Assembly (NCBI RefSeq): GCF_009730915.1
Contig: NC_052483.1
Coordinates: 806,001 to 870,000 of the forward strand
Length of the DNA: 64,000 nucleotides
Origin: Dioscorea cayenensis subsp. rotundata
Lineage: Eukaryota > Streptophyta > Magnoliopsida > Dioscoreales > Dioscoreaceae
Direction of reading: 5' to 3'
Position numbers and translations under genes: made by a program. This document shows, piece by piece, positions 1 through 64,000 of this stretch; positions within the stretch are counted from its first letter, which is position 1, and the number at the start of each line of letters is the position of its first letter. The notes below the pieces were generated by a model that searched no databases, had not been told where the DNA came from, and worked only from the letters and a program-made list of their open reading frames with translations.

Positions 1-1759
1 TAACTCTAAGTTTGTTTTAATTTAAAGTGACTTATTTATTTTTTTCAAAAACAAAAAATTTCAAAAAGAGATTATATACCGATAGGAAGTCAAATTATGT
101 GCTCAATTTACTATAAAATCAAATATACAAACTCCATTACACTGCAGTAACTTACTTTTCTTCTAATTAAATATGGAACGCATCCTACAATCACCTCTAA
201 ACTAGAAGAATTAGTAATTTATTTTTTTAAAGTAAAAGTTTAAACTAACAAGTGGCTGTGCAAGTGAACTCTACCTAATTTACTAGTTATTATTAATAAT
301 ATGGAAGAATGAGAGCAAAACTATAAGGGGAGAAATGTGTGGAATGGATCCAATAAAAGGCAGAATGGGAGCACTATGCAGCGTTGTTGGTTGCGGGAAC
401 AAGCACAGGTGGAATGGAGGACCCATGTCCTGCAAAACCAAGTCCTTGTATGTATATAAGAAGATGGTGGAACCCAGTACAGGTCCATTCACAAACAAAA
501 ACAGCGCCAAGACAAGACCATTAAAATGGCCTACGACATGAATTTTCCAGTCACCATCAAAATAAAAATAAAATGAAATAAAATTAAAATGTTTTCAACT
601 TTTGAATTGCTCACAAACAATTGCTTCAAATTTGTTGGTTATAAATGCACACCAAGGATAAAAATGATGAACCATGCATTATCCTCTGTTGGTCTTACCA
701 GTTACCACAGTGTTTCTTTCCATCTCAGAAAAGAGTTAAATAATTAGTGATGATCAATCATTCATTGAATAGAGATTGAGATTGAGATTGAGATAGAGAG
801 CTGGAGACTGTCAGAAGCGATGGGATGAGTCACAGCCACCAAATGTACTGGAGGTCCACCAATACAAAGACCCATTTGATCATTTGATCAGCACCACCAG
901 TGCACCTAGCACAAGCACCCATCTTTTCTCTTTTGTATATATCTTCTCAGATGGCAATATCTAGTCAAGCAAACCAGCCAGCCAGCCAGCCCACCTTTTT
1001 CTCTTTTTCTTTCTTTTTAGCCATCTCATTATCTTACCCACATGAATGGTTTTGGTCTTGTCAACAGATCTCCTCTAAAATAAAGCCTCAATGGGAGTAT
1101 TCATGACTGACTTTAGTCAATGGTGACCACTGACCACCCCAAAAGTAGCAATTACTATACATCACCACAATCTCACTTTTCATATAAGCAAAAGATTTAG
1201 TAGCAAAACAATACAAGCACAAGCAACTTCCACTCCCCACTCACTCTGGATTCTGGATGTTAAGGGATTTGGGAAATCAATTAAATTTGGAAAAACCAAA
1301 AGAGCAATTGTAATTCTCTGATTCTCCCTCCTGTTCAAACAAAAATTCACTATGGAAATTTATGAAATACATGGAAAAAAAGAAAAGATGTACATGCCCC
1401 CAAATTCAGAAGATGAAACCCCACTGGAAATTTTTGTTTTGACACAACCAAAAATGGCTACCAAATCCTCTGTTTTCCTTTCCTCACAATGCTTATTGAA
1501 ACAGCAGCTTAAGCAGCAGCAGCAGCAGCATTCCCACATTTCCTGGGTATCTATCACCCACAACCAATTCACCATATAATCATCATCTTCTTCTTCATTG
1601 CTTCTTCTTCTTCTTCATTGAATGGTGAAATAGTGAAATAGTGAAATAGTGAAATGGTGAGGTGAGTATTCATTCAGTAATCAGTATACACAACAAGAAG
1701 AGCCCAAAACACTCAAGCCAGCAACACAATGTTATGTAGTTTTTATGTACCCAGTTGAT
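1..1759. other. AT-rich flank, 3' side of the U-box gene
   Basis: I see no convincing gene here. The stretch is AT-rich non-coding DNA with short simple repeats: GAGATT/GAGATA units near 768-797, CAG triplets near 1512-1530, CTT/TTC triplets near 1585-1618, and four AGTGAAAT-like units near 1622-1660. The part next to 1760 is probably the 3' untranslated region of the minus-strand U-box gene. Short open frames at 283-541, on both strands, look like chance ORFs. Confidence 0.5.
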
Positions 1760-1837
1760 CACTGAATGGTTCTGGTGAGCTTGCATTTGGAGATGAAAAG
1801 AGTGGCAGTGTAATTGAGACTACAAAGCTTCAACAAC

Positions 1838-3103
1838 TCAGCGGCGCGCTGCTTTCAGCGCCGGATTACAACCACTCTGTAAAACTAGCAAGAGTTTGGC
1901 AGCCAACCCGGCTTCGACGGCGAGAGACGCGCACTCGTCCGGGGCAAGCTTGCACACCGCCCACAATATCGACAACGAGGACTGCGTACAAGCTTCAGAA
2001 ACTCTCATCAAAAGCCTCACCAAGTTGGGAATGGTGTGCGGGCATTCCTTCAATGCAGACCGGCCTTCCGGGATGGCGGCAAGGTCATCGAGGATCTGAA
2101 GAGCTTGTTCGAGTGGATCGGGGGTTAATTCAGGGAGTAGCTCGACGAGCTGCGGCACCGCGCCGACGCTGACGACGAGACTGCGCACTTGCTTGTGCGC
2201 GCATATGGTTTTCAAGAGGCCGAGGCCGGAGGATGAACCATTGGGAAAGCGTCGATCTTTGATTAATCTTACAAGGCCGACGAGAAGGCTAAGACTAGAG
2301 ACGATCTCAGAACGGAAGTCCGGCTCCTCCATTAACATCTCGATAAACCTCGTGCAGTTGATCTTGGTCTCGATGGTGCCCTCGTTGAGCATATCGACGA
2401 CGAGGGAGACCTTGGCTGGCTGCATAAGGTTGGATTTGGAATCAGAGTCGAGGGAGAGGTTTACCAGAATGGCGATCGCCTCCGAGCCGACGGCATGGGA
2501 AGTTAGCGGGCCGAGAAGAGAGGAAAGCAACTGGACACCACCAGAGTCGACGATGGTTTTCTTAGTGGAAGAGTGAGCAACGACGAGACGCTGGAGCTCC
2601 TTCAGCGCCTGCACGCGAGCCTGACCTTTAACCTTCTTAAGCGACTGAAGAAGCTCAGCAGCGCGGCCCTGGACATCCTCCGACCGCTTCTTGATCCGGA
2701 GGTACCGCTGTGAAAACCAAGCATGGATGAGCTGCTGAAGAGTACGATTCGGAGTGAGCGCATCGTCCCAGAGCTCCTGCATCGTTGTAGGACAAGTCCG
2801 GTGACCCATCGACAGCCATCGGAGGATATTCGACCGCTCATAGGTCTGACCAGTGCACAGCGTCACCGGATCCAGCATCGGCTCGAGCGAGATCGGGCAA
2901 ATGAAGACAGTAGGGATATCCTCCGCCGCCGCCGCATCCACCTCCTCAATCATCTTCTTCAGATCCACCTTCTCCACAGCACCCACAGCGATCCCTCCTC
3001 CACCACCAAGGATCCCATCTTTCACCGCAGTCTCCAGATCTAAGATCTGGCCACCACTTCCCTCCAACCTCCATGAATGCGCTGGTTGCTGATACTGCGG
3101 CAT
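1838..3103 (-). CDS. Plant U-box E3 ubiquitin ligase with ARM repeats (PUB30/31-like), frameshifted near its C terminus
   Basis: Predicted cytosolic E3 ubiquitin-protein ligase; the U-box recruits an E2 and the ARM repeats bind substrate or partner. The 421-residue open frame has a short N-terminal leader, a U-box at about residues 66-130 (FICPISLEPMLDPVTL, then YERSNILRWL and CPTT), and ARM-type helices from about 150 to the end. The start MPQYQQPAHSWRL and the overall size fit the Arabidopsis PUB30/PUB31 group, which is single-exon, as here. The frame ends early at LKAARR-stop. With one base fewer in the T-run at 1853-1855 (plus strand), reading continues through KQRAAELLKLCSLNYT and on to SKCKLTRTIQ, stopping at 1760-1762; this tail is what I remember as conserved in the family. 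So either the base is a sequencing error or the last ~30 residues are truly lost. The 5' leader on the minus strand is rich in GA and TGA/ATG-type simple repeats. Family is confident; the exact paralogue is not. Confidence 0.9.
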   Translation of the reverse strand: MPQYQQPAHSWRLEGSGGQILDLETAVKDGILGGGGGIAVGAVEKVDLKKMIEEVDAAAAEDIPTVFICPISLEPMLDPVTLCTGQTYERSNILRWLSMGHRTCPTTMQELWDDALTPNRTLQQLIHAWFSQRYLRIKKRSEDVQGRAAELLQSLKKVKGQARVQALKELQRLVVAHSSTKKTIVDSGGVQLLSSLLGPLTSHAVGSEAIAILVNLSLDSDSKSNLMQPAKVSLVVDMLNEGTIETKINCTRFIEMLMEEPDFRSEIVSSLSLLVGLVRLIKDRRFPNGSSSGLGLLKTICAHKQVRSLVVSVGAVPQLVELLPELTPDPLEQALQILDDLAAIPEGRSALKECPHTIPNLVRLLMRVSEACTQSSLSILWAVCKLAPDECASLAVEAGLAAKLLLVLQSGCNPALKAARR

Positions 3104-3182
3104 TCTCCACCAACAACACTCACAATGTGGAAGACTAGAGATATGGTAAAGTTAGTAGTAGCAGTAAGCAGTCAAAAATGAA

Positions 3183-3295
3183 GTGGAAATGGAAATAGAA
3201 ATGGAAATGGAGGTGAAGGAGCTCCGTTGCCAAACTCTATCGTCATCATCAACATCATCATCATCATCACCATCATCATCATTCACTCATAATCT
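3183..3295. repeat. Simple repeats in the U-box gene 5' leader
   Basis: A GGAAAT/GGAAATA-type stretch (3183-3217) is followed by a TCA/TCATCA array with a few interruptions (3241-3286). They lie 80-180 bases upstream of the start codon, so are probably in the leader or core promoter. A (CT)n run follows at about 3370-3386. Confidence 0.7.
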
Positions 3296-3299
3296 CCTC

Positions 3300-3988
3300 C
3301 ACTTCTCTAAAATCCAGTTATCACCATTATTGATCTCCATCTACAACTTCATCTCCTTCCTTTTTATCTTTCTCTCTCTCTCTCTATGTACAAGAGAACA
3401 ATAAGCAAAAAAAAGTTGAAATCATAGACCAAGAAAGCCCCAGCTCAGACTTGCACAAAAGAAAGGCCTGGGAAAATCTGCTCCCTTAACCCAGCATTCA
3501 GGATGAGGTTTTTTTTTTTTAGAGAGAGAGAGAGATGTGAGATGTGCGTGTGTCTTTGTATAATTTTTATTTATTTATTTTGAATTATTTAATTATAAAA
3601 TTACCATTTATTGAGGTGGGGACCTGAGTGGGTGGTGACCGGATGTAACCGGTCAGCTCCTTCTCGTCACTCTCAGCACATCATCGCACGTGCAAGTTGA
3701 GTTAAGAAGGGTGTGGGGGTTAACTTTGACTGATATTTAGTTTTTGCTCGGTTATGTTGTCTTTTAGTGAATGAGATTATATATAATGAAGAATCAGGTG
3801 AGATTGAATTGAAGTTTTATTATTAAGTGACTACGTAGTTATTAAACTAGTTAATTTAATTATTAAGCCAAACATAAGAAAACTATTAATGTTTGATTTA
3901 TCCATAGAAGAAGCTAGATATTGCTTGCATCATGCATGGGCTTACTTGAACTTCACTATCTATTAATTGTACCTACATCACTAAAAAA

Positions 3989-4025
<37 letters not shown>

Positions 4026-7000
4026 TGTTTTGAGTACTGATTCCCATCAAGAAACTCCGAAAGCAAAGTCGTGGCACAAGTAAAACAAATGCAGTTAGTT
4101 AAAGCAATGTGCCCAACTTTGATTCCAAACTTGTTTGAGAAATTTCAGAGCATGGAAGCAGTTTTTGGGCTAGTGTTGTTAGTTCTAATCAAGGTATTAT
4201 ACCTACAAATTTCATAGGTCTATCTTCTTCTGCTGATGGACCCAATATGAGATTACAGTGTATTTGATGTGACTTGAGTGGTGAACCTAACCCTGGCTTT
4301 CCACTTCTTCACTACTCTTATCTTTCAATTGTTGCTCAATAGTTGTTCCATCCCTTCACTACCAAAATTAAGTATACAAACATTATGTGACTCTGTTGGT
4401 AACTAAAGTTCACATTTGTTTGTATTATTATTGGTTAAATCTTCAAATTTACATGCAATTTTATTGGGAATGGAGTGGTCTGCCAACATAATACCAAAAA
4501 AAAATACTGAACATGTTGAGGCAAAGCACTGAACATGTCCAGAAGAAGGGTAATAAAAAGAGGTTCAAAAAGATTTAGAGCAGTAATGAGTGTATTATAG
4601 TGTTCATAATTAAAGCAGGTTTAACACTTAACCAGGTTTGGGTCCGTGTGTGAGTGTGGTCCCACTAGTCTACGCCCTTCCCGAAACCACACGGCGTACG
4701 AGAGTGCACACATCTCGGAGCACCCTACCAGTAAAAATAAATAATTAAATGACAATTTTAAAAGGAAAATAAAAAAAGAGAAAAGCTGGTTTTTTTTTTT
4801 TTAATTTCAGGCTTTTTTAATGTTCAAAATCAAATAATTGGAAAAATAATGAATAAGATAAGGGGCATAGAGTGCATAGGGCCCCACGCCACTCGGGTTT
4901 GAACCTTTTGAAAAGTGCCACGTCATCATTTGACTGGAAAACTCCAATGCTCTTACCGGTCCTTTCCCTTTGACTCGCCTTCGCCTTCATGCCTGGCCCT
5001 CTACCACTTGATTTAACAATTCTTTGATTTTATTTTTTCTAGTGTTTATTAGTCCGTATTTTTTTTCTTTATTGAGATTTTTTCCTTTTCTTTTAGATTT
5101 TTTTATTTTAACTTAAAAAATAGAATGAAATTGTGTTTTTTTATATGCCAGTAATCCAATATTTATTTATTTTTACTTACAGGTTTATATACATTGTATT
5201 CAAATAATAGCTATATAATTTATTTTATATTTTTATGTATTTATTTATTATTTATAATATGAATAAGTCATCATCACTAAAAAAAAACCCATTAAATAGT
5301 AAATCAAGTTTTTAAGAGAGAGGTAAAACGTCAATTTACTGACATTTCTAAATAGTAGATGTAGACAGTTAAATATTTTTTTTCCTTCTTTATAAAAAAA
5401 ATTAAATATTCAAATAATTTTGGTAAATTTATTATAAAGTGATCAAGAGAAAAAACTGTGTGTAATTTAGGACACAAGATATGACTAGTGATGGTAGATT
5501 TTCAAGTTCCCACGTGTAAACAAAGTTCCCTTTTTTTTTCTTTATATGTTTTACTACAAATTTAAAGAAATAAACAACAAATAAAATGAAATGAAAGTAT
5601 TACAAATGAGATACAAAGAGAAGACTTGCAGCCATGTATGTACAATTAATAGACATTCTCTGTCTAGTCTGAATAGTAACCGGGCTATCTCAACAGGTAG
5701 CTCTGCTCTTTGAATGAGAGGGGACCAAGTTAACAAGCATAGAAAACCAGACTACACCAGACCAGGGGTCTTGATGAGGGGGCTGGCCCAGACTTTGGGT
5801 CAACATGGTTATCACTCATCACAATCATGTCATACATTTCCATGACACACCTTACACTCTCATATTGTCCGCTTGAGACCACGTCCACATCCACAGCAGC
5901 TCACCCACACCTCTTGAGTCTTCTATAAATGTGTTTCTTTACTTTGAGATTATTACTGATCTCTTCTATACCACCTAGAAGTTGGAGATCATTTATAAAA
6001 AAAAAAAAAAAATACATACATGATGCACTCCACTAACAATGTATCATCATGACTATTCAAAGTATATATATATATATATATATGTATAGATTTAAGGGAG
6101 AGAGAGACAGAGAGATCACAAGATTTGGCAGGGAAATTGTGGGTGACTAGTCAGAGAAGCATTTCTTGATGTTGCCAACTAGTTTTTGGTTGGTTCCTTT
6201 GACCATGACCTCAGTGATCAACACACACAAACACATAACGCACTCTTTATTCTATGTATCTCATAAAAGGTGGCTAGTTATATAAAACAAAAGTGCAATG
6301 AATAAAGAAAAGCAAAGGCCTCACTGAAAAGAGAACTCTCTTGACTTGCATGTTATGTTGTTAGGAAACCCCCTGCGTGACATGGGTTCCCACTTCCCAC
6401 TTGGTTTTTTTCTTTCTTTCTTACTTAGTGGACCTCACAGCCCAGCCAAGCCCAGCCCAACATAGTCAAACACATCATTATTTCAAAGGAGTCAGTGGTT
6501 GATTATATTTAGAAACCTTTGGTTGTATTTCAATATCTGAATTCACAGATACCATATAATTGAAAATGTAATATAATGTTTGGCCAAATGCCTCTTTGTT
6601 GGTTCAGAGTCATGTCGTGAGTTTTAACTCTCCGCTCTCGTGAAAAGTGAGAATGAGTGATGATTGAATCTATTTCTTTTTATAGATAGATAGAATTAAA
6701 ATTTTTCAAAAATTTTATTTTTAATATGAATGATTAAATTATTAAAAAAATAAGAGCCTGTATAAGCTTGGATGAAGTAAGTGGGGGTGAAACATGTGTA
6801 CATGTGGGCACTGAAATCACCCATATAACAACTATTACTCATACTCTCAGGAATCTACCCTCACTTGTAATTTAAATTTCACTACTTGTGAAGTGTTTTA
6901 ACAGGACTCAGTTATCACTAGATTACTTGGTCATTGGTCCCAAAAAAAAACTCTTTGTCTGCACATTAGCGACTGCAAGCCAAATCTTTAGGAAAAAAAG

Positions 7001-7145
7001 AGAGATATATATATATATATATATAATGTTTGTTGGAAAGTAGTATTTTCACTCTGGGTCATCTTCCTTATTTTATTCACTGAACCTCCAAATACTTGCA
7101 ATCATACATAAATGAGGCGTTACTTAGTCATTATCCAAACACAAG
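3300..7145. other. Intergenic region between the U-box and LCAT-like genes
   Basis: No gene is supported here. Part of it is the probable promoter of the minus-strand U-box gene. A GC-balanced island at about 4620-4730 and another at 4880-4990 stand out from the AT-rich surroundings; the second contains GCCACGTCATCA (an ACGT-core element) next to TTTGAC W-box-like cores. Simple repeats: (TTA)n near 3988-4024 and (AT)n near 6063-6083 and 7006-7024. Confidence 0.45.
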
Positions 7146-8717
7146 CTAAGCAAAGGAGGTCAAAAGGAGGGAATTGATGCTCTGAACTTGAGCTAATATC
7201 TCATTCACAGCAACCTTTTCCTTAACAAGTGACATATGAGAAACTCCAGAAACATTAATCACCTTCAACATGTGCTGCCCTTCTAAGCCTGACCATAGAG
7301 ACTCAAGTGCCAACAAGCTCTCTATATTCACACTCCCATCTCCATCTCCATAAAAAATTCTAGGCTGCACATCAAACCCTTCATTCCCATAAACAAACAT
7401 CTCCGGTGTCTCAACTCCAGTACCAACAATGCATGTCACCGGAACTCCAGGAGCTTTCAAACTATAATACAATGGCACAATCCTTGTCTTATAAGGACAC
7501 ACACCCTCCCCAAATCCAATGTCCATCAGAAACTCAGGTATATCTGATGCCATGTAACTCTTTTTCTCAGTGATCACAAGAGGTTTTCTGTCAAACACTT
7601 TGGGTGAAGGCATGAGCCATAAGTTGCTCTCAGAGCTCCTTTGTTCTCCTCTAACTAACAAAGGGTCCACAATGGGGACACCCAGAGTGTAACCAGAAGC
7701 GAAGGTGAGCATTTGTAGGACAGTCCCACCCCATGGGACTGACACTGCAATGAAGTGTTTGATGTATTTGTGGCGCCAAGACAAAGGACTCCTGTTGAGG
7801 AGTTGGAGCACAAAGAGACCTCCAAGACTATGAGAGATGATGATCACTGGCTTCTTGTCATTGGAAACGAAATGCTGATTCTATTAGTTTTTTAAGGTCC
7901 TGCAAATATTGGTTGCCAACATGACAAGGGTGCCCTTCAGCCGCAAGACCATACCGGAAGTCATATGGTGCACCAAATAAGTTCTTCCCACTTTCATATC
8001 CCATTTCTTCCAAAGAGTTCACTAGTGTGGCCATGTAGTCTGTTATGTGCCTACAAAACAGAGTATATAATATAATTAAGATTGCTCTATGAAATATCAT
8101 CCATATTCAGAATTTTCAACTAAAAATACTAAAGAAGAAGATTACAAAGAAGAAGAAGATAACAATCTATGTGAGGAATTAGTTGTTTTGATCTATGTCA
8201 TACCGAGGTTTATATTTTTGTCACCTGAAAAGCATCTAATGCATATAAATACAGAGTTTCCCAACTTCAATTTAATATAGGATTGATTTAATTCATCTCT
8301 CATATAAAATACTAAGCCGTTATCATATTATCTGTTATTCTAATAAGCTTACTTGAGATGAGGGTCAAGATGCATAAGTCCTTCAGTGGAGCCAAAATGG
8401 GGAGCCCTTGTCTCTACTCCAGGAGCATTATGGTAGTCATCAAGTTCAGGATCATAGTAGAGCATCATCCTCTCAACGAAGCACTGTGTAAAAGGAGAAA
8501 TGATAACACTTGGGCTAAACCAGAGCCTGAGCCATGAGCCCTTGGTAAACAGTGCTGATAACTTGCAAATAAGAGTTGATGATTTGTATTTTGGTGTCAG
8601 ACGAGCTTCTAACTGGTTGCCTCCCCTCCCTGGCACTAGTACTACTGGGTGAAGATCAACAGCAACTGAGTTGCGGCAAAGACACAGTAAAGCAAGCATG
8701 AGGAACAGAGTCTTCAT
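7146..8717 (-). pseudogene. LCAT-like acyltransferase/phospholipase, copy A, with a one-base frameshift
   Basis: Copy A of a tandem pair. Two exons: 8717-8353 and 8050-7146, joined by a GT-AG intron (donor GTAAGC, acceptor TTGTAG), with phase identical to copy B. Exon 1 starts with a hydrophobic signal-peptide-like leader (MKTLFLMLALLCLC). Exon 2 carries the Ser motif SHSLGG, the Asp motif YGDGDGSVN and the His motif SGVSH of the LCAT alpha/beta hydrolase family. Compared with copy B there is one extra A in the run 7870-7872, giving SAFRFQ-stop in place of SAFVSNGKK. Everything after that, including the whole catalytic triad, is out of frame. No other disruption is visible, so it is either a very young pseudogene or a sequence error. 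Other differences from copy B include PGRGG for PGSGG and SVPWGG for SAPWGG. Confidence 0.8.
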
Positions 8718-8807
8718 TCTTGTGATGTTCCTCTTTGTTTTCTGTTTCTCTTTTTGCCACTGTTAATGCTCCAATGATGGATATCATATGATTGACTACT
8801 ACTATTC

Positions 8808-8810
<3 letters not shown>

Positions 8811-8840
<30 letters not shown>
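8811..8840. repeat. (CT)n microsatellite upstream of LCAT copy A
   Basis: About 15 CT units lie about 95 bases upstream of the copy A start codon; on the gene's strand this is a GA run. The corresponding position of copy B has none, so the copies differ in leader or promoter structure. Confidence 0.85.
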
Positions 8841-8842
<2 letters not shown>

Positions 8843-11541
8843 GCTTTGTGTCTCTGTCTTTCTCTATCTATCTGATTGTAAGTGTTGTTGTTTACTTTTT
8901 TTAATAGATGGCATGATAGTAAATGGATTAGTTGTAGATTGATGGAACTTTTGTGGTTGAGGTTGCTTTCAAATTTTTGGCATGTATCTTGGCTTTATGT
9001 TCATGTAACCTTTCAAACTCTTTGTTTCTTATTCCTTATTTATTATTTTTTTATTTATATGTCGGCTTAAATTTGGTTGGACCTCCTATGACTGCAATCG
9101 AGTCGACCCGAGTTTTATTATGTTCAAGTTTGGCTCAATACTATTTGAATCAAACTCTAATTCGAACTCGAACCAAGCCTATTCCGAGCATTCTTTGTGA
9201 AGCTTAAGCTTGAGCTTTCAGCTTGAGTTGCCACAATATAATAGCTATAGTACAAGTACAATAATTTACTGTATTAATATAAGCACATTATATATGCTAC
9301 AATAGTTTTAATAAATATAAAATAACTACATTACTAATTTTAAAAATATTTAAATTTCTATAATGTCATATGATACAATACCGAGCTTCTTACAAGCCGA
9401 GCTGTTTAAAGCTCGAGCTCGGTTCATTTAGTTAATATACAAGTTTTTTCTAGCCGAGTCTCAAACAGCTCACAAGCAATTTGGTTTGTTTACAGCTTTC
9501 AGACCTCCCCTTGTTTATTTTTTGTCATCAAGCACGCTTCTTGTCTATCAATAATTTTTAAGAGAGTGAGGCATAGTATCAAAATTAATATATATATATA
9601 TATAAGAGCTAAATACAAATATATTAAAAAGCGAAACAAGTTCCTAATATCATCACTTTAGAAGATCTAGGGTGCATGAAGTGCTGCCATACTAGGGAGT
9701 GGGTCACCCAATTATGTTCTACGAGAATATATTCAATAGATTAGTTCTGAACAGCCAAAATGCATTGCCTAAATTCTTTGCACTTATGTTGACATGGCCA
9801 ATTAGTATAATCACCATCATGATTATTCAAGAGCAGATAAATGAGATATAGACAGTTACACATGATCTTCAGACCATTCAAATTAGAGTGCTTAACCTTG
9901 ATCATAGTAGTTAAAACTACTTGATGTTGCTCTTGAATGAATAACATGAGCCATTTTGCTCTTTTACATTCTTGTGTTGAGAGTGTGAGATGCAAACAGC
10001 ACCACCCACCTCAAAAAACACTTGACATTAGCTTATAAAAATGGGAAGAGATTGACAAAAACAAGAAAACCTCAAGACAATAATAATAAGATGTGTTTAG
10101 CCATTTTCAGGAGACCAACATCAATTGCACTAGTTTATATAAATATTATATTTGCTATGAACTTGTGAGCACAATAACCCTTGTTTGAAAACCAAGTAGC
10201 TTGCTTAAATGTCCCACGTCATAATTATTCCTATTTAGTCCAATCCCTCTTTCATTTATTTATTTATTTTTTAACCAATGAAATTGAAACACCTTCCCAT
10301 AATAACCTTCCCCGGCTCTACTTTAGGCTCCAATCTAGAGATGTCTAGATGTACTCGTTCGAGCAATTTTCTTGGACATTTAGTTCAAAAGAAATAATTA
10401 TATTTTTAATTAAATTACTAGTTATTTTTTTAATTATAATCAAAATTAATCATATATTTCTCTTCTGATTTGGAGATGACTATCAAACTTAATTTACATT
10501 TATTTGACTCCTCCTCTGTTATAATTGGCAGAAAAATGATCCAATGGATTTAGTTCCGTAATAACTACGTGACTCATTGATAGATTAGTAATTATATTTA
10601 AAACTTAGTATTTTTTATTTTAAAATTTTTTAAATTAAAATAATTTAACGGGTGATAATTTAGGATTATTTCATCAGACAACCACCTATTGTTGAAGTGT
10701 CTGCTCAATATTGATTCTGCTCTGAGTCTTCATCCATAGTTGCTATGTCCCCTGCTGCTTTTGTTTAGGTGTCCTTTAACCATCAATGGTGGTCAGATGT
10801 CTCATTTTGATATATGAAGTTTGTGTGCGTCACTCTCTCCTCTTTCTTTTGTAATCCTTTCCTCGGGTCTCTGTTTTCAACCTTTTTTTTAAAAAAAAAA
10901 TATATATTTTGAGTTATTTATTCACTCTTTTGGAAAAATCGTTCCATCTATCTTTTCCACGTCCTTTTGTTTGGACTTAAATTGTCCTATCACAAGCTTT
11001 TCAATATAATCACATTACAGTGTTTTGCACAAACCATGCAAGGCCCATGGTGACCAGCAACGCTAGGAATTTTGTTTTATATACTTATTTATTTTTTTAA
11101 GCTACTTAATAGAATATTTACTTTAAATTAAAAAAATATATCTTTTTTACAAATACATATTCTTCTTATTATAAAAATATAATTGCTAGATTGACATTAT
11201 CAATAGTTCATTGTTTTCATAGTTTAAAAGACGAAAGATTTCCTGTGTCTTTCTTTTGTGTTAATTACCTTTGCCTTTAAATAAATGTGATTTATTGATT
11301 TTTTTCCAAAAAAAAAAAAAAAATTCCATGCAAGATTGTTTGAAGAAATTACTAGTGATCTATCTCAGTCTACTTTGCTTATCTCATTTTTAGTTTATTT
11401 GCAACATCATCCCATTTCTGTGGTTGTTCTTTCAATTTTTTTAAATAAATTTGTAATTTAATTTTTTTATATTTATTAAATTTTTATATTTTGGTACTAG
11501 TGAGCCAATTATATATAACTCAAAATTTCCAAACACAAAGC
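8841..11541. other. Intergenic part of the LCAT duplication unit
   Basis: The first ~230 bases (to about 9085) match the flank of copy B at 13196-13475, so the duplication includes upstream DNA. At 9080-9500 there is degenerate repeat-like sequence rich in GAGCTCGA-type words. At 11040-11340 the sequence resembles 19745-19960 on the far side of the LINE, marking the other end of the duplicated unit. That match is interrupted at about 11236-11322 by a small LINE-type 3' tail ending in a poly-A run. No gene is seen. Confidence 0.5.
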
Positions 11542-13072
11542 TTAAGCAAAGGAGGTCAAATGGATAGAGTTAATGCTCTGAACTTGAGCCAGTATCTCAT
11601 TCACAGCAACCTCATCCTTAACAAGTGACATATGAGAAACACCAGAAACCTTAATCACCTTCAACACCTGTTGCCCCTTCAAACCTGACCATAGAGACTC
11701 AAGTGCTAACAAGCTCTCCAAGTTCACAGTCCCATCTCCATCCCCATAAACAATCCCAGGTTGCACATCAAACCCTTGATTCCCATAAACCAACTTCTCC
11801 GGTGTCTCAACTCCAGTACCAACAATGCATGTCACTGGAACACCAGGAGCTTCCAAACTATCCAACAATGGTTCAATCCTTGTCTTATAAGGACACACAC
11901 CCTCCCCAAATCCAATGTCCATCAGAAACTCAGGTACATCTGATGCCATGTAACTCTTTTTCTCAGTGATCACAAGAGGTTTTGCAGCAAAGACTTTGGG
12001 TGAAGGCATGAGCCATAAGTTGCTCTCAGAGCTCCTTTGTTCTTCTCTAACTACCAATGGGTTCACAACGGGGATACCCAGAGTGTAACCAGAAGCGAAG
12101 GTGAGCATTTGTAGGACAGTCCCACCCCATGGGGCTGACACTGAAATAAAGTGTTTGATGTATTTGTGGCGCCAAGACAAAGGACTCCTGTTGAGCAGTT
12201 GGAGCACAAAGAGACCTCCAAGACTATGAGAGACGATGATCACTGGCTTCTTGCCATTGGAAACGAATGCTGATTCTATTAGCTTTTTAAGGTCCTGCAA
12301 ATATTGGTTGCCAATATGACAAGGGTGCCCTTCAGCTGCAAGACCATACCGGAAGTCATATGGTGCACCAAATAAGTTCTTCCCACTTTCATATCCTACT
12401 TCTTCCAAGGAGTTCACTAGTGTGGCCATGTACTCTGTTATGTGCCTACAAAACAGAGATTACTCTATGAAATATCATCCATATTCAGCATTTTTAACTA
12501 AAAATACTAAAGAAGAAGAAGAAGATTACAATCCATGTGAGGAATTAGTTGTCTAATAAGCATCTAATGCATATAAGTACATAATCTCCTCACCTTATTC
12601 AATATAGGATTGATGTAATTCATCTCTTATATAAAATACTGAAAACCCTTATCATGCTATGAAATGCTAAATTCCTATCATATTATATGTTACTCTAATA
12701 AGCTTACTTGAGATGAGGGTCAAGATACATAAGTCCTTCAGTAGAGCCAAAGTGGGGAACTCTTGTCTCAACTCCAGGAGCATTATGGTAGTCATCAAGC
12801 TCAGGATCATAGTAGAGCATCATCCTCTCAGCGAAGCACTGTGTAAAAGGAGAAATGATAACACTTGGGCTAAACCAGAGCCTGAACCATGAGCTCTTGG
12901 TCTGCAGAGCTGATAACTTGCAAATAAGAGTTGATGGCTTGTATTTTGATGTCAGACGAGCTTCTAACTGGTTGCCTCCACTCCCTGGTACTAGTACTAG
13001 TGGGTGAAGATCAACAGCAATTGAGTTGTGGCAAAGGCACAGTGAAGCAACCATTAGGAATAGAGTCTTCAT
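11542..13072 (-). CDS. Lecithin:cholesterol acyltransferase-like protein (LCAT1-like), copy B, intact
   Basis: Two exons, 13072-12708 and 12445-11542, spliced by a GT-AG intron and giving a 422-residue protein, close to Arabidopsis LCAT-like 1 (about 430). A hydrophobic N-terminal segment (MKTLFLMVASLCLC) suggests entry into the secretory pathway. LCAT-fold features in order: LVLVPGSGGNQLEA near residues 25-38, GAPYDFRYG near 148-156, the nucleophile in SHSLGG (Ser196), the acid in YGDGDGTVN (probably Asp359), and the histidine in SGVSHMS (His393). The family transfers or hydrolyses acyl chains of phospholipids; whether this member acylates sterols or acts as a phospholipase cannot be told from sequence. 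It is the functional-looking member of a tandem pair with the copy at 7146-8717. A LINE sits about 500 bases upstream and may have displaced distal promoter elements. Confidence 0.92.
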
Positions 13073-13193
13073 TCTTGTGAAGTTCCTCTTTGTTTACTTT
13101 TCCTCTCTTTCCTACTGTTAATTATACTCACTGCCTGAATGATGGATGTCATTTGCTTGACTACTCTTTCTGAGATTGAAGGTGCCGGTGCTT

Positions 13194-13377
13194 AGTTTTT
13201 TAGATTGATGGCATGATAGTGAATGGATTAGTTGTTGATGGATTTGTGTGGTTGAAGTTGCTTTGAATGGTTGACATGTTTTAGTTTTTTAGACTGATAA
13301 CATGATCTTTAATGGATTAGTTTTTGAATTGATGGATTTGTGTGGTTCAAGTTGCTTGGAATACTTGGCATGTTTTT
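13194..13377. repeat. Two tandem ~89 bp units upstream of LCAT copy B
   Basis: Units starting at 13194 and 13283 both read AGTTTTTTAGA(T/C)TGAT, then a stretch ending near GGATTTGTGTGGTT. The flank of copy A at about 8900-9000 has only one such unit, so this is a copy-B-specific expansion or a loss from copy A. Confidence 0.7.
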
Positions 13378-13499
13378 TGGCCTTGTGTTCATGTTTGAAG
13401 TCTCTGTTTCTAAGTTTGTTCTTCTTTATTTATTGTCTCTCTCTTATTCATATATGGGCTTCAATTTGGTTGGACCTGTTTTCTAGGGTCCTTGTTTAG

Positions 13500-13533
13500 C
13501 CTTTATTTATTTATTTATTTATTTATTTATTTT
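13500..13533. repeat. (TTTA)n microsatellite
   Basis: About eight TTTA units lie between the LCAT copy B flank and the start of the LINE. Confidence 0.85.
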
Positions 13534-13661
13534 GCTGTGGTGCTTAGACATGAAATGAAAGAGTGTTCTTCTTTATTTATTGTTCACCTCTGCAGGACCA
13601 ATCCGTGTTGAACAAGCTCAAAGCCAATTCTAATGATTTTATTCATTTGGATAGTGATACT

Positions 13662-15212
13662 ATGACCAAAGCTTGTCGTCGTTTCCAAAACTCGTTGTTT
13701 GGAAAATTTTTTGGAAAGCCTCCGGCCTTCGATCAAGTCAAGAAGATACTGCTGAATATGTGGAGTAACTTGGGTGAAACTATGATTTCTGATCTACCGA
13801 ATGGCTACCTTCTAATTAGGTGTGCCTCCCATGAGTCTATGCAGAAGATACTATTTGAGTGTCCATGGGCTGTGAATGGTATTGTCTTACAGCTTGCTCA
13901 GTGGCAACCATTCTTTGAGCCGGCCTTCACCAAGCTTACTACTGCTGCTGTCTGGGTGCAACTCCACAACTTACCTGTGGAGTTTTGGGATGGCGAAACC
14001 CTGGAAACTATAACTTCTTGTTTAGGTCAGTTGCTTAAAATTGACGAGTTTACTTGTTCTCTTTCTAGGTCAAAATTTGCACGGGTGTGTGTGGAAATTG
14101 ATCTGGCCAAGCCACTCAAACAAGGTTTTTGGATTGGAGATGATAGCCACAGGGTGTTTGTGGTTGTCCTCTATGAAAGATTGCCAACATTTTGTTACTC
14201 GTGTGGTGTCATAGGTCATGGAACTAACACCTGCAGCCGCCGGAACTTGGAAAACCAGAGCTTGTCATCTCCACCCCTTTGTCCTGACCCTGGTGTCAGA
14301 CAAAGGATGGCGGTTATGGAAGCTCAAGGTTTACAAGGCACTGGCATGGAGGTAGGTGCTGGATCTATATCGATTGACCTGGAATTGGCTCCAGAAAAGC
14401 AGGATAATTTTATTGATTCTGATTATGGTCCGTGGATGCTGGTAACTCGACGACGGGGTCGCGGTGGTGGGCGCGGTGGTGCCGGTGGCTCCAGGCCGGA
14501 GTCACATGAGCAGCATGCGAGATCACGTGCCCCGGTTAGCGAGATTACCAAGGCCGCTACCGTTCGCTCTGATGCTGTGCGGGCGCCTCGTGGTGGTCTG
14601 CTCAGAGGGAGAGGTGGGCACGTTTCGTCTAGGCCTCGGATCTCTCTTGAACAGTGCTCTATTGCCCCACTTGTAGCTTCCGAATCAAATCAGCATTCTG
14701 TTCAAGCTCCTCTTTCAACGGTCCTGTCTCCCACTGAAGCTTTGGAAACAGATAGGGGTGATATGACTGCTCCTTTCTCTAGTCCCAAGGGTTCAGCTGG
14801 TCTCAAAGGCAAAGGGAAAACTGGTAATTATGATGTCAATATTTCTCCAGTTCTAAGATCTTCTTTAGATCCGGGTATGGGGTTGGAGTCTGGTGAGCCC
14901 TCTGATAATCATATTATGGTTGTTGATCGTCTCGCCGACATTCTTCAACCCTCAGCTCCCTCTCAAGATAACACTTACGTTGAGATGAATGACTCTGAAG
15001 ATTCTTCGGGCTCGGAATCTGACTATGAGGAAGACGATGATGAGAACGATGCAATGTCAGATGATGTAGAAAATGATGAACCTGATGACAATATGACTCT
15101 GGATCAATTCCAGAATGGTATTCGGAAAGAAAATCTTGTCCGCCGGGCTTCTCTTGAGGCTCCGTCTTCTCTGAAGAAAGGGCGGCTTGACATGGGTGTT
15201 GAGGATGCTTGA
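13662..15212 (+). CDS. LINE ORF1 protein: DUF4283-type domain plus CCHC zinc knuckle
   Basis: 516 residues from the first in-frame ATG; the frame stays open upstream to 13563, so the true start could be earlier. Residues about 1-165 form the DUF4283-type RNA-binding region common in plant LINE ORF1 proteins (FGKPPAFDQV, GYLLIRCAS, CPWAVNG, WVQLHNLPVEFW). A zinc knuckle follows at C178-C181-H186-C191 (CYSCGVIGHGTNTC, pattern CX2CX4HX4C). Next come an RG-rich stretch (RRRGRGGGRGG and LLRGRGG) and an acidic tail (DDDENDAMSDDVENDEPDD). It is expected to coat the LINE RNA as a chaperone in the retrotransposition particle. This ORF is uninterrupted, unlike ORF2 that begins 81 bases after its stop. 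Confidence 0.85.
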   Translation: MTKACRRFQNSLFGKFFGKPPAFDQVKKILLNMWSNLGETMISDLPNGYLLIRCASHESMQKILFECPWAVNGIVLQLAQWQPFFEPAFTKLTTAAVWVQLHNLPVEFWDGETLETITSCLGQLLKIDEFTCSLSRSKFARVCVEIDLAKPLKQGFWIGDDSHRVFVVVLYERLPTFCYSCGVIGHGTNTCSRRNLENQSLSSPPLCPDPGVRQRMAVMEAQGLQGTGMEVGAGSISIDLELAPEKQDNFIDSDYGPWMLVTRRRGRGGGRGGAGGSRPESHEQHARSRAPVSEITKAATVRSDAVRAPRGGLLRGRGGHVSSRPRISLEQCSIAPLVASESNQHSVQAPLSTVLSPTEALETDRGDMTAPFSSPKGSAGLKGKGKTGNYDVNISPVLRSSLDPGMGLESGEPSDNHIMVVDRLADILQPSAPSQDNTYVEMNDSEDSSGSESDYEEDDDENDAMSDDVENDEPDDNMTLDQFQNGIRKENLVRRASLEAPSSLKKGRLDMGVEDA

Positions 15213-15292
15213 TGTGTATCCTTTTCTTCTTCTTGCGTTAGACTCTTCGCTTGTTAGTTTACAAATATTTTGTTCTTGGTGTTCTTATTATC

Positions 15293-18200
15293 ATGTCTTA
15301 TTATATGATGACTGAAATTACTAATATTGTTTGTTGGAATTGTAGAGGTGTGTCGGGCCGGGACACTACTTCTCGTATTTTGCAAATGGTCAGGAAGATA
15401 AGCCCTTTGATTTTCTGTTTGGTTGAAACCAGAGCGGATTCGTCCCGTTTGGAGAGATTCTGTCAAATTCTTGGTACTAGTTGGCACTGGGCTGCGCTTC
15501 TTTCGCAAGGCTATTCTGGTGGTATTATCGTTTTCTGGAGGATTAACATTGGTTCTGTGACTCCGTTGGTCAAATCACGGTTTGCTCTTCATCTTGTTAT
15601 TACCACTGCTCAACAACACTCTTGGGTTCTCTCCATCATTTATAACTCTAATCATATTCATGGCCAACGTATTTTGTGGAAAGAACTCTCTGATATTGCT
15701 TCGGCTAACTTACCTTGGCTTGGTATAGGGGATTTTAATGAAGTTTGTACTGGTGAAGAGATAAGAGGGGGATCTTTCTGTAACTATCGTCGCAAAGCGC
15801 GTGAGTTTTCCAATTTTATCACTATTAATAATCTATTGGATGTTAGATATACTGGTTCCGATTATACTTGGTGCAATAACCAATTAGGGTTAGCTAGGCG
15901 ATGGGCCCGTCTGGATCGTTGTCTGGTTAACACTAATTGGGCTGCTCACTTTAATAATTATGTCATCAAGCACCTTCCTAGAACCTGTTCAGATCATGCC
16001 CCTCTTCTCTTGACCATTATTCCCAGATCTAACTATTACTACAAGAAAACTTTTAAATTTGAGAATTTCTGGTTAGATTATTTGGGTTGTCACTCTGCAG
16101 TTAGAGAGGCTTGGCGATTTTGGCCCCATTCTAATCCTTTACATGCATTTTCTCATCTTTTAGCTCGTACTCGTACTAATTTGTTGAGATGGAAAAAGAC
16201 AGGTATTAACTCGCTGGATTTTGAAATCAAAAAGACTGAACAAGAGATTGCTGAGGTGGAGGTAATTGAGGATCTCAATAGCTTTGATACTTTTACTCAT
16301 AGCAATTTAAATGCTCTTTATAATAAGTTTACTGCTCTTCAGAGACAAAACTCTTTGAAATGGGCCCAACGGGCTAGACTTCTTTGGGTTCAAAGTGGTG
16401 ATTATAATACTTCCTTCTTTCATAATTCTGTTCGTATTAGAAATCATGTTAATTCTATTATGCATATTGCTGATTATAATGATAACTGTTTCACTGATCG
16501 GTTTGGGATTGAGAGTACTTTTATCAATTTCTTTTCTGAATTATGGAAGGATCCTAATGATATGTCTTTTAATGATGTCCTTCTTGCTCTTCCTAATGAT
16601 TTACCTTTTGTTGAATCCATAGACAGAGATATGCTTATCAAAGAGGTTACTAAACAGGAAGTATTTCAAGCTTTGAAATCACTTCCTTCAGGTAAAAAGC
16701 CCGGACCTGATGGTATGAATGCTGAATTTTTATCTTTTTCTGGGATGACATTGGTGATTCTTTATTTATGGCTATTAAATATTTTTTTGAGAATGCTTTT
16801 TTGCCTAAGTCTTGGGGCCAGACTTATATTGTCTTAATCCCTAAAAAAGCCAATCCTAAGCAAGTTTCTGATTATCGTCCCAATTTCTTTTATGTAATGT
16901 GTGCTATAAGGTCATCTCTAAAAATTCTCGCCAATCGTCTTAAAAAGCATTTTTACCTAGTTTAATTGGCATTGAGCAAAAGTGGCTTTTGTTTTTTTGT
17001 CGCAGATCCCTTCGATAATATCATTGCTCTGCAAGAGGTAGTGCATTCGATGGATAATGACAATTCCTCCCTCCCTAGGATGATTATTAAATTGGACATT
17101 GAAAAAGCCTATGACACTTTGAGTTGGAATGCAATTCTTGCCACTCTTCACCGAATGAAGTTTCCTAGTATTTGGATTTCTTGGATCAATGCTTGTCTTA
17201 GATCCACTACTTACTCTCTTCTAATTAATAAGCATCCTTCTAGGTGGATTAATGCTTCTAGGGGCCTTCGACAGGGAGATCCTATCTCTCCTTACCTCTT
17301 CATTTTGACTGCTCAAAATTTGACGGCAATCCTTAATTTTGCTTTGCAACATAACATGGTTCCTGGTTTTAGCCATTCCCTCTCAAAAAACTTTAACCAC
17401 CTTATGTATGCTGATGATTTAATTGTTGTTACCCAGGCTTCTAGGAAGTCAGCCCGTAATATCAAGCTTTGTCTTTCTTTTTATCAACGTCTTACGGGTC
17501 AACGGGCTAATAGTATTAAATCAGAAATTTACTTTCCCACTAGATTCAATAAGAGGTTGCAAAAGAGTATTTCTGCTATTCTTCAATTTAAAATTGCAAC
17601 TTTTCCTTTAAAATATCTTGGTATCTTAGTTGCCCCTAAAAGACTAGCTTTAAGTCATTTTAACAACATGTTAGACAAAATTAAAAGGACTATTGCGTTA
17701 TGGAATCATTCTAAACTCTCTGCAGCTGGTAAAACTATTTTGATTAATTCCTCTTTATTATCTACTCCTCTTTACTATCTCTCTGTCTATCTTGTTCCTG
17801 ATACTATCTTAGATGGCATTGCTAAGTATGCTAGATTCTTCTTTTGGTCTAAGAGTGGCAATCGAAAGGGCATGAACTCGGTAAGTTGGACTGATACTAT
17901 GCTTGATAAAGCTGAGGGGGGGTTATCCATCCGGAACTTGCACTTTTCTAAAATCTCTTTGATGGCCAGAAATGTTTTCAGCTATTTGAATAAACAAAAT
18001 GCTATTTGGGTTGATCTACTTTACCTTAAGTATGGGTCTTTTAATCCATGGACTGATGCTATTAAATCCAACTGTTCCTGGTTTTTTCGTGGGTTATGCC
18101 GTACTGCCAAGATTATCAAACCTAACTGCTGGCTCCTTTATGTGAATCCTTTGCGGGCTTCTTTTCTTTTAGATCCATGGTACTTTGAGATTCCGCTTGC

Positions 18201-19431
18201 TTTTAAACCTACCTATCTCAACATGGAGGCTAATTTCGACAATCTTCAAATTTCTGATTTTCTTGTGGATACTCATTGGAACCTTCATGCTTTACATAAT
18301 GTTTTTGGTAGTCATTTAAATTCTGATACTCTCAGTCTTGGCAAAATCAGCTTTGACTTTGACAATTGCTTAGTGTGGTTTCCTAAAACTAAGAAATTCA
18401 AACTTGCTTCCATTATTTACTCTCATCTTAACAATTCTCATGTTCAGCAGGATTTTTGGGATGGGTGGGGTAACATTTGGAAGCTTCGTGTGGCCCCTAG
18501 AACTAAACATTTCATCTGGCTTGTGTTTCATAACGGGGTCAAAACATATGATTATCTTTATCGTCTCAATCTGGGACCTCAAAACTCTTGTGTCTTTTGC
18601 AGATTGGAGAATGAAAACATTGAACACCTTTTATGTCTTTGCCCCAAAGCTTTGCTTATTTGGTCCTATATTAAGCTTCTTACTGGTAAATCTTTCTCTT
18701 TTGAGGGAGGTTTCATGTCTGGGAATTGGCTTAGCCCCTCTGTGGCTGGCAACGACTCATTCATTCGTTCTACAATTGCTACAACCGCTTGGTATATTTG
18801 GAAAGCGAGGTGCAACATGATCTTTAAAAATGTAAATTTGATTGCTGGTTATTGGCATCTAATGCTGTTGCTCACACAAGTGAATATTTTTTTCTGTGCC
18901 TGATACTTTAACATGGAGGAACCTTTTCTTGAACAATTTCACTGCTCTTGACAGTCCTTTTCTTGTAATTTCTGCTGTTTGGAACAATGAGACTTTTGTT
19001 CGGGGGCTGGTTTCTATATATGTGATTATAATGCAAAAAAATTTCTATTGCAGGTTGCTTTGGTCTACATGCTGACTCTTTATTTGAAGCCGAGGCTGTG
19101 GCGTTGAAATCAGTTCTTCAATATCTATATCAAAACAAGTTGAAGCCTAAGCAATTGTTCATCACCCATGAGGAGTTAGCAAGAACTATTAAGTATGGGG
19201 TGCTTCTTCCATGTTGGAGAACCACAACTTTGATGGAGAATATTGGTGCCATGATGACTATTCTGGGAGACATTCAGCTGCATACCATTCCAAAATGCTG
19301 GGCCAAGGCTTCTTCTGGTTTTAGCTGTTCTTGGCCGTAATTTACATGAGTTGACTCTTTTTCATCATGGCCGTGAGCTACCAAATTGGATCATGAAGAT
19401 ATTTCAAAATTTGGGTCTTCACTACATTTAG
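15293..19431 (+). pseudogene. LINE ORF2 (endonuclease-reverse transcriptase-RNase H), frameshifted
   Basis: It starts with an APE-type endonuclease: IVCWNCRG (Asn), LVETRA (Glu), GDFNEV (Asp/Asn) and SDHAPLL (Asp-His), all present. The reverse transcriptase starts near 16690 (KKPGPDG). The frame shifts by one at about 16735-16770 and again around 16940-16980, where the segment between the first two RT blocks is damaged. The open part from 16966 carries KLDIEKAYDTLSW (motif A), GLRQGDPISPYLF (motif B) and the catalytic YADD at 17404-17420. A zf-RVT segment follows (CVFCRLENENIEHLLCLC). After another break near 18900, an RNase H remnant is readable in pieces (HADSLFEAEAVALKS; LGRNLHELTLF), ending at 19429-19431. 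Domains are clear; exact indel positions are estimates. Confidence 0.85.
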
Positions 19432-19605
19432 TTTCTAGTCTCTTTTGTGTCTAGTTTTTGTGATTAGCCTGTTTCTCTTCTCTAATTCCTTCTCTTGTAG
19501 CTTTTGTTTGTTTAGATCTTTGCTTTCTGTTTTTTGTCGGTTTGTTTTTCTTTGCTATGTTGTTTTCTCTGTTCTTTTTAGTTTTCTGCTAATAAAAAAA
19601 CTTTT

Positions 19606-19686
19606 TGAGCTCCTTTTTTATCACAACCAAATTGAGGAAAGTGTGAGATGTTAGCATCATCCCATCCACTCACAATGGTATATTAA

Positions 19687-19718
<32 letters not shown>

Positions 19719-20760
19719 AAACTTGAGAATACATTCATTGAATCATTTTTGTTAGCAACCGAGTATCTTGGCAAGTATTTATTTTTAAACCTACTTAATA
19801 TAATATAATATTTACCCCGAAACCCAATACAAGATCTTGTACTAAAAAATAATGTGTTTATTCTAAAATTATAATTGACATATCGACTCCGTCAATGCTA
19901 TCACTGTTCTCATGGTTTAAAAGATAAAAGTCAATGCAAGATTGTTTGTAGGCAAAGTACACCACCACCCCTTAATTAATTATTGGACTAGGTAGAAGAG
20001 TACTTTTGTTCAGAGAACTGGATTTATGAGAAAGGACACTATAATTTAAGGGCAAGTGTGTCCATTAATCAAGGGCAAGTGTATCCATTGATGTATTAAA
20101 TGTCAACACCCCCACCAGGCCATCTATTGGGAAAAAAAAAAACATTTAAATTTATATAATCTCTTTTTCAAACTTTAATAGTCCCTACAAGTCCTGTGAC
20201 TCTTTTTGCAATATCACTAAATTTCTAAATTTAAAATTCATTCTCATTTAATCTGATTTATCTTATAAATAAATTATTTTTTTTTTGGCCAATGTCACCC
20301 CTGGTGAGCTGGGCATTTTTTTGTTATCTTGATGCTTCTGTCTGTTCTTTTTTTATTTTTAATGCTAACATACTTGTAGTTTATTTATTTTTTTCAAAAA
20401 AATTTATTTTATTTTAAATTACTATTATACTCTTGTTTGATATTCATTACTTTCATCTTACCTCTTATGCCAACCCTAACTGTTTTAACGAGCTCGGTTG
20501 ATCATGCATAGAGCAAACCTCTAAACTAAGTAAGCTTTAGTTGAGATCAGGATAAACTCTCACGGTTAACATGCGAGCAAGCTCATCTCATCAAATTTGA
20601 TAAGCTCCTCCCAAATCAGACAAATTCATTTCATTAGAGGCAAAGATGAGCTTGCTAGAATTGGGTGATTTTGCTAGATCACAGTGAGCTTGCCTGAAAA
20701 TAATAATAATAATAATTTTGTACAAGCAAGACTGTCAAAGTTTAAACTTAAAATCTAAGG
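19606..20760. other. Intergenic, far end of the LCAT duplication
   Basis: No gene is seen. (AAT)n at about 19686-19717. The block 19745-19960 resembles 11040-11340 (shared words such as GTTTAAAAGA and ATGCAAGATTGTTTG), so it is probably the distal end of the duplicated LCAT unit, split from the gene by the LINE. 20480-20700 is low-complexity sequence with repeated GAGCTT/AAGCTC-like words. Confidence 0.5.
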
Positions 20761-20769
20761 GCATCAAAG

Positions 20770-21300
20770 GTCCGGGTGTGGGCGTACCTCAGTAGATTTC
20801 TACATCTACTTGAGCTCCCCTTGTCTATGTCACTCTTATGGAGCGGCTGGAGGTCTACATTACATCCCGCGGTCCGGGTGTTTGGGAATTGGATTGTTAA
20901 AGCTTTTGTGTGGTCTATTTTGAGCTTTACGCTGAAATGATTATATCTTTGCTGATAAATGTGATAATGCTCTTGTTGTCATGATGAAGACCGCTCATAT
21001 GCTGTTATCTTGGTTCTCTGCAGCGCCTGAGGGCTTGAAAGTGAAGCTTCCTGAGCCTATCTCTTCCATCAGGCGTTGCTTAGAGCTTGGTGGACCACGT
21101 TCTGAGGAGGTGGAGGTCACTTCCTTGACGGAGGTTGTTCAAGATGGTGGGGAGGAGTAGTGATTTTGTTGATTTGGGTCAGAAAGAGACCCGTTGTTCC
21201 TCCTTTTATCTTGCACTTGTTTTTGTTCCACAGCTGAGTGGGACGATCGTGTTGTGTCTTTTTGTTTTTTAATGGATGTGGTTTTATCCACCTTTCCAGA
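20770..21300 (+). mobile_element. 5'-truncated LINE 3' fragment with 9 bp target duplication
   Basis: The end of a LINE ORF2 is readable around 20930-21160 (NDYIFADKCDNALVV, KTAHMLLSWFSA, stop at 21158-21160). It resembles the C terminus of the LINE ORF2 at 27.6-27.8 kb (KSANMLLSWLS). A 3' UTR follows with the hairpin GTGGTTTTATCCAC at 21278-21291. GCATCAAAG occurs at 20761-20769 and again at 21301-21309, as expected for a target-site duplication. Inside, the 11-mer GGTCCGGGTGT is repeated at 20769-20779 and 20871-20881, around 91 bp of unrelated GC-balanced DNA, perhaps a 5' rearrangement made during insertion. Confidence 0.7.
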
Positions 21301-21548
21301 GCATCAAAGATATAAATTAATTTTAATGGCTTGTATGTCTGTTTAAATCTTGGCAGGGACTTTCAACTCACAAAAAGGAGACCAAATTATTGTGGCCTGA
21401 TTTGACCCGTCCGGCAATCAAATTGGGTGCCATCTAGAAGATGATCCGAAAAAGGCAATAATTCCACACCCTTCTTCAAAAGCACAGCATGAAAGTTATG
21501 TTCAAAATAATTATGCAGAACTTCAAGCTAGACAACAGGAACAAAGAA

Positions 21549-24318
21549 ATGAGGTTCCTGGGCGGCGCTCGCGAACCGTACGGAGGTGCTCGGCTACCTA
21601 TCAACGGAGCTCGCGGCCGCACTAGGAATTCTCTTGGTGGTTCTCGTGGCGGTGCTCGGCCTTTTCATGTTGGACATCAAAGAGGCTCTCATACCTCCGC
21701 TCTCTCACACCACTTCATCAGCGGTGCACCTTCTGATTATCCCTCCCAGCCTCATGAAGCTAGACCATCGACAAACAAGAACTCCCCGGTGAAAGATGGC
21801 GTCTCCTTCGCTGAAGTAGTTCGTCACTCTCCTCCCCCGGAGAGCTCTCGTCCTCCCCAGTCGAAGTTGGATGCTGGCCCATCTTCCTCGTTGAAGCGTC
21901 GCCGCTCATCGGAAAATGATGAAATTTGCAAAAGATGCTTAAGATCGGGTCATAAAATCAAAGATTGTCGTCATCAACTTACCTGCCATCGCTGCTCGGG
22001 GACTGGGCACTTCGCTGCTAGATGCCCACTGAAATACTCCAGCATCGGACATCTCCCGGAGAATGATAGATCGAAGAGGCCTCCGCCGACATCCAAACCT
22101 TTGCTCCATGTTCCTGTTCCTCGTTCTATCACTGAATCTCATTCTCTTAGGGTTTCGTTACCCATCTCTGAGGCCATCATTCAATCTAAAGAAGACTTAA
22201 AGAGAAGGGTGATTATCAAAGTGATTTCGGGTAATGCGAGTGTGCGTTCTCTTCATAACGCTTTGCCGGTGCACCTGAACACCGATCAGTGTGAAAATAT
22301 TACTCCATATGGCGATGATTTCATTCTCAATTAGAGCTACTGTTTCTATTGTTAAGAAGGGCCGGCTTACTCTAAACACCATTCATGGACCTTGCACCGT
22401 TAGTCTCTCTCATTGGACGCCAGAATTTGGCTCTCACGCCGTCGCCACCGGTAACTACAACTGGGTGAGAATCTCTAACCTACCTCTCCACTGTAGGAAT
22501 TGGGACTCTATCGTCACAGTCTTGAAGCCTTTGGGAGATCTCATCTTTGTTCAAAAAAAGGAAGATGTCTCATTGGAACACACGAGAGCTTTGGTGAGAC
22601 TTCATTCTCCCACATCTTTTCCCTTGGAGATGACCGTCGATGTGGGTGTTAGAAGCTTCAAGGTCCGTCTTGTTGATGACGGTGCTCCAATCATACGCTC
22701 CAAGATCGTGCATGGCCCTGTTGCTCAGAAGAACTCCGACGTCTCCGCTTCCTCTGCTATTTTGAAGACGCTACCAATATCCGATAACAGAGCTCCTCCT
22801 GCTTCTACAAGCAAGACACGCGCACCTCCTGTTAAGCTCAGACCGGCTTCCATAAGCTCAGACGACATCCCCTTGGCTGAGGGGAGTCGGAGCTCCGGTG
22901 ATCGGCACAAAGTGGTCCCCCAAATTCCTCCGGTCTCTCGGGCGAGAAACGAGGAAGGGGACACACTGTTAACGCTTAGTGGCTACGTGATGGCTGAACG
23001 CACAACAGCCACTCGTGTGCCTCGGGATCGTACTCCTCCAGATCATCTTGGACCCAAGTCGGTGTCTGATGTGTCTCGTGATCAGGATCCCCCCGATTCC
23101 TTTATTATTTCAAATCCAATTCCTTCTTCAGATATTAATTCCAGCATTACTTTAGCACCTCCATGTGATAATAATTCATTCATTACCAACATCACACAGG
23201 AGAAGGACTCGCCTCGGGAATTGAACCCCACTGAGATCCCAGCTTTTTCTCAAATCGTTGTGGTCCCTGATTGTGAAAATAATTCACTCATCACCAATGT
23301 TTCCTTGGAGAAAACCTTACCTCTGGATAAGAACCCCACTAAGATCCCTGCACTCTCTCAAGCCGTTGAGATTCTGCCTCGAGATAAGAACTTTTTAATC
23401 AAAACACAAGCTGATTCTATTCAACTGAGTCCACTTCACACGAACCCAATTAATGTTAAGCTTGATTTGATTAAGAATCCAATTTCAGCTCCTATCCAGG
23501 ATACTATTATTGGTAATTCTAAAGGCAATGAGATATTAATTCCAAATGATTTTGTTGATCCTAATAATGTTGAATTACCATCACATTTGAAATCATAACC
23601 TCCGAATATTTCAATTCCTGAGGGATATAAATTGATTTTTATCCATGGAGGTTGGACTTTAGTTCCAAATGTCAATTCAGATAAATTCTACACACAAGAT
23701 CCATCCCCCCCAATCACTCCCCTGAGTGCTCATTCTGACGATGAACTTGTCGATTGGGGTGATGATGATGATTTCCCTATTGAAGAAATTGCAGATGATA
23801 ACCTTATTCTCAGTGAGGAGAACCTCTTGCAATTAGATGATAACTCGGAAGATTTATCTGCTTTTCAATTGCCTGATTCTGAGGGGCTTCTCCTAAGTGG
23901 TTTGGAAAATCCTACAGACACCAATACCGAGATGGCTCCTGCCACACTTCTACCTGATAAACAAGTTGCTGATTGCTCTTCACATTGCCAGCCTCAGAGG
24001 CAAGTTAGAAGAAGCGACAGGCCAAAGAAACCTTCAGGTCGATGGAATGAAGAAGCTGGATTTATTCCCCATCCACCCAGATCTACTAAGAAAAAAATCC
24101 CTGAGGATCCAAGAGACGGTACGCCCAATCTTATAAATTATGTATTTACTTCTTGGTCTGATGCTCAATTCTTTAATTATAGCAATGCATGCGGGGTGAA
24201 ATTCTTAGGCTCACCTGATCATAAATTCAAATGTTTGGATAGAATCCGAAAACTTGAATCTACTAGAACTGAATCTTCTTCATATTCGTCAGGATCTCAT
24301 TCGAGATCAGACAACTAG
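21549..24318 (+). pseudogene. LINE ORF1, two CCHC knuckles then a DUF4283-like region, broken
   Basis: The frame is open from an ATG at 21489; if the element begins at 21518, the start is the ATG at 21549. The N-terminal part is basic and Gly/Arg-rich. Two adjacent zinc knuckles follow: CKRCLRSGHKIKDC and CHRCSGTGHFAARC, both CX2CX4HX4C. The frame shifts by one between about 22291 and 22334. Reading then continues through a DUF4283-like stretch (NYNWVRISNLPLHCRNW) and a long Ser/Pro/Asn-rich linker, hits an in-frame TAA at 23596-23598, and resumes in the same frame (acidic DDELVDWGDDDDF) to the stop at 24316-24318. Knuckles precede the DUF4283-like part, the reverse of the order in the LINE ORF1 at 13.7-15.2 kb. 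Confidence 0.75.
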
Positions 24319-24334
24319 ACCATCAACTTTTCTG

Positions 24335-27300
24335 ATGTTAGTTTTATGCTGGAATGTTCGTGGTCTTGGCAGACCCTCTAAACGCCACCTTGTTAAAGAT
24401 ATCATTTTTAATTCTCGCGCTGACATTATTTGCTTACAAGAAATGAAACTTCAAGATATTCACTGCTCAATTTGGAGATCAATTGGTGGTTCACGTCTGA
24501 ACACCTTTGATTTTCTCCCAGCTCAAGGTACTTCGGGTGGTATCATTATTGCATGGGATCACTCTCAAGTTAATGGTACCCTCATTCACAAGGGTACCTT
24601 CTCAATTACAATTGAATTCACAAATCATTCTAATAATTCAATATGGGCTTGCACTAGTGTTTATGGTCCTAATGCTAGCTCACTTCGTATAGAATTTTGG
24701 AAGGAACTGCATACTATCAGAAATCTTCATGCACTACCCTGGATTATTTGCGGAGACTTCAACACTTTATTTACCTTGGAAGATAAAAATAAAGGAGACT
24801 TAAATTCTAGAGATATTGCTAATTCCCAAAAACACCTTGGTGATCTTAACCTGATTGACCCCCCTTTACATGGGTGGAACTTTACATGGACAAATGGACA
24901 AGCTGATCCTACCTGGGTTCGTCTGGATAGATTCCTTTATTCTCACGACTGGCCCCTGTTATACCCTAGATCCTTTCAAAGTGCTCTACCTAGAATTGGA
25001 TCTGATCATTCTCCAATTTTTCTGGAATTTGGAAACCATCAATCCCGCTCCTGTATTTCAGATTTGAAAAATCTTGGTACACTAATGAACACTTTGAAAA
25101 CCTAGTCCACGGTTGGTGGTCTGCTATAAGCTATGAAGGCTGTGGCGCCTTCATCATTTCTAAAAAATTCATAAACTTGAAAACAAAACTACGCATTTGG
25201 GCGAAAGAGACGTTTGGAGCTTCCAATATTCATAAAAAAAACCTTCTTTCTGAATTAAATTCTCTTGATTCCCTACATGAAAGTAGACCCCTCACTGAGC
25301 AAGAACTTAATCGTTTATCTCTTATCCGTTCGGAGCTTTATACTATTCTAAAACAAGAAGAAATATACTGGAAACAACGTTCTCGGATTACTTGGCTCAA
25401 AGAGGGTGATTCAAACACTAAATTCTTTCATATGCTAGCTAATGGTAGAAAGAACAAAAACTTCATTCCCCGCATTCGCAGTAATGGACTTTGGATTGAA
25501 GAAAATCATGAAATTGGTAAAGTCTTCACTGAACACTTCCAAGCCGTGCTCGGTACTCCAATTACCCACAGATTCCTACTCAATTGGCAATATCTATTTG
25601 AGTTCAAGGATAGAGTTGACCTCTCTTCCCTCGAACAACCTTTCACCACAGAAGAAATTAAGCAAGCTGTGTTTGAATTAAATGCGGACAAGGCTCCTGG
25701 ACCTGATGGTTTCCCGATATTCTTTTTTCAAAAGCACTGGAATTTCATCCAGGAAGACCTTATTAAGCTTTGTGGTGACTTCTACAATGGTTCTATTAAT
25801 TTTGAACGCCTTAATTGGGTTCATATCGCTCTTATCGCCAAAACAAAAGCTCCTACTGAGGTTTCAGAATTTAGACCTATTAGTCTCATCAATTCTACTT
25901 GCAAAATCATTTCCAAGATTCTCGCCTCTAGGTTGAGTAAAGTGATTAATCTCATAATCGATAATTCTCAATCTGGTTTTATTAAAGGCAGATGCATCGC
26001 AGATAACATTATTGCTGCTCAGGAAGTGATTTTTAATCTTCAAAAAAAGAAAAGACTCGGATTTGCTTTTAAAGTTGATTTTGCGAAAGCCTTTGATTCA
26101 CTTGACTGGAATTTCCTTCTGGAGATTCTAGCAGCTAGAGGCTTTGGCAATCGCTGGATTAATTGGATACATACCATTCTCAGTACTGCAAAAACACAAA
26201 TTCTCATCAATGGTACTACCCAAGGATATGTACGCTGTAAAAGAGGTTTAAGACAAGGTGATCCCCTCTCACCTCTTCTTTTTGCTTTAGCGGCTGACGC
26301 TCTCAGTGCTATGTTCAATCACGCTATTAATTCCAAAGTTCTGGCAGGAGTTCAAATTGACCATGTTAATAGCATCTGTCATTTACAATACGCGGATGAT
26401 CTAATAATCTTCTCTGCTGGAGGGCATGATGATCTTCAAATAATCAAATTAATTCTTTATCTCTTTGAAGGTTGTTCTGGACTTTCAATAAACTTCTCGA
26501 AGAGCTGTCTATACTCCACAAATTTTGGATTTCAACCTCACTCTTCTTCTGCAAGAATTTTAAATTGCAATAGGGATTGTCTTCCTATTACATACTTGGG
26601 AGTTCCCCTCTCTGGAAGACGGCCTAGACGACAAAATTGGACAAAACTTATTGATTCTGTCCGATCTAGACTCACTCCCCCGGAAAGCTTTTATACCTTT
26701 CCTGGGGGTCGTCTAACCCTTATTAACTCCGCTCTCTCTACCCCTACCCTGCTTTATCGGATGTCGAGATTCAAACTACCAATTTGGGTTATTCATGAGA
26801 TCGACAAGATTAGAAGAGATTTCTTTATGGAAAGGGCCCCGATCTTGGATCTAAAGGGTATCGATTAGTCGCTTGAAAAGGATTTGCCGCCCTCGCTTCA
26901 TGGGTGGATGGGGAATTCTTGATCTTCGGGAGTTCAACAAAGCCTTACTTGGAAAAATGGTGGTGGAAGATCACTACTACATCGAATTCTTGTTGGTCTA
27001 AGATCTTAAACGCAAAACTACTCTTTTAATGGATCACCTGGATACCTATTTCAACATCCACCAAGAAATAAATCCTTCTTCTGGGCTGGGATTAACACCG
27101 TTCTTACTCCCTTCCGAACATGCATAAATTACCAAGAGGACTCTTATTCTTGGCCACTCAAAAAAAATGGCATTTTCTCTGTCAAATCATTCTACAATTT
27201 CTTAATTGACGGAGGGCTTTGAAGTCAACTTTATTCTCATTTTTGGAAATCCAAATCCCCAAGCAAAATCACTTTATTCTGCTGGTTGGTCAGAGAAAAC

Positions 27301-27798
27301 AAAATTCTTACTCTTAACAATCTATTCAAAAAAGGCTGTAATCCTAATGCCACTGACACATGCATTCTTTGTCATAATAACTCGGAAACAGTGGAACATC
27401 TTTTTCTTGATTGCAAATATGCGGAGCGTATTTGGTCCTTCTTCAAACAAAACCTTGATGTTGAGTCTTCCCCATCCTCAGTATCTAATATTTGGACCAT
27501 TTGGATCCCCTCATTAATTTCCTCTCGTCGGAACCTGGGGGACCTCTGTTCTAGAGCCATAATCTGGAATATTTGGCTTGAACGAAACAATCACATTTTT
27601 AACCTTACTTGCCTACCTATTATTTCAATTTTATACAAGTCTGCTAATATGCTGCTTTCTTGGCTTTCAACAGATTTAGAGAACCTTCATCAGGATACCA
27701 CGGAGGCCACTCAGAGGATCAAGCGCTCTCTCAACTTCCTGGGCACTAGACCCACTGATTTCATCGGCGATTCGGTGCACACTGCTGATCAGGAGTAG
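24335..27798 (+). pseudogene. LINE ORF2 (endonuclease-reverse transcriptase, no RNase H), frameshifted
   Basis: It begins at an ATG 16 bases after the ORF1 stop. The endonuclease motifs are LCWNVRGLG, LQEMKL, GDFNTL and GSDHSPIF. A frame change between about 25080 and 25180 separates it from the reverse transcriptase: KAPGPDGFP, KVDFAKAFDSLDW, GLRQGDPLSPLLFA and the catalytic YADD in LQYADDLIIF, all intact to 26868. From there to about 27285 the frame is lost repeatedly. The zf-RVT segment (CILCHNNSETVEHLFLDC) and C-terminal region are again open at 27286-27798. The product would nick target DNA and prime reverse transcription from it; this copy cannot make the whole protein. Confidence 0.82.
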
Positions 27799-28056
27799 TC
27801 CTCCTATCCTTATTGCTGGGCAGGCCTGTGTCTCCAGACGGTTGACTTCGCCGTCCCAGCTTGTCTCATTTTATCTTTCTTCCTGTCTTGATTTTGCTCA
27901 CTGTTTTCCTCATCCCTGGTGAGGATTTCAGTTTGTTATTTTATTTTAGACTTTTCTTGTTCGCGACCTTTTCTACTGTACTCCTCTGTTTCCTTCTTTT
28001 TAATAAATTAGTGGTTTATCCACTTTATTCAAAAAAAAATAATAATAAATTATGCA

Positions 28057-30929
28057 TACAATTCTTATTAGTTATTAGTGCAATTTGAATTGTTGGACAA
28101 TGCAACTTATTTATGAGTTCCCAATAAATTTCATTAGTATTTAATATTGTCCTCTTTTGGAAGTTTTTATGATTTCTTTTAATATATTTATTTAAAAATC
28201 TATAAAATATTAGATATATTTTCCTACATTTATCTTTTATTTGTAATGTAAATGTTTAACTTTTCTAATATATATTAGTTAAAAGAGAGAATGAAAAAAT
28301 AATTAAAGTAAAAAAATATATTTTTTTGACAAATTCTTATTTAGTAATTTTCAAAATTTAATAATATTTTCTTTAAATTTAATTTGGTAAAGTAATTTTA
28401 ACAAGTTTATTATTTGTTATTTGTATGTATTGATTAAAGTAGACCTAAGACCAGCTGAAGTATTTAAATGTGATTAATCCTAACTACTTGATTAACAAAA
28501 GTAATTAGTGATTAATTGTGTATCAGCTTTTGTTATAAATTTAAGGTTATTATTATTATTAAGTGGAAAGGTATTGGCCTGATTATGTTGACCATGGTGT
28601 GTGTTTAGATGAAGAAAATTGAAAGCTGAATTATTGTACTTCATGACATTAATAACTACCAAACCCACCGATATTATTTAATGCCAAGTATTTATATCCT
28701 TTAATTGTTTTGGTCCACTGTTTATATAATGACTTTTTAATTTTTCCTAAAATAAATAAATAAATGAAAGCTTTGAAGTCTAAATGGGTTCCATTCTATA
28801 AAATTTTGAATTCACTGGTTTAATGAATGACTCAACAAATTGGTCAAATATTTAAATTTGAATCCGACTCATCTAAAAACATATTAACCTAAACTAATAT
28901 CTCAACCCATTTCTATACTTCTTTTTATTATTATTAATTATTATTATTGTTTGATAAAACGGATAAACTATATTAAGGATACATATTAATATCTCAATCT
29001 ACCTATGCATTTATTGTCTTAATTAAGGTTCAAATTAAGAAGACAAACACTCTATATAGGGAGTTTAATACATTATAGTTGGTACAATTCATTTTACTTT
29101 ATTTTGAATGTTTAATCATTTTACATGTTTTTAATTTAATTACTAGCATAATTACAAAAGTTATTTTTATTTTTTTAATAAACATGGACGTTTGTTTTTA
29201 ATTTTGGAGGAAAAATGGAATGTTTTTTTGTCCTATTATAGTGGTGCTTTTCATTAATTATCTCACTGTGTGTGTATAAGCAATGACAAAACTTTATTTT
29301 TTATTTACTTTATTTACTTTATTTTTTTATTTTAAAGAAAACACATAGTCGCCTAATATATTATTGTGTCGGCCACGGTGAGTGAGTGGGTTATCAAATG
29401 ACAACGATATAAATTTATGAGCAATAATTCATTAAAAGTTAGTTTTCCAATCTTTATCTTGCTCATGATGTTGGGGAAGTGTTAATATTGATACTCAAAT
29501 TTATTATAATCAAGTCATTTAATCTTTTTCAAATTAACAAACTTTTTTTTATAAAACTGGTTAACTTGTCAAGACTGTTATCCAAAAACTTATAAAATCT
29601 TTTGGTCTTCTTCAATATACTGAACCTTATATTAAACAATTAATATTAATAAAGCACAAAAACTACCCCAAATTGACTGGCATATATAGTCTATATCTTT
29701 TTCTCTTTTTAAATAAAAAAATTACAAAATCATTTAAATCTATTAATTGACCAACAAAATATTAACGGCATGATGTTTGACCCTGTATATGTTTAATATA
29801 ATTAACAATTAAATACCTATTTATGTCTTAATCAAATATGAATAAAAAATAATTATTGTTATTATTGTTATTACTTATTATTACTATTTCGGTGGAATAG
29901 AATTGGTCATGTTTGAAACCTCTCAGTTACGTTGATGATCAATGCTTTATTTCCCAAGATACTAAAATTTCTTTTTAATTGTAGTAATACATCATTATTT
30001 TCTCAAGCAAGTAAGCTGTTAAGATATTAAAGAAATCATAAGGAATTTAGTTATCTTACAATTAAGAATTACTGTAAATATAACGTATGAACAAACGGTA
30101 ACCAACTCAAAAGTCAAGACTATATATATATATATATAACATGAGAACTATATATATTGCTTAGTCATTATCCATGTATTGATGTGTACCAAGAAATTGA
30201 TTGATTGCTTGCCATTAATGATGTTTAATTAGTGTTTTATAATGATAACTTGATAGATAAACTTTGCTACAATTCAATTTTAATCAAAGAAGTTTGTCTG
30301 ACATCAGTGACATGAATGATTGATTAATTGGCAATTGGCAATATTGTACTGACTCAGTCTTGTTAATTATCAACTTGGTTACATTATGGACTTGGCACGA
30401 TTAAATACCGTTTTTGTATATTAGTCTTATGTTTACATTATTAACTTAATATATGATAATTAGAGCTCTATTAAAATTTTAACTACTATTAACTTAGGTA
30501 TAATTTTCTATCATTAGAGCTCTATTAGGACAATGACCTTTTCTATAGAACAATGACCTGTTATATAATTAGTCTCGTGAGAGTTTATTAAAAAAAAAGT
30601 CATGTAAAGAGTATTATTGTTTGCTTGTCACTGTGTGGAATGATAAAAACCATATTTTACGTGTAATCTTTTCTTTTAAATTTTATTTTTTATGAGATCT
30701 TTATTTTTATTAATTTTATTTTTTTAATAATATGAATAAACCACTCAGCTCAACTAATATTATGAAAAAAAGCCAATTTATTAATCGCTCACTTGATAAA
30801 AAAAGAGTTATAACGTGAAAGTGGTCTATTATATTTTATTAAATATTAATTAGATAATATGGAATATATTTTTTTTATTAATCGATGCTATGTATTTAAA
30901 TAATTAAAGAAATTAGTTTTAACATTTCT

Positions 30930-30960
<31 letters not shown>

Positions 30961-31397
30961 TTCTTTTAATCAAAGAAGTAATTGCAGCTCAACAAGTAAT
31001 TAAAAATTTAAAAAAAAATAAATACATAAATAAAGAGATAGGTAGAAATAAATAAAAATAATATATTATTATACAAAAAAACCCCTTAGATTTAAAAACA
31101 GTGAAGCTTCAAGTGATCCAACTCTGACTGACTTGGCCTTATCAACTGACCCAGAATGCGCGGCAATACCTTGACTGACCCCACCCAAATCCCTATCCAT
31201 GTCCATCCACACAAAACAAGATCATGTCAATGAGACACACACACACACAAACTTTCTAACCCAACCGACACAATACGTTACATGCAATTGAATTAGATTC
31301 GATTAATAAAACTCTTTCCCCGTTTCCAAGTTACACATGACCCAGACTAAAAACCTTTGAAATGGTCCAATTCAATTCCAAGTCCTCCATGAAAACC
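28057..31397. other. Gene-poor AT-rich intergenic DNA
   Basis: About 3.3 kb of AT-rich sequence in which I see no gene or intact element. It contains (TA)n at about 30121-30137, (TTA)n at about 30931-30957, and scattered TTTATTTATT-like runs. The last 300 bases are less AT-rich and are probably the promoter of the gene at 31548. Confidence 0.5.
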
Positions 31398-31405
31398 ATA
31401 TAAAA
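31398..31405 (+). promoter_or_regulatory. Probable TATA box of the gene at 31548
   Basis: ATATAAAA lies about 145 bases upstream of the ATG, followed by a (TC)n run (31442-31463) and an (ATC)n array, a common plant leader layout. Inferred from motif and position only. Confidence 0.5.
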
Positions 31406-31490
31406 CCTAACCATAAACCTCTTCGCCTTCCTCCAAAATAAATCTCTCTCTCTCTTTCTCTCCAACACAACCTTCCTTCATCTCCGGTGT

Positions 31491-31491
<1 letters not shown>

Positions 31492-31527
<36 letters not shown>

Positions 31528-31528
31528 G
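31492..31528. repeat. (ATC)n microsatellite in the leader of the unknown gene
   Basis: About eleven ATC/CAT triplets end some 20 bases before the ATG at 31548. Confidence 0.85.
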
Positions 31529-31547
31529 CAAGAAGCTAACCAGCACC

Positions 31548-32084
31548 ATGACTGACCAAACTACAAGCTCAACTCCAACAAACCAAAACCAAACACCACA
31601 AAGTACCAACAAAACAACCAAAAAAGCCCAAAGTAACAAGGAAAAGACAGCCATCAAGTGCTTCAAAGCACCATACCGGATCCTGCGCAGCGCGCGGGAC
31701 TTCTACGTGCGATGTTTCACTGGTTGTGCTGGTCGGTCACAGTATGGGTCGATGATGGGTAACCCTGTGCGCGCTGTCTCGGCCGTGCCACGTGGGTTTA
31801 GTTTTCACTCGCAGTCTACGCATAGCCAAGAGGACATAAGTGAGTTGATCCGTGTGGCTTCTCGAGGGAGTCTCGGTAGATCACCCGCGCAGAACCAGGG
31901 CAGTAGTAGTAACGTAGATGGGGTGGTTCCTCGGAGCCAGAGTGTGGCAATTGGGCGCATAGATGAAGACAAGCCTTGTGAGTTTGGTGATGATGTTGGT
32001 GCTTTAGGGTTGCATGGAATGTATCCAAGGAGTAGGAGTTGTGCTGTTGTGACTAATAAGAGAAGGGTTGGGATTGTTGCTTGA
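31548..32084 (+). CDS. Small plant protein of unknown function (178 aa), single exon
   Basis: I do not recognise a named family. The N-terminal 33 residues are Thr/Gln/Asn/Lys-rich and look disordered. A basic, probably helical core follows at about residues 37-63 with APYRILRSARDFYVRC and GCAGRSQYG. Later segments are low-complexity Ser-rich, then IGRIDEDKPCEFGDD and a C-terminal YPRSRSCAVVTNKRRVG. The short blocks DFYVRC, IDEDKPC and PRSRSCAV look conserved rather than random, codon use is less AT-rich than the flanks, and a TATA box and leader precede the ATG, so this is probably a real gene. No signal peptide or membrane segment is seen. It stands alone between gene-poor stretches. Confidence 0.75.
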   Translation: MTDQTTSSTPTNQNQTPQSTNKTTKKAQSNKEKTAIKCFKAPYRILRSARDFYVRCFTGCAGRSQYGSMMGNPVRAVSAVPRGFSFHSQSTHSQEDISELIRVASRGSLGRSPAQNQGSSSNVDGVVPRSQSVAIGRIDEDKPCEFGDDVGALGLHGMYPRSRSCAVVTNKRRVGIVA

Positions 32085-34280
32085 TTTCAATGAGTCTCTC
32101 TTTTCTCTTTTTGTTTGTTATTAATACGGTTTGATGTTGTCATATATAGGTTGCCATACATGTAGAGTTTGAAGAGAAACTCTTCTTCTTTTTCTTGTGG
32201 TAACATTTAGCAGTGTTCATTCTGTTTTTCTCTTTTTGTGTGAATTTTGGTTAAGTGTTTGTGTTTCTATGCTTTGCTTTTTTTGCTCTCTTTTTTTTTT
32301 CTTTTGTTGGTGAAGGACGAGGGATCTGATTGAAGAACGTTGACATTTGAGGATGTCCTTGGCATTGTATTTGTGGGCTGTACATGTGTTTTTTCTTTGG
32401 TCATGATCAATGCTTTTGTGATTTTTTTTTTCTTTCATTTACTGCGATTTAATTGTTTTCTAAGCCGAAATGTTTGAGAGAATAAAAAAATTAGAGAAGA
32501 GATTATAGAGACCAAATAAAAGAGTTTTTTTAATACTACAACACATCAATTGATCAATGATGGTAAAAATTTTAATTATTACATTATATAAATAATTCAT
32601 TAAAGTATAGTGCTTAATATCCATCAATTTCTTGGTACGAGTTTCTTATTATGCAGATAAGACCTTATATGATTGAATCGTAACACACAGGGTGAAAACA
32701 TAAATATATGTCAAAAGATTAATTTTTTTTAGTTTTTACACGTAATTCATATATGACTTATTCAAGTTTTGTAATATATATATAATTTTTATGATTGAAG
32801 TGAAAACATTTAAAATAATAAAAATAACAAGAAGTTAACATTCTTCATAGATTATCGCTGTCATAATCGAGTTATTAAGCAATAAACCGTGAGAAAAGAA
32901 ATATCAAATATTACCATCATCTTCTCTTGAAGACTTGGACATGCCCATGTGATTTGATTGTTTCCCTACTCACTCTGTAATTGTCATAAAGACAAACGAG
33001 TTGTTGGTTTATTTTGGTGGTCATTATCCAGAAAATAAAGTCATTAAAGGTCACCAATTCTTTTTTTTTTTTTTTACTTTTTCAAAATTAATGTGAAAGA
33101 GACTATATATTCGTTTGAGATAAAGTTGCTTTATTTTATTCATGGAATGGAGCTAGATTCTTTTTTTGTTTTTTTTTTTAATAAAATGGAGCTAGATTCT
33201 TGTTGTCAGTTTTTATCTTATCTTTTTTTTATATATAAAATACACACATATACAACCCTAAGAAACCAACAAGTTGGATATCTAAAACAGTTCAACAATA
33301 ATATGATATGAGTACACATGTTTAGATGCAATGTCTTGACTTTCCTTTTTGCACAATTCTTTCATCCTTCTTTTCCTACACATCCACTTGTTCTCGTGCA
33401 ACGCAACAAATCCGGACTAAAATTTTATTAAAAAAACATATCAAGAAGCAAATAATTATGCATCTTTATTTTTATTTTTTTTTGCATTCTTATTTGGCCT
33501 TTTCTTTTCTTATATACTCTATTTCTTTATTAGCATCCTTGGACCATTAATTTGTTTTAAAAAAAATGTTAAACCCTGATTTTATTTCAAAAAAAAAACC
33601 ATTAAATGGTGAATAGTAAAGAAAAATTTTAAAAATTATAAATCAATTAGTGTTGGTGGATAAAGACTATTAAAAATGAGAGTATAACCAAAATTAGTGC
33701 CCCTTTAGAGATAACCAATGAGGGAATCATCCAATCAGGGTGGAATGCTAGCCGAATCCTTTGTTGGTTGTCTCTCCAAGATCTGTGATGGTGATGCAAG
33801 AGCCAAAGAACTCTAGACTATTAATTATTTTCAATATGTTAATGATTTTTTTCGTTTGTAGTTGTTGTGATTTTTTTTAGAAATAAAATATAAACCATCG
33901 AAAATATAGGTTGTTTTCAATAAATCAATGATTTATCCATTTTTTTTCAAAAAAAAAAAAATATAGGTTGCTAAATTTCTCTTATTAATTAGTGAATATA
34001 ATTTGTATTTTTTTTTCAACAAGATAACATCTAGGTCGTTACTAAGACATACAAGCTTCAAGCTTCGGGGAAATAAGTGAAGGTGGGGTTTTCATATACA
34101 TAGATGTTGGGACCATCCATATACAACCACTACTCACACCTCTAAAAATATACCCTTTAACTCAAAAATTTCAAAGACCTGAATATCATACAGACCACTA
34201 AATAGTGGCACTCCATTTTACCCATTAAAATTAGTTTATGCATAATATGAAAAAAAATAAAATTAAATAAAAAAAATTTA
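32085..34280. other. Intergenic, 3' side of the unknown gene
   Basis: No gene is seen. The first few hundred bases are T-rich and likely include the 3' UTR. A micro LINE insertion lies at 33915-33957. The rest is AT-rich low-complexity sequence. Confidence 0.45.
33915..33957 (+). mobile_element. Micro LINE insertion: 43 bp of LINE 3' terminus
   Basis: The 13-mer AAAATATAGGTTG is perfectly repeated at 33902-33914 and 33958-33970. Between them are 43 bases made of the LINE 3' end only: an AATAAA-type box, the hairpin-like ATGATTTATCCAT (33929-33941), a T run and a poly-A tail. This looks like target-primed reverse transcription that stopped almost at once. The edge inside the A run is ambiguous. 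Confidence 0.7.
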
Positions 34281-34870
34281 CATAAGCTGGACTTTAACTA
34301 CTTGTTGGGCTTTTTAATTTGTTTTGTGGTAAGATCTTTTCACTTAACAAACAATAATTTGATTAATTTCATCAATAAATTTTTTTCAACATATACTTAA
34401 ATTTTATAATACTTTACACAAATACAAAAGATGAAGCATACTAAAATTTATTCGAATGCTACTAATTTCATAAAACAAAATTATTATCCCCTTTTAATAA
34501 AATTAAAAATAAATTAAAAAATTACTTTAAAATGACTCTCAATTCATGTAAAAGATTATAATACCTACCAGCAATAGAATGCATATATGGTGAATTTGGT
34601 TATCATTAACAAACTTATATGTTATACCGCATCATAAAACATAAACCCAATGTGATGGCCTAAGCTGCATAACATGCCAGTCCTAGGTTTAGTCCAAACT
34701 TTAAATAGATAGATAAATAAATAAATAAATAAATAAATCTTAACGAAATTTAAAAGAAATCAAAATATTTATTAAAAAAATAATCAAAATAAAACAGTAA
34801 ACAAATCAATTAGGTTCAACTAAATCAGATTATATATTTATTTTTATCAAACTGCAAGAACAATAAATCA
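34281..34870. repeat. Local duplication, copy 1 (keeps the empty transposon site)
   Basis: It shares extended similarity with 35333-37155: CATAAGCT at the start, AACAAACAATAATTT, AAGCATACTAAAATTTGTT-like blocks, CAGTCCTAGG, and AAACAGTAAACAAATCAATT near the end. At 34564-34571 it reads CCTACCAG followed by CAATAGAATGCAT. This corresponds to the target site interrupted in copy 2. It contains an (AAAT)n array at 34706-34739. Confidence 0.75.
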
Positions 34871-35332
34871 CATAATTTTTAGCTTATTGACTCTAGCAGA
34901 TAAATCCCTTGATTTTGTAAGAGCTTTTGGCATTTTCATCTACTCAGTGCTTACTTACTAGGGGGAGGAGCATGCATCAATGGAAGCATTGTCAGAATTG
35001 AAGGGTTCCTGTACTTTACGTTGAGGAAGCCTAGAGATGATGGTCAAATTTTTTTTTTTTACCACGCATATCATTACCAAAAGGAAAAAAAGGAAACAAC
35101 AACAACGATTAGAGAACAAAAAACAACACAGATCACCAGAGGTACAAAAATAAAATGCTGATTTTGATAGAATATATATATAAGCGGAAGAAAACCATTT
35201 AGCCATATCTAAGAACAAGGCTTGAATATATGGATCGGGTAATCATTATGTTTACCTGTTAAACAAACCACTTTGCCATGAAATATGAGCAGAAGAAAAC
35301 CATTTTGCCATATTTGAAAAAAATCAAATTTT

Positions 35333-37155
35333 CATAAGCTACTTTGAATAGTTGTTGAGCTGTTAATTAGTTTTGTGTATGATCTTTTAACTTAACAAAC
35401 AATAATTTCATCAATAAAATTTCTCAACAAATACTTAAATTTTTTAAAACCTGACACAAATACCAAAAATTAAGCATACTAAAATTTGTTTGAATACTAC
35501 TGATTTTACAAAATAAAATTATTATCCCTCTTTAAACAAAATTAAAAAATTACTTTAAAAAAGGCTCTTCGGATTCATATAAAAAAAATTATAATACCTA
35601 CTGGTAGAAGGGGCACGGACCGACATTTGGTCCGGCCCAGCCCGGAAAAACCCGCCGGGCCGGGCCGCCAACCCAGCGGATTGACCTGCCGGGTTACCGG
35701 GTCGATTTCTTTTTTTTAAAAAAAAAATTTTATGTATAAATCTCACGTTTGGGGCTTTGAACCCGTGACTTCTTTGAAAGTCAATAAACTACTATAACCA
35801 ACTCCAACCAACACTCATTTGTTGAATATGTGTGTATATATATATATATATAATTGTTAGATATTATTAATTGGAATATTTTTGTGTTTGCAATAAATTA
35901 TAATGAGTAAAAACATACTTAACAAATTCTTAATTGTCTTCATGGATGTATAAATTTATTTCACTAATTAGAAGCATGCTTTAGTGTTTTTTTAAGGCTA
36001 CGAGCATTTGTCGTTTATAGAACCTGATTGTGGGTTAAAGATATCATTGTGTGTTGTTTTTCTTTTATTAAGGATTAGAACTCTTACCACTTTGCACACC
36101 ACACAAAAAGTTAATTTTAATACCACTAACTAATTGAATTAAGTAGTTTTAATTTAATAACTAAAAACTTAAACAAGAAGTTATGAAAGTAGTGATTTTT
36201 TCATCGATAAACATATTGAGAATAAAAAACAGCTATACCTCATAGTTGTAGACCAAAGGTAAAGCTTAGATAGATCTCAATGGTTATAAATAAGTGATTA
36301 ACAACTCCAATAAAAAATTTAAAAACTAATATTTATTAAAAAAAATATACCAACCGTTTAATTAGATAAATAAATGAATTTAGTGCAAAGGCCTTTTTTT
36401 TCCAAAATTATTTTGAATTTTTTTAATTTTGTCAACTTCATCTAATTTATTAAAATTATTTTTTATTTTTAGAATTATTTAAAAAACTCTATTTAACATA
36501 TAAATTTATTTATGGTTTTACCAATCATGTGAGATAAGTTTGGAAAGAATGGTTAGAGGGTGAAAGGGTTTTGTAACGGGGCACGGTTCGCGGGTTGGCA
36601 CTATTTCACGGGGCGGTTACGGGTCGACCAAACACCGAGCCGGACCCGCCAGATCCGCCGGACCCGGTTAACCGGCCCGTGCCCCCCTCTACCCACTGGT
36701 AATAAAATGCATATCTTGTAAATAATAATTTTTATTAATAACTCATAAGACATATATATATCTATATTGTCTCTAAATTTGAAATATATAAATGTCTACA
36801 ATAGCCGTTATTTTAGTATCCAATGGTTATGATTTATTTATAAAATGTGCGAAACAATTACAAATAGTTATCTATATAAATAATAGTCGTTGAATCATCA
36901 TCAACTGCGGTAAACAAATAGTTATATATATATATATATGTACGCAATAATTTAAACCTTATAAAATATACCCAAACTCCACAGCCCAATGCATAACTCC
37001 CAGTCCTAGGCCTGGTCCAAACTTTAAATATATAATTAAATAAATCAATCTTAACGAGATTTAAAAGGAATCAAAATAAAACAGTAAACAAATCAATTAG
37101 ATTCAACCAAATCACATTCTATATTTATTTTTATCAAACCGCACGAGCAATAACA
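35333..37155. repeat. Local duplication, copy 2 (carries the hAT-like insertion)
   Basis: Second copy of the block at 34281-34870, about 1.05 kb away in direct orientation. It is interrupted by the 1,087 bp element at 35605-36691 and by extra AT-rich DNA at about 36715-36960 that copy 1 lacks. Similarity resumes at the CAGTCCTAGG block near 37000 and runs to about 37155. Confidence 0.7.
35605..36691. mobile_element. Non-autonomous hAT-like DNA transposon
   Basis: The ends are TAGAAGGGGCACGG... on the left and, read from the right end inward, TAGAGGGGGGCACGG: imperfect terminal inverted repeats of about 15 bp with GC-rich subterminal GGCCGG-type blocks. Flanking 8-mers are CCTACTGG (35597-35604) and CCCACTGG (36692-36699), one mismatch apart. 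The 8 bp duplication and TAG-G start are typical of hAT. The interior is AT-rich without a transposase frame, so the element depended on a partner for movement. The parallel empty site at 34564 supports the boundaries. Confidence 0.85.
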
Positions 37156-37711
37156 GAACAAAATTACAAGTAAAAGAACAAGAATGAATCAATGACGATG
37201 ATCCCGTGCAAATGAAAACCAATCTAACCTTCTTTTTGTTTCCCAAAGATGAGAACAATCAACCCAATTCTGTTAGGTGTGAGATAAGAAACTCAACGTG
37301 TTCTTTGACTTGCCTTTCTCTAAGTTCTAGTAGGTCAGTTAGAGGACCCCCTTTGCTTTCATGGTCCTCAAGTCTAGACGGACTTCCTGGATTCATTCTA
37401 ACCCTTTTTTAATTGGACAACAACCTTTCATACATGCCTTCACTAAGTCCTTGACACGCAACTATTCCACGCCATTACCATGGTGTTGACTATCATGCCA
37501 TTTTTAATTTAATTCTTTTATAGAAATCAATTGTCCTCCATCCTTAAACCAGCCCTCCACCAAGATTGAGTTATAATATTGATTCCTTTTTGCATCTGTT
37601 CTTCTTCTTCTTCTTCTTCAACCTCCCAAAAGTTGCCACGAAAGAGGAATAAAAAGAGAGAAATATATATTAAAAAGGTGAGTGTCTTTGAATATTTTGA
37701 TTGTTTCAGTA

Positions 37712-37743
37712 GGTGGTGGTGGTGGTGGTGGTGGTGGTGGTGT
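37712..37743. repeat. (GGT)n microsatellite just before the glycosyltransferase start
   Basis: About ten GGT units end two bases before the ATG at 37745, in frame with it but with no in-frame ATG upstream, so they are probably leader rather than protein. Confidence 0.75.
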
Positions 37744-37744
37744 G

Positions 37745-38999
37745 ATGACAGAAAGCAAGACATCCTTGGGATCTATAGAGAATAATAAAGATTCAATCCA
37801 AAAGGCTAAAGGAAAGCTTCTCCCATTGACAATAGTTAAGATAGTTTTAGTTTTCTTAGCTTTGGGTCTTGGTTTCTCAATAGTGAGTATGAGCATGGCC
37901 AGGTACTTCTGGGACAAGAGCCTGGCCATGCAATCCATAACCAGGTTCCAACCCTGCATCGGAGAAGAAACCAGTCTGGAAAAGTGGATTAGACCTCCTC
38001 TGAATTTGATGCACAAGATGACAGATGAGCAGCTTTTCTGGCGTGCAAAGTTTGGTCCCAAAGGTACATAACTTTCCCTTCAAAAGAGTCCCCAAGGTTG
38101 CCTTCATGTTCTTAACCAGAGGTCCTTTGCCTTTCCTTCCTCTCTGGGATAAGTTCTTCAAAGAACAACCACATACTCTTTACTCAATCTACGTTCATAC
38201 TCTCCCTTCCTACAAACCTGATTACCCTTCCTCTTCTGTGTTTCACAACCGCCAAATTCCAAGTCAGGTACTAATCCCCTCTCTGTTTTTTTATTTCTGT
38301 CAAACAAACATATATATATATATATATATATATGAATGTGAACTTTATTGTTTTAAGGTTGCTGAGTGGGGGAAGATGAGCATGTGTGATGCTGAGAGAC
38401 GTTTGCTAGCAAACGCACTGCTTGATCTCTCCAATGAACGTTTTGTACTGGTCTCTGAATCTTGTGTCCCAATAGTAAACTTCAGCACCATCTACAAATA
38501 CTTTGTGAAATCTCAACATAGTTTTGTTGGATCATTTGATGAACATAGTCCACATGGAAGAGGTAGGTACAATTGGAACATGGCACCAGAGGTTGAGGCA
38601 GACCAATGGCGCAAAGGTGCTCAATGGTTTGAAGTGAACCGTGAGTTAGCTGTTACTATAGTTGAAGACCATAAGTACTACCCAAAGTTTGAGAAGTTTT
38701 GCAAACCATCTTGTTATGTGGATGAACATTACTTCCCAACAATGCTAAGCATTGAAACACCAGCTTTGATTGCTAACAGGACTGTAACGTTTGTGGATTG
38801 GTCTAGAGGTGGTGCACACCCGGCAACGTTTGGAAAGCATGACATAACTGAAGGTTTTCTTAGGAAAATCACACAAGGACATTCTTGTCTTTATAATCAT
38901 CAGAATACAAGTCTTTGTTTTCTGTTTGCCAGGAAATTTGCTCCTAATACTCTTGAGCCTTTGATGAATTTGGCTCCCATGATTTTTGGATATGGTTAA
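37745..38999 (+). CDS. Core-2/I-branching beta-1,6-N-acetylglucosaminyltransferase family protein (GT14), with a one-base frameshift
   Basis: A type II membrane protein expected in the Golgi; plant GT14/DUF266 members (rice BC10 is the best known) act in cell-wall or arabinogalactan glycosylation, but the acceptor cannot be read from sequence. Two exons, 37745-38267 and 38358-38999. The 90-base intron (GT-AG, with an (AT)n run) has no in-frame stop. Modelled length is about 387 residues, normal for the family. A membrane anchor lies at about residues 26-49. Family blocks: [39 protein letters not shown] (across the splice), [44 protein letters not shown] and [13 protein letters not shown]. Between LFWRA and NFPFKR the frame shifts; dropping one A from 38047-38049 gives the family-like ASLVPK. 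The first in-frame ATG is used as start. Confidence 0.88.
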
Positions 39000-40029
39000 T
39001 GAGTTTTTGAAACTCATTGTTATTGTAAAGAAAATTGAGAGTTTTAGTTATTAAGAGGAAGTGATTCTTTTTAGTGTTTGCTGTCTGCTGTTAATTAATC
39101 ATGGTGACTGATATTATCATACTCTATACCAGCTTTTCTTTTGTTTGACAAGCCTTCATAATGTTTTAATCAAAGGAAAGCAAGAATGGCAATTCATGGG
39201 CCAACAGCCCATGTTTTCCTAAGCAGATGAAAGATGGTGATTTGGGGGCCTATTCATTCCCCTGAAAAATGTCAACAAGTAAAGATGTGGGACTTTGCTT
39301 GATTTCATGACACTTTTCCGCATAGTTAAAAGTAAGTCAGTCATCATTTTTTCTTTTCCTAGAATTCAAGTCGAGAATTAACTCCTTTTTCAATATTAAT
39401 GGTTGAACATTGGTAACTTGTTCACTTTTATGAAAAAAAACTAATAATAATAATTAGTCATCATAATAATACATAATGAAAGAAATAAAATAGTTAAATC
39501 TAAACATGGTATTATACATAACAATGACAATGAAAATATGGTAATGGATCAATCAACTAGCTAAACATGGGGTTTTATGCAATATGGAAATTAACAACGA
39601 TATGAATGATATTTGTCATTAGTTGAATTGATATGTATGGGAATTATCTATATTATAATAATTGGATAATATCTTGATATATAATTAAACCAATTGAGGG
39701 AATCAGATTCCTAGATGTATTGATAAAATATTTAAAATTATAAAGGAAAAAAATTGAAAATCATGGCCACGAGTAGCATTCTATTCCATGAATTTTTCTT
39801 TCTATTATTGGATCAATATATTCTTTGAATTACAAAAAAAAAAAAATGTCTTCTATAACAACTACTATTAAAATTAACTACAATTTTTTTTATTTATACA
39901 GTTTACGAAAAAACTAAAGCTAAAGGATTCGATTGATATTGTGGATAGAAATCAGGAGTTCCTTAGATTTAGTGAAAATGATTGTAGAGATTTGATGACA
40001 AACATGGTTATTACGTGGTTGATAGATTT
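39000..40029. other. Intergenic, 3' side of the glycosyltransferase
   Basis: The first ~200 bases are probably 3' UTR. The rest is AT-rich with no gene seen. Confidence 0.45.
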
Positions 40030-40040
40030 GCCTTTTGTTC

Positions 40041-40301
40041 CTTTTTTTTTTTTAAGTAAATGTGGATAAACCACAGATTTATTGAAAAGGGAAAAAAATA
40101 AGACATAATCAAGAGCCTCTCACCGAAGTGAGGGGAGCAACAAAACACAGAGAAAATACTAAAAATGCGAGAATAATAAGAGGGAGTCTGAGAGGCGGGA
40201 AGGCACCATCAGCAACTCGAGCCTGTCTGCAGGCAGTAGGAGCAACTACTCCTGAGCTATATCATGAGCAACTACTCCTGAGCTATATCATGAGCAGGAT
40301 C
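40041..40301 (-). mobile_element. 5'-truncated LINE 3' end, antisense
   Basis: It begins with a T run (the LINE poly-A on the minus strand), then the hairpin GTGGATAAACCAC (40062-40074) and an AATAAA box read on the minus strand. GCCTTTTGTTC flanks it at 40030-40040 and 40302-40312, an 11 bp target duplication. Near its 5' end a 26-base unit is repeated twice in tandem (40241-40266, 40267-40292). Confidence 0.75.
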
Positions 40302-40312
40302 GCCTTTTGTTC

Positions 40313-41584
40313 TTTTTTATTAGGTGTCCTCCTTTGTTAAATTTTGTTTTATTAATAAAAACTTTGTTATTTTTTTGTGTAATATCCTTTATTTTTTTCT
40401 CTCTTTTTTTTGGTCTATCTACTCAGAAATGTGCCCCATTAATTTTTTGACTCTTGAAAATGGTTCTAGTTAGTCTCTTCTACTCTAAAATAGGCCAATT
40501 AGTGGCTGTATTTTTCAAGAGTAGAGGGACTAGATAGAAAGAGATTAAAGGTATATAGACTAAATTTGATCATTTTCAAGAGTAGATGAATTAGTGGGGC
40601 ATAATTCTAAGTAGAGGGACCAAAAGAGAAGAAAGAGAAAAGTAGAGGGACAAATTCAGGTATTATATCTTATTTTTTTTACTTCTCTTTATGTATTTTT
40701 ATTTTTTGTTTTTTTTAAATCCAACAAAATTATAGTTTTTTTTTTTAAAAAAAAAGAAACTTCAAGCTATATGAATATTGTACAGAGATCAAGGAGCCGT
40801 GAAACATCATGTTGTGGAGCTGTGGAATTTTGCATTATTTAAGTATTGTCGTTTGTAGTCTTAATTCAACTAAACAGAGCATTACTTGATTGACTTGAAC
40901 ATGCAGCATTTTTTGATTTCCCAAACAGAAGTATATCTTAAATAATTAATACGTGTCTTTTTTTTTTAAAAAAAAAAGTAGTATTCATATAGGAAAGATT
41001 GTAAAGGTGTTTAGTGAATTCTAAATAGTCATATCTTTTGGTTTTTTTAGTTTGTAATTTATTATTTATGTTTATTTATAATAAAATGGGTAAATCACCT
41101 ATAAAAAAATTTAAAAAAATTGAAAAAAATATAAAAAATTAAAAAAACATTAAAAAAATAAAAATAAAAAAATTACAAGAATATAAATACTATAAATAAA
41201 AGTTTCAAAATAAAAAAATATTCATGTAAAGATGTACCCGTCTTCTGTCACAATTAGAGAGTCCACTCGACAGCTCTTTAGTAGGTGATTTTTTTTTTCT
41301 CTAGGGTCCTTTTTTTTTTCTTTTTATCTTTTTGTACTTCGGGTGACAATGGATACTTTATATATTTTTCATATGTTTATTTTGTCCTCCTTTATTTTAC
41401 TTTTCTTTATGTTGTTTGTTGTACTGTTTTACCTTTTTATTTTTCTAGTAATCCACTTTATAAAAAAGAAATTCATGTTGTCATCTAGACTCTAGTTGAT
41501 AATTTTTGAATATATATATATATATATATATATTCTATATGGATGTAGAATTAACTTCTTTTGCCCTTTTGAAGATGAGTCATT
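40313..41584. other. Intergenic AT-rich DNA
   Basis: No gene is seen. 41285-41470 is T-rich, with a TAATCCACTTTATAAAAAAG end that resembles a worn LINE 3' tail on the plus strand. An (AT)n run lies at about 41511-41533. Confidence 0.4.
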
Positions 41585-43690
41585 TTTATAAAAGTGGATA
41601 AATCACAATTTTATTGAAAAGAGAGAAGTACAAAAATAGCTAGGTTGCTGAAGACCATTGTCTGGCAACACAAATCTGCCTAAGCTATCTGGGTCAGTGA
41701 ACTACTCAAAGGCTAAGTCATGGTCTGTATCGCTGATATGATCTAAGACTCATGCGCGCATGAATTTCAGAGGCACTTAATCTTCTGAGATGCTTCATTT
41801 AAAGATTGTTGCTGAGGGTCAGTAGCTGTAGAAAACAAATAAAGAAGCATATTAACAATTTTAATAATAGCAGAATAAAAAGGTAATGTAAGTAATTGAA
41901 AGATATTATTATTTGGTTAGAGCCATATATTTTAGATAACGACTCTAGACTAAGGTCCCAAAGCCGTTGTCGAGAATTTAACGACTGTAGCCAGGAGGTC
42001 CAAATCTTAGAAATGGTTGGTGGAGGTGAGTGTAGTTCTAAGATTTATTTAAAGAATGACCAAATCGGCTCTCAGTATTTGAAATTAAGAAAGAGATGTT
42101 CCACTGTTTTAGGAGCTTTGTGGCAGAGAACACATGTATTTGTGGCGTTTTGGAAGTTACAACCATTCTTGAATAGGCTTGTGAGAGTTAGAATTTTATC
42201 ATTACACACTAGCTAACAAAACAATGAGATTTTGCTTGGACATCGGATTTTCCAAAATTGAGGGTATAACGGGCTACTCGCCCTCCATCTATTAGAAACT
42301 TGTAAAAGGATCTAATTGAGAAGGTTTCACTTTTTTCCAGTGCCCAGATGTTGATATCACCCTGATTGTTAGAGCAGCCTGGGATTGAGTTCAATAGTAG
42401 GGATAGATAATTTATTGTAGCTGTGTGAAAAAGGCTCTCTAGTGAAGTGAGATGTTGAGTGAATTGTCTTAGAGTTATCCAGGGGGGTGGTGGGCGGTAC
42501 TATCATTGAAAAGAGAAGACCATAGATCTTTAATTAAAAGTTTTTCCAGAATGCCATCTATCAAACCAAAAAGTAGTGTTTGCACCATTTCTAACAGATT
42601 TGGAAATACACGAGCGAAAAGAGGGCAGAGTGGTGTTAACTCCTTCCCAGAAGAAGGACTTGTTTCTAGGGTGGAGTTTGAAATAGAATTCCAGGAGAAT
42701 TTCTAATCAAGTAATTGCATGGTGTTGATAATTTTGAGCCGACAGACTATTTGGATTGGATGAAATATTCCACCACCATTTTCCTAGTAAACATTTGTTG
42801 AATTCCTGAAGATTAAGAATTCCCCAGTCACCCATGTTACGAGGTCTGCAGATCCTTTTTATATTCAACCGGTCTGATTCTTTTGATCCCGAATCCGGTC
42901 ATTTCCAAAGAAAGTCCCTTCTGATCTTATCAATTTTTTTTTTATCACCCATGTTGGGAGTTTGAACACCAACATCCAGTAAACTGGAATTGTGGATAAG
43001 ACCGAATTAATAAGAGTTAGACGACCACCTAAGGAGAGTTAAATTGCTTTCCAAGGAGTAAGTCTAGATCGAACCATTCCAATAAGTTCCGTGCAATCTT
43101 GATGTCTTAGTCGCCTTCCAAAAAGGGATAACTCCATGTATGTAATAGATAGGCAATTTCTAGTGCAATTTAGGGTCATTGCAGAGGTGATGTTTGGTTT
43201 TTAGCCATAATTTGTAGAGTATAGGCAGCTTTTCGAGTAGTTGATGGAGAGACACGAAAACCCTTCAAAAAGATAGAAAATTAATTTAATTATATGAAGA
43301 TCTTCTTACCCTCCTGCTAAGAAAATGATGAGATCATTTGCATAGTGTAGGTGATAGATGTTTTTTAATTTGATCTAGTTAAACACCTACCATGACTTTG
43401 GATCAAGGGTGTGATTGAACATTGCACTCAGAACATCTGCTGCTAGTGCAAAGAGAAGAGGGAAAGTGGATCTCCTTGATTTAGACCTCTTTTACAACGG
43501 ATATAACCCTGAGTTATTCCATTAATGAGAATCTGAGTCTTCACAGTTTTGAGAATAATATGTACCCAAGTTAACTATCAGAAGCGAAACTCCTCGTTAG
43601 GTTTGTTACAATTTTTAATGTTGATGCAGCGTTGACTATCGATTTTAAAGCTATATGAATTTGTATAATAAAATTTTGAGAAGAAAAAAT
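41585..43690 (-). mobile_element. 5'-truncated, heavily decayed LINE, antisense
   Basis: Read on the minus strand it holds the second half of a LINE ORF2 very like the one at 25-27.8 kb: TQILINGITQGYIRCKRGL (about 43470-43540), YANDLIIF in place of YADDLIIF (about 43320-43360), ICRPRNMGDWGILNL (about 42810-42860), FYKFLIDGG (about 42270-42300), and TCVLCHKAPKTVEHLFLN (about 42090-42140). The hairpin-like GTGGATAAATCAC is at 41594-41606, next to the 3' end. It is truncated just upstream of RT motif A, has many stops and frameshifts, and lacks the first catalytic Asp of YADD. Confidence 0.8.
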
Positions 43691-46600
43691 AATAATAAAA
43701 TTGTAGTTATCACTCAAAAGCACTGTTTTGGGACTTCAGTTTCATAATAAAACTATCTTATTCAGTCCATTATAGCGCAACCTCTCGAAGGTTTCATGGG
43801 GCACTCGAATACATAAAATTCTTATCCACACTTACTATATATATATTTATTTGCCTCAAACATGTATATGAATCATCACCAACTACTTAAATAAAAAAAA
43901 CAAAAAGTTCAAAAGAAACAAAACACAATAATAGAAACCAAGATGCATTTGATGCAATTCCCTCCACCAAAGTCTTGAAGTTCTATAAGTGCAATTCAAT
44001 GGATGTTCTTAAGAGCATTATGAACTGAAATGGATGGTGAAGCCTCACACATCTCATTGTCGCATAGGCATAAACATAAACATTAAACATTAGCATAACC
44101 AATTTATGCCATGCATGATTACCTCTCCACTTCAATTTGTGCAAATGTTGTCACCTCCAACTTCCTCTCCATTAGTAAGAACTAGTTTGTAAATGTTTCA
44201 TTGATGTGATTTAACATGTTAAATTTTAATTAAGTAAATGATTTGTCCACTAAGATCCCACATTTTTTTTTGACAAGGTATCCAACATCTTCTTTTACTT
44301 GTGATTTAAGTTATAATCACCCACCAAATATCTATTATGCCTTGAGGCTTTCTAAGTCATCACTTGAGTGTAGTTTTAGGTCACTAAATGCTTTTCATGG
44401 TTAAAAGTTACATTGTCCTTTATAGGCCTTCCATGTTTATTGACTATTTTCAATTTCATGCTAATGCAAAAGTTAGTAAATTATCCAAAATATATTAGAA
44501 ATATAGTTGTTACAATTATAAATATAAAGAACTATAATACAGTAAAAATGGTAGAAGCGAGTATAAGTAAATTACATAAAACAAAGTAAGGAGAGTATAT
44601 GAATCACCCCTAACGACTAGAGATGGAGAAAAATGTAAAAAAAACCAAAACAAAATCTTTAAAAAATAATCGCTCATAAGATCATTTGTCCATGGATACA
44701 CCCTCAAATTAAGAAGTAAGAAGTTTTTGATAGTCTACTTTATTACAAAGGAGTTTCTCCCATCTCTACAAGAAGTGCTCAAAATTAAAATTTTATTCGG
44801 TGACAGTCATAGGGTACTAATCAAAATATTTCAACCCTAAGCAAAAGCCAAGCAATTTCCATGCAATCATCTTCCAACACTTGTGAATCCAGTATATATA
44901 TATATACATAAAAAAATGTTTATGTTTATGTGGATCTCTTAAGTTTCTCATTGGTTAATGTTTAATTCCCTTGTTAGATAGTGAGTGATGTGTGCCATAA
45001 AATTAGCCCATGACTTGGGAGCATGCTAAAGTTGACAACAAGGGACATGGAATCTTTTGAAGAATTGGTAGACCACGTGGAATCCGACTTCTCGGAAAGG
45101 TTCCCTTGATTCACGGTACTACATCAAGAATCTTCCAGAGATCCTGATTAATCATAGAATCATACAAGTCTCATAGACTCTCCACTAAGCTTATCCTCTT
45201 TTTAGCTCAAATAAAAAGATACCTTGATCATCATCCATAAGTTAAGAAAGTTAAGTTATTTCACACTCAAATCAATTGTCAAAATAAATATAATTAAACA
45301 AGAATATATATATATATAAAGGATGAATAATATGATTTAATAAAAACAATAAGCAATACAAAAGTGAAAAAAATAAATATGAAATGCACACAAAAACACT
45401 AATACCCGACAACAACACAAAGAGAAAACAATCAATGGAGAACAACACAACTAGCATAACATAAAAAGAAAAAAAAATAAACAAAAGTCTAATAAATTAG
45501 GGAAAAAGATATCTTTCCTTAGGGAGAGAAAGCGAATAGCTCATTGGACTGTCCTCACTTGTATTACAAGGGAAATATTACAAGAAAAATCTTTTAGAGA
45601 ATTTCATGGAATAGAAATTTTAATTAGTCACATATACCCTACTTGTATTACAAAAAAAAAAATATTGAATGGAAAAAAATTGTTTGGGAATTTCATAGAT
45701 AAAAAAATTTTAGTTACATATTCCGATCACAGCATTCATAGAATTAATAGGGTTGATAGTAAAATGTTAAATGAAATATAATTTTGTGAATTTAAATTTT
45801 AAATTAAAATCAAACCATTCCTCTCATACACTGATTTTGAAAGCAACCTATTGACTAATTCATAGTTTGGAAATTATGAAGAAATTCATTATGGTCCTGT
45901 GCCGCCTCCCCCACTTGTATTGTTTTGAATTGAATAGAGAATTGGTCTCTTTGATGATGGGATAATTAACTTGTCGTGCTGTAATTTTTATTAAATAAAA
46001 TAAAAATATTTCGTTACTTTTACATTAAATTTCCAAGCATGCATTTTGTCTAATATTGATGCCAGCTTCATTGACGTACCGTATAATATTCCAAGTCATA
46101 ACATTGCTTGAATATGAAATGTATTAATTAAATGGTTTTCTTTATAAATAGTAAGCAATTTTCCAATATGGTTGAAAAAAAATAGCATGCTTTTACTTGT
46201 ATATCCCCACTGAAGTGAGGTTTTTTTTTAAAGCACAAAGTAAACAAACCAAAAATTGGCCTACTGAGTTATTACTAACATGTCTTATAAAGAAGATATT
46301 AATATACCCCTATAATTATTATTTAAATTTTTTAGCTAAAATATATTAATAAATGAATAAAATAAAACCAAACTATTATGTTTCTTCACTTCAACCATGA
46401 TGTGGATGAGAGGAAAAAAGATAATGGGGAAATTTTAAGTATAAGATCCTCTAGGCAAATAAAAGTGTTTGTAAATATTTATTAAATTTTTTCAATTATA
46501 ATAAACATATTAATAATAATATTATTATTATTTTATAGATTAAAGTAACATCCACTGGCTCACAACCCGCCGAAAGAGAAAGAATCTTGACTAGATTCTC

Positions 46601-49089
46601 CAGAGATCCTAAATGAAATCGCCTGCATAATTTCATGTGAGATACCTCTGAACACCTCCTGCATTTTTTTTTTAATTTTATAAATCTAGATGATAGTTGA
46701 TAAAATAATTTAAAAACTTTACTAATAATTCTAAAAAAAAAAGGACTAGAATGAAAAGAAGAAATCTTGATGGTTCCTTATCAATTTAATTAACATGATT
46801 TCATTCATTAAAAAATAAAATGGGTAGTTCATTCAGCCCATAATAAGTGAAAAATGAATAACAATCTCCAAGGAATCTCTCCTTCTTTAGATTGAACTAC
46901 TCGATATTTTATGTGGATCTATTAATTTTATCTATTCCATATCTAGTGGTCTTTTATATTTATTTTGTTCCTGTCACTTGTGTTTTGTTTATTTTACAAA
47001 TGTGATGTACTATCTTTTATTTTTAATAAATCTAATTTATCTATTTTATAAAAAAACAAAAAAGACTGGGCAACAAGCCTAGAGAACACTTCATGGATTG
47101 AGTGACACTTGTCACAAATACAAATACAAAATCTTTCATGTTTGATATATATCGCCGACCTTGTTTTCAATGTCAAGTATCTTCGTCTAGGTTTTATTTG
47201 GTTTAACCCCATAAAAGCTTATGATTCTAGTGTTCTTTATCTTATTTTGGATGTATGAATTTCTTGCACATAAGTTCCAAGCAAGCTCTTTATTAACTAA
47301 TGTGTAATTTTAAGGAATAAAAATATCATTCCAACAAACTAGATTTTGATAAAAAGTGGATAAACAAACTAGATTTATCAAACTGTATTTTCAATTTATT
47401 TATCATCATTCAATTTATCTAGATATTTTAATACTGATGATTTTAAGGAAAAAAAAATGGTTATGAATGTTTTATTTTATTTAGTGTTTAAAAAAAATAA
47501 TCATGTTATCTATCTTAAAATTTTGATGCAGGTGGTTTAAATAACATAATGGTCATTGATAATTTATGAAAATAACATTGTTTTATAAAATTATATCTAA
47601 TTTGTCGGGTGAGATATTAATAATAAACAGCATGAGACACGCTTTAAATACATACTATACCTAGTTTATTTATTTTTATTAAAAAATAAAATTAGTGGTC
47701 CATATATATAACAGGTATGACCGTATGAGACACGGTTTAAATTCAATCAAAATTTCAATTGCGCTCGTGATTTATTTGATAAATAATTAAAATGAGACGT
47801 ATATTAACAAGTATAAGGGATTCCTGATTTATTCACTTTCTTATTAAAAACAATAATAATGAGACATGATGGCACAACATTGTACTAAAAAAATATAGAG
47901 AAGATAGAAGATAAAAGTTGTGGTACCCTCTATTATTGGCTAACCAAATTTAAAAAAAAAAAAAGAAAATAGATAAATTATATGCATTAATAAATATTGG
48001 TTAACCAAGTTTGTACCTTAATGTGACCAATCTCTTCTTTAAAAAGAAAATCTTTCTCTAGCAAAGAATACATGGTTGATATCATCAGGGAGCGAATGGC
48101 TTTAGATTTAAAAAGAAAAAAGATAAATGAATTAAAAGAATTAAATTGTAATTTTGGGTCAACAATATTACTAATAAACACATATTGCTTCATTTACTTA
48201 GGCAACAAAAATAATGTATATATACACAGAACTTAAACAAATGGGTGAATTATTATTCTAAACTACCATATAGTTTGCCACTTTCTCAATTCGTGTGTTT
48301 GATTGTTAACCGATTTTTTTTCTATGATTTTTAATCAGTTTATAAAAAGATGCCAAAACACTTGACTACTTAATCTTTATTAAAATGACATTTTAAAACA
48401 CATAAATTTACATTTTTACCTTTATATATTTTAATAATAAACTGTTTAGAACATACAACGTATTTAAGTGTTTTAGTATTTTTTTTTTTTTGTAAATAAT
48501 TAAAACTATAAGGTATTAAAGTGTTAACAATAAAATCATAAGTACCAAATTGAGAAAGAGACAAATCACAAGTTAGTTTAGAATAGCTTTCCGGAAAAGA
48601 TTAATTAAAAATTACATCATATCTAAATGGATATTTTTAAAAACTAATTTTATTAATTATATATAATGAATAAAATAAAATTAATATTTAAAAGAATTTT
48701 AGGTTTTCAAAAAATTAAATAATTTATTCAATTGATGTAGCATGAAACTCAATCGGGTACCAGTACTCCATCAATGTAGAACCGAACAACGTTGGCTTTG
48801 TCAATACACAGTGCAAGCACACAAAACATAAGGAGTAAGGGCAATTTTGGTATTATGATAATGTACATATATATAATAATAATAATAATAATCTCTTTAA
48901 GCGGTCGGTCAGGGGTGAAAAAGAAAGAAAGCTCCTTTAATTAAGGACTTGAACGTGATCAGAAAAGACAGTAAGGACTAAATGATGAAATTAAAAAATT
49001 TCTAAAGGACTTTGAAGTGATTTTCCAGTAAAATTACACAGTGATGTCAGCGGACCTACATGGACTTCGTCTCTCTTCTTTAAACCATC
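43691..49089. other. Gene-poor AT-rich intergenic DNA
   Basis: About 5.4 kb with no supportable gene. T/A-rich stretches at 44510-44700 and 45290-45480 read on the minus strand like LINE 3' UTR remnants, and 46980-47060 like one on the plus strand, but none is well enough preserved to delimit. A 16 bp LINE-terminus insertion is at 47347-47362. Confidence 0.4.
47347..47362 (-). mobile_element. 16 bp insertion of the LINE 3' terminus with 14 bp target duplication
   Basis: AACAAACTAGATTT is perfectly repeated at 47333-47346 and 47363-47376. The 16 bases between them, TGATAAAAAGTGGATA, are on the minus strand TATCCACTTTTTATCA, the same terminal sequence that ends the larger LINEs here (TATCCACTTT...). 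This is the smallest member of the size series. Confidence 0.55.
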
Positions 49090-49096
49090 TATAAAA
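49090..49096 (+). promoter_or_regulatory. Probable TATA box of the MCU gene
   Basis: TATAAAA lies about 50 bases before the ATG at 49146, in a locally C-rich context that fits a plant core promoter and a transcription start near 49120. Confidence 0.6.
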
Positions 49097-49145
49097 CCAT
49101 CAAACCCTCTCACACTCTTCGATTCATCTTCAACCTCGGCTCCCA

Positions 49146-50539
49146 ATGTCTCTCCGGAAAGCCTTGACCCATCGCTTCAGCAGCCTCACAAGGGCCTCAG
49201 CTTCACGATCTCAGATCCGCCCGCCAGTTCCCAGTCCGGAGACTGATCGCCGCCGCCACTCCTCCTCGGCGAGTAGCGTTGCCAGTCGGTGATGAGCTGA
49301 TGGAACGGTTAAAGGGGATGAATCGGGACAGGATTCGGCTTGAGGGAATGGTGAGGCCGGCGGCGGTATCGGTTGAGGAGGCGAAGAAGGTATTGAGGGC
49401 GTGGGAGATGGAATCGGTTCGATCGAGGCTGAGAGGGATGGCGAGTTCTAGGGTTTCGTATTCGGAGTTCTTGCGCATCTGCGGGGAATCAGCGGGGTTC
49501 GATCGGGGCCTGGAGATCGCCAGGGATCTCGATGAGTCCGGCGCCGTCATCATTTTGGGCGGCCTCGTCTTTCTCCGCCCCGATGAGGTAATGCCCTTTT
49601 TAAATTCTTTTATGTAAATATCTCTTAAAAAGATGAAACTTTTTTCTATATTTTAATATATATATATATATATTTTTTTTTAAATATACGGTAAATTAAA
49701 GGTAAAACTAGAAATGAAAGTATTCAATTTAAATAATTGAGTATTAAGAAAATATATATATATATATATTTATTTTTGTAAGTGACTCTCAGTATTTCAC
49801 CCAGTTTTGTGGGTCAACATTTAAAAATAAACACAAGAATTGAAATGTCAAAATTTTTTAAGTATGAAAATATATATTAAGCATTTATTATTTATATAAT
49901 TTTATAAAAAAAATTAATATGAACAAAAGATTATATGTATAAAGAGAGGTGAGATTCTGAATTTTTTTTTTAAGAATATATACAATTAGATATTTGTAAT
50001 TTTTGATGTTATATAAAAAAATCCTTTTTATTTGATTTTTGGAGATATTTTTTATTTTACAATATAAATGAGTAATAACACCATGGTTGAAAATCCAGGT
50101 TGCAAAAGCCATAGAAAGAGTGCTGCCAGTGAAGAACGAGAGTGAGAACAAAGAGCTAAAGGAGATGGAGAAGAAGAAGGCAGAGATGGAGGAGAAAGCA
50201 GAGGCAGAGGTGAGGAGGGAGTTATGGGCAGGGTTAGGTCTTCTGGTGATGCAGACTGTTGGTTTCATGAGGCTCACTTTCTGGGAACTCACATGGGATG
50301 TTATGGAACCCATTTGCTTCTTCTTCACCTCCACTTACTTCATGGCTGGTTATGCCTTCTTTCTTAGTACCTCCAAAGAACCTTCTTTTCAGGCCATTTT
50401 CCAGTCTCGTTTTGAGGCTAAGATGGAGCGTCTAATGAAACTTCATCACTTTGATGTTAAACGCTTCAATCATTTGAGAATGGTAGTTTCTTCATCATCC
50501 TCATTTGATTCTCATCATGCTGATAATCCTTGTTGTTGA
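49146..50539 (+). CDS. Mitochondrial calcium uniporter (MCU) pore protein, with an apparent one-base frameshift in exon 1
   Basis: Pore-forming subunit for calcium uptake across the inner mitochondrial membrane. Exon 1 is 49146-49587 and exon 2 is 50099-50539, with GT-AG splice sites at phase 0. The first ATG opens a basic, Ser-rich, acid-poor leader (MSLRKALTHRFSSLTRASAS) that fits a mitochondrial presequence, but that frame stops at 49290-49292. The conserved part (LPVGDELMERLKGMNRDRIR) is in the next frame, open from about 49165. So one extra base lies somewhere in 49165-49289, or translation starts elsewhere. Exon 2 has a Lys/Glu-rich coiled coil, membrane helix 1, the pore motif WDVMEP with its two acidic residues, membrane helix 2, then the conserved EPSFQAIFQSRFEAK tail. 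The modelled protein is about 293 residues, a little short for plant MCUs. Confidence 0.9.
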
Positions 50540-50769
50540 CAGTATTAATTTGTTACTCTTTCAGTGTTTTTTTCTTTTTTTGGATAAATATGGAGATGAC
50601 ACAAACACAAGAATTCAGGCTCACAATTTGAGGGCGGAATGAAATAGCAACCCTACCCATGATTTTTAAATGTATACGTTTTGGAGTGATTTGTTCGTAG
50701 ATGTGTAATTGTTTATGGCCAGATGGGTGGGATATCATTTTTATTTATTTTATTTTATTTATTTTTATG
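50540..50769. other. 3' flank of the MCU gene
   Basis: Short non-coding stretch, probably including the 3' UTR; no gene is seen. Confidence 0.4.
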
Positions 50770-50799
50770 GAGTGGATAAACTAGAAGACAACAGTTTTT

Positions 50800-51370
50800 A
50801 ATAAAAGCAAATAAATCACAGTTTTATTAAAGAGAAAAAAAATGGTACAGATAAATCCTAAAACAAACAGAAGATAGAAAAAAAATTATAAATGAAGAGA
50901 ATCAAACGAAACCTAAAGTTCCTCAATCCTAGGGATGCGACAACCCATCCCCTGAGCCCCCTCTCCGAACGCGTCCCTAAGGTGTTCTTCCGTGTTGGTC
51001 CCCTAGAGAGTTGTTCTCTCTAGTTGGGTTCCCAGTTGTGTTTTGTTTTTTATCTTTTGTGGTCTTGTTTTATGCCTATTTTGGTGGGTTTCTCCACTTC
51101 TTGTGGGCTTTCATATATGTACTCATTTTCTCTTGTGCAATGAATGTGGTATATCCACTTTTTCTCAAAAATAAAAAATAAAAAATTATAAATCGGACAA
51201 GAAACAGAAAACAATCACTAGAGGTGAAGCAAGCTTGAGAATAATTACATAATACAAGACACACAAACAATAAAGAAAAACAATTAAGAAAGCGAGATCT
51301 ATCTTTTAGTATCCGAGGCTTCCTCAGCAGACAACAAGAGTTGATCACTCTGGGACAGTAGACTTCCTCT
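50800..51370 (-). mobile_element. LINE 3' fragment, antisense, host of a nested insertion
   Basis: On the minus strand this reads as the last part of a LINE: an ORF2-like end near 51300-51360, a T-rich 3' UTR, then AATAAAACTGTGATTT close to the 3' end near 50808-50825. It is split at 50893/51180 by another LINE fragment inserted in the opposite orientation. The outer limits are approximate. Confidence 0.55.
50894..51179 (+). mobile_element. LINE 3' fragment nested inside an older LINE fragment
   Basis: About 286 bases of LINE 3' UTR in sense orientation, ending in the hairpin GTGGTATATCCAC (51146-51158) and an A-rich tail. AAAAATTATAAAT flanks it perfectly at 50881-50893 and 51181-51193. The surrounding antisense LINE sequence continues on both sides, so the order of insertion is clear. 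Confidence 0.7.
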
Positions 51371-51800
51371 CCACCTTTAGTTTTTATTTTTTTTTAAATG
51401 AATTATTTATTTATTTTTTTTATCTATAAATTTGGTCCTAGACCGATTGTTGAGGGTTTGAATTTTATTTGTGGCTTAGATCATAATTTAAAAAAAAATT
51501 TAATTTCTTGGAGAGGTGAGCTCTTGTATAGCTGTGCAATGGTATTTAAATACTTTTCGAAAAATACATTAAGTTTATTTTTGATATAATATTTATATTT
51601 TTTTCATTTTTAATAAAGATTTTTATGAAAGTTTATTTCACTACAAGAGGACTAAACTTTAATATATTCTTTCTATATAATTTTGAAGAGAGTCTATACT
51701 TTATAATTAATTTCTTGTATTTTTTTAATAAATAAAACTTAAATAAGTAAGGCACTTAATATGTTTAGGTTCAGTCAAAGCTTGAACTAAATTTATTCTT

Positions 51801-52030
51801 TTGGGGATGGGTTGAGGACATAGTTCTTGTCCTCACTTTTGTGGTGGGTTGTATCTTAAGTGCTGTATGTTAGTTGCTATTTCACTGTTTGTGGTATCTT
51901 ATAGCCCCTAGTGACTTGTTTTGTAGGGACAATCGCCTTATCTATTTTTGTTTGGCAATCGCTCTATCTGTTTCTATTGTTTTTTAATATATGTGGTATA
52001 TCCACTTTTTCAAAAATAATAATAAAAAAA
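51801..52030 (+). mobile_element. 5'-truncated LINE 3' end with 13 bp target duplication
   Basis: A 230-base LINE 3' UTR fragment with the hairpin GTGGTATATCCAC (51993-52005) and a TAA/A-rich tail. TAAATTTATTCTT is repeated exactly at 51788-51800 and 52031-52043. Confidence 0.75.
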
Positions 52031-52043
52031 TAAATTTATTCTT

Positions 52044-54203
52044 CTCAAATGAACTCAAATTTTGCCTCATTGGTGGATTGAGCCCAACTTGATTACTATT
52101 CTTTGTTCTATGTGGCATGTCAAGTCAATACAATGATATGTAGCATTGTAATTAGTTTAACCCCAGTGTGTTATTTCCTTTGTCATATTGTCTTTTAGGA
52201 ATAGCGGTTCATCGTCATGTTAAAATTCTTCAATTTTGAACTAAATATACTTAAAATGGTGAATGCCAGGAAAGCCACAGCCCAACTCCAACACAAAGAA
52301 AGAAAACAAACAATAATAAGTAGCATTTTTTTTTTTTGAAAAAAAAAATCAGTATTTTAATGGATAAAACAGAACAATTCTTTAAGAAATGATAAAAATA
52401 TCAATAAAAATCTCATAATATTATCTTTAATAGATATGGAGTTTGATCTAAAGTCGGTCATAAATTTGTGATATTTTTAAAGTGGGCCTAAGACAATTCT
52501 AGGGTCTCCAATGAGATATATATAGTTCCAATAAAAAAAGTTGGGTAAAAAGCGAGAATTCTGAAATAAAATTATTCTATAAAATGATGCTTTTGAAATA
52601 TTTAATATTATATTATTGGGATTATTAATATTATGTGATTAAAATTATAATATTATTGTTGGGTAAATGAATACTTCTATGGAGTAAGAATTTTTTTTTT
52701 ACAAGGCGACAAAACGCAATCCATTAAAAATTTGTCAATAGACAAACAAATACAATAGTGCATTAATTATAGTGACTCATTGATCACTTTAGAAATTTAT
52801 TTTATTAATCTGATTAGGTGTCACATGAGGCAGAGATTTTTAAAAACGAAACCAAAATTTTCATTGATGCTGGAGATGTGGCCAAGGCTGGAGATGCTGC
52901 TGGAATTTTGAGTTGTTTTACTTTTTATTTTTTTTAGGTTTTTAATTAAATAAATTACTCTACCATGCAGGTGTGGAGGAGAGGGATATAACACTACTCA
53001 TAAGAGATCCAGTACCGGTGATAAACAGTTGTGTCACAATGCTTCGGCGCATTGGGTCGAAACCTTGTGTTTTACCCATCACAACCTTGTTACAATGGCA
53101 CTGATAGCCCAGTGGCTTGTCATGGAGTAAGATTCTCATCATCATTCTCTTTATTTAAAATAAAATAAATGGAAATCTTCATCTTTTGTATGAGTTCCAC
53201 TTGGGTATTTGTTGGTGCTGAGTGCTATCTTTCTTTCCCATTTGTTCAAGTTCTCTCCAGCTGAAATCTAAAGGTCCTTGTTATGTGAGAACGCTCATCT
53301 TCAATAATGGTTGGAATTGGATGCGCCTAGACTTTGTTGGCTAATATTGTAATCAACATACACACACAGAGCATCAATGCCATCAATCTTTGAACTTGCT
53401 TGACCTCAACGAACATTATGCTGAGACAAGTATAGAAATTTCACATCACAATCTTTTAATTAACCGGGATTACAAACTTTGATTGCATTAAATATTCTTG
53501 GAATTTATTCTTCATGATATATATATATATATATACCCATGCACTTCTTCCTAATATTTGCCCTTTTTTTCTCTGTTCTCAATGTTCTATGTGTTCTCAA
53601 AATTGAGAAAGAGTGGTTGCATTGAAACAAAAGAGAAGGGTTGTGTCATTAAACACAATGGTAGCTTTATATCCTGATGATATATTCTCCTTTTGGGACA
53701 ACTATATATGCTTGTCATTGTGTACATTATTATCAAATACGGCCTCAAGTTTTGTCATCCCTTAATGTCACTTCTCCAATGTCACTGTTTTATAATGAAA
53801 AGGAATAATTCTATGAGGATGCTCTTTCCACTTGTTGCTATTTAGAAATTCAACAATATATATTTAATTTGTTATATTATAGACAAAGGCTGAGTTGCAG
53901 CAGTTTTGTCTTTTACTCTACTTTTTTTTTTTATTTCATTTTCCAAATTTCACCTTGGTTTCAATCCAATGTATACATGAAAATAACCACATATATTGGA
54001 ATAAGTGAAAGTTAAAGAGGTTGCATGGAAGAGAAAGATGATACACACATTTCACTAATAATGGAGATACAACTACCAGAAAGAATAAAAAAACACACAC
54101 ACACAATTCACTAATAATGAAAGTATAAATACAAAAGAGCAAATATGCTTGACAATAACAAAGGGTACCCTGGGGGTAAGTAGAGCTTCTTCCAGGGTGA
54201 TAG
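52044..54203. other. Intergenic AT-rich DNA with one GC-balanced island
   Basis: No gene is supported. The island at about 52965-53135 is less AT-rich than its surroundings and open in several frames on both strands. On the minus strand it has a Pol III B-box-like GGTTTCGACCC (53054-53064), so it may be a degenerate SINE. (AT)n at about 53517-53535. Confidence 0.4.
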
Positions 54204-54213
54204 GATCAAAATT

Positions 54214-55279
54214 AGGGTTTTCAGACCTGGACCGAGTATCGACCTTGAGAAGGGTAAGGGTCGAGGGGTTGAACTGGGGTTGAACCGGGATCAATAATTT
54301 TTATTAAAAATAATATAATTTTTAATTATATATAATTAATAAATCAAATATTGAAGAATAAAAAAATAAAAACATGACTTTTAAAATTTTAAGTAAGTAT
54401 TTTACATAAATAAATATTGAAATACACCACATTAAAAAATGTGAAATACACCAAATAACATAAGAATAAACTAATACAAAATTAATTGAGAAACATAAAA
54501 ATATTTACTAGAAAATAGTAGGTTCTCATACAGAATTGGGCATCGACACAAAATAGAGGGTCGGGGGTTCAACAATTATTATTAAAAAAATAATTTAAAT
54601 TTTAGTTATATATGATTAAAAATAAAATATTGAAGAATAAAAATTTAAAAAAATAAAAAAACATAACTTTTTAAAACATTAAGATTTTTAAGCAAGTATT
54701 CTACATAAATAAATATATTGAAGTACACTCGCATTCAAAAATGTGAAATACACTTATACACCAAATAACATAAAAAAATAAACTAATACAAAATCAATTG
54801 AAAAAAATATAAAAAAATATTCAACTAAAAAAATAAACAACTAAGAAATCCATAAAAAGCATAAAAATTATTTAATCTTCATAAATTCAAATACATCAAA
54901 TACTATAAATATAAACTTGTTCAAATCTCCATAAATTAAATTATAAACATGAAATAAACAACTAAATAATCCACAATTATAAACAATTAAATAATTCATA
55001 ATTGAATACCCTTTGTTTACATTTTTTACATTTTTAACCCCCCAAAATATTAATATATTATAACATAGAATAAAAAAATTGAAAAAAATTAAAAAAATTA
55101 TGCAAACTCGGGTTGGTGACTGGCCGGTCACCGGGTCACCATCCGACCCGGCCGGGTTATCGGTTCAATCCCGGTTTTAATAAAATCGGGTTTATATATA
55201 GGGACCGGACCCGGTTTTGAAGCCCAGTCGAGTCAACTGAGTCCGACCCAGGGCGGTCCGGTCCAGGTCTGAAAACATT
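54214..55279. mobile_element. Non-autonomous DNA transposon with 18 bp perfect inverted repeats
   Basis: GTTTTCAGACCTGGACCG at 54217-54234 is exactly inverted at 55259-55276. GATCAAAATT (10 bp) flanks the element at 54204-54213 and 55280-55289. Subterminal regions are rich in CCGG/ACCGGG words; the interior is AT-rich without a transposase frame. Inside, about 300 bases are duplicated in tandem (roughly 54253-54520 and 54555-54830). The 9-10 bp duplication fits Mutator-like elements better than hAT, but the superfamily is not certain. Confidence 0.8.
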
Positions 55280-55289
55280 GATCAAAATT

Positions 55290-56622
55290 CAATACATAAA
55301 AATTAGTCAATTTCAAGATCAAACATATGTTTTTTTAGGATCATTTGACCCATTCGCATGGGAAACCAATAAACTTTAGGCTTATCTTCACTGTATTTGT
55401 CAGATCCTCTTATTTTTATCTTTTTTAAAAACAACATTGATTGTTTATGTACCCCTTAAAAAAAGCCCAATATATATATATATATATTAAGTTGCCTTTT
55501 TTTTATTATCATTTTATTTTTATTATTACCTTAATCTTGCTTTTACATATAACTAGATAATTTTTATTAAAAAATGTGTGATGTTTGTTTGTGTGGGTAA
55601 AATTCTCAATTGATCATAATTTTAATTTTAAATTTATTTTTAAATTATATTTGCATAATGTTGTTTTCTCTGTTCACAGTGGTCCTTAATAATTTACTCT
55701 TCAATCAATATTACAAAAAACATGGTTTCAACTTTAATTTTATTTTATCAAATTACTTTATAAAATTCTTCTATAACAACAAAGTACGTGAATTATTTCG
55801 AAGAATCCAGCCCATTAAAATCCCAACAGTAAGCCCAGAGTAATAAATTGGGCAAAGGCCCATGCTTAATTATAAATACACATGCATGCATGGTTTCAAA
55901 ATAGACAACGTGACACATTGAATGCTTATCCAAGCGTACATTTTTCACTCACATACATGTCATACAGACACGTCCAAGTGAAGGACAAATACATCATCTT
56001 TGAAGGATCATTTGTAATGTGGACTAAGGATTAGGATTGAGTGTATTTAATGACCGTGCAGGTGGACCTCTATATATTTCTGAATATATATACATGGAGA
56101 TGTGGACTAGTGATCATAACTTTTGTTAGTACTCCATTCTGAATTTTTTGGTCCGTGACACAGTTAAGCTAGGCCATGTGTAATGTGTTGGGTCATTGAA
56201 ATGGAGTATTTGAGGTAGTGAATGCTCTTGAGGTTGGTGGTTGTCACCCATTATGAAGACTTTTTATGATTTGGATAACATAATTGATTCTTGTCACACA
56301 TGATGATGATGATGATGACGATGAATAAGGGGAGCGGGTAACGTTAATATTTTTAAACAAGTCAGGTGATATCTATTTATTGTATCCCAATGGTTATTTT
56401 TATATATATTTACTTTTGAAGTAAATAATGGAGTTATTGTTTTTTATTTGCGCATTTTTTAAAAATTTATGATTTGAATTATAGTTTTATTTACTTCATT
56501 TCTAAGATGAGAGGCCAAAGGTTATATAAAAGATAAATATTTTATCAAATATTTTAAGGATAAATAAGTATAAAAACTTAAATATAGTTAATTAATATAA
56601 TATTAGTCAGGTTTGATATCAA
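55290..56622. other. Intergenic AT-rich DNA
   Basis: No gene is seen. (AT)n at about 55470-55488 and a TGATGA run at about 56302-56325. Confidence 0.4.
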
Positions 56623-56696
56623 GTCTGGGTGGTGTAGTTGGTTATCACACCTGTCTCACACACAGGAGGTCCCCGGTTCGAACCCGGGCTCAGACA
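56623..56696 (+). tRNA. tRNA-Val(CAC)
   Basis: A complete 74-base cloverleaf. The acceptor stem is GTCTGGG with CTCAGAC (one G-T pair) and discriminator A. The D arm contains the A box GTGTAGTTGG. The anticodon stem is CCTGT/ACAGG around loop CTCACAC with anticodon CAC at 56657-56659. The T arm is CCGGGTTCGAACCC-type (CCCCGGTTCGAACCCGGG). There is no intron. A T-rich stretch directly downstream can serve as Pol III terminator. It decodes the valine codon GUG. Confidence 0.95.
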
Positions 56697-56717
56697 AATT
56701 TTATTTTATTATATAGT

Positions 56718-57214
56718 TGGTCTGTCTATTTTTAAATAAATTTATTTGGTTATTAATTGAAGAATATCAATTTAATGTGTCGGCAGTTATGAGACTATCA
56801 TTACTTTAATATTCTCGAACTCTTCATTCAAATTTTTATTTTTTTTAAGTAGCAAATTTATATAAATTAGGCCAGTGAAACTCAAACTCATGACTTATCA
56901 AATGTCTCACATTTAGTAAATTTATATCCATAATGAAAGTCTATTATTACTTATTAGACTGGTCTGTTTATTTTTAAATAAATTTATTTGGTTATTAATT
57001 GAAGAATATCGATTTAATGTGTCGGCAGTTATGAGACTATCATTACTTTAATATTCTCGAACTCTTCATTCAAATTTTTATTTTTTTTTAAGTAGCAAAT
57101 TTATATAAATTAGGCATAAATTAGGCCAGTGAAACTCAAACTCATGACTTATCAAATGTCTCACATTTAGTAAATTTATATCCATAATGAAAGTCTATTA
57201 TTACTTATTAGACT
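56718..57214. repeat. Two-copy ~242 bp tandem repeat downstream of the tRNA
   Basis: Copy 1 is 56718-56959 and copy 2 is 56960-57214. They are nearly identical, with substitutions such as CAATTT/CGATTT and an 11-base insertion (AGGCATAAATT) in copy 2. It is non-coding and starts about 20 bases after the tRNA 3' end. Confidence 0.9.
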
Positions 57215-57410
57215 GGGTGTAGCAAAACTTAAACTTGATAGTTCTTAGTTATCTCACACTCATTAGTCATAATGAAATCAATATCACTAGGCTATCAACT
57301 CATTAGTCCGAGCTCTTTGTTCAATTTGTTAAAAATTTTAATGATTATATTTTTAAAAATTTATGTTTCTCCCATTGTATTCATGTTTTGTCTAAAATAA
57401 CTTTTTGAGA

Positions 57411-57600
57411 AAGGCGATGACGCTAAGCCCATAGATGAACACGTGGGGAGCCATGCTCACTAGCATGAATCGCCTCACTTTCATGCGAGATGGGGATTGA
57501 GCTCAGGGAGGCCCACGCAGCGCACCTCGAGGTGAACAGCCTCTGAGGGCCGTCTTGACCGATCGCCATGACCAACGAGTTGGCATTGTCTTAAATAACT
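57411..57600 (-). repeat. GC-balanced interspersed element, possibly a SINE fragment
   Basis: This island contrasts sharply with its AT-rich flanks. On the minus strand it has GAGCTCAATCCCC, which resembles a Pol III B box, downstream of a CAACTCGTTGGTCATGG stretch that could be a worn A box. No tail or target duplication was found, so the class is a guess. Confidence 0.35.
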
Positions 57601-60118
57601 TAAAGTATGATGTGAAAAAACGTTTTTTTTATAAAGAAAAAATAAATAAATAATAAGTGATTTCTTTATTAGGCATGATAATAATATTTAAAAGCATGGA
57701 GACGTTAATGAATCTCATTTATTCAAGATTTGTTTCACTTTTATATTTTTAAAAAATTATCTTAATTTTTTTTTCACTCTCCCCCTTTCCTTGTTAATGA
57801 TTTCAATTGTTAATAAAATCCAAAATATATGTAGTTGTTTTACATAAACTATCAAACTTATACGCCAACATCTCATAAATTACTTTAAGATTTTTTTTTC
57901 AAAATATTTTTATTAAAAAATAAAAAGATAAATTATTTTGGATTGAATGTAAAAGCCAAAATCATTCTCAACATATTAAATATTTTAAAATTCTCAGTTC
58001 AGTCAATTTATGGGAAGCCAAGATTCAAAAAGAATTAAGTTTAAGGGATCATATATATGATGATTATAAAAACAACTTCAATTTTTTGAGCATCTCTATG
58101 ATACAGGTGAGCTCTTTTCCAATCGTGGATTTAATGGAATATCTTTAATATTCATGATTTATAAAGTGGTTACGGACAAATCATCTTTTTTTCGTGCTAT
58201 TTCCTTTAAATCACATCATTATTTTTTTCTATTTATTTATTTTAATCAATTAAGTATCACCTAACCTTTTTTTAAGCGGTTTAGAGCCTCATTATTCTTT
58301 TATAATGCATGTCCTTAACTCTTATCATGCTCATGTGCTTGTACTTGTATTCATTTTTTTTAATATATTTTGAATAATTTATTTTTGAAAAAAAATAAAT
58401 AAGATATATATATATATATAATTCATATTTTGGCTATGGACCCAATTGAGAATTAGATAGAAGATCTTTGAAACCCTAAATTGACATAATGATTATGAAC
58501 TACTGATTTTTTATAAACCCCATTTATATATAAGAACTTGTACATGTAACGTTATGTTTTTAATATATTTTTCTTTTGTAAATTATCCATTTTTTTAAAA
58601 AAAAATCCTATTTCCTTCCATTGTTTGGCCTGCATAGTGTTAGGTCACCAGACGTACCTATCACCTTTTCATTTCACTTTTCAAGGCAAGCATTGGCCAT
58701 AACTTAATATATAGAAATGGGACCTCTTTTTTATTAGTCAAAAGAAGATGAGTGAAACTTAAAGCACAAGGACTCATCTTGGAACCTCTTTGAGTGAAAA
58801 ATCAACAACATGAAAACAAACCAAACTAAATTTGTTAGTAGTACACGCTTCTCTTTTCCCCATTCTTTTTTTCTTTTCTTTTTATGCTCCTTTTACCAAA
58901 TCCTTTCTACTAACAGTGCAATAATTTAGGAAGATGCATTATCAACTACTCACACCACTCTTCTCCATATTTCACCAAAATGAATGGAAATAAAAAACAT
59001 ATTTGCTTGGTGCTTGACATATTATATAATACTAAGGATTAGGATGTACATATATATGGTGTTATATATATATATATACACGAGCATCTATTATTTATGA
59101 ACATCTGTAAATTCAAAATCTACTGATGTTCAGTATGAACTGTTAGATTTTATTCAAATGGTTATCCACTGTGTGATGAACAGTATCACTTTTTGTTTAT
59201 GAATAGTAATTCAGTGTTTTGATCTAAATCATTTAATCAATTTCAGCATAATATTTCAATCAATTCGAACCTACTTTAATTTTACTAGACCTACAACAAT
59301 TTTAAAAAAACAAAAAGTATAACTAATCAACCCAACTAATACCCATTAGAGTTTGAATTTTTTTGTATTTTTTTCGGTGTCTATTGATGGAAAGACTCTA
59401 CGTCATCTGATTTTGTATCTTTGTTAATTTGAATATTTCTCTCCTGTGAGAATGGAGTTGTGGTTGCATTCTCTTTTATTTATTGTCTTTTTTTAATTTA
59501 TTAGAATTTATTTATTTATTTTTTCTAAATTGTACTTTTGTGAATGAATGTGCAATGCAAGATATAGATTTTGTCCCAAATTTGAGAAGATTATAATTAA
59601 ATATAGTTTGTTGTTGGACCGTCACCATCATGCCTTTTTTTTGTTAATTTTATTTTTTATTTTTTGTATTTAATAAATTATTTTTAAAAATAAATAAAGA
59701 CATATTTTAAAATAAAATACGGCTGGGGCAGGTCGATTTGAGAGAAGCTACAGAACAAAGAGGAAAATATACATTCTCTTTTGTAGGTTTTAAGCGGTTG
59801 CCATAATATGACAATTGATACATGATATCAGTTGTACATGAGAAGATTAATAACTTATAAAATGATGAATTATTAATTTTCTCTCATAATATAAGTTCAG
59901 TAACGAGTGACTTATTCACCTTGTAAAAAAATTTCACATAATATTTGAATGATGTTTTTTTTTCAATTACAATAATAAAAAAATAGAATTATCAATATAT
60001 CAGAATAATTGTAATGAAGAGAAGAAACTGTGAGCTATCAAACTAAAAGTAATGAAATTCTCTTAGTTAAATTAATACGGATATAAGGATAAATAAATGT
60101 AAGAGAAAAAAATTTTAC
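57601..60118. other. Gene-poor AT-rich intergenic DNA
   Basis: No gene or delimited element is seen. (AT)n runs lie at about 58404-58421 and 59064-59080. Confidence 0.45.
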
Positions 60119-60291
60119 TGGCCAATGACCTTTTAATCTATTACCACTGGATTCTCCATGCAGGATATTTGTGTCATGTTAAAAGGGTAAGTTTGAATCT
60201 TGACTAACACAAGGGGAGAACACAGGCGTATTGAGGTATTTACTCCACACGTCTATGTTGGTCCATAATGTTATCTATTTTGTAAAAAAAA
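60119..60291 (+). mobile_element. SINE-like element
   Basis: The head CCAATGACC...ATCTATT resembles the head of the element at 61811 (CCAACGACCC...GTCTATT). A B-box-like AGTTTGAATCT is at 60190-60200, and the block ends in a 12-base A run (60280-60291). This fits a tRNA-derived SINE with a poly-A tail. Target duplication was not resolved. Confidence 0.5.
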
Positions 60292-60770
60292 AAAACCTAA
60301 TGTTTACAAAATTATAAAATTACAAAATCACATTATCTATTTTTATACATAATTATCCATATAAAAGCCTCAGTAGAAATATTTAATAGTAATAATAATG
60401 AGTCAATCAAAACAATGATCAATTGTATTTATATTATCATTGAAGTTCGGCAAGTACCCTTTGCTTAAAGTTCTTATGAGTTGCAGATGTAGATCAAATC
60501 AAATATAGTCTTACTATTATGAAGTAAACAATAGACATGGCTCTTGTTACAGTCACATAAATCACAGTAATCACTTGTCGGTGATGGTCCTCATCTGATA
60601 AATTCACCCGTGACTTTTTTAATTGAACTTTGTTTGAAATCTTGATGCATTAATGTGTATTTGCAGTACTTCCAATGAAAGTGATTCCTCTCTCATGGCT
60701 TGTTGACATCTTCTGCTAATTACTAGACTAATAAATGATAATTGTTTTATAATTCAAGTTATCCAAGTTT

Positions 60771-61034
60771 TTAATGATATGCTACAGTAGATTCAATGTT
60801 ACAGACAGTTGCACATAACTGTTTAGTTTGGTTTAATGTTAACAACTCCGTGGCCCCACTGATCTGCTTTGAAATGAAGAAATGAACATGGTTTTTTCTT
60901 CTGCTTTTTTTTGGGTTAACAACTAGCAGTTGAATCTGTTCATGATTTTCAATGACTGTCACTTTAGCATTGAAAAACTGGGAGAACGCAAGTATTGGTT
61001 TTGCTTCTATGAGATGAATAATTTTCTTCACCAA
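60771..61034 (-). pseudogene. Unidentified protein fragment (87 codons)
   Basis: An open frame whose composition looks protein-like rather than random: PILAFSQFFNAKVTVIE, QLLVVNPKKSRRKNHVHFF, and LNQTKQLCATVC. It begins at a GTG, not an ATG, and a possible splice acceptor (CTCATAG) precedes codon 9. No neighbouring exon could be recognised. It could be a relic exon of a captured gene or chance. I do not recognise the family. Confidence 0.25.
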
Positions 61035-61805
61035 TAATTTTTTTTAATAATGTGAATAAGTCATCACTGATATTTACTATATATTAATCATGTATTGGAT
61101 GAAAGTTAAACTTTTGATTTTTAATATAATAGTATTTTATTACTCTTTTAATTTTGACCCTCATGTAATGGGCGAGAGTTAAAACTTTTGACTTTCCGCA
61201 TAGGGAGTATCTTATTACTTTTTTTAAATTCGATCCCTTATTTTGTAAGTAATTAAATCATATAAAGTCAGCTAAAGTTTGTGTTTGTTTAAAAAGAAAT
61301 TTGAAGAACACATTCACATCAATATTTTTAAAATTTTATATCATTAGTAATCATATCTAGGCTTATTCATTTTTTTTCCTTAAATGCATTTTTTCCCTCA
61401 AGTTTGATGCCATAGCTTGTACTATTGGGGCATCCTGTAACTTCTGTTTAATTTCATAAATTTATGTTTTTGTTTACGTTTTTTTAAAGTGAACTTGCAA
61501 TATATCTATATTTAAAAAAATGGTTTTGATTGATATATATGATGGGGTTAAATAAACTCAATCATTTAATGAAAAAATATAGAAAAATATATATGAGAAA
61601 AAGGGAAAATAACTAACTGAAGAGTCTTCAGGATTGCTGGTGCTCTTTTCTCCTCACCTTATAAGTAAGATTTTTCCAAGTAGTTTTAGAAAAAAACAAA
61701 GTTTTTATTATAAAATTATAAAATTAAGAGAAAATAATGTATTTACGAAACTGTGTTTGATTATCATCACAGTTTCTTTTAGATTGAGTCTTAAATGTTT
61801 TTAGT
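61035..61805. other. Intergenic AT-rich DNA
   Basis: No gene or element is recognised. Confidence 0.4.
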
Positions 61806-61810
61806 ACAAA

Positions 61811-62045
61811 ACCAACGACCCAATGGTCTATTGGTATTCTGGGTCACCGATAGAACTTTTCATCAAGTGGTGAGAGTTCGATTCTCGGTTGAGAGTACAT
61901 TTATGAGAGATGTGAGTGGTGGTTGTGTGCGGGTGGTCCCAGCGCCCATGTGTATATGGATCCCGTCTTCATTTGCTCCACCGAGGCTTGTGCATCGCCT
62001 CTGACGGTTTAACATTACCTTTGGGTTGTCTGTTCCTTTTGTCAT
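61811..62045 (+). mobile_element. tRNA-derived SINE-like element
   Basis: It has a Pol III A-box-like TGGTCTATTGG (61824-61834) and a B-box-like GAGTTCGATTC (61874-61884), about 40 bases apart as in tRNA promoters. Then comes about 150 bases of tRNA-unrelated GC-balanced DNA. The open frame over this region (61795-62004) is a by-product. It shares head motifs with the element at 60119. Confidence 0.6.
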
Positions 62046-63142
62046 GTTTTTAGTATATAGTGTTGATAATTAAATAAATAAATATATATATATATATAAT
62101 ATTTTCATTAGAATTGAAATAGATGGGAAGATGCTTATAATGAATATGCGTTGTTTATTATATCAAAAACTACAATTAAAATTCTCGGAGGAGATTTGTA
62201 TTCTAGCAAAATCAAGTTTCAAACTGCTTCTTTCAAATCTAAAGCCAAAAGTATATGGAACCCAAATTATTCAAATGTGACCAAAGGATGGAACGAACAT
62301 GAGGTAATATGATAGTAACTTTCATTGAGGAATTTATAAAAAAATAGTAACCGTGTTTGGCTAAGTTGGCAAGAGAGAAAATACCAAGGAGTTGGTCAAT
62401 TCTTCACGCCATCCATCCTTCCTGGTTTGTAAAGAATCAATACCTTTTACTCTTTGAAGAGTTGGAGTTAGTATTGGAGAGACAAGTACATGGCCTATGT
62501 TTAAATTAATTAGTCTTTACAAAGTTTATTTTATGGTTTGGTTGGCTAACAGAACGTTATCTCCTCTTCTTCCAATGCACACCCTCCATGACCCACAAAT
62601 TAAAAGATAATAATAGTCCAAAGTGATTGGTTTAGTTCAACTACATGATCTGGACCCAACTAATCCCACCATTTAACAAGTATTAGCATCAATGGGTTGG
62701 TCATTGGTGACCACCTTATTATGAAAGCAAAGAGAAAACGAGGCAAAGAATACAATGCAAAGAAAACTAATTAAGTCTCTTATCAATCAGTAGTTGAAGC
62801 CATACCATGCCATCCCTTGATGTCAAGGAATCTCTCAAACTTGTGAAACATGTCTTTTGGTTCCACAAACATCATGGAGTTGAAAAACAAAAACCACCTC
62901 TTCTTTGTTGTTTAAATTTTCTTTTAACGAGTCTCTAGAAAAATAAAAAAAATAAAAATTGGATGCTTGACATTTTTCCTTTTTTTGAATAAAAGGGATA
63001 AACCACTTTATTGGATAATGGTTTATAAATACTTCATAATTTTTTAAAATATAAATACTTCACACTGATAAAATGTAATAAAGAAAAATAGATTAAATCT
63101 CCGTGGCTATACATTTCCTTTAATTCTCACACAAGCAATGTT
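62046..63142. other. Intergenic DNA with a LINE-tail trace
   Basis: No gene is seen. At 62981-63030 the minus strand reads like a LINE 3' terminus: AATAAAGTGGTTTATCC followed by CTTTTATTCAAAAAAA, with AGGGATAAACCAC on the plus strand at 62994-63006. An (AT)n run lies near 62083-62098. Confidence 0.4.
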
Positions 63143-63402
63143 CTTTTAATAATATAAATAATTTTATAAATCATACAAATGTATTATAGTTGATCTATTT
63201 TTTAATGATTATTTTTTAAGTGCCACTTATATCATCTATTTGTTTGAATATTTATTTTTAGTCAAGTCTCATCTTTTAATAATATAAATAATTTTATAAA
63301 TCATACAAATTTATTATAGTTTATCTATTTTTTAATGATTATTTTTTAAGTGCCACTTATATCTTCTATTTGTTTGAATATTTATTTTTAATCAAGTCTC
63401 AT
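63143..63402. repeat. Two-copy 130 bp tandem repeat
   Basis: Copies at 63143-63272 and 63273-63402 differ by only a few substitutions (for example GTATTATAGTTGATC and TTATTATAGTTTATC). AT-rich and non-coding. Confidence 0.9.
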
Positions 63403-63600
63403 CTTGACTTCTGGTAGAATTTGATGTTTTAAATCATAAGTAGTTTAGTCGTGTTCTTCTTTTTATACACAACTCTCATTTATTTTTTAGTAGTTCATCT
63501 ATTTTATTGAAAAAAAAATTGAGGTAATACATACATTATAATGCTATTTCAAAAACCTCTCGCTCTCCCAATAATCAATTACATAAGAAATTATAAATTG

Positions 63601-64000
63601 ATGGTGGAGGTTGAACGGAAATGGTATTTTCACGATGAAGTCTTTCTACTCGTTTCTCATTGATGGTCGTGTGCGTTGCCCTATTGCTCGGTTCTTCTGG
63701 AGAAAGCCATGTCCGAAGAAAGTTAGTCTGTTTAACTGGTTAGCTGAGAAGAATAAGATTCTCACCATGGATGTTCTTGCGAGAAGGAGTTGCAATCGCC
63801 TCCCTACAATGACCTGCGTCCTGTGTAATTCGGCCTTAGAGTCGCCTGACCATCTCTTCTTACATTGTTTGGTTGCTAAAAAGGTGTGGGGGTACTTCGT
63901 GCAGTTACTGCATCTTCCAGACCCTCCTGGGTCTATGCAGGAGATCTGACGGGGTTGGCGAACCTCGATTCGGGCTAACTTTAGGTAGATTGGGGGCTTA
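63601..64000 (+). mobile_element. LINE ORF2 fragment running off the window end
   Basis: Sense-strand LINE sequence begins abruptly at about 63601 within the zf-RVT part of ORF2 (GNGIFTMKSFYSFLIDG, FFWRKPCPKKVSLFNWL, CVLCNSALESPDHLFLHC). It is open to a stop at 63947-63949 and then continues as LINE-like sequence to 64000. The start at the same domain where other copies are truncated, and similarity to 27.1-27.5 kb, make it a 5'-truncated LINE. Its 3' end is outside the window. Confidence 0.75.

Follow-up and report, generated by a model that had tools for sequence, protein, structure and literature searches.

How early can the copying of a LINE be broken off and still leave an insertion in the genome? 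The question is raised by a stretch of 64,000 nucleotides from Dioscorea cayenensis subsp. rotundata (here called the window), for which the initial annotation had listed six inserts with LINE 3' ends, from 531 bp down to 16 bp, and had proposed that target-primed reverse transcription, when aborted, leaves micro-insertions behind. In a script test exact flanking direct repeats of 9-14 bp, as claimed, were found around all six, and the coordinates given for the inserts were correct to within one base, the insert at 33.9 kb being 44 bp long and not 43 bp (Table 1). That all are bordered by exact duplications is true of these six; three other LINE ends in the window (at 41577, ~62984 and ~50771) are without a convincing one. 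We consider it likely that the inserts are products of L1-type LINEs that were formed by target-primed reverse transcription and were 5'-truncated to various extents, from several kilobases down to 44 bp and probably 16 bp.

Plant L1 elements are marked by an endonuclease, a reverse transcriptase, a zf-RVT domain and an ORF1 with DUF4283 and a zinc knuckle. This L1-type set, with Exo_endo_phos as the endonuclease, is present in both long LINEs of the window. In the longer one, which is decayed and probably near full-length, zf-CCHC, DUF4283, Exo_endo_phos, RVT_1 and zf-RVT (Pfam) are found on separate open stretches, and the 3' end reads ...AGTGGTTTATCCACTTTATTC, followed by an A-rich tail. 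Its limits depend on the AATTATGCA repeat, which is the third of four duplication candidates listed within a range of 7 kb and is outscored by two others. Imperfect internal repeats were observed in its ORF1 (23164-23348). The second long LINE is a different element; as judged by eye, the hairpin terminus described below appears to be missing from its 3' end near 19590. For the 5'-truncated copy ending at 41577 a target duplication was sought and none was found. The other L1-type trait, an A-rich 3' tail together with target duplications of variable length, is present, though not in every copy. When collections of non-plant genome contigs and of viral contigs were searched for the LINE reverse transcriptase, 18 and 4 pattern matches, respectively, were obtained, none of which was confirmed, and a 25-base pattern of the LINE terminus had no match in the viral contigs. 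Judged from its genes and LINEs the window is plant nuclear DNA. As to the surroundings, a LINE ORF2 fragment (63695-64000) reaches the end of the window, two similar adjacent genes on the minus strand (7146-8762 and 11542-13093) represent a local gene duplication, their products presumably being lecithin or phospholipid acyltransferases, as which they read, and a tRNA-Val (anticodon cac) is predicted at 56623-56696.

Table 1. LINEs, LINE-related inserts and their flanking repeats in the window
Feature	Position	Strand	Flanking repeat	Remarks
Second, different LINE	13554-19600			DUF4283, endonuclease, reverse transcriptase, zf-RVT
531-bp 5'-truncated LINE	20770-21300	+	GCATCAAAG, 9 bp	20761-20769 = 21301-21309
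Long decayed L1-type LINE, probably near full-length	21518-28047 (limits about)	+	see next line	6530 bp if tentative 9-bp duplication correct
Tentative duplication of long LINE	21509-21517 = 28048-28056		AATTATGCA, 9 bp	
22-bp insert, TTATT A11 C A5 (minus strand)	33163-33184	-	AAGAATCTAGCTCCATT, 17 bp, exact	Structure 33146-33201
44-bp micro-insertion	33914-33957	+	AAAATATAGGTTG, 13 bp	33901-33913 = 33958-33970
261-bp insert with LINE terminus at end	40041-40301	-	GAACAAAAGGC (minus strand), 11 bp	40030-40040 = 40302-40312
243-bp insert, tentative, partial LINE-like terminus	41228-41470	+	ATTCATGT, 8 bp only	
5'-truncated LINE, ~2 kb or more	41577 to at least 43574	-		No target duplication found
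16-bp micro-insertion, TATCCACTTTTTATCA (minus strand)	47347-47362	-	AAATCTAGTTTGTT, 14 bp	47333-47346 = 47363-47376
Two degenerate LINE-terminus-like pieces in tandem	50765-50837	-		Profile E 1 and 3.3; by eye
286-bp insert with LINE terminus at end	50894-51179	+	AAAAAATTATAAAT, 14 bp	50880-50893 = 51180-51193
230-bp insert with LINE terminus at end	51801-52030	+	TAAATTTATTCTT, 13 bp	51788-51800 = 52031-52043
Decayed LINE-terminus-like stretch	~62984-63011, within 62960-63062	-		Profile E 0.16

Six copies aligned at their 3' end have a mean pairwise identity of 0.73 over the last 42 nt as compared with 0.44 over the preceding 60 nt, the former value being inflated because the copies had been picked by this terminus. 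A GTGG-loop-CCAC hairpin is present in five of them; in the sixth, the copy with its end at 41577, the first arm reads GTGA and is mismatched. When five termini were folded alone, the hairpin was part of the predicted structure of each (z versus shuffles of -3.2, -1.9, -1.7, -0.9 and -2.2). The same arrangement, namely a conserved end of ~45 nt with a hairpin, a divergent upstream region and an A tail, is described for the "stringent" plant L1 elements designated monocot 1a (PMC3747384), whose hairpin loop UCU and 3' flank CGAG are, however, absent here, the loops being UUUAU, UAUAU or UUUUAU. The TATCCA(C)TT-type motif of the terminus occurs ten times in the window, five times in recognised LINE copies, twice in the micro-inserts and three times (58584, 48625 and 11558) inside no recognised LINE copy. 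No convincing duplication was found for the 58584 motif, the best repeat being one of 10 bp around 401 bp.

The longer inserts illustrate what 5' truncation has left in this window. The 531-bp insert consists of the end of ORF2 and the 3' UTR, and its tblastn match to the zf-RVT/C-terminal piece of the LINE begins at 20773, three bases inside the insert; the copy ends without an A run. For the 261-bp insert an origin as tRNA-derived SINE was considered and rejected, since its start (D-P-A-H-D-I-A-Q-E-stop) resembles by eye the end of the LINE ORF2 (H-T-A-D-Q-E-stop). A 26-bp unit in 2.2 exact copies (40240-40296) is situated at the 5' end of this copy. Less clear are the 243-bp insert and two further LINE ends, the decayed one at ~62984-63011 and the one near 50771 within the two tandem pieces, for both of which no convincing duplication was found. 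It was also observed that the tandem pieces adjoin the 286-bp insert and that the decayed terminus is next to an insert of 13 bp enclosed by a direct repeat of 13 bp. The 22-bp insert has a convincing 17-bp duplication and is by score not LINE-like (7 of 300 random pieces were as good); it is possibly a tail-only retroinsertion.

Whether short inserts between direct repeats mean anything at all depends on how often such structures are found by chance. The initial annotation had named as a refuting outcome that the flanking repeats be no commoner than in shuffled AT-rich sequence; they do exceed chance. In the window 24 inserts of 6-68 bp lie between exact direct repeats of 12 bp or longer, 12 of them after a complexity filter had been applied, whereas the same search in ten locally simulated sequences (order-2 Markov model) gave a mean of 1.6 unfiltered and of 1.0 filtered (6, 2, 0, 0, 1, 0, 0, 0, 0 and 1). 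An excess over chance does not, however, identify LINE products. In 10 of the 12 complex structures there is no LINE terminus. One of these ten, at 20048, is a clear degenerate tandem duplication, which neither of the two micro-inserts resembles, and another is the 22-bp tail-like insert with its 17-bp repeat. Other processes must therefore also produce such structures, and the idea that flanking repeats of such length are diagnostic on their own was rejected. Inserts between imperfect direct repeats were compiled in a second list, for which no LINE sequence was used; 82 were found, 53 were removed by the complexity filter and 29 were kept, some of which overlap within the same tandem arrays. 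Most of these 29 are likewise without a LINE terminus. Their inserts were scored for likeness to five LINE termini on both strands, and random non-LINE pieces were scored in the same way.

By this score the 44-bp insert was the first of the 29. Among 4,000 random pieces of non-LINE sequence, cut to the length of the insert, none attained its score of 21, the highest value being 16. The insert had been thought to hold almost only the terminal sequence plus tail; it comprises in fact 9 A and, before them, ~35 nt of the LINE 3' end, which extend to the tail and in which the hairpin is decayed. There is good support for its origin from target-primed reverse transcription in which 5' truncation was extreme.

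The 16-bp insert was the second of the 29, with a score of 13 that was equalled or exceeded by 4 of 4,000 random pieces of non-LINE sequence that were likewise 16 bp long, corresponding to ~0.001 per insert and to a chance of ~0.03 after 29 tests. If the AAA that follows is included, 18 of 19 positions are shared with the terminus of the copy at 50894. No more than one A is additional to the terminus and untemplated, so that the tail of this insert is not diagnostic. With only 16 bp to compare, one has to ask whether a random short insertion or a local duplication just happened to read TATCCACTTTTTATC. The ~0.03 after 29 tests leaves some room for this, as do the three TATCCA(C)TT-type motifs outside recognised LINE copies, that at 58584 without a convincing duplication, and the failure of the insert to stand out in the profile search described below. 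Against this, the insert came second in a list compiled without LINE sequence, it matches one particular LINE terminus almost completely, and its repeat begins A-rich, and we therefore regard a chance resemblance as quite unlikely. The 16-bp insert, too, probably originated from target-primed reverse transcription in which 5' truncation was extreme. Of the proposal that aborted copying leaves micro-insertions, the 44-bp part is thus well supported and the 16-bp part probable only.

When the whole window was searched with a profile built from seven LINE ends, six longer ends were found at E values of 2e-7 to 5e-6; neither micro-insert was significant in this search, the 44-bp insert having an E of 0.87 and the 16-bp insert one of 0.42, both among chance matches. 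Their case therefore depends on sequence and repeat jointly. The strength of the repeats was compared with that at 1,500 randomly chosen sites that precede A runs, a control that was not masked for local repeats, so that its upper tail may include real local repeats and insertions. Within a range of 60 bp the 99th percentile of the control was 21.4 bits, which is exceeded by the repeats of the 44-bp insert (23.8 bits; 6 of 1,500 control sites as strong) and of the 16-bp insert (25.1 bits; 4 of 1,500). Within a range of 400 bp both fall between the 95th (20.1 bits) and the 99th (30.3 bits) percentile, as do the repeats of the inserts of 230-286 bp (21.5-22.7 bits).

Read in the orientation of the insert, the repeat begins with AAAA at the 44-bp insert and with AAA at the 16-bp insert. 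That both start with AAA agrees with priming in which a T-rich end pairs with an A tail. A target duplication starting at an A-rich site is thus seen in both micro-inserts and is not seen in the 531-bp and 261-bp copies, the repeats of which begin with GCAT and GAAC and thus have no A run. Other repeats begin with AAAAAA, TAAA and AATT, and at the 22-bp tail-like insert with AAGA.

These starts also bear on another origin that has to be considered. In plants, patch or filler repair of breaks gives insertions with duplicated flanks, i.e., the same repeat-insert-repeat form. The 16-bp insert, and with less likelihood the 44-bp insert, could thus be filler DNA from the repair of a staggered double-strand break, in which fill-in of the overhangs generates the duplication and an unrelated piece or a LINE fragment is captured without target-primed copying. 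That duplication events of other kinds do occur here is evident from the 10 of 12 complex exact structures without a LINE terminus and from the one that is a degenerate tandem duplication. Captured pieces would be expected to come from anywhere, yet the LINE 3' terminus forms the end of each micro-insert, for which filler repair gives no reason, and both are followed directly by A and have repeats with A-rich starts. Filler DNA is therefore in our opinion an unlikely source.

Finally, the small inserts could be what remains of longer LINE insertions after later deletion of the 5' part. The 44-bp copy is old, as judged from its decayed hairpin, and internal deletions are common in plants. The deletion would, however, have had to stop precisely where the 5' repeat borders on the insert, and this in both cases, which makes such a history very improbable. 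Truncation during target-primed reverse transcription is thus the reading followed here.

The process could be envisaged as follows. At a target rich in A the endonuclease would make a nick, a T-rich 3' end would pair there with the tail of the RNA, and the enzyme would copy inward from the 3' end of the LINE RNA. Copying would then halt early, in the case of the 16-bp insert inside the loop of the 3'-terminal hairpin, past only the 3' arm, and in the case of the 44-bp insert slightly upstream of the hairpin. The end of the cDNA would be joined to the staggered second cut, resulting in the duplication of 9-14 bp. We infer this order of events, the joining route and, from one case (the 16-bp insert), the stalling at the hairpin. 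At its 5' junction the 16-bp insert may, as judged by eye, have a microhomology of up to three bases (GTT) with some termini, and there is none with others. One could go further and assume that the LINE enzyme, while holding the 3'-terminal hairpin, stalls there and thereby generates throughout the genome a separate class of insertions of 15-45 bp, which extend from within or just before the hairpin to the tail and which would be recognisable traces of insertions that were aborted, with small indels arising from them steadily. This we offer as a speculation that is more probably wrong than right by a wide measure.

Truncated L1 insertions have been described from humans, and it was proposed that they are healed by the joining of ends, whether microhomology is involved or not (PMC2912911). 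The human 5'-truncated, target-primed L1 insertions likewise retain the 3' end, vary at the 5' end and have target duplications; what is different here is the plant element with its conserved terminal hairpin. The lengths of truncated LINE members are quoted as 100-1,000 bp in PMC3747384, and two of the copies described here (44 bp and 16 bp) are far shorter than this range. In exon 25 of human NF1 a pathogenic poly(T) stretch of ~120 bp was found, for which its authors suggest as possible sources an Alu or L1 in severely truncated form or even a processed pseudogene (PMC3219598). As a truncated Alu or L1 it would be an extreme 5' truncation to almost the tail only and in this respect comparable to the 22-bp insert; it is a homopolymer of ~120 bp, whereas the micro-inserts retain bases resembling the LINE terminus. 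Since a severely truncated Alu or L1 was thus already offered as an explanation there, extreme truncation is not a new idea, and the micro-insertions are new examples of a known process. Plant LINE insertions of 44 bp and 16 bp were not recognised among the open-licence papers searched, which is no proof of their absence.

A strong case and a probable one within 64 kb do not establish that such scraps are common, and they do suggest that a genome-wide count would be worthwhile. If the scraps were common, some of the small insertions in plants that are ascribed to slippage or break repair would be failed jumps. And even more, their ends would record the points at which the enzyme had stopped, so that aborted LINE insertions would become measurable from the genome sequence alone.
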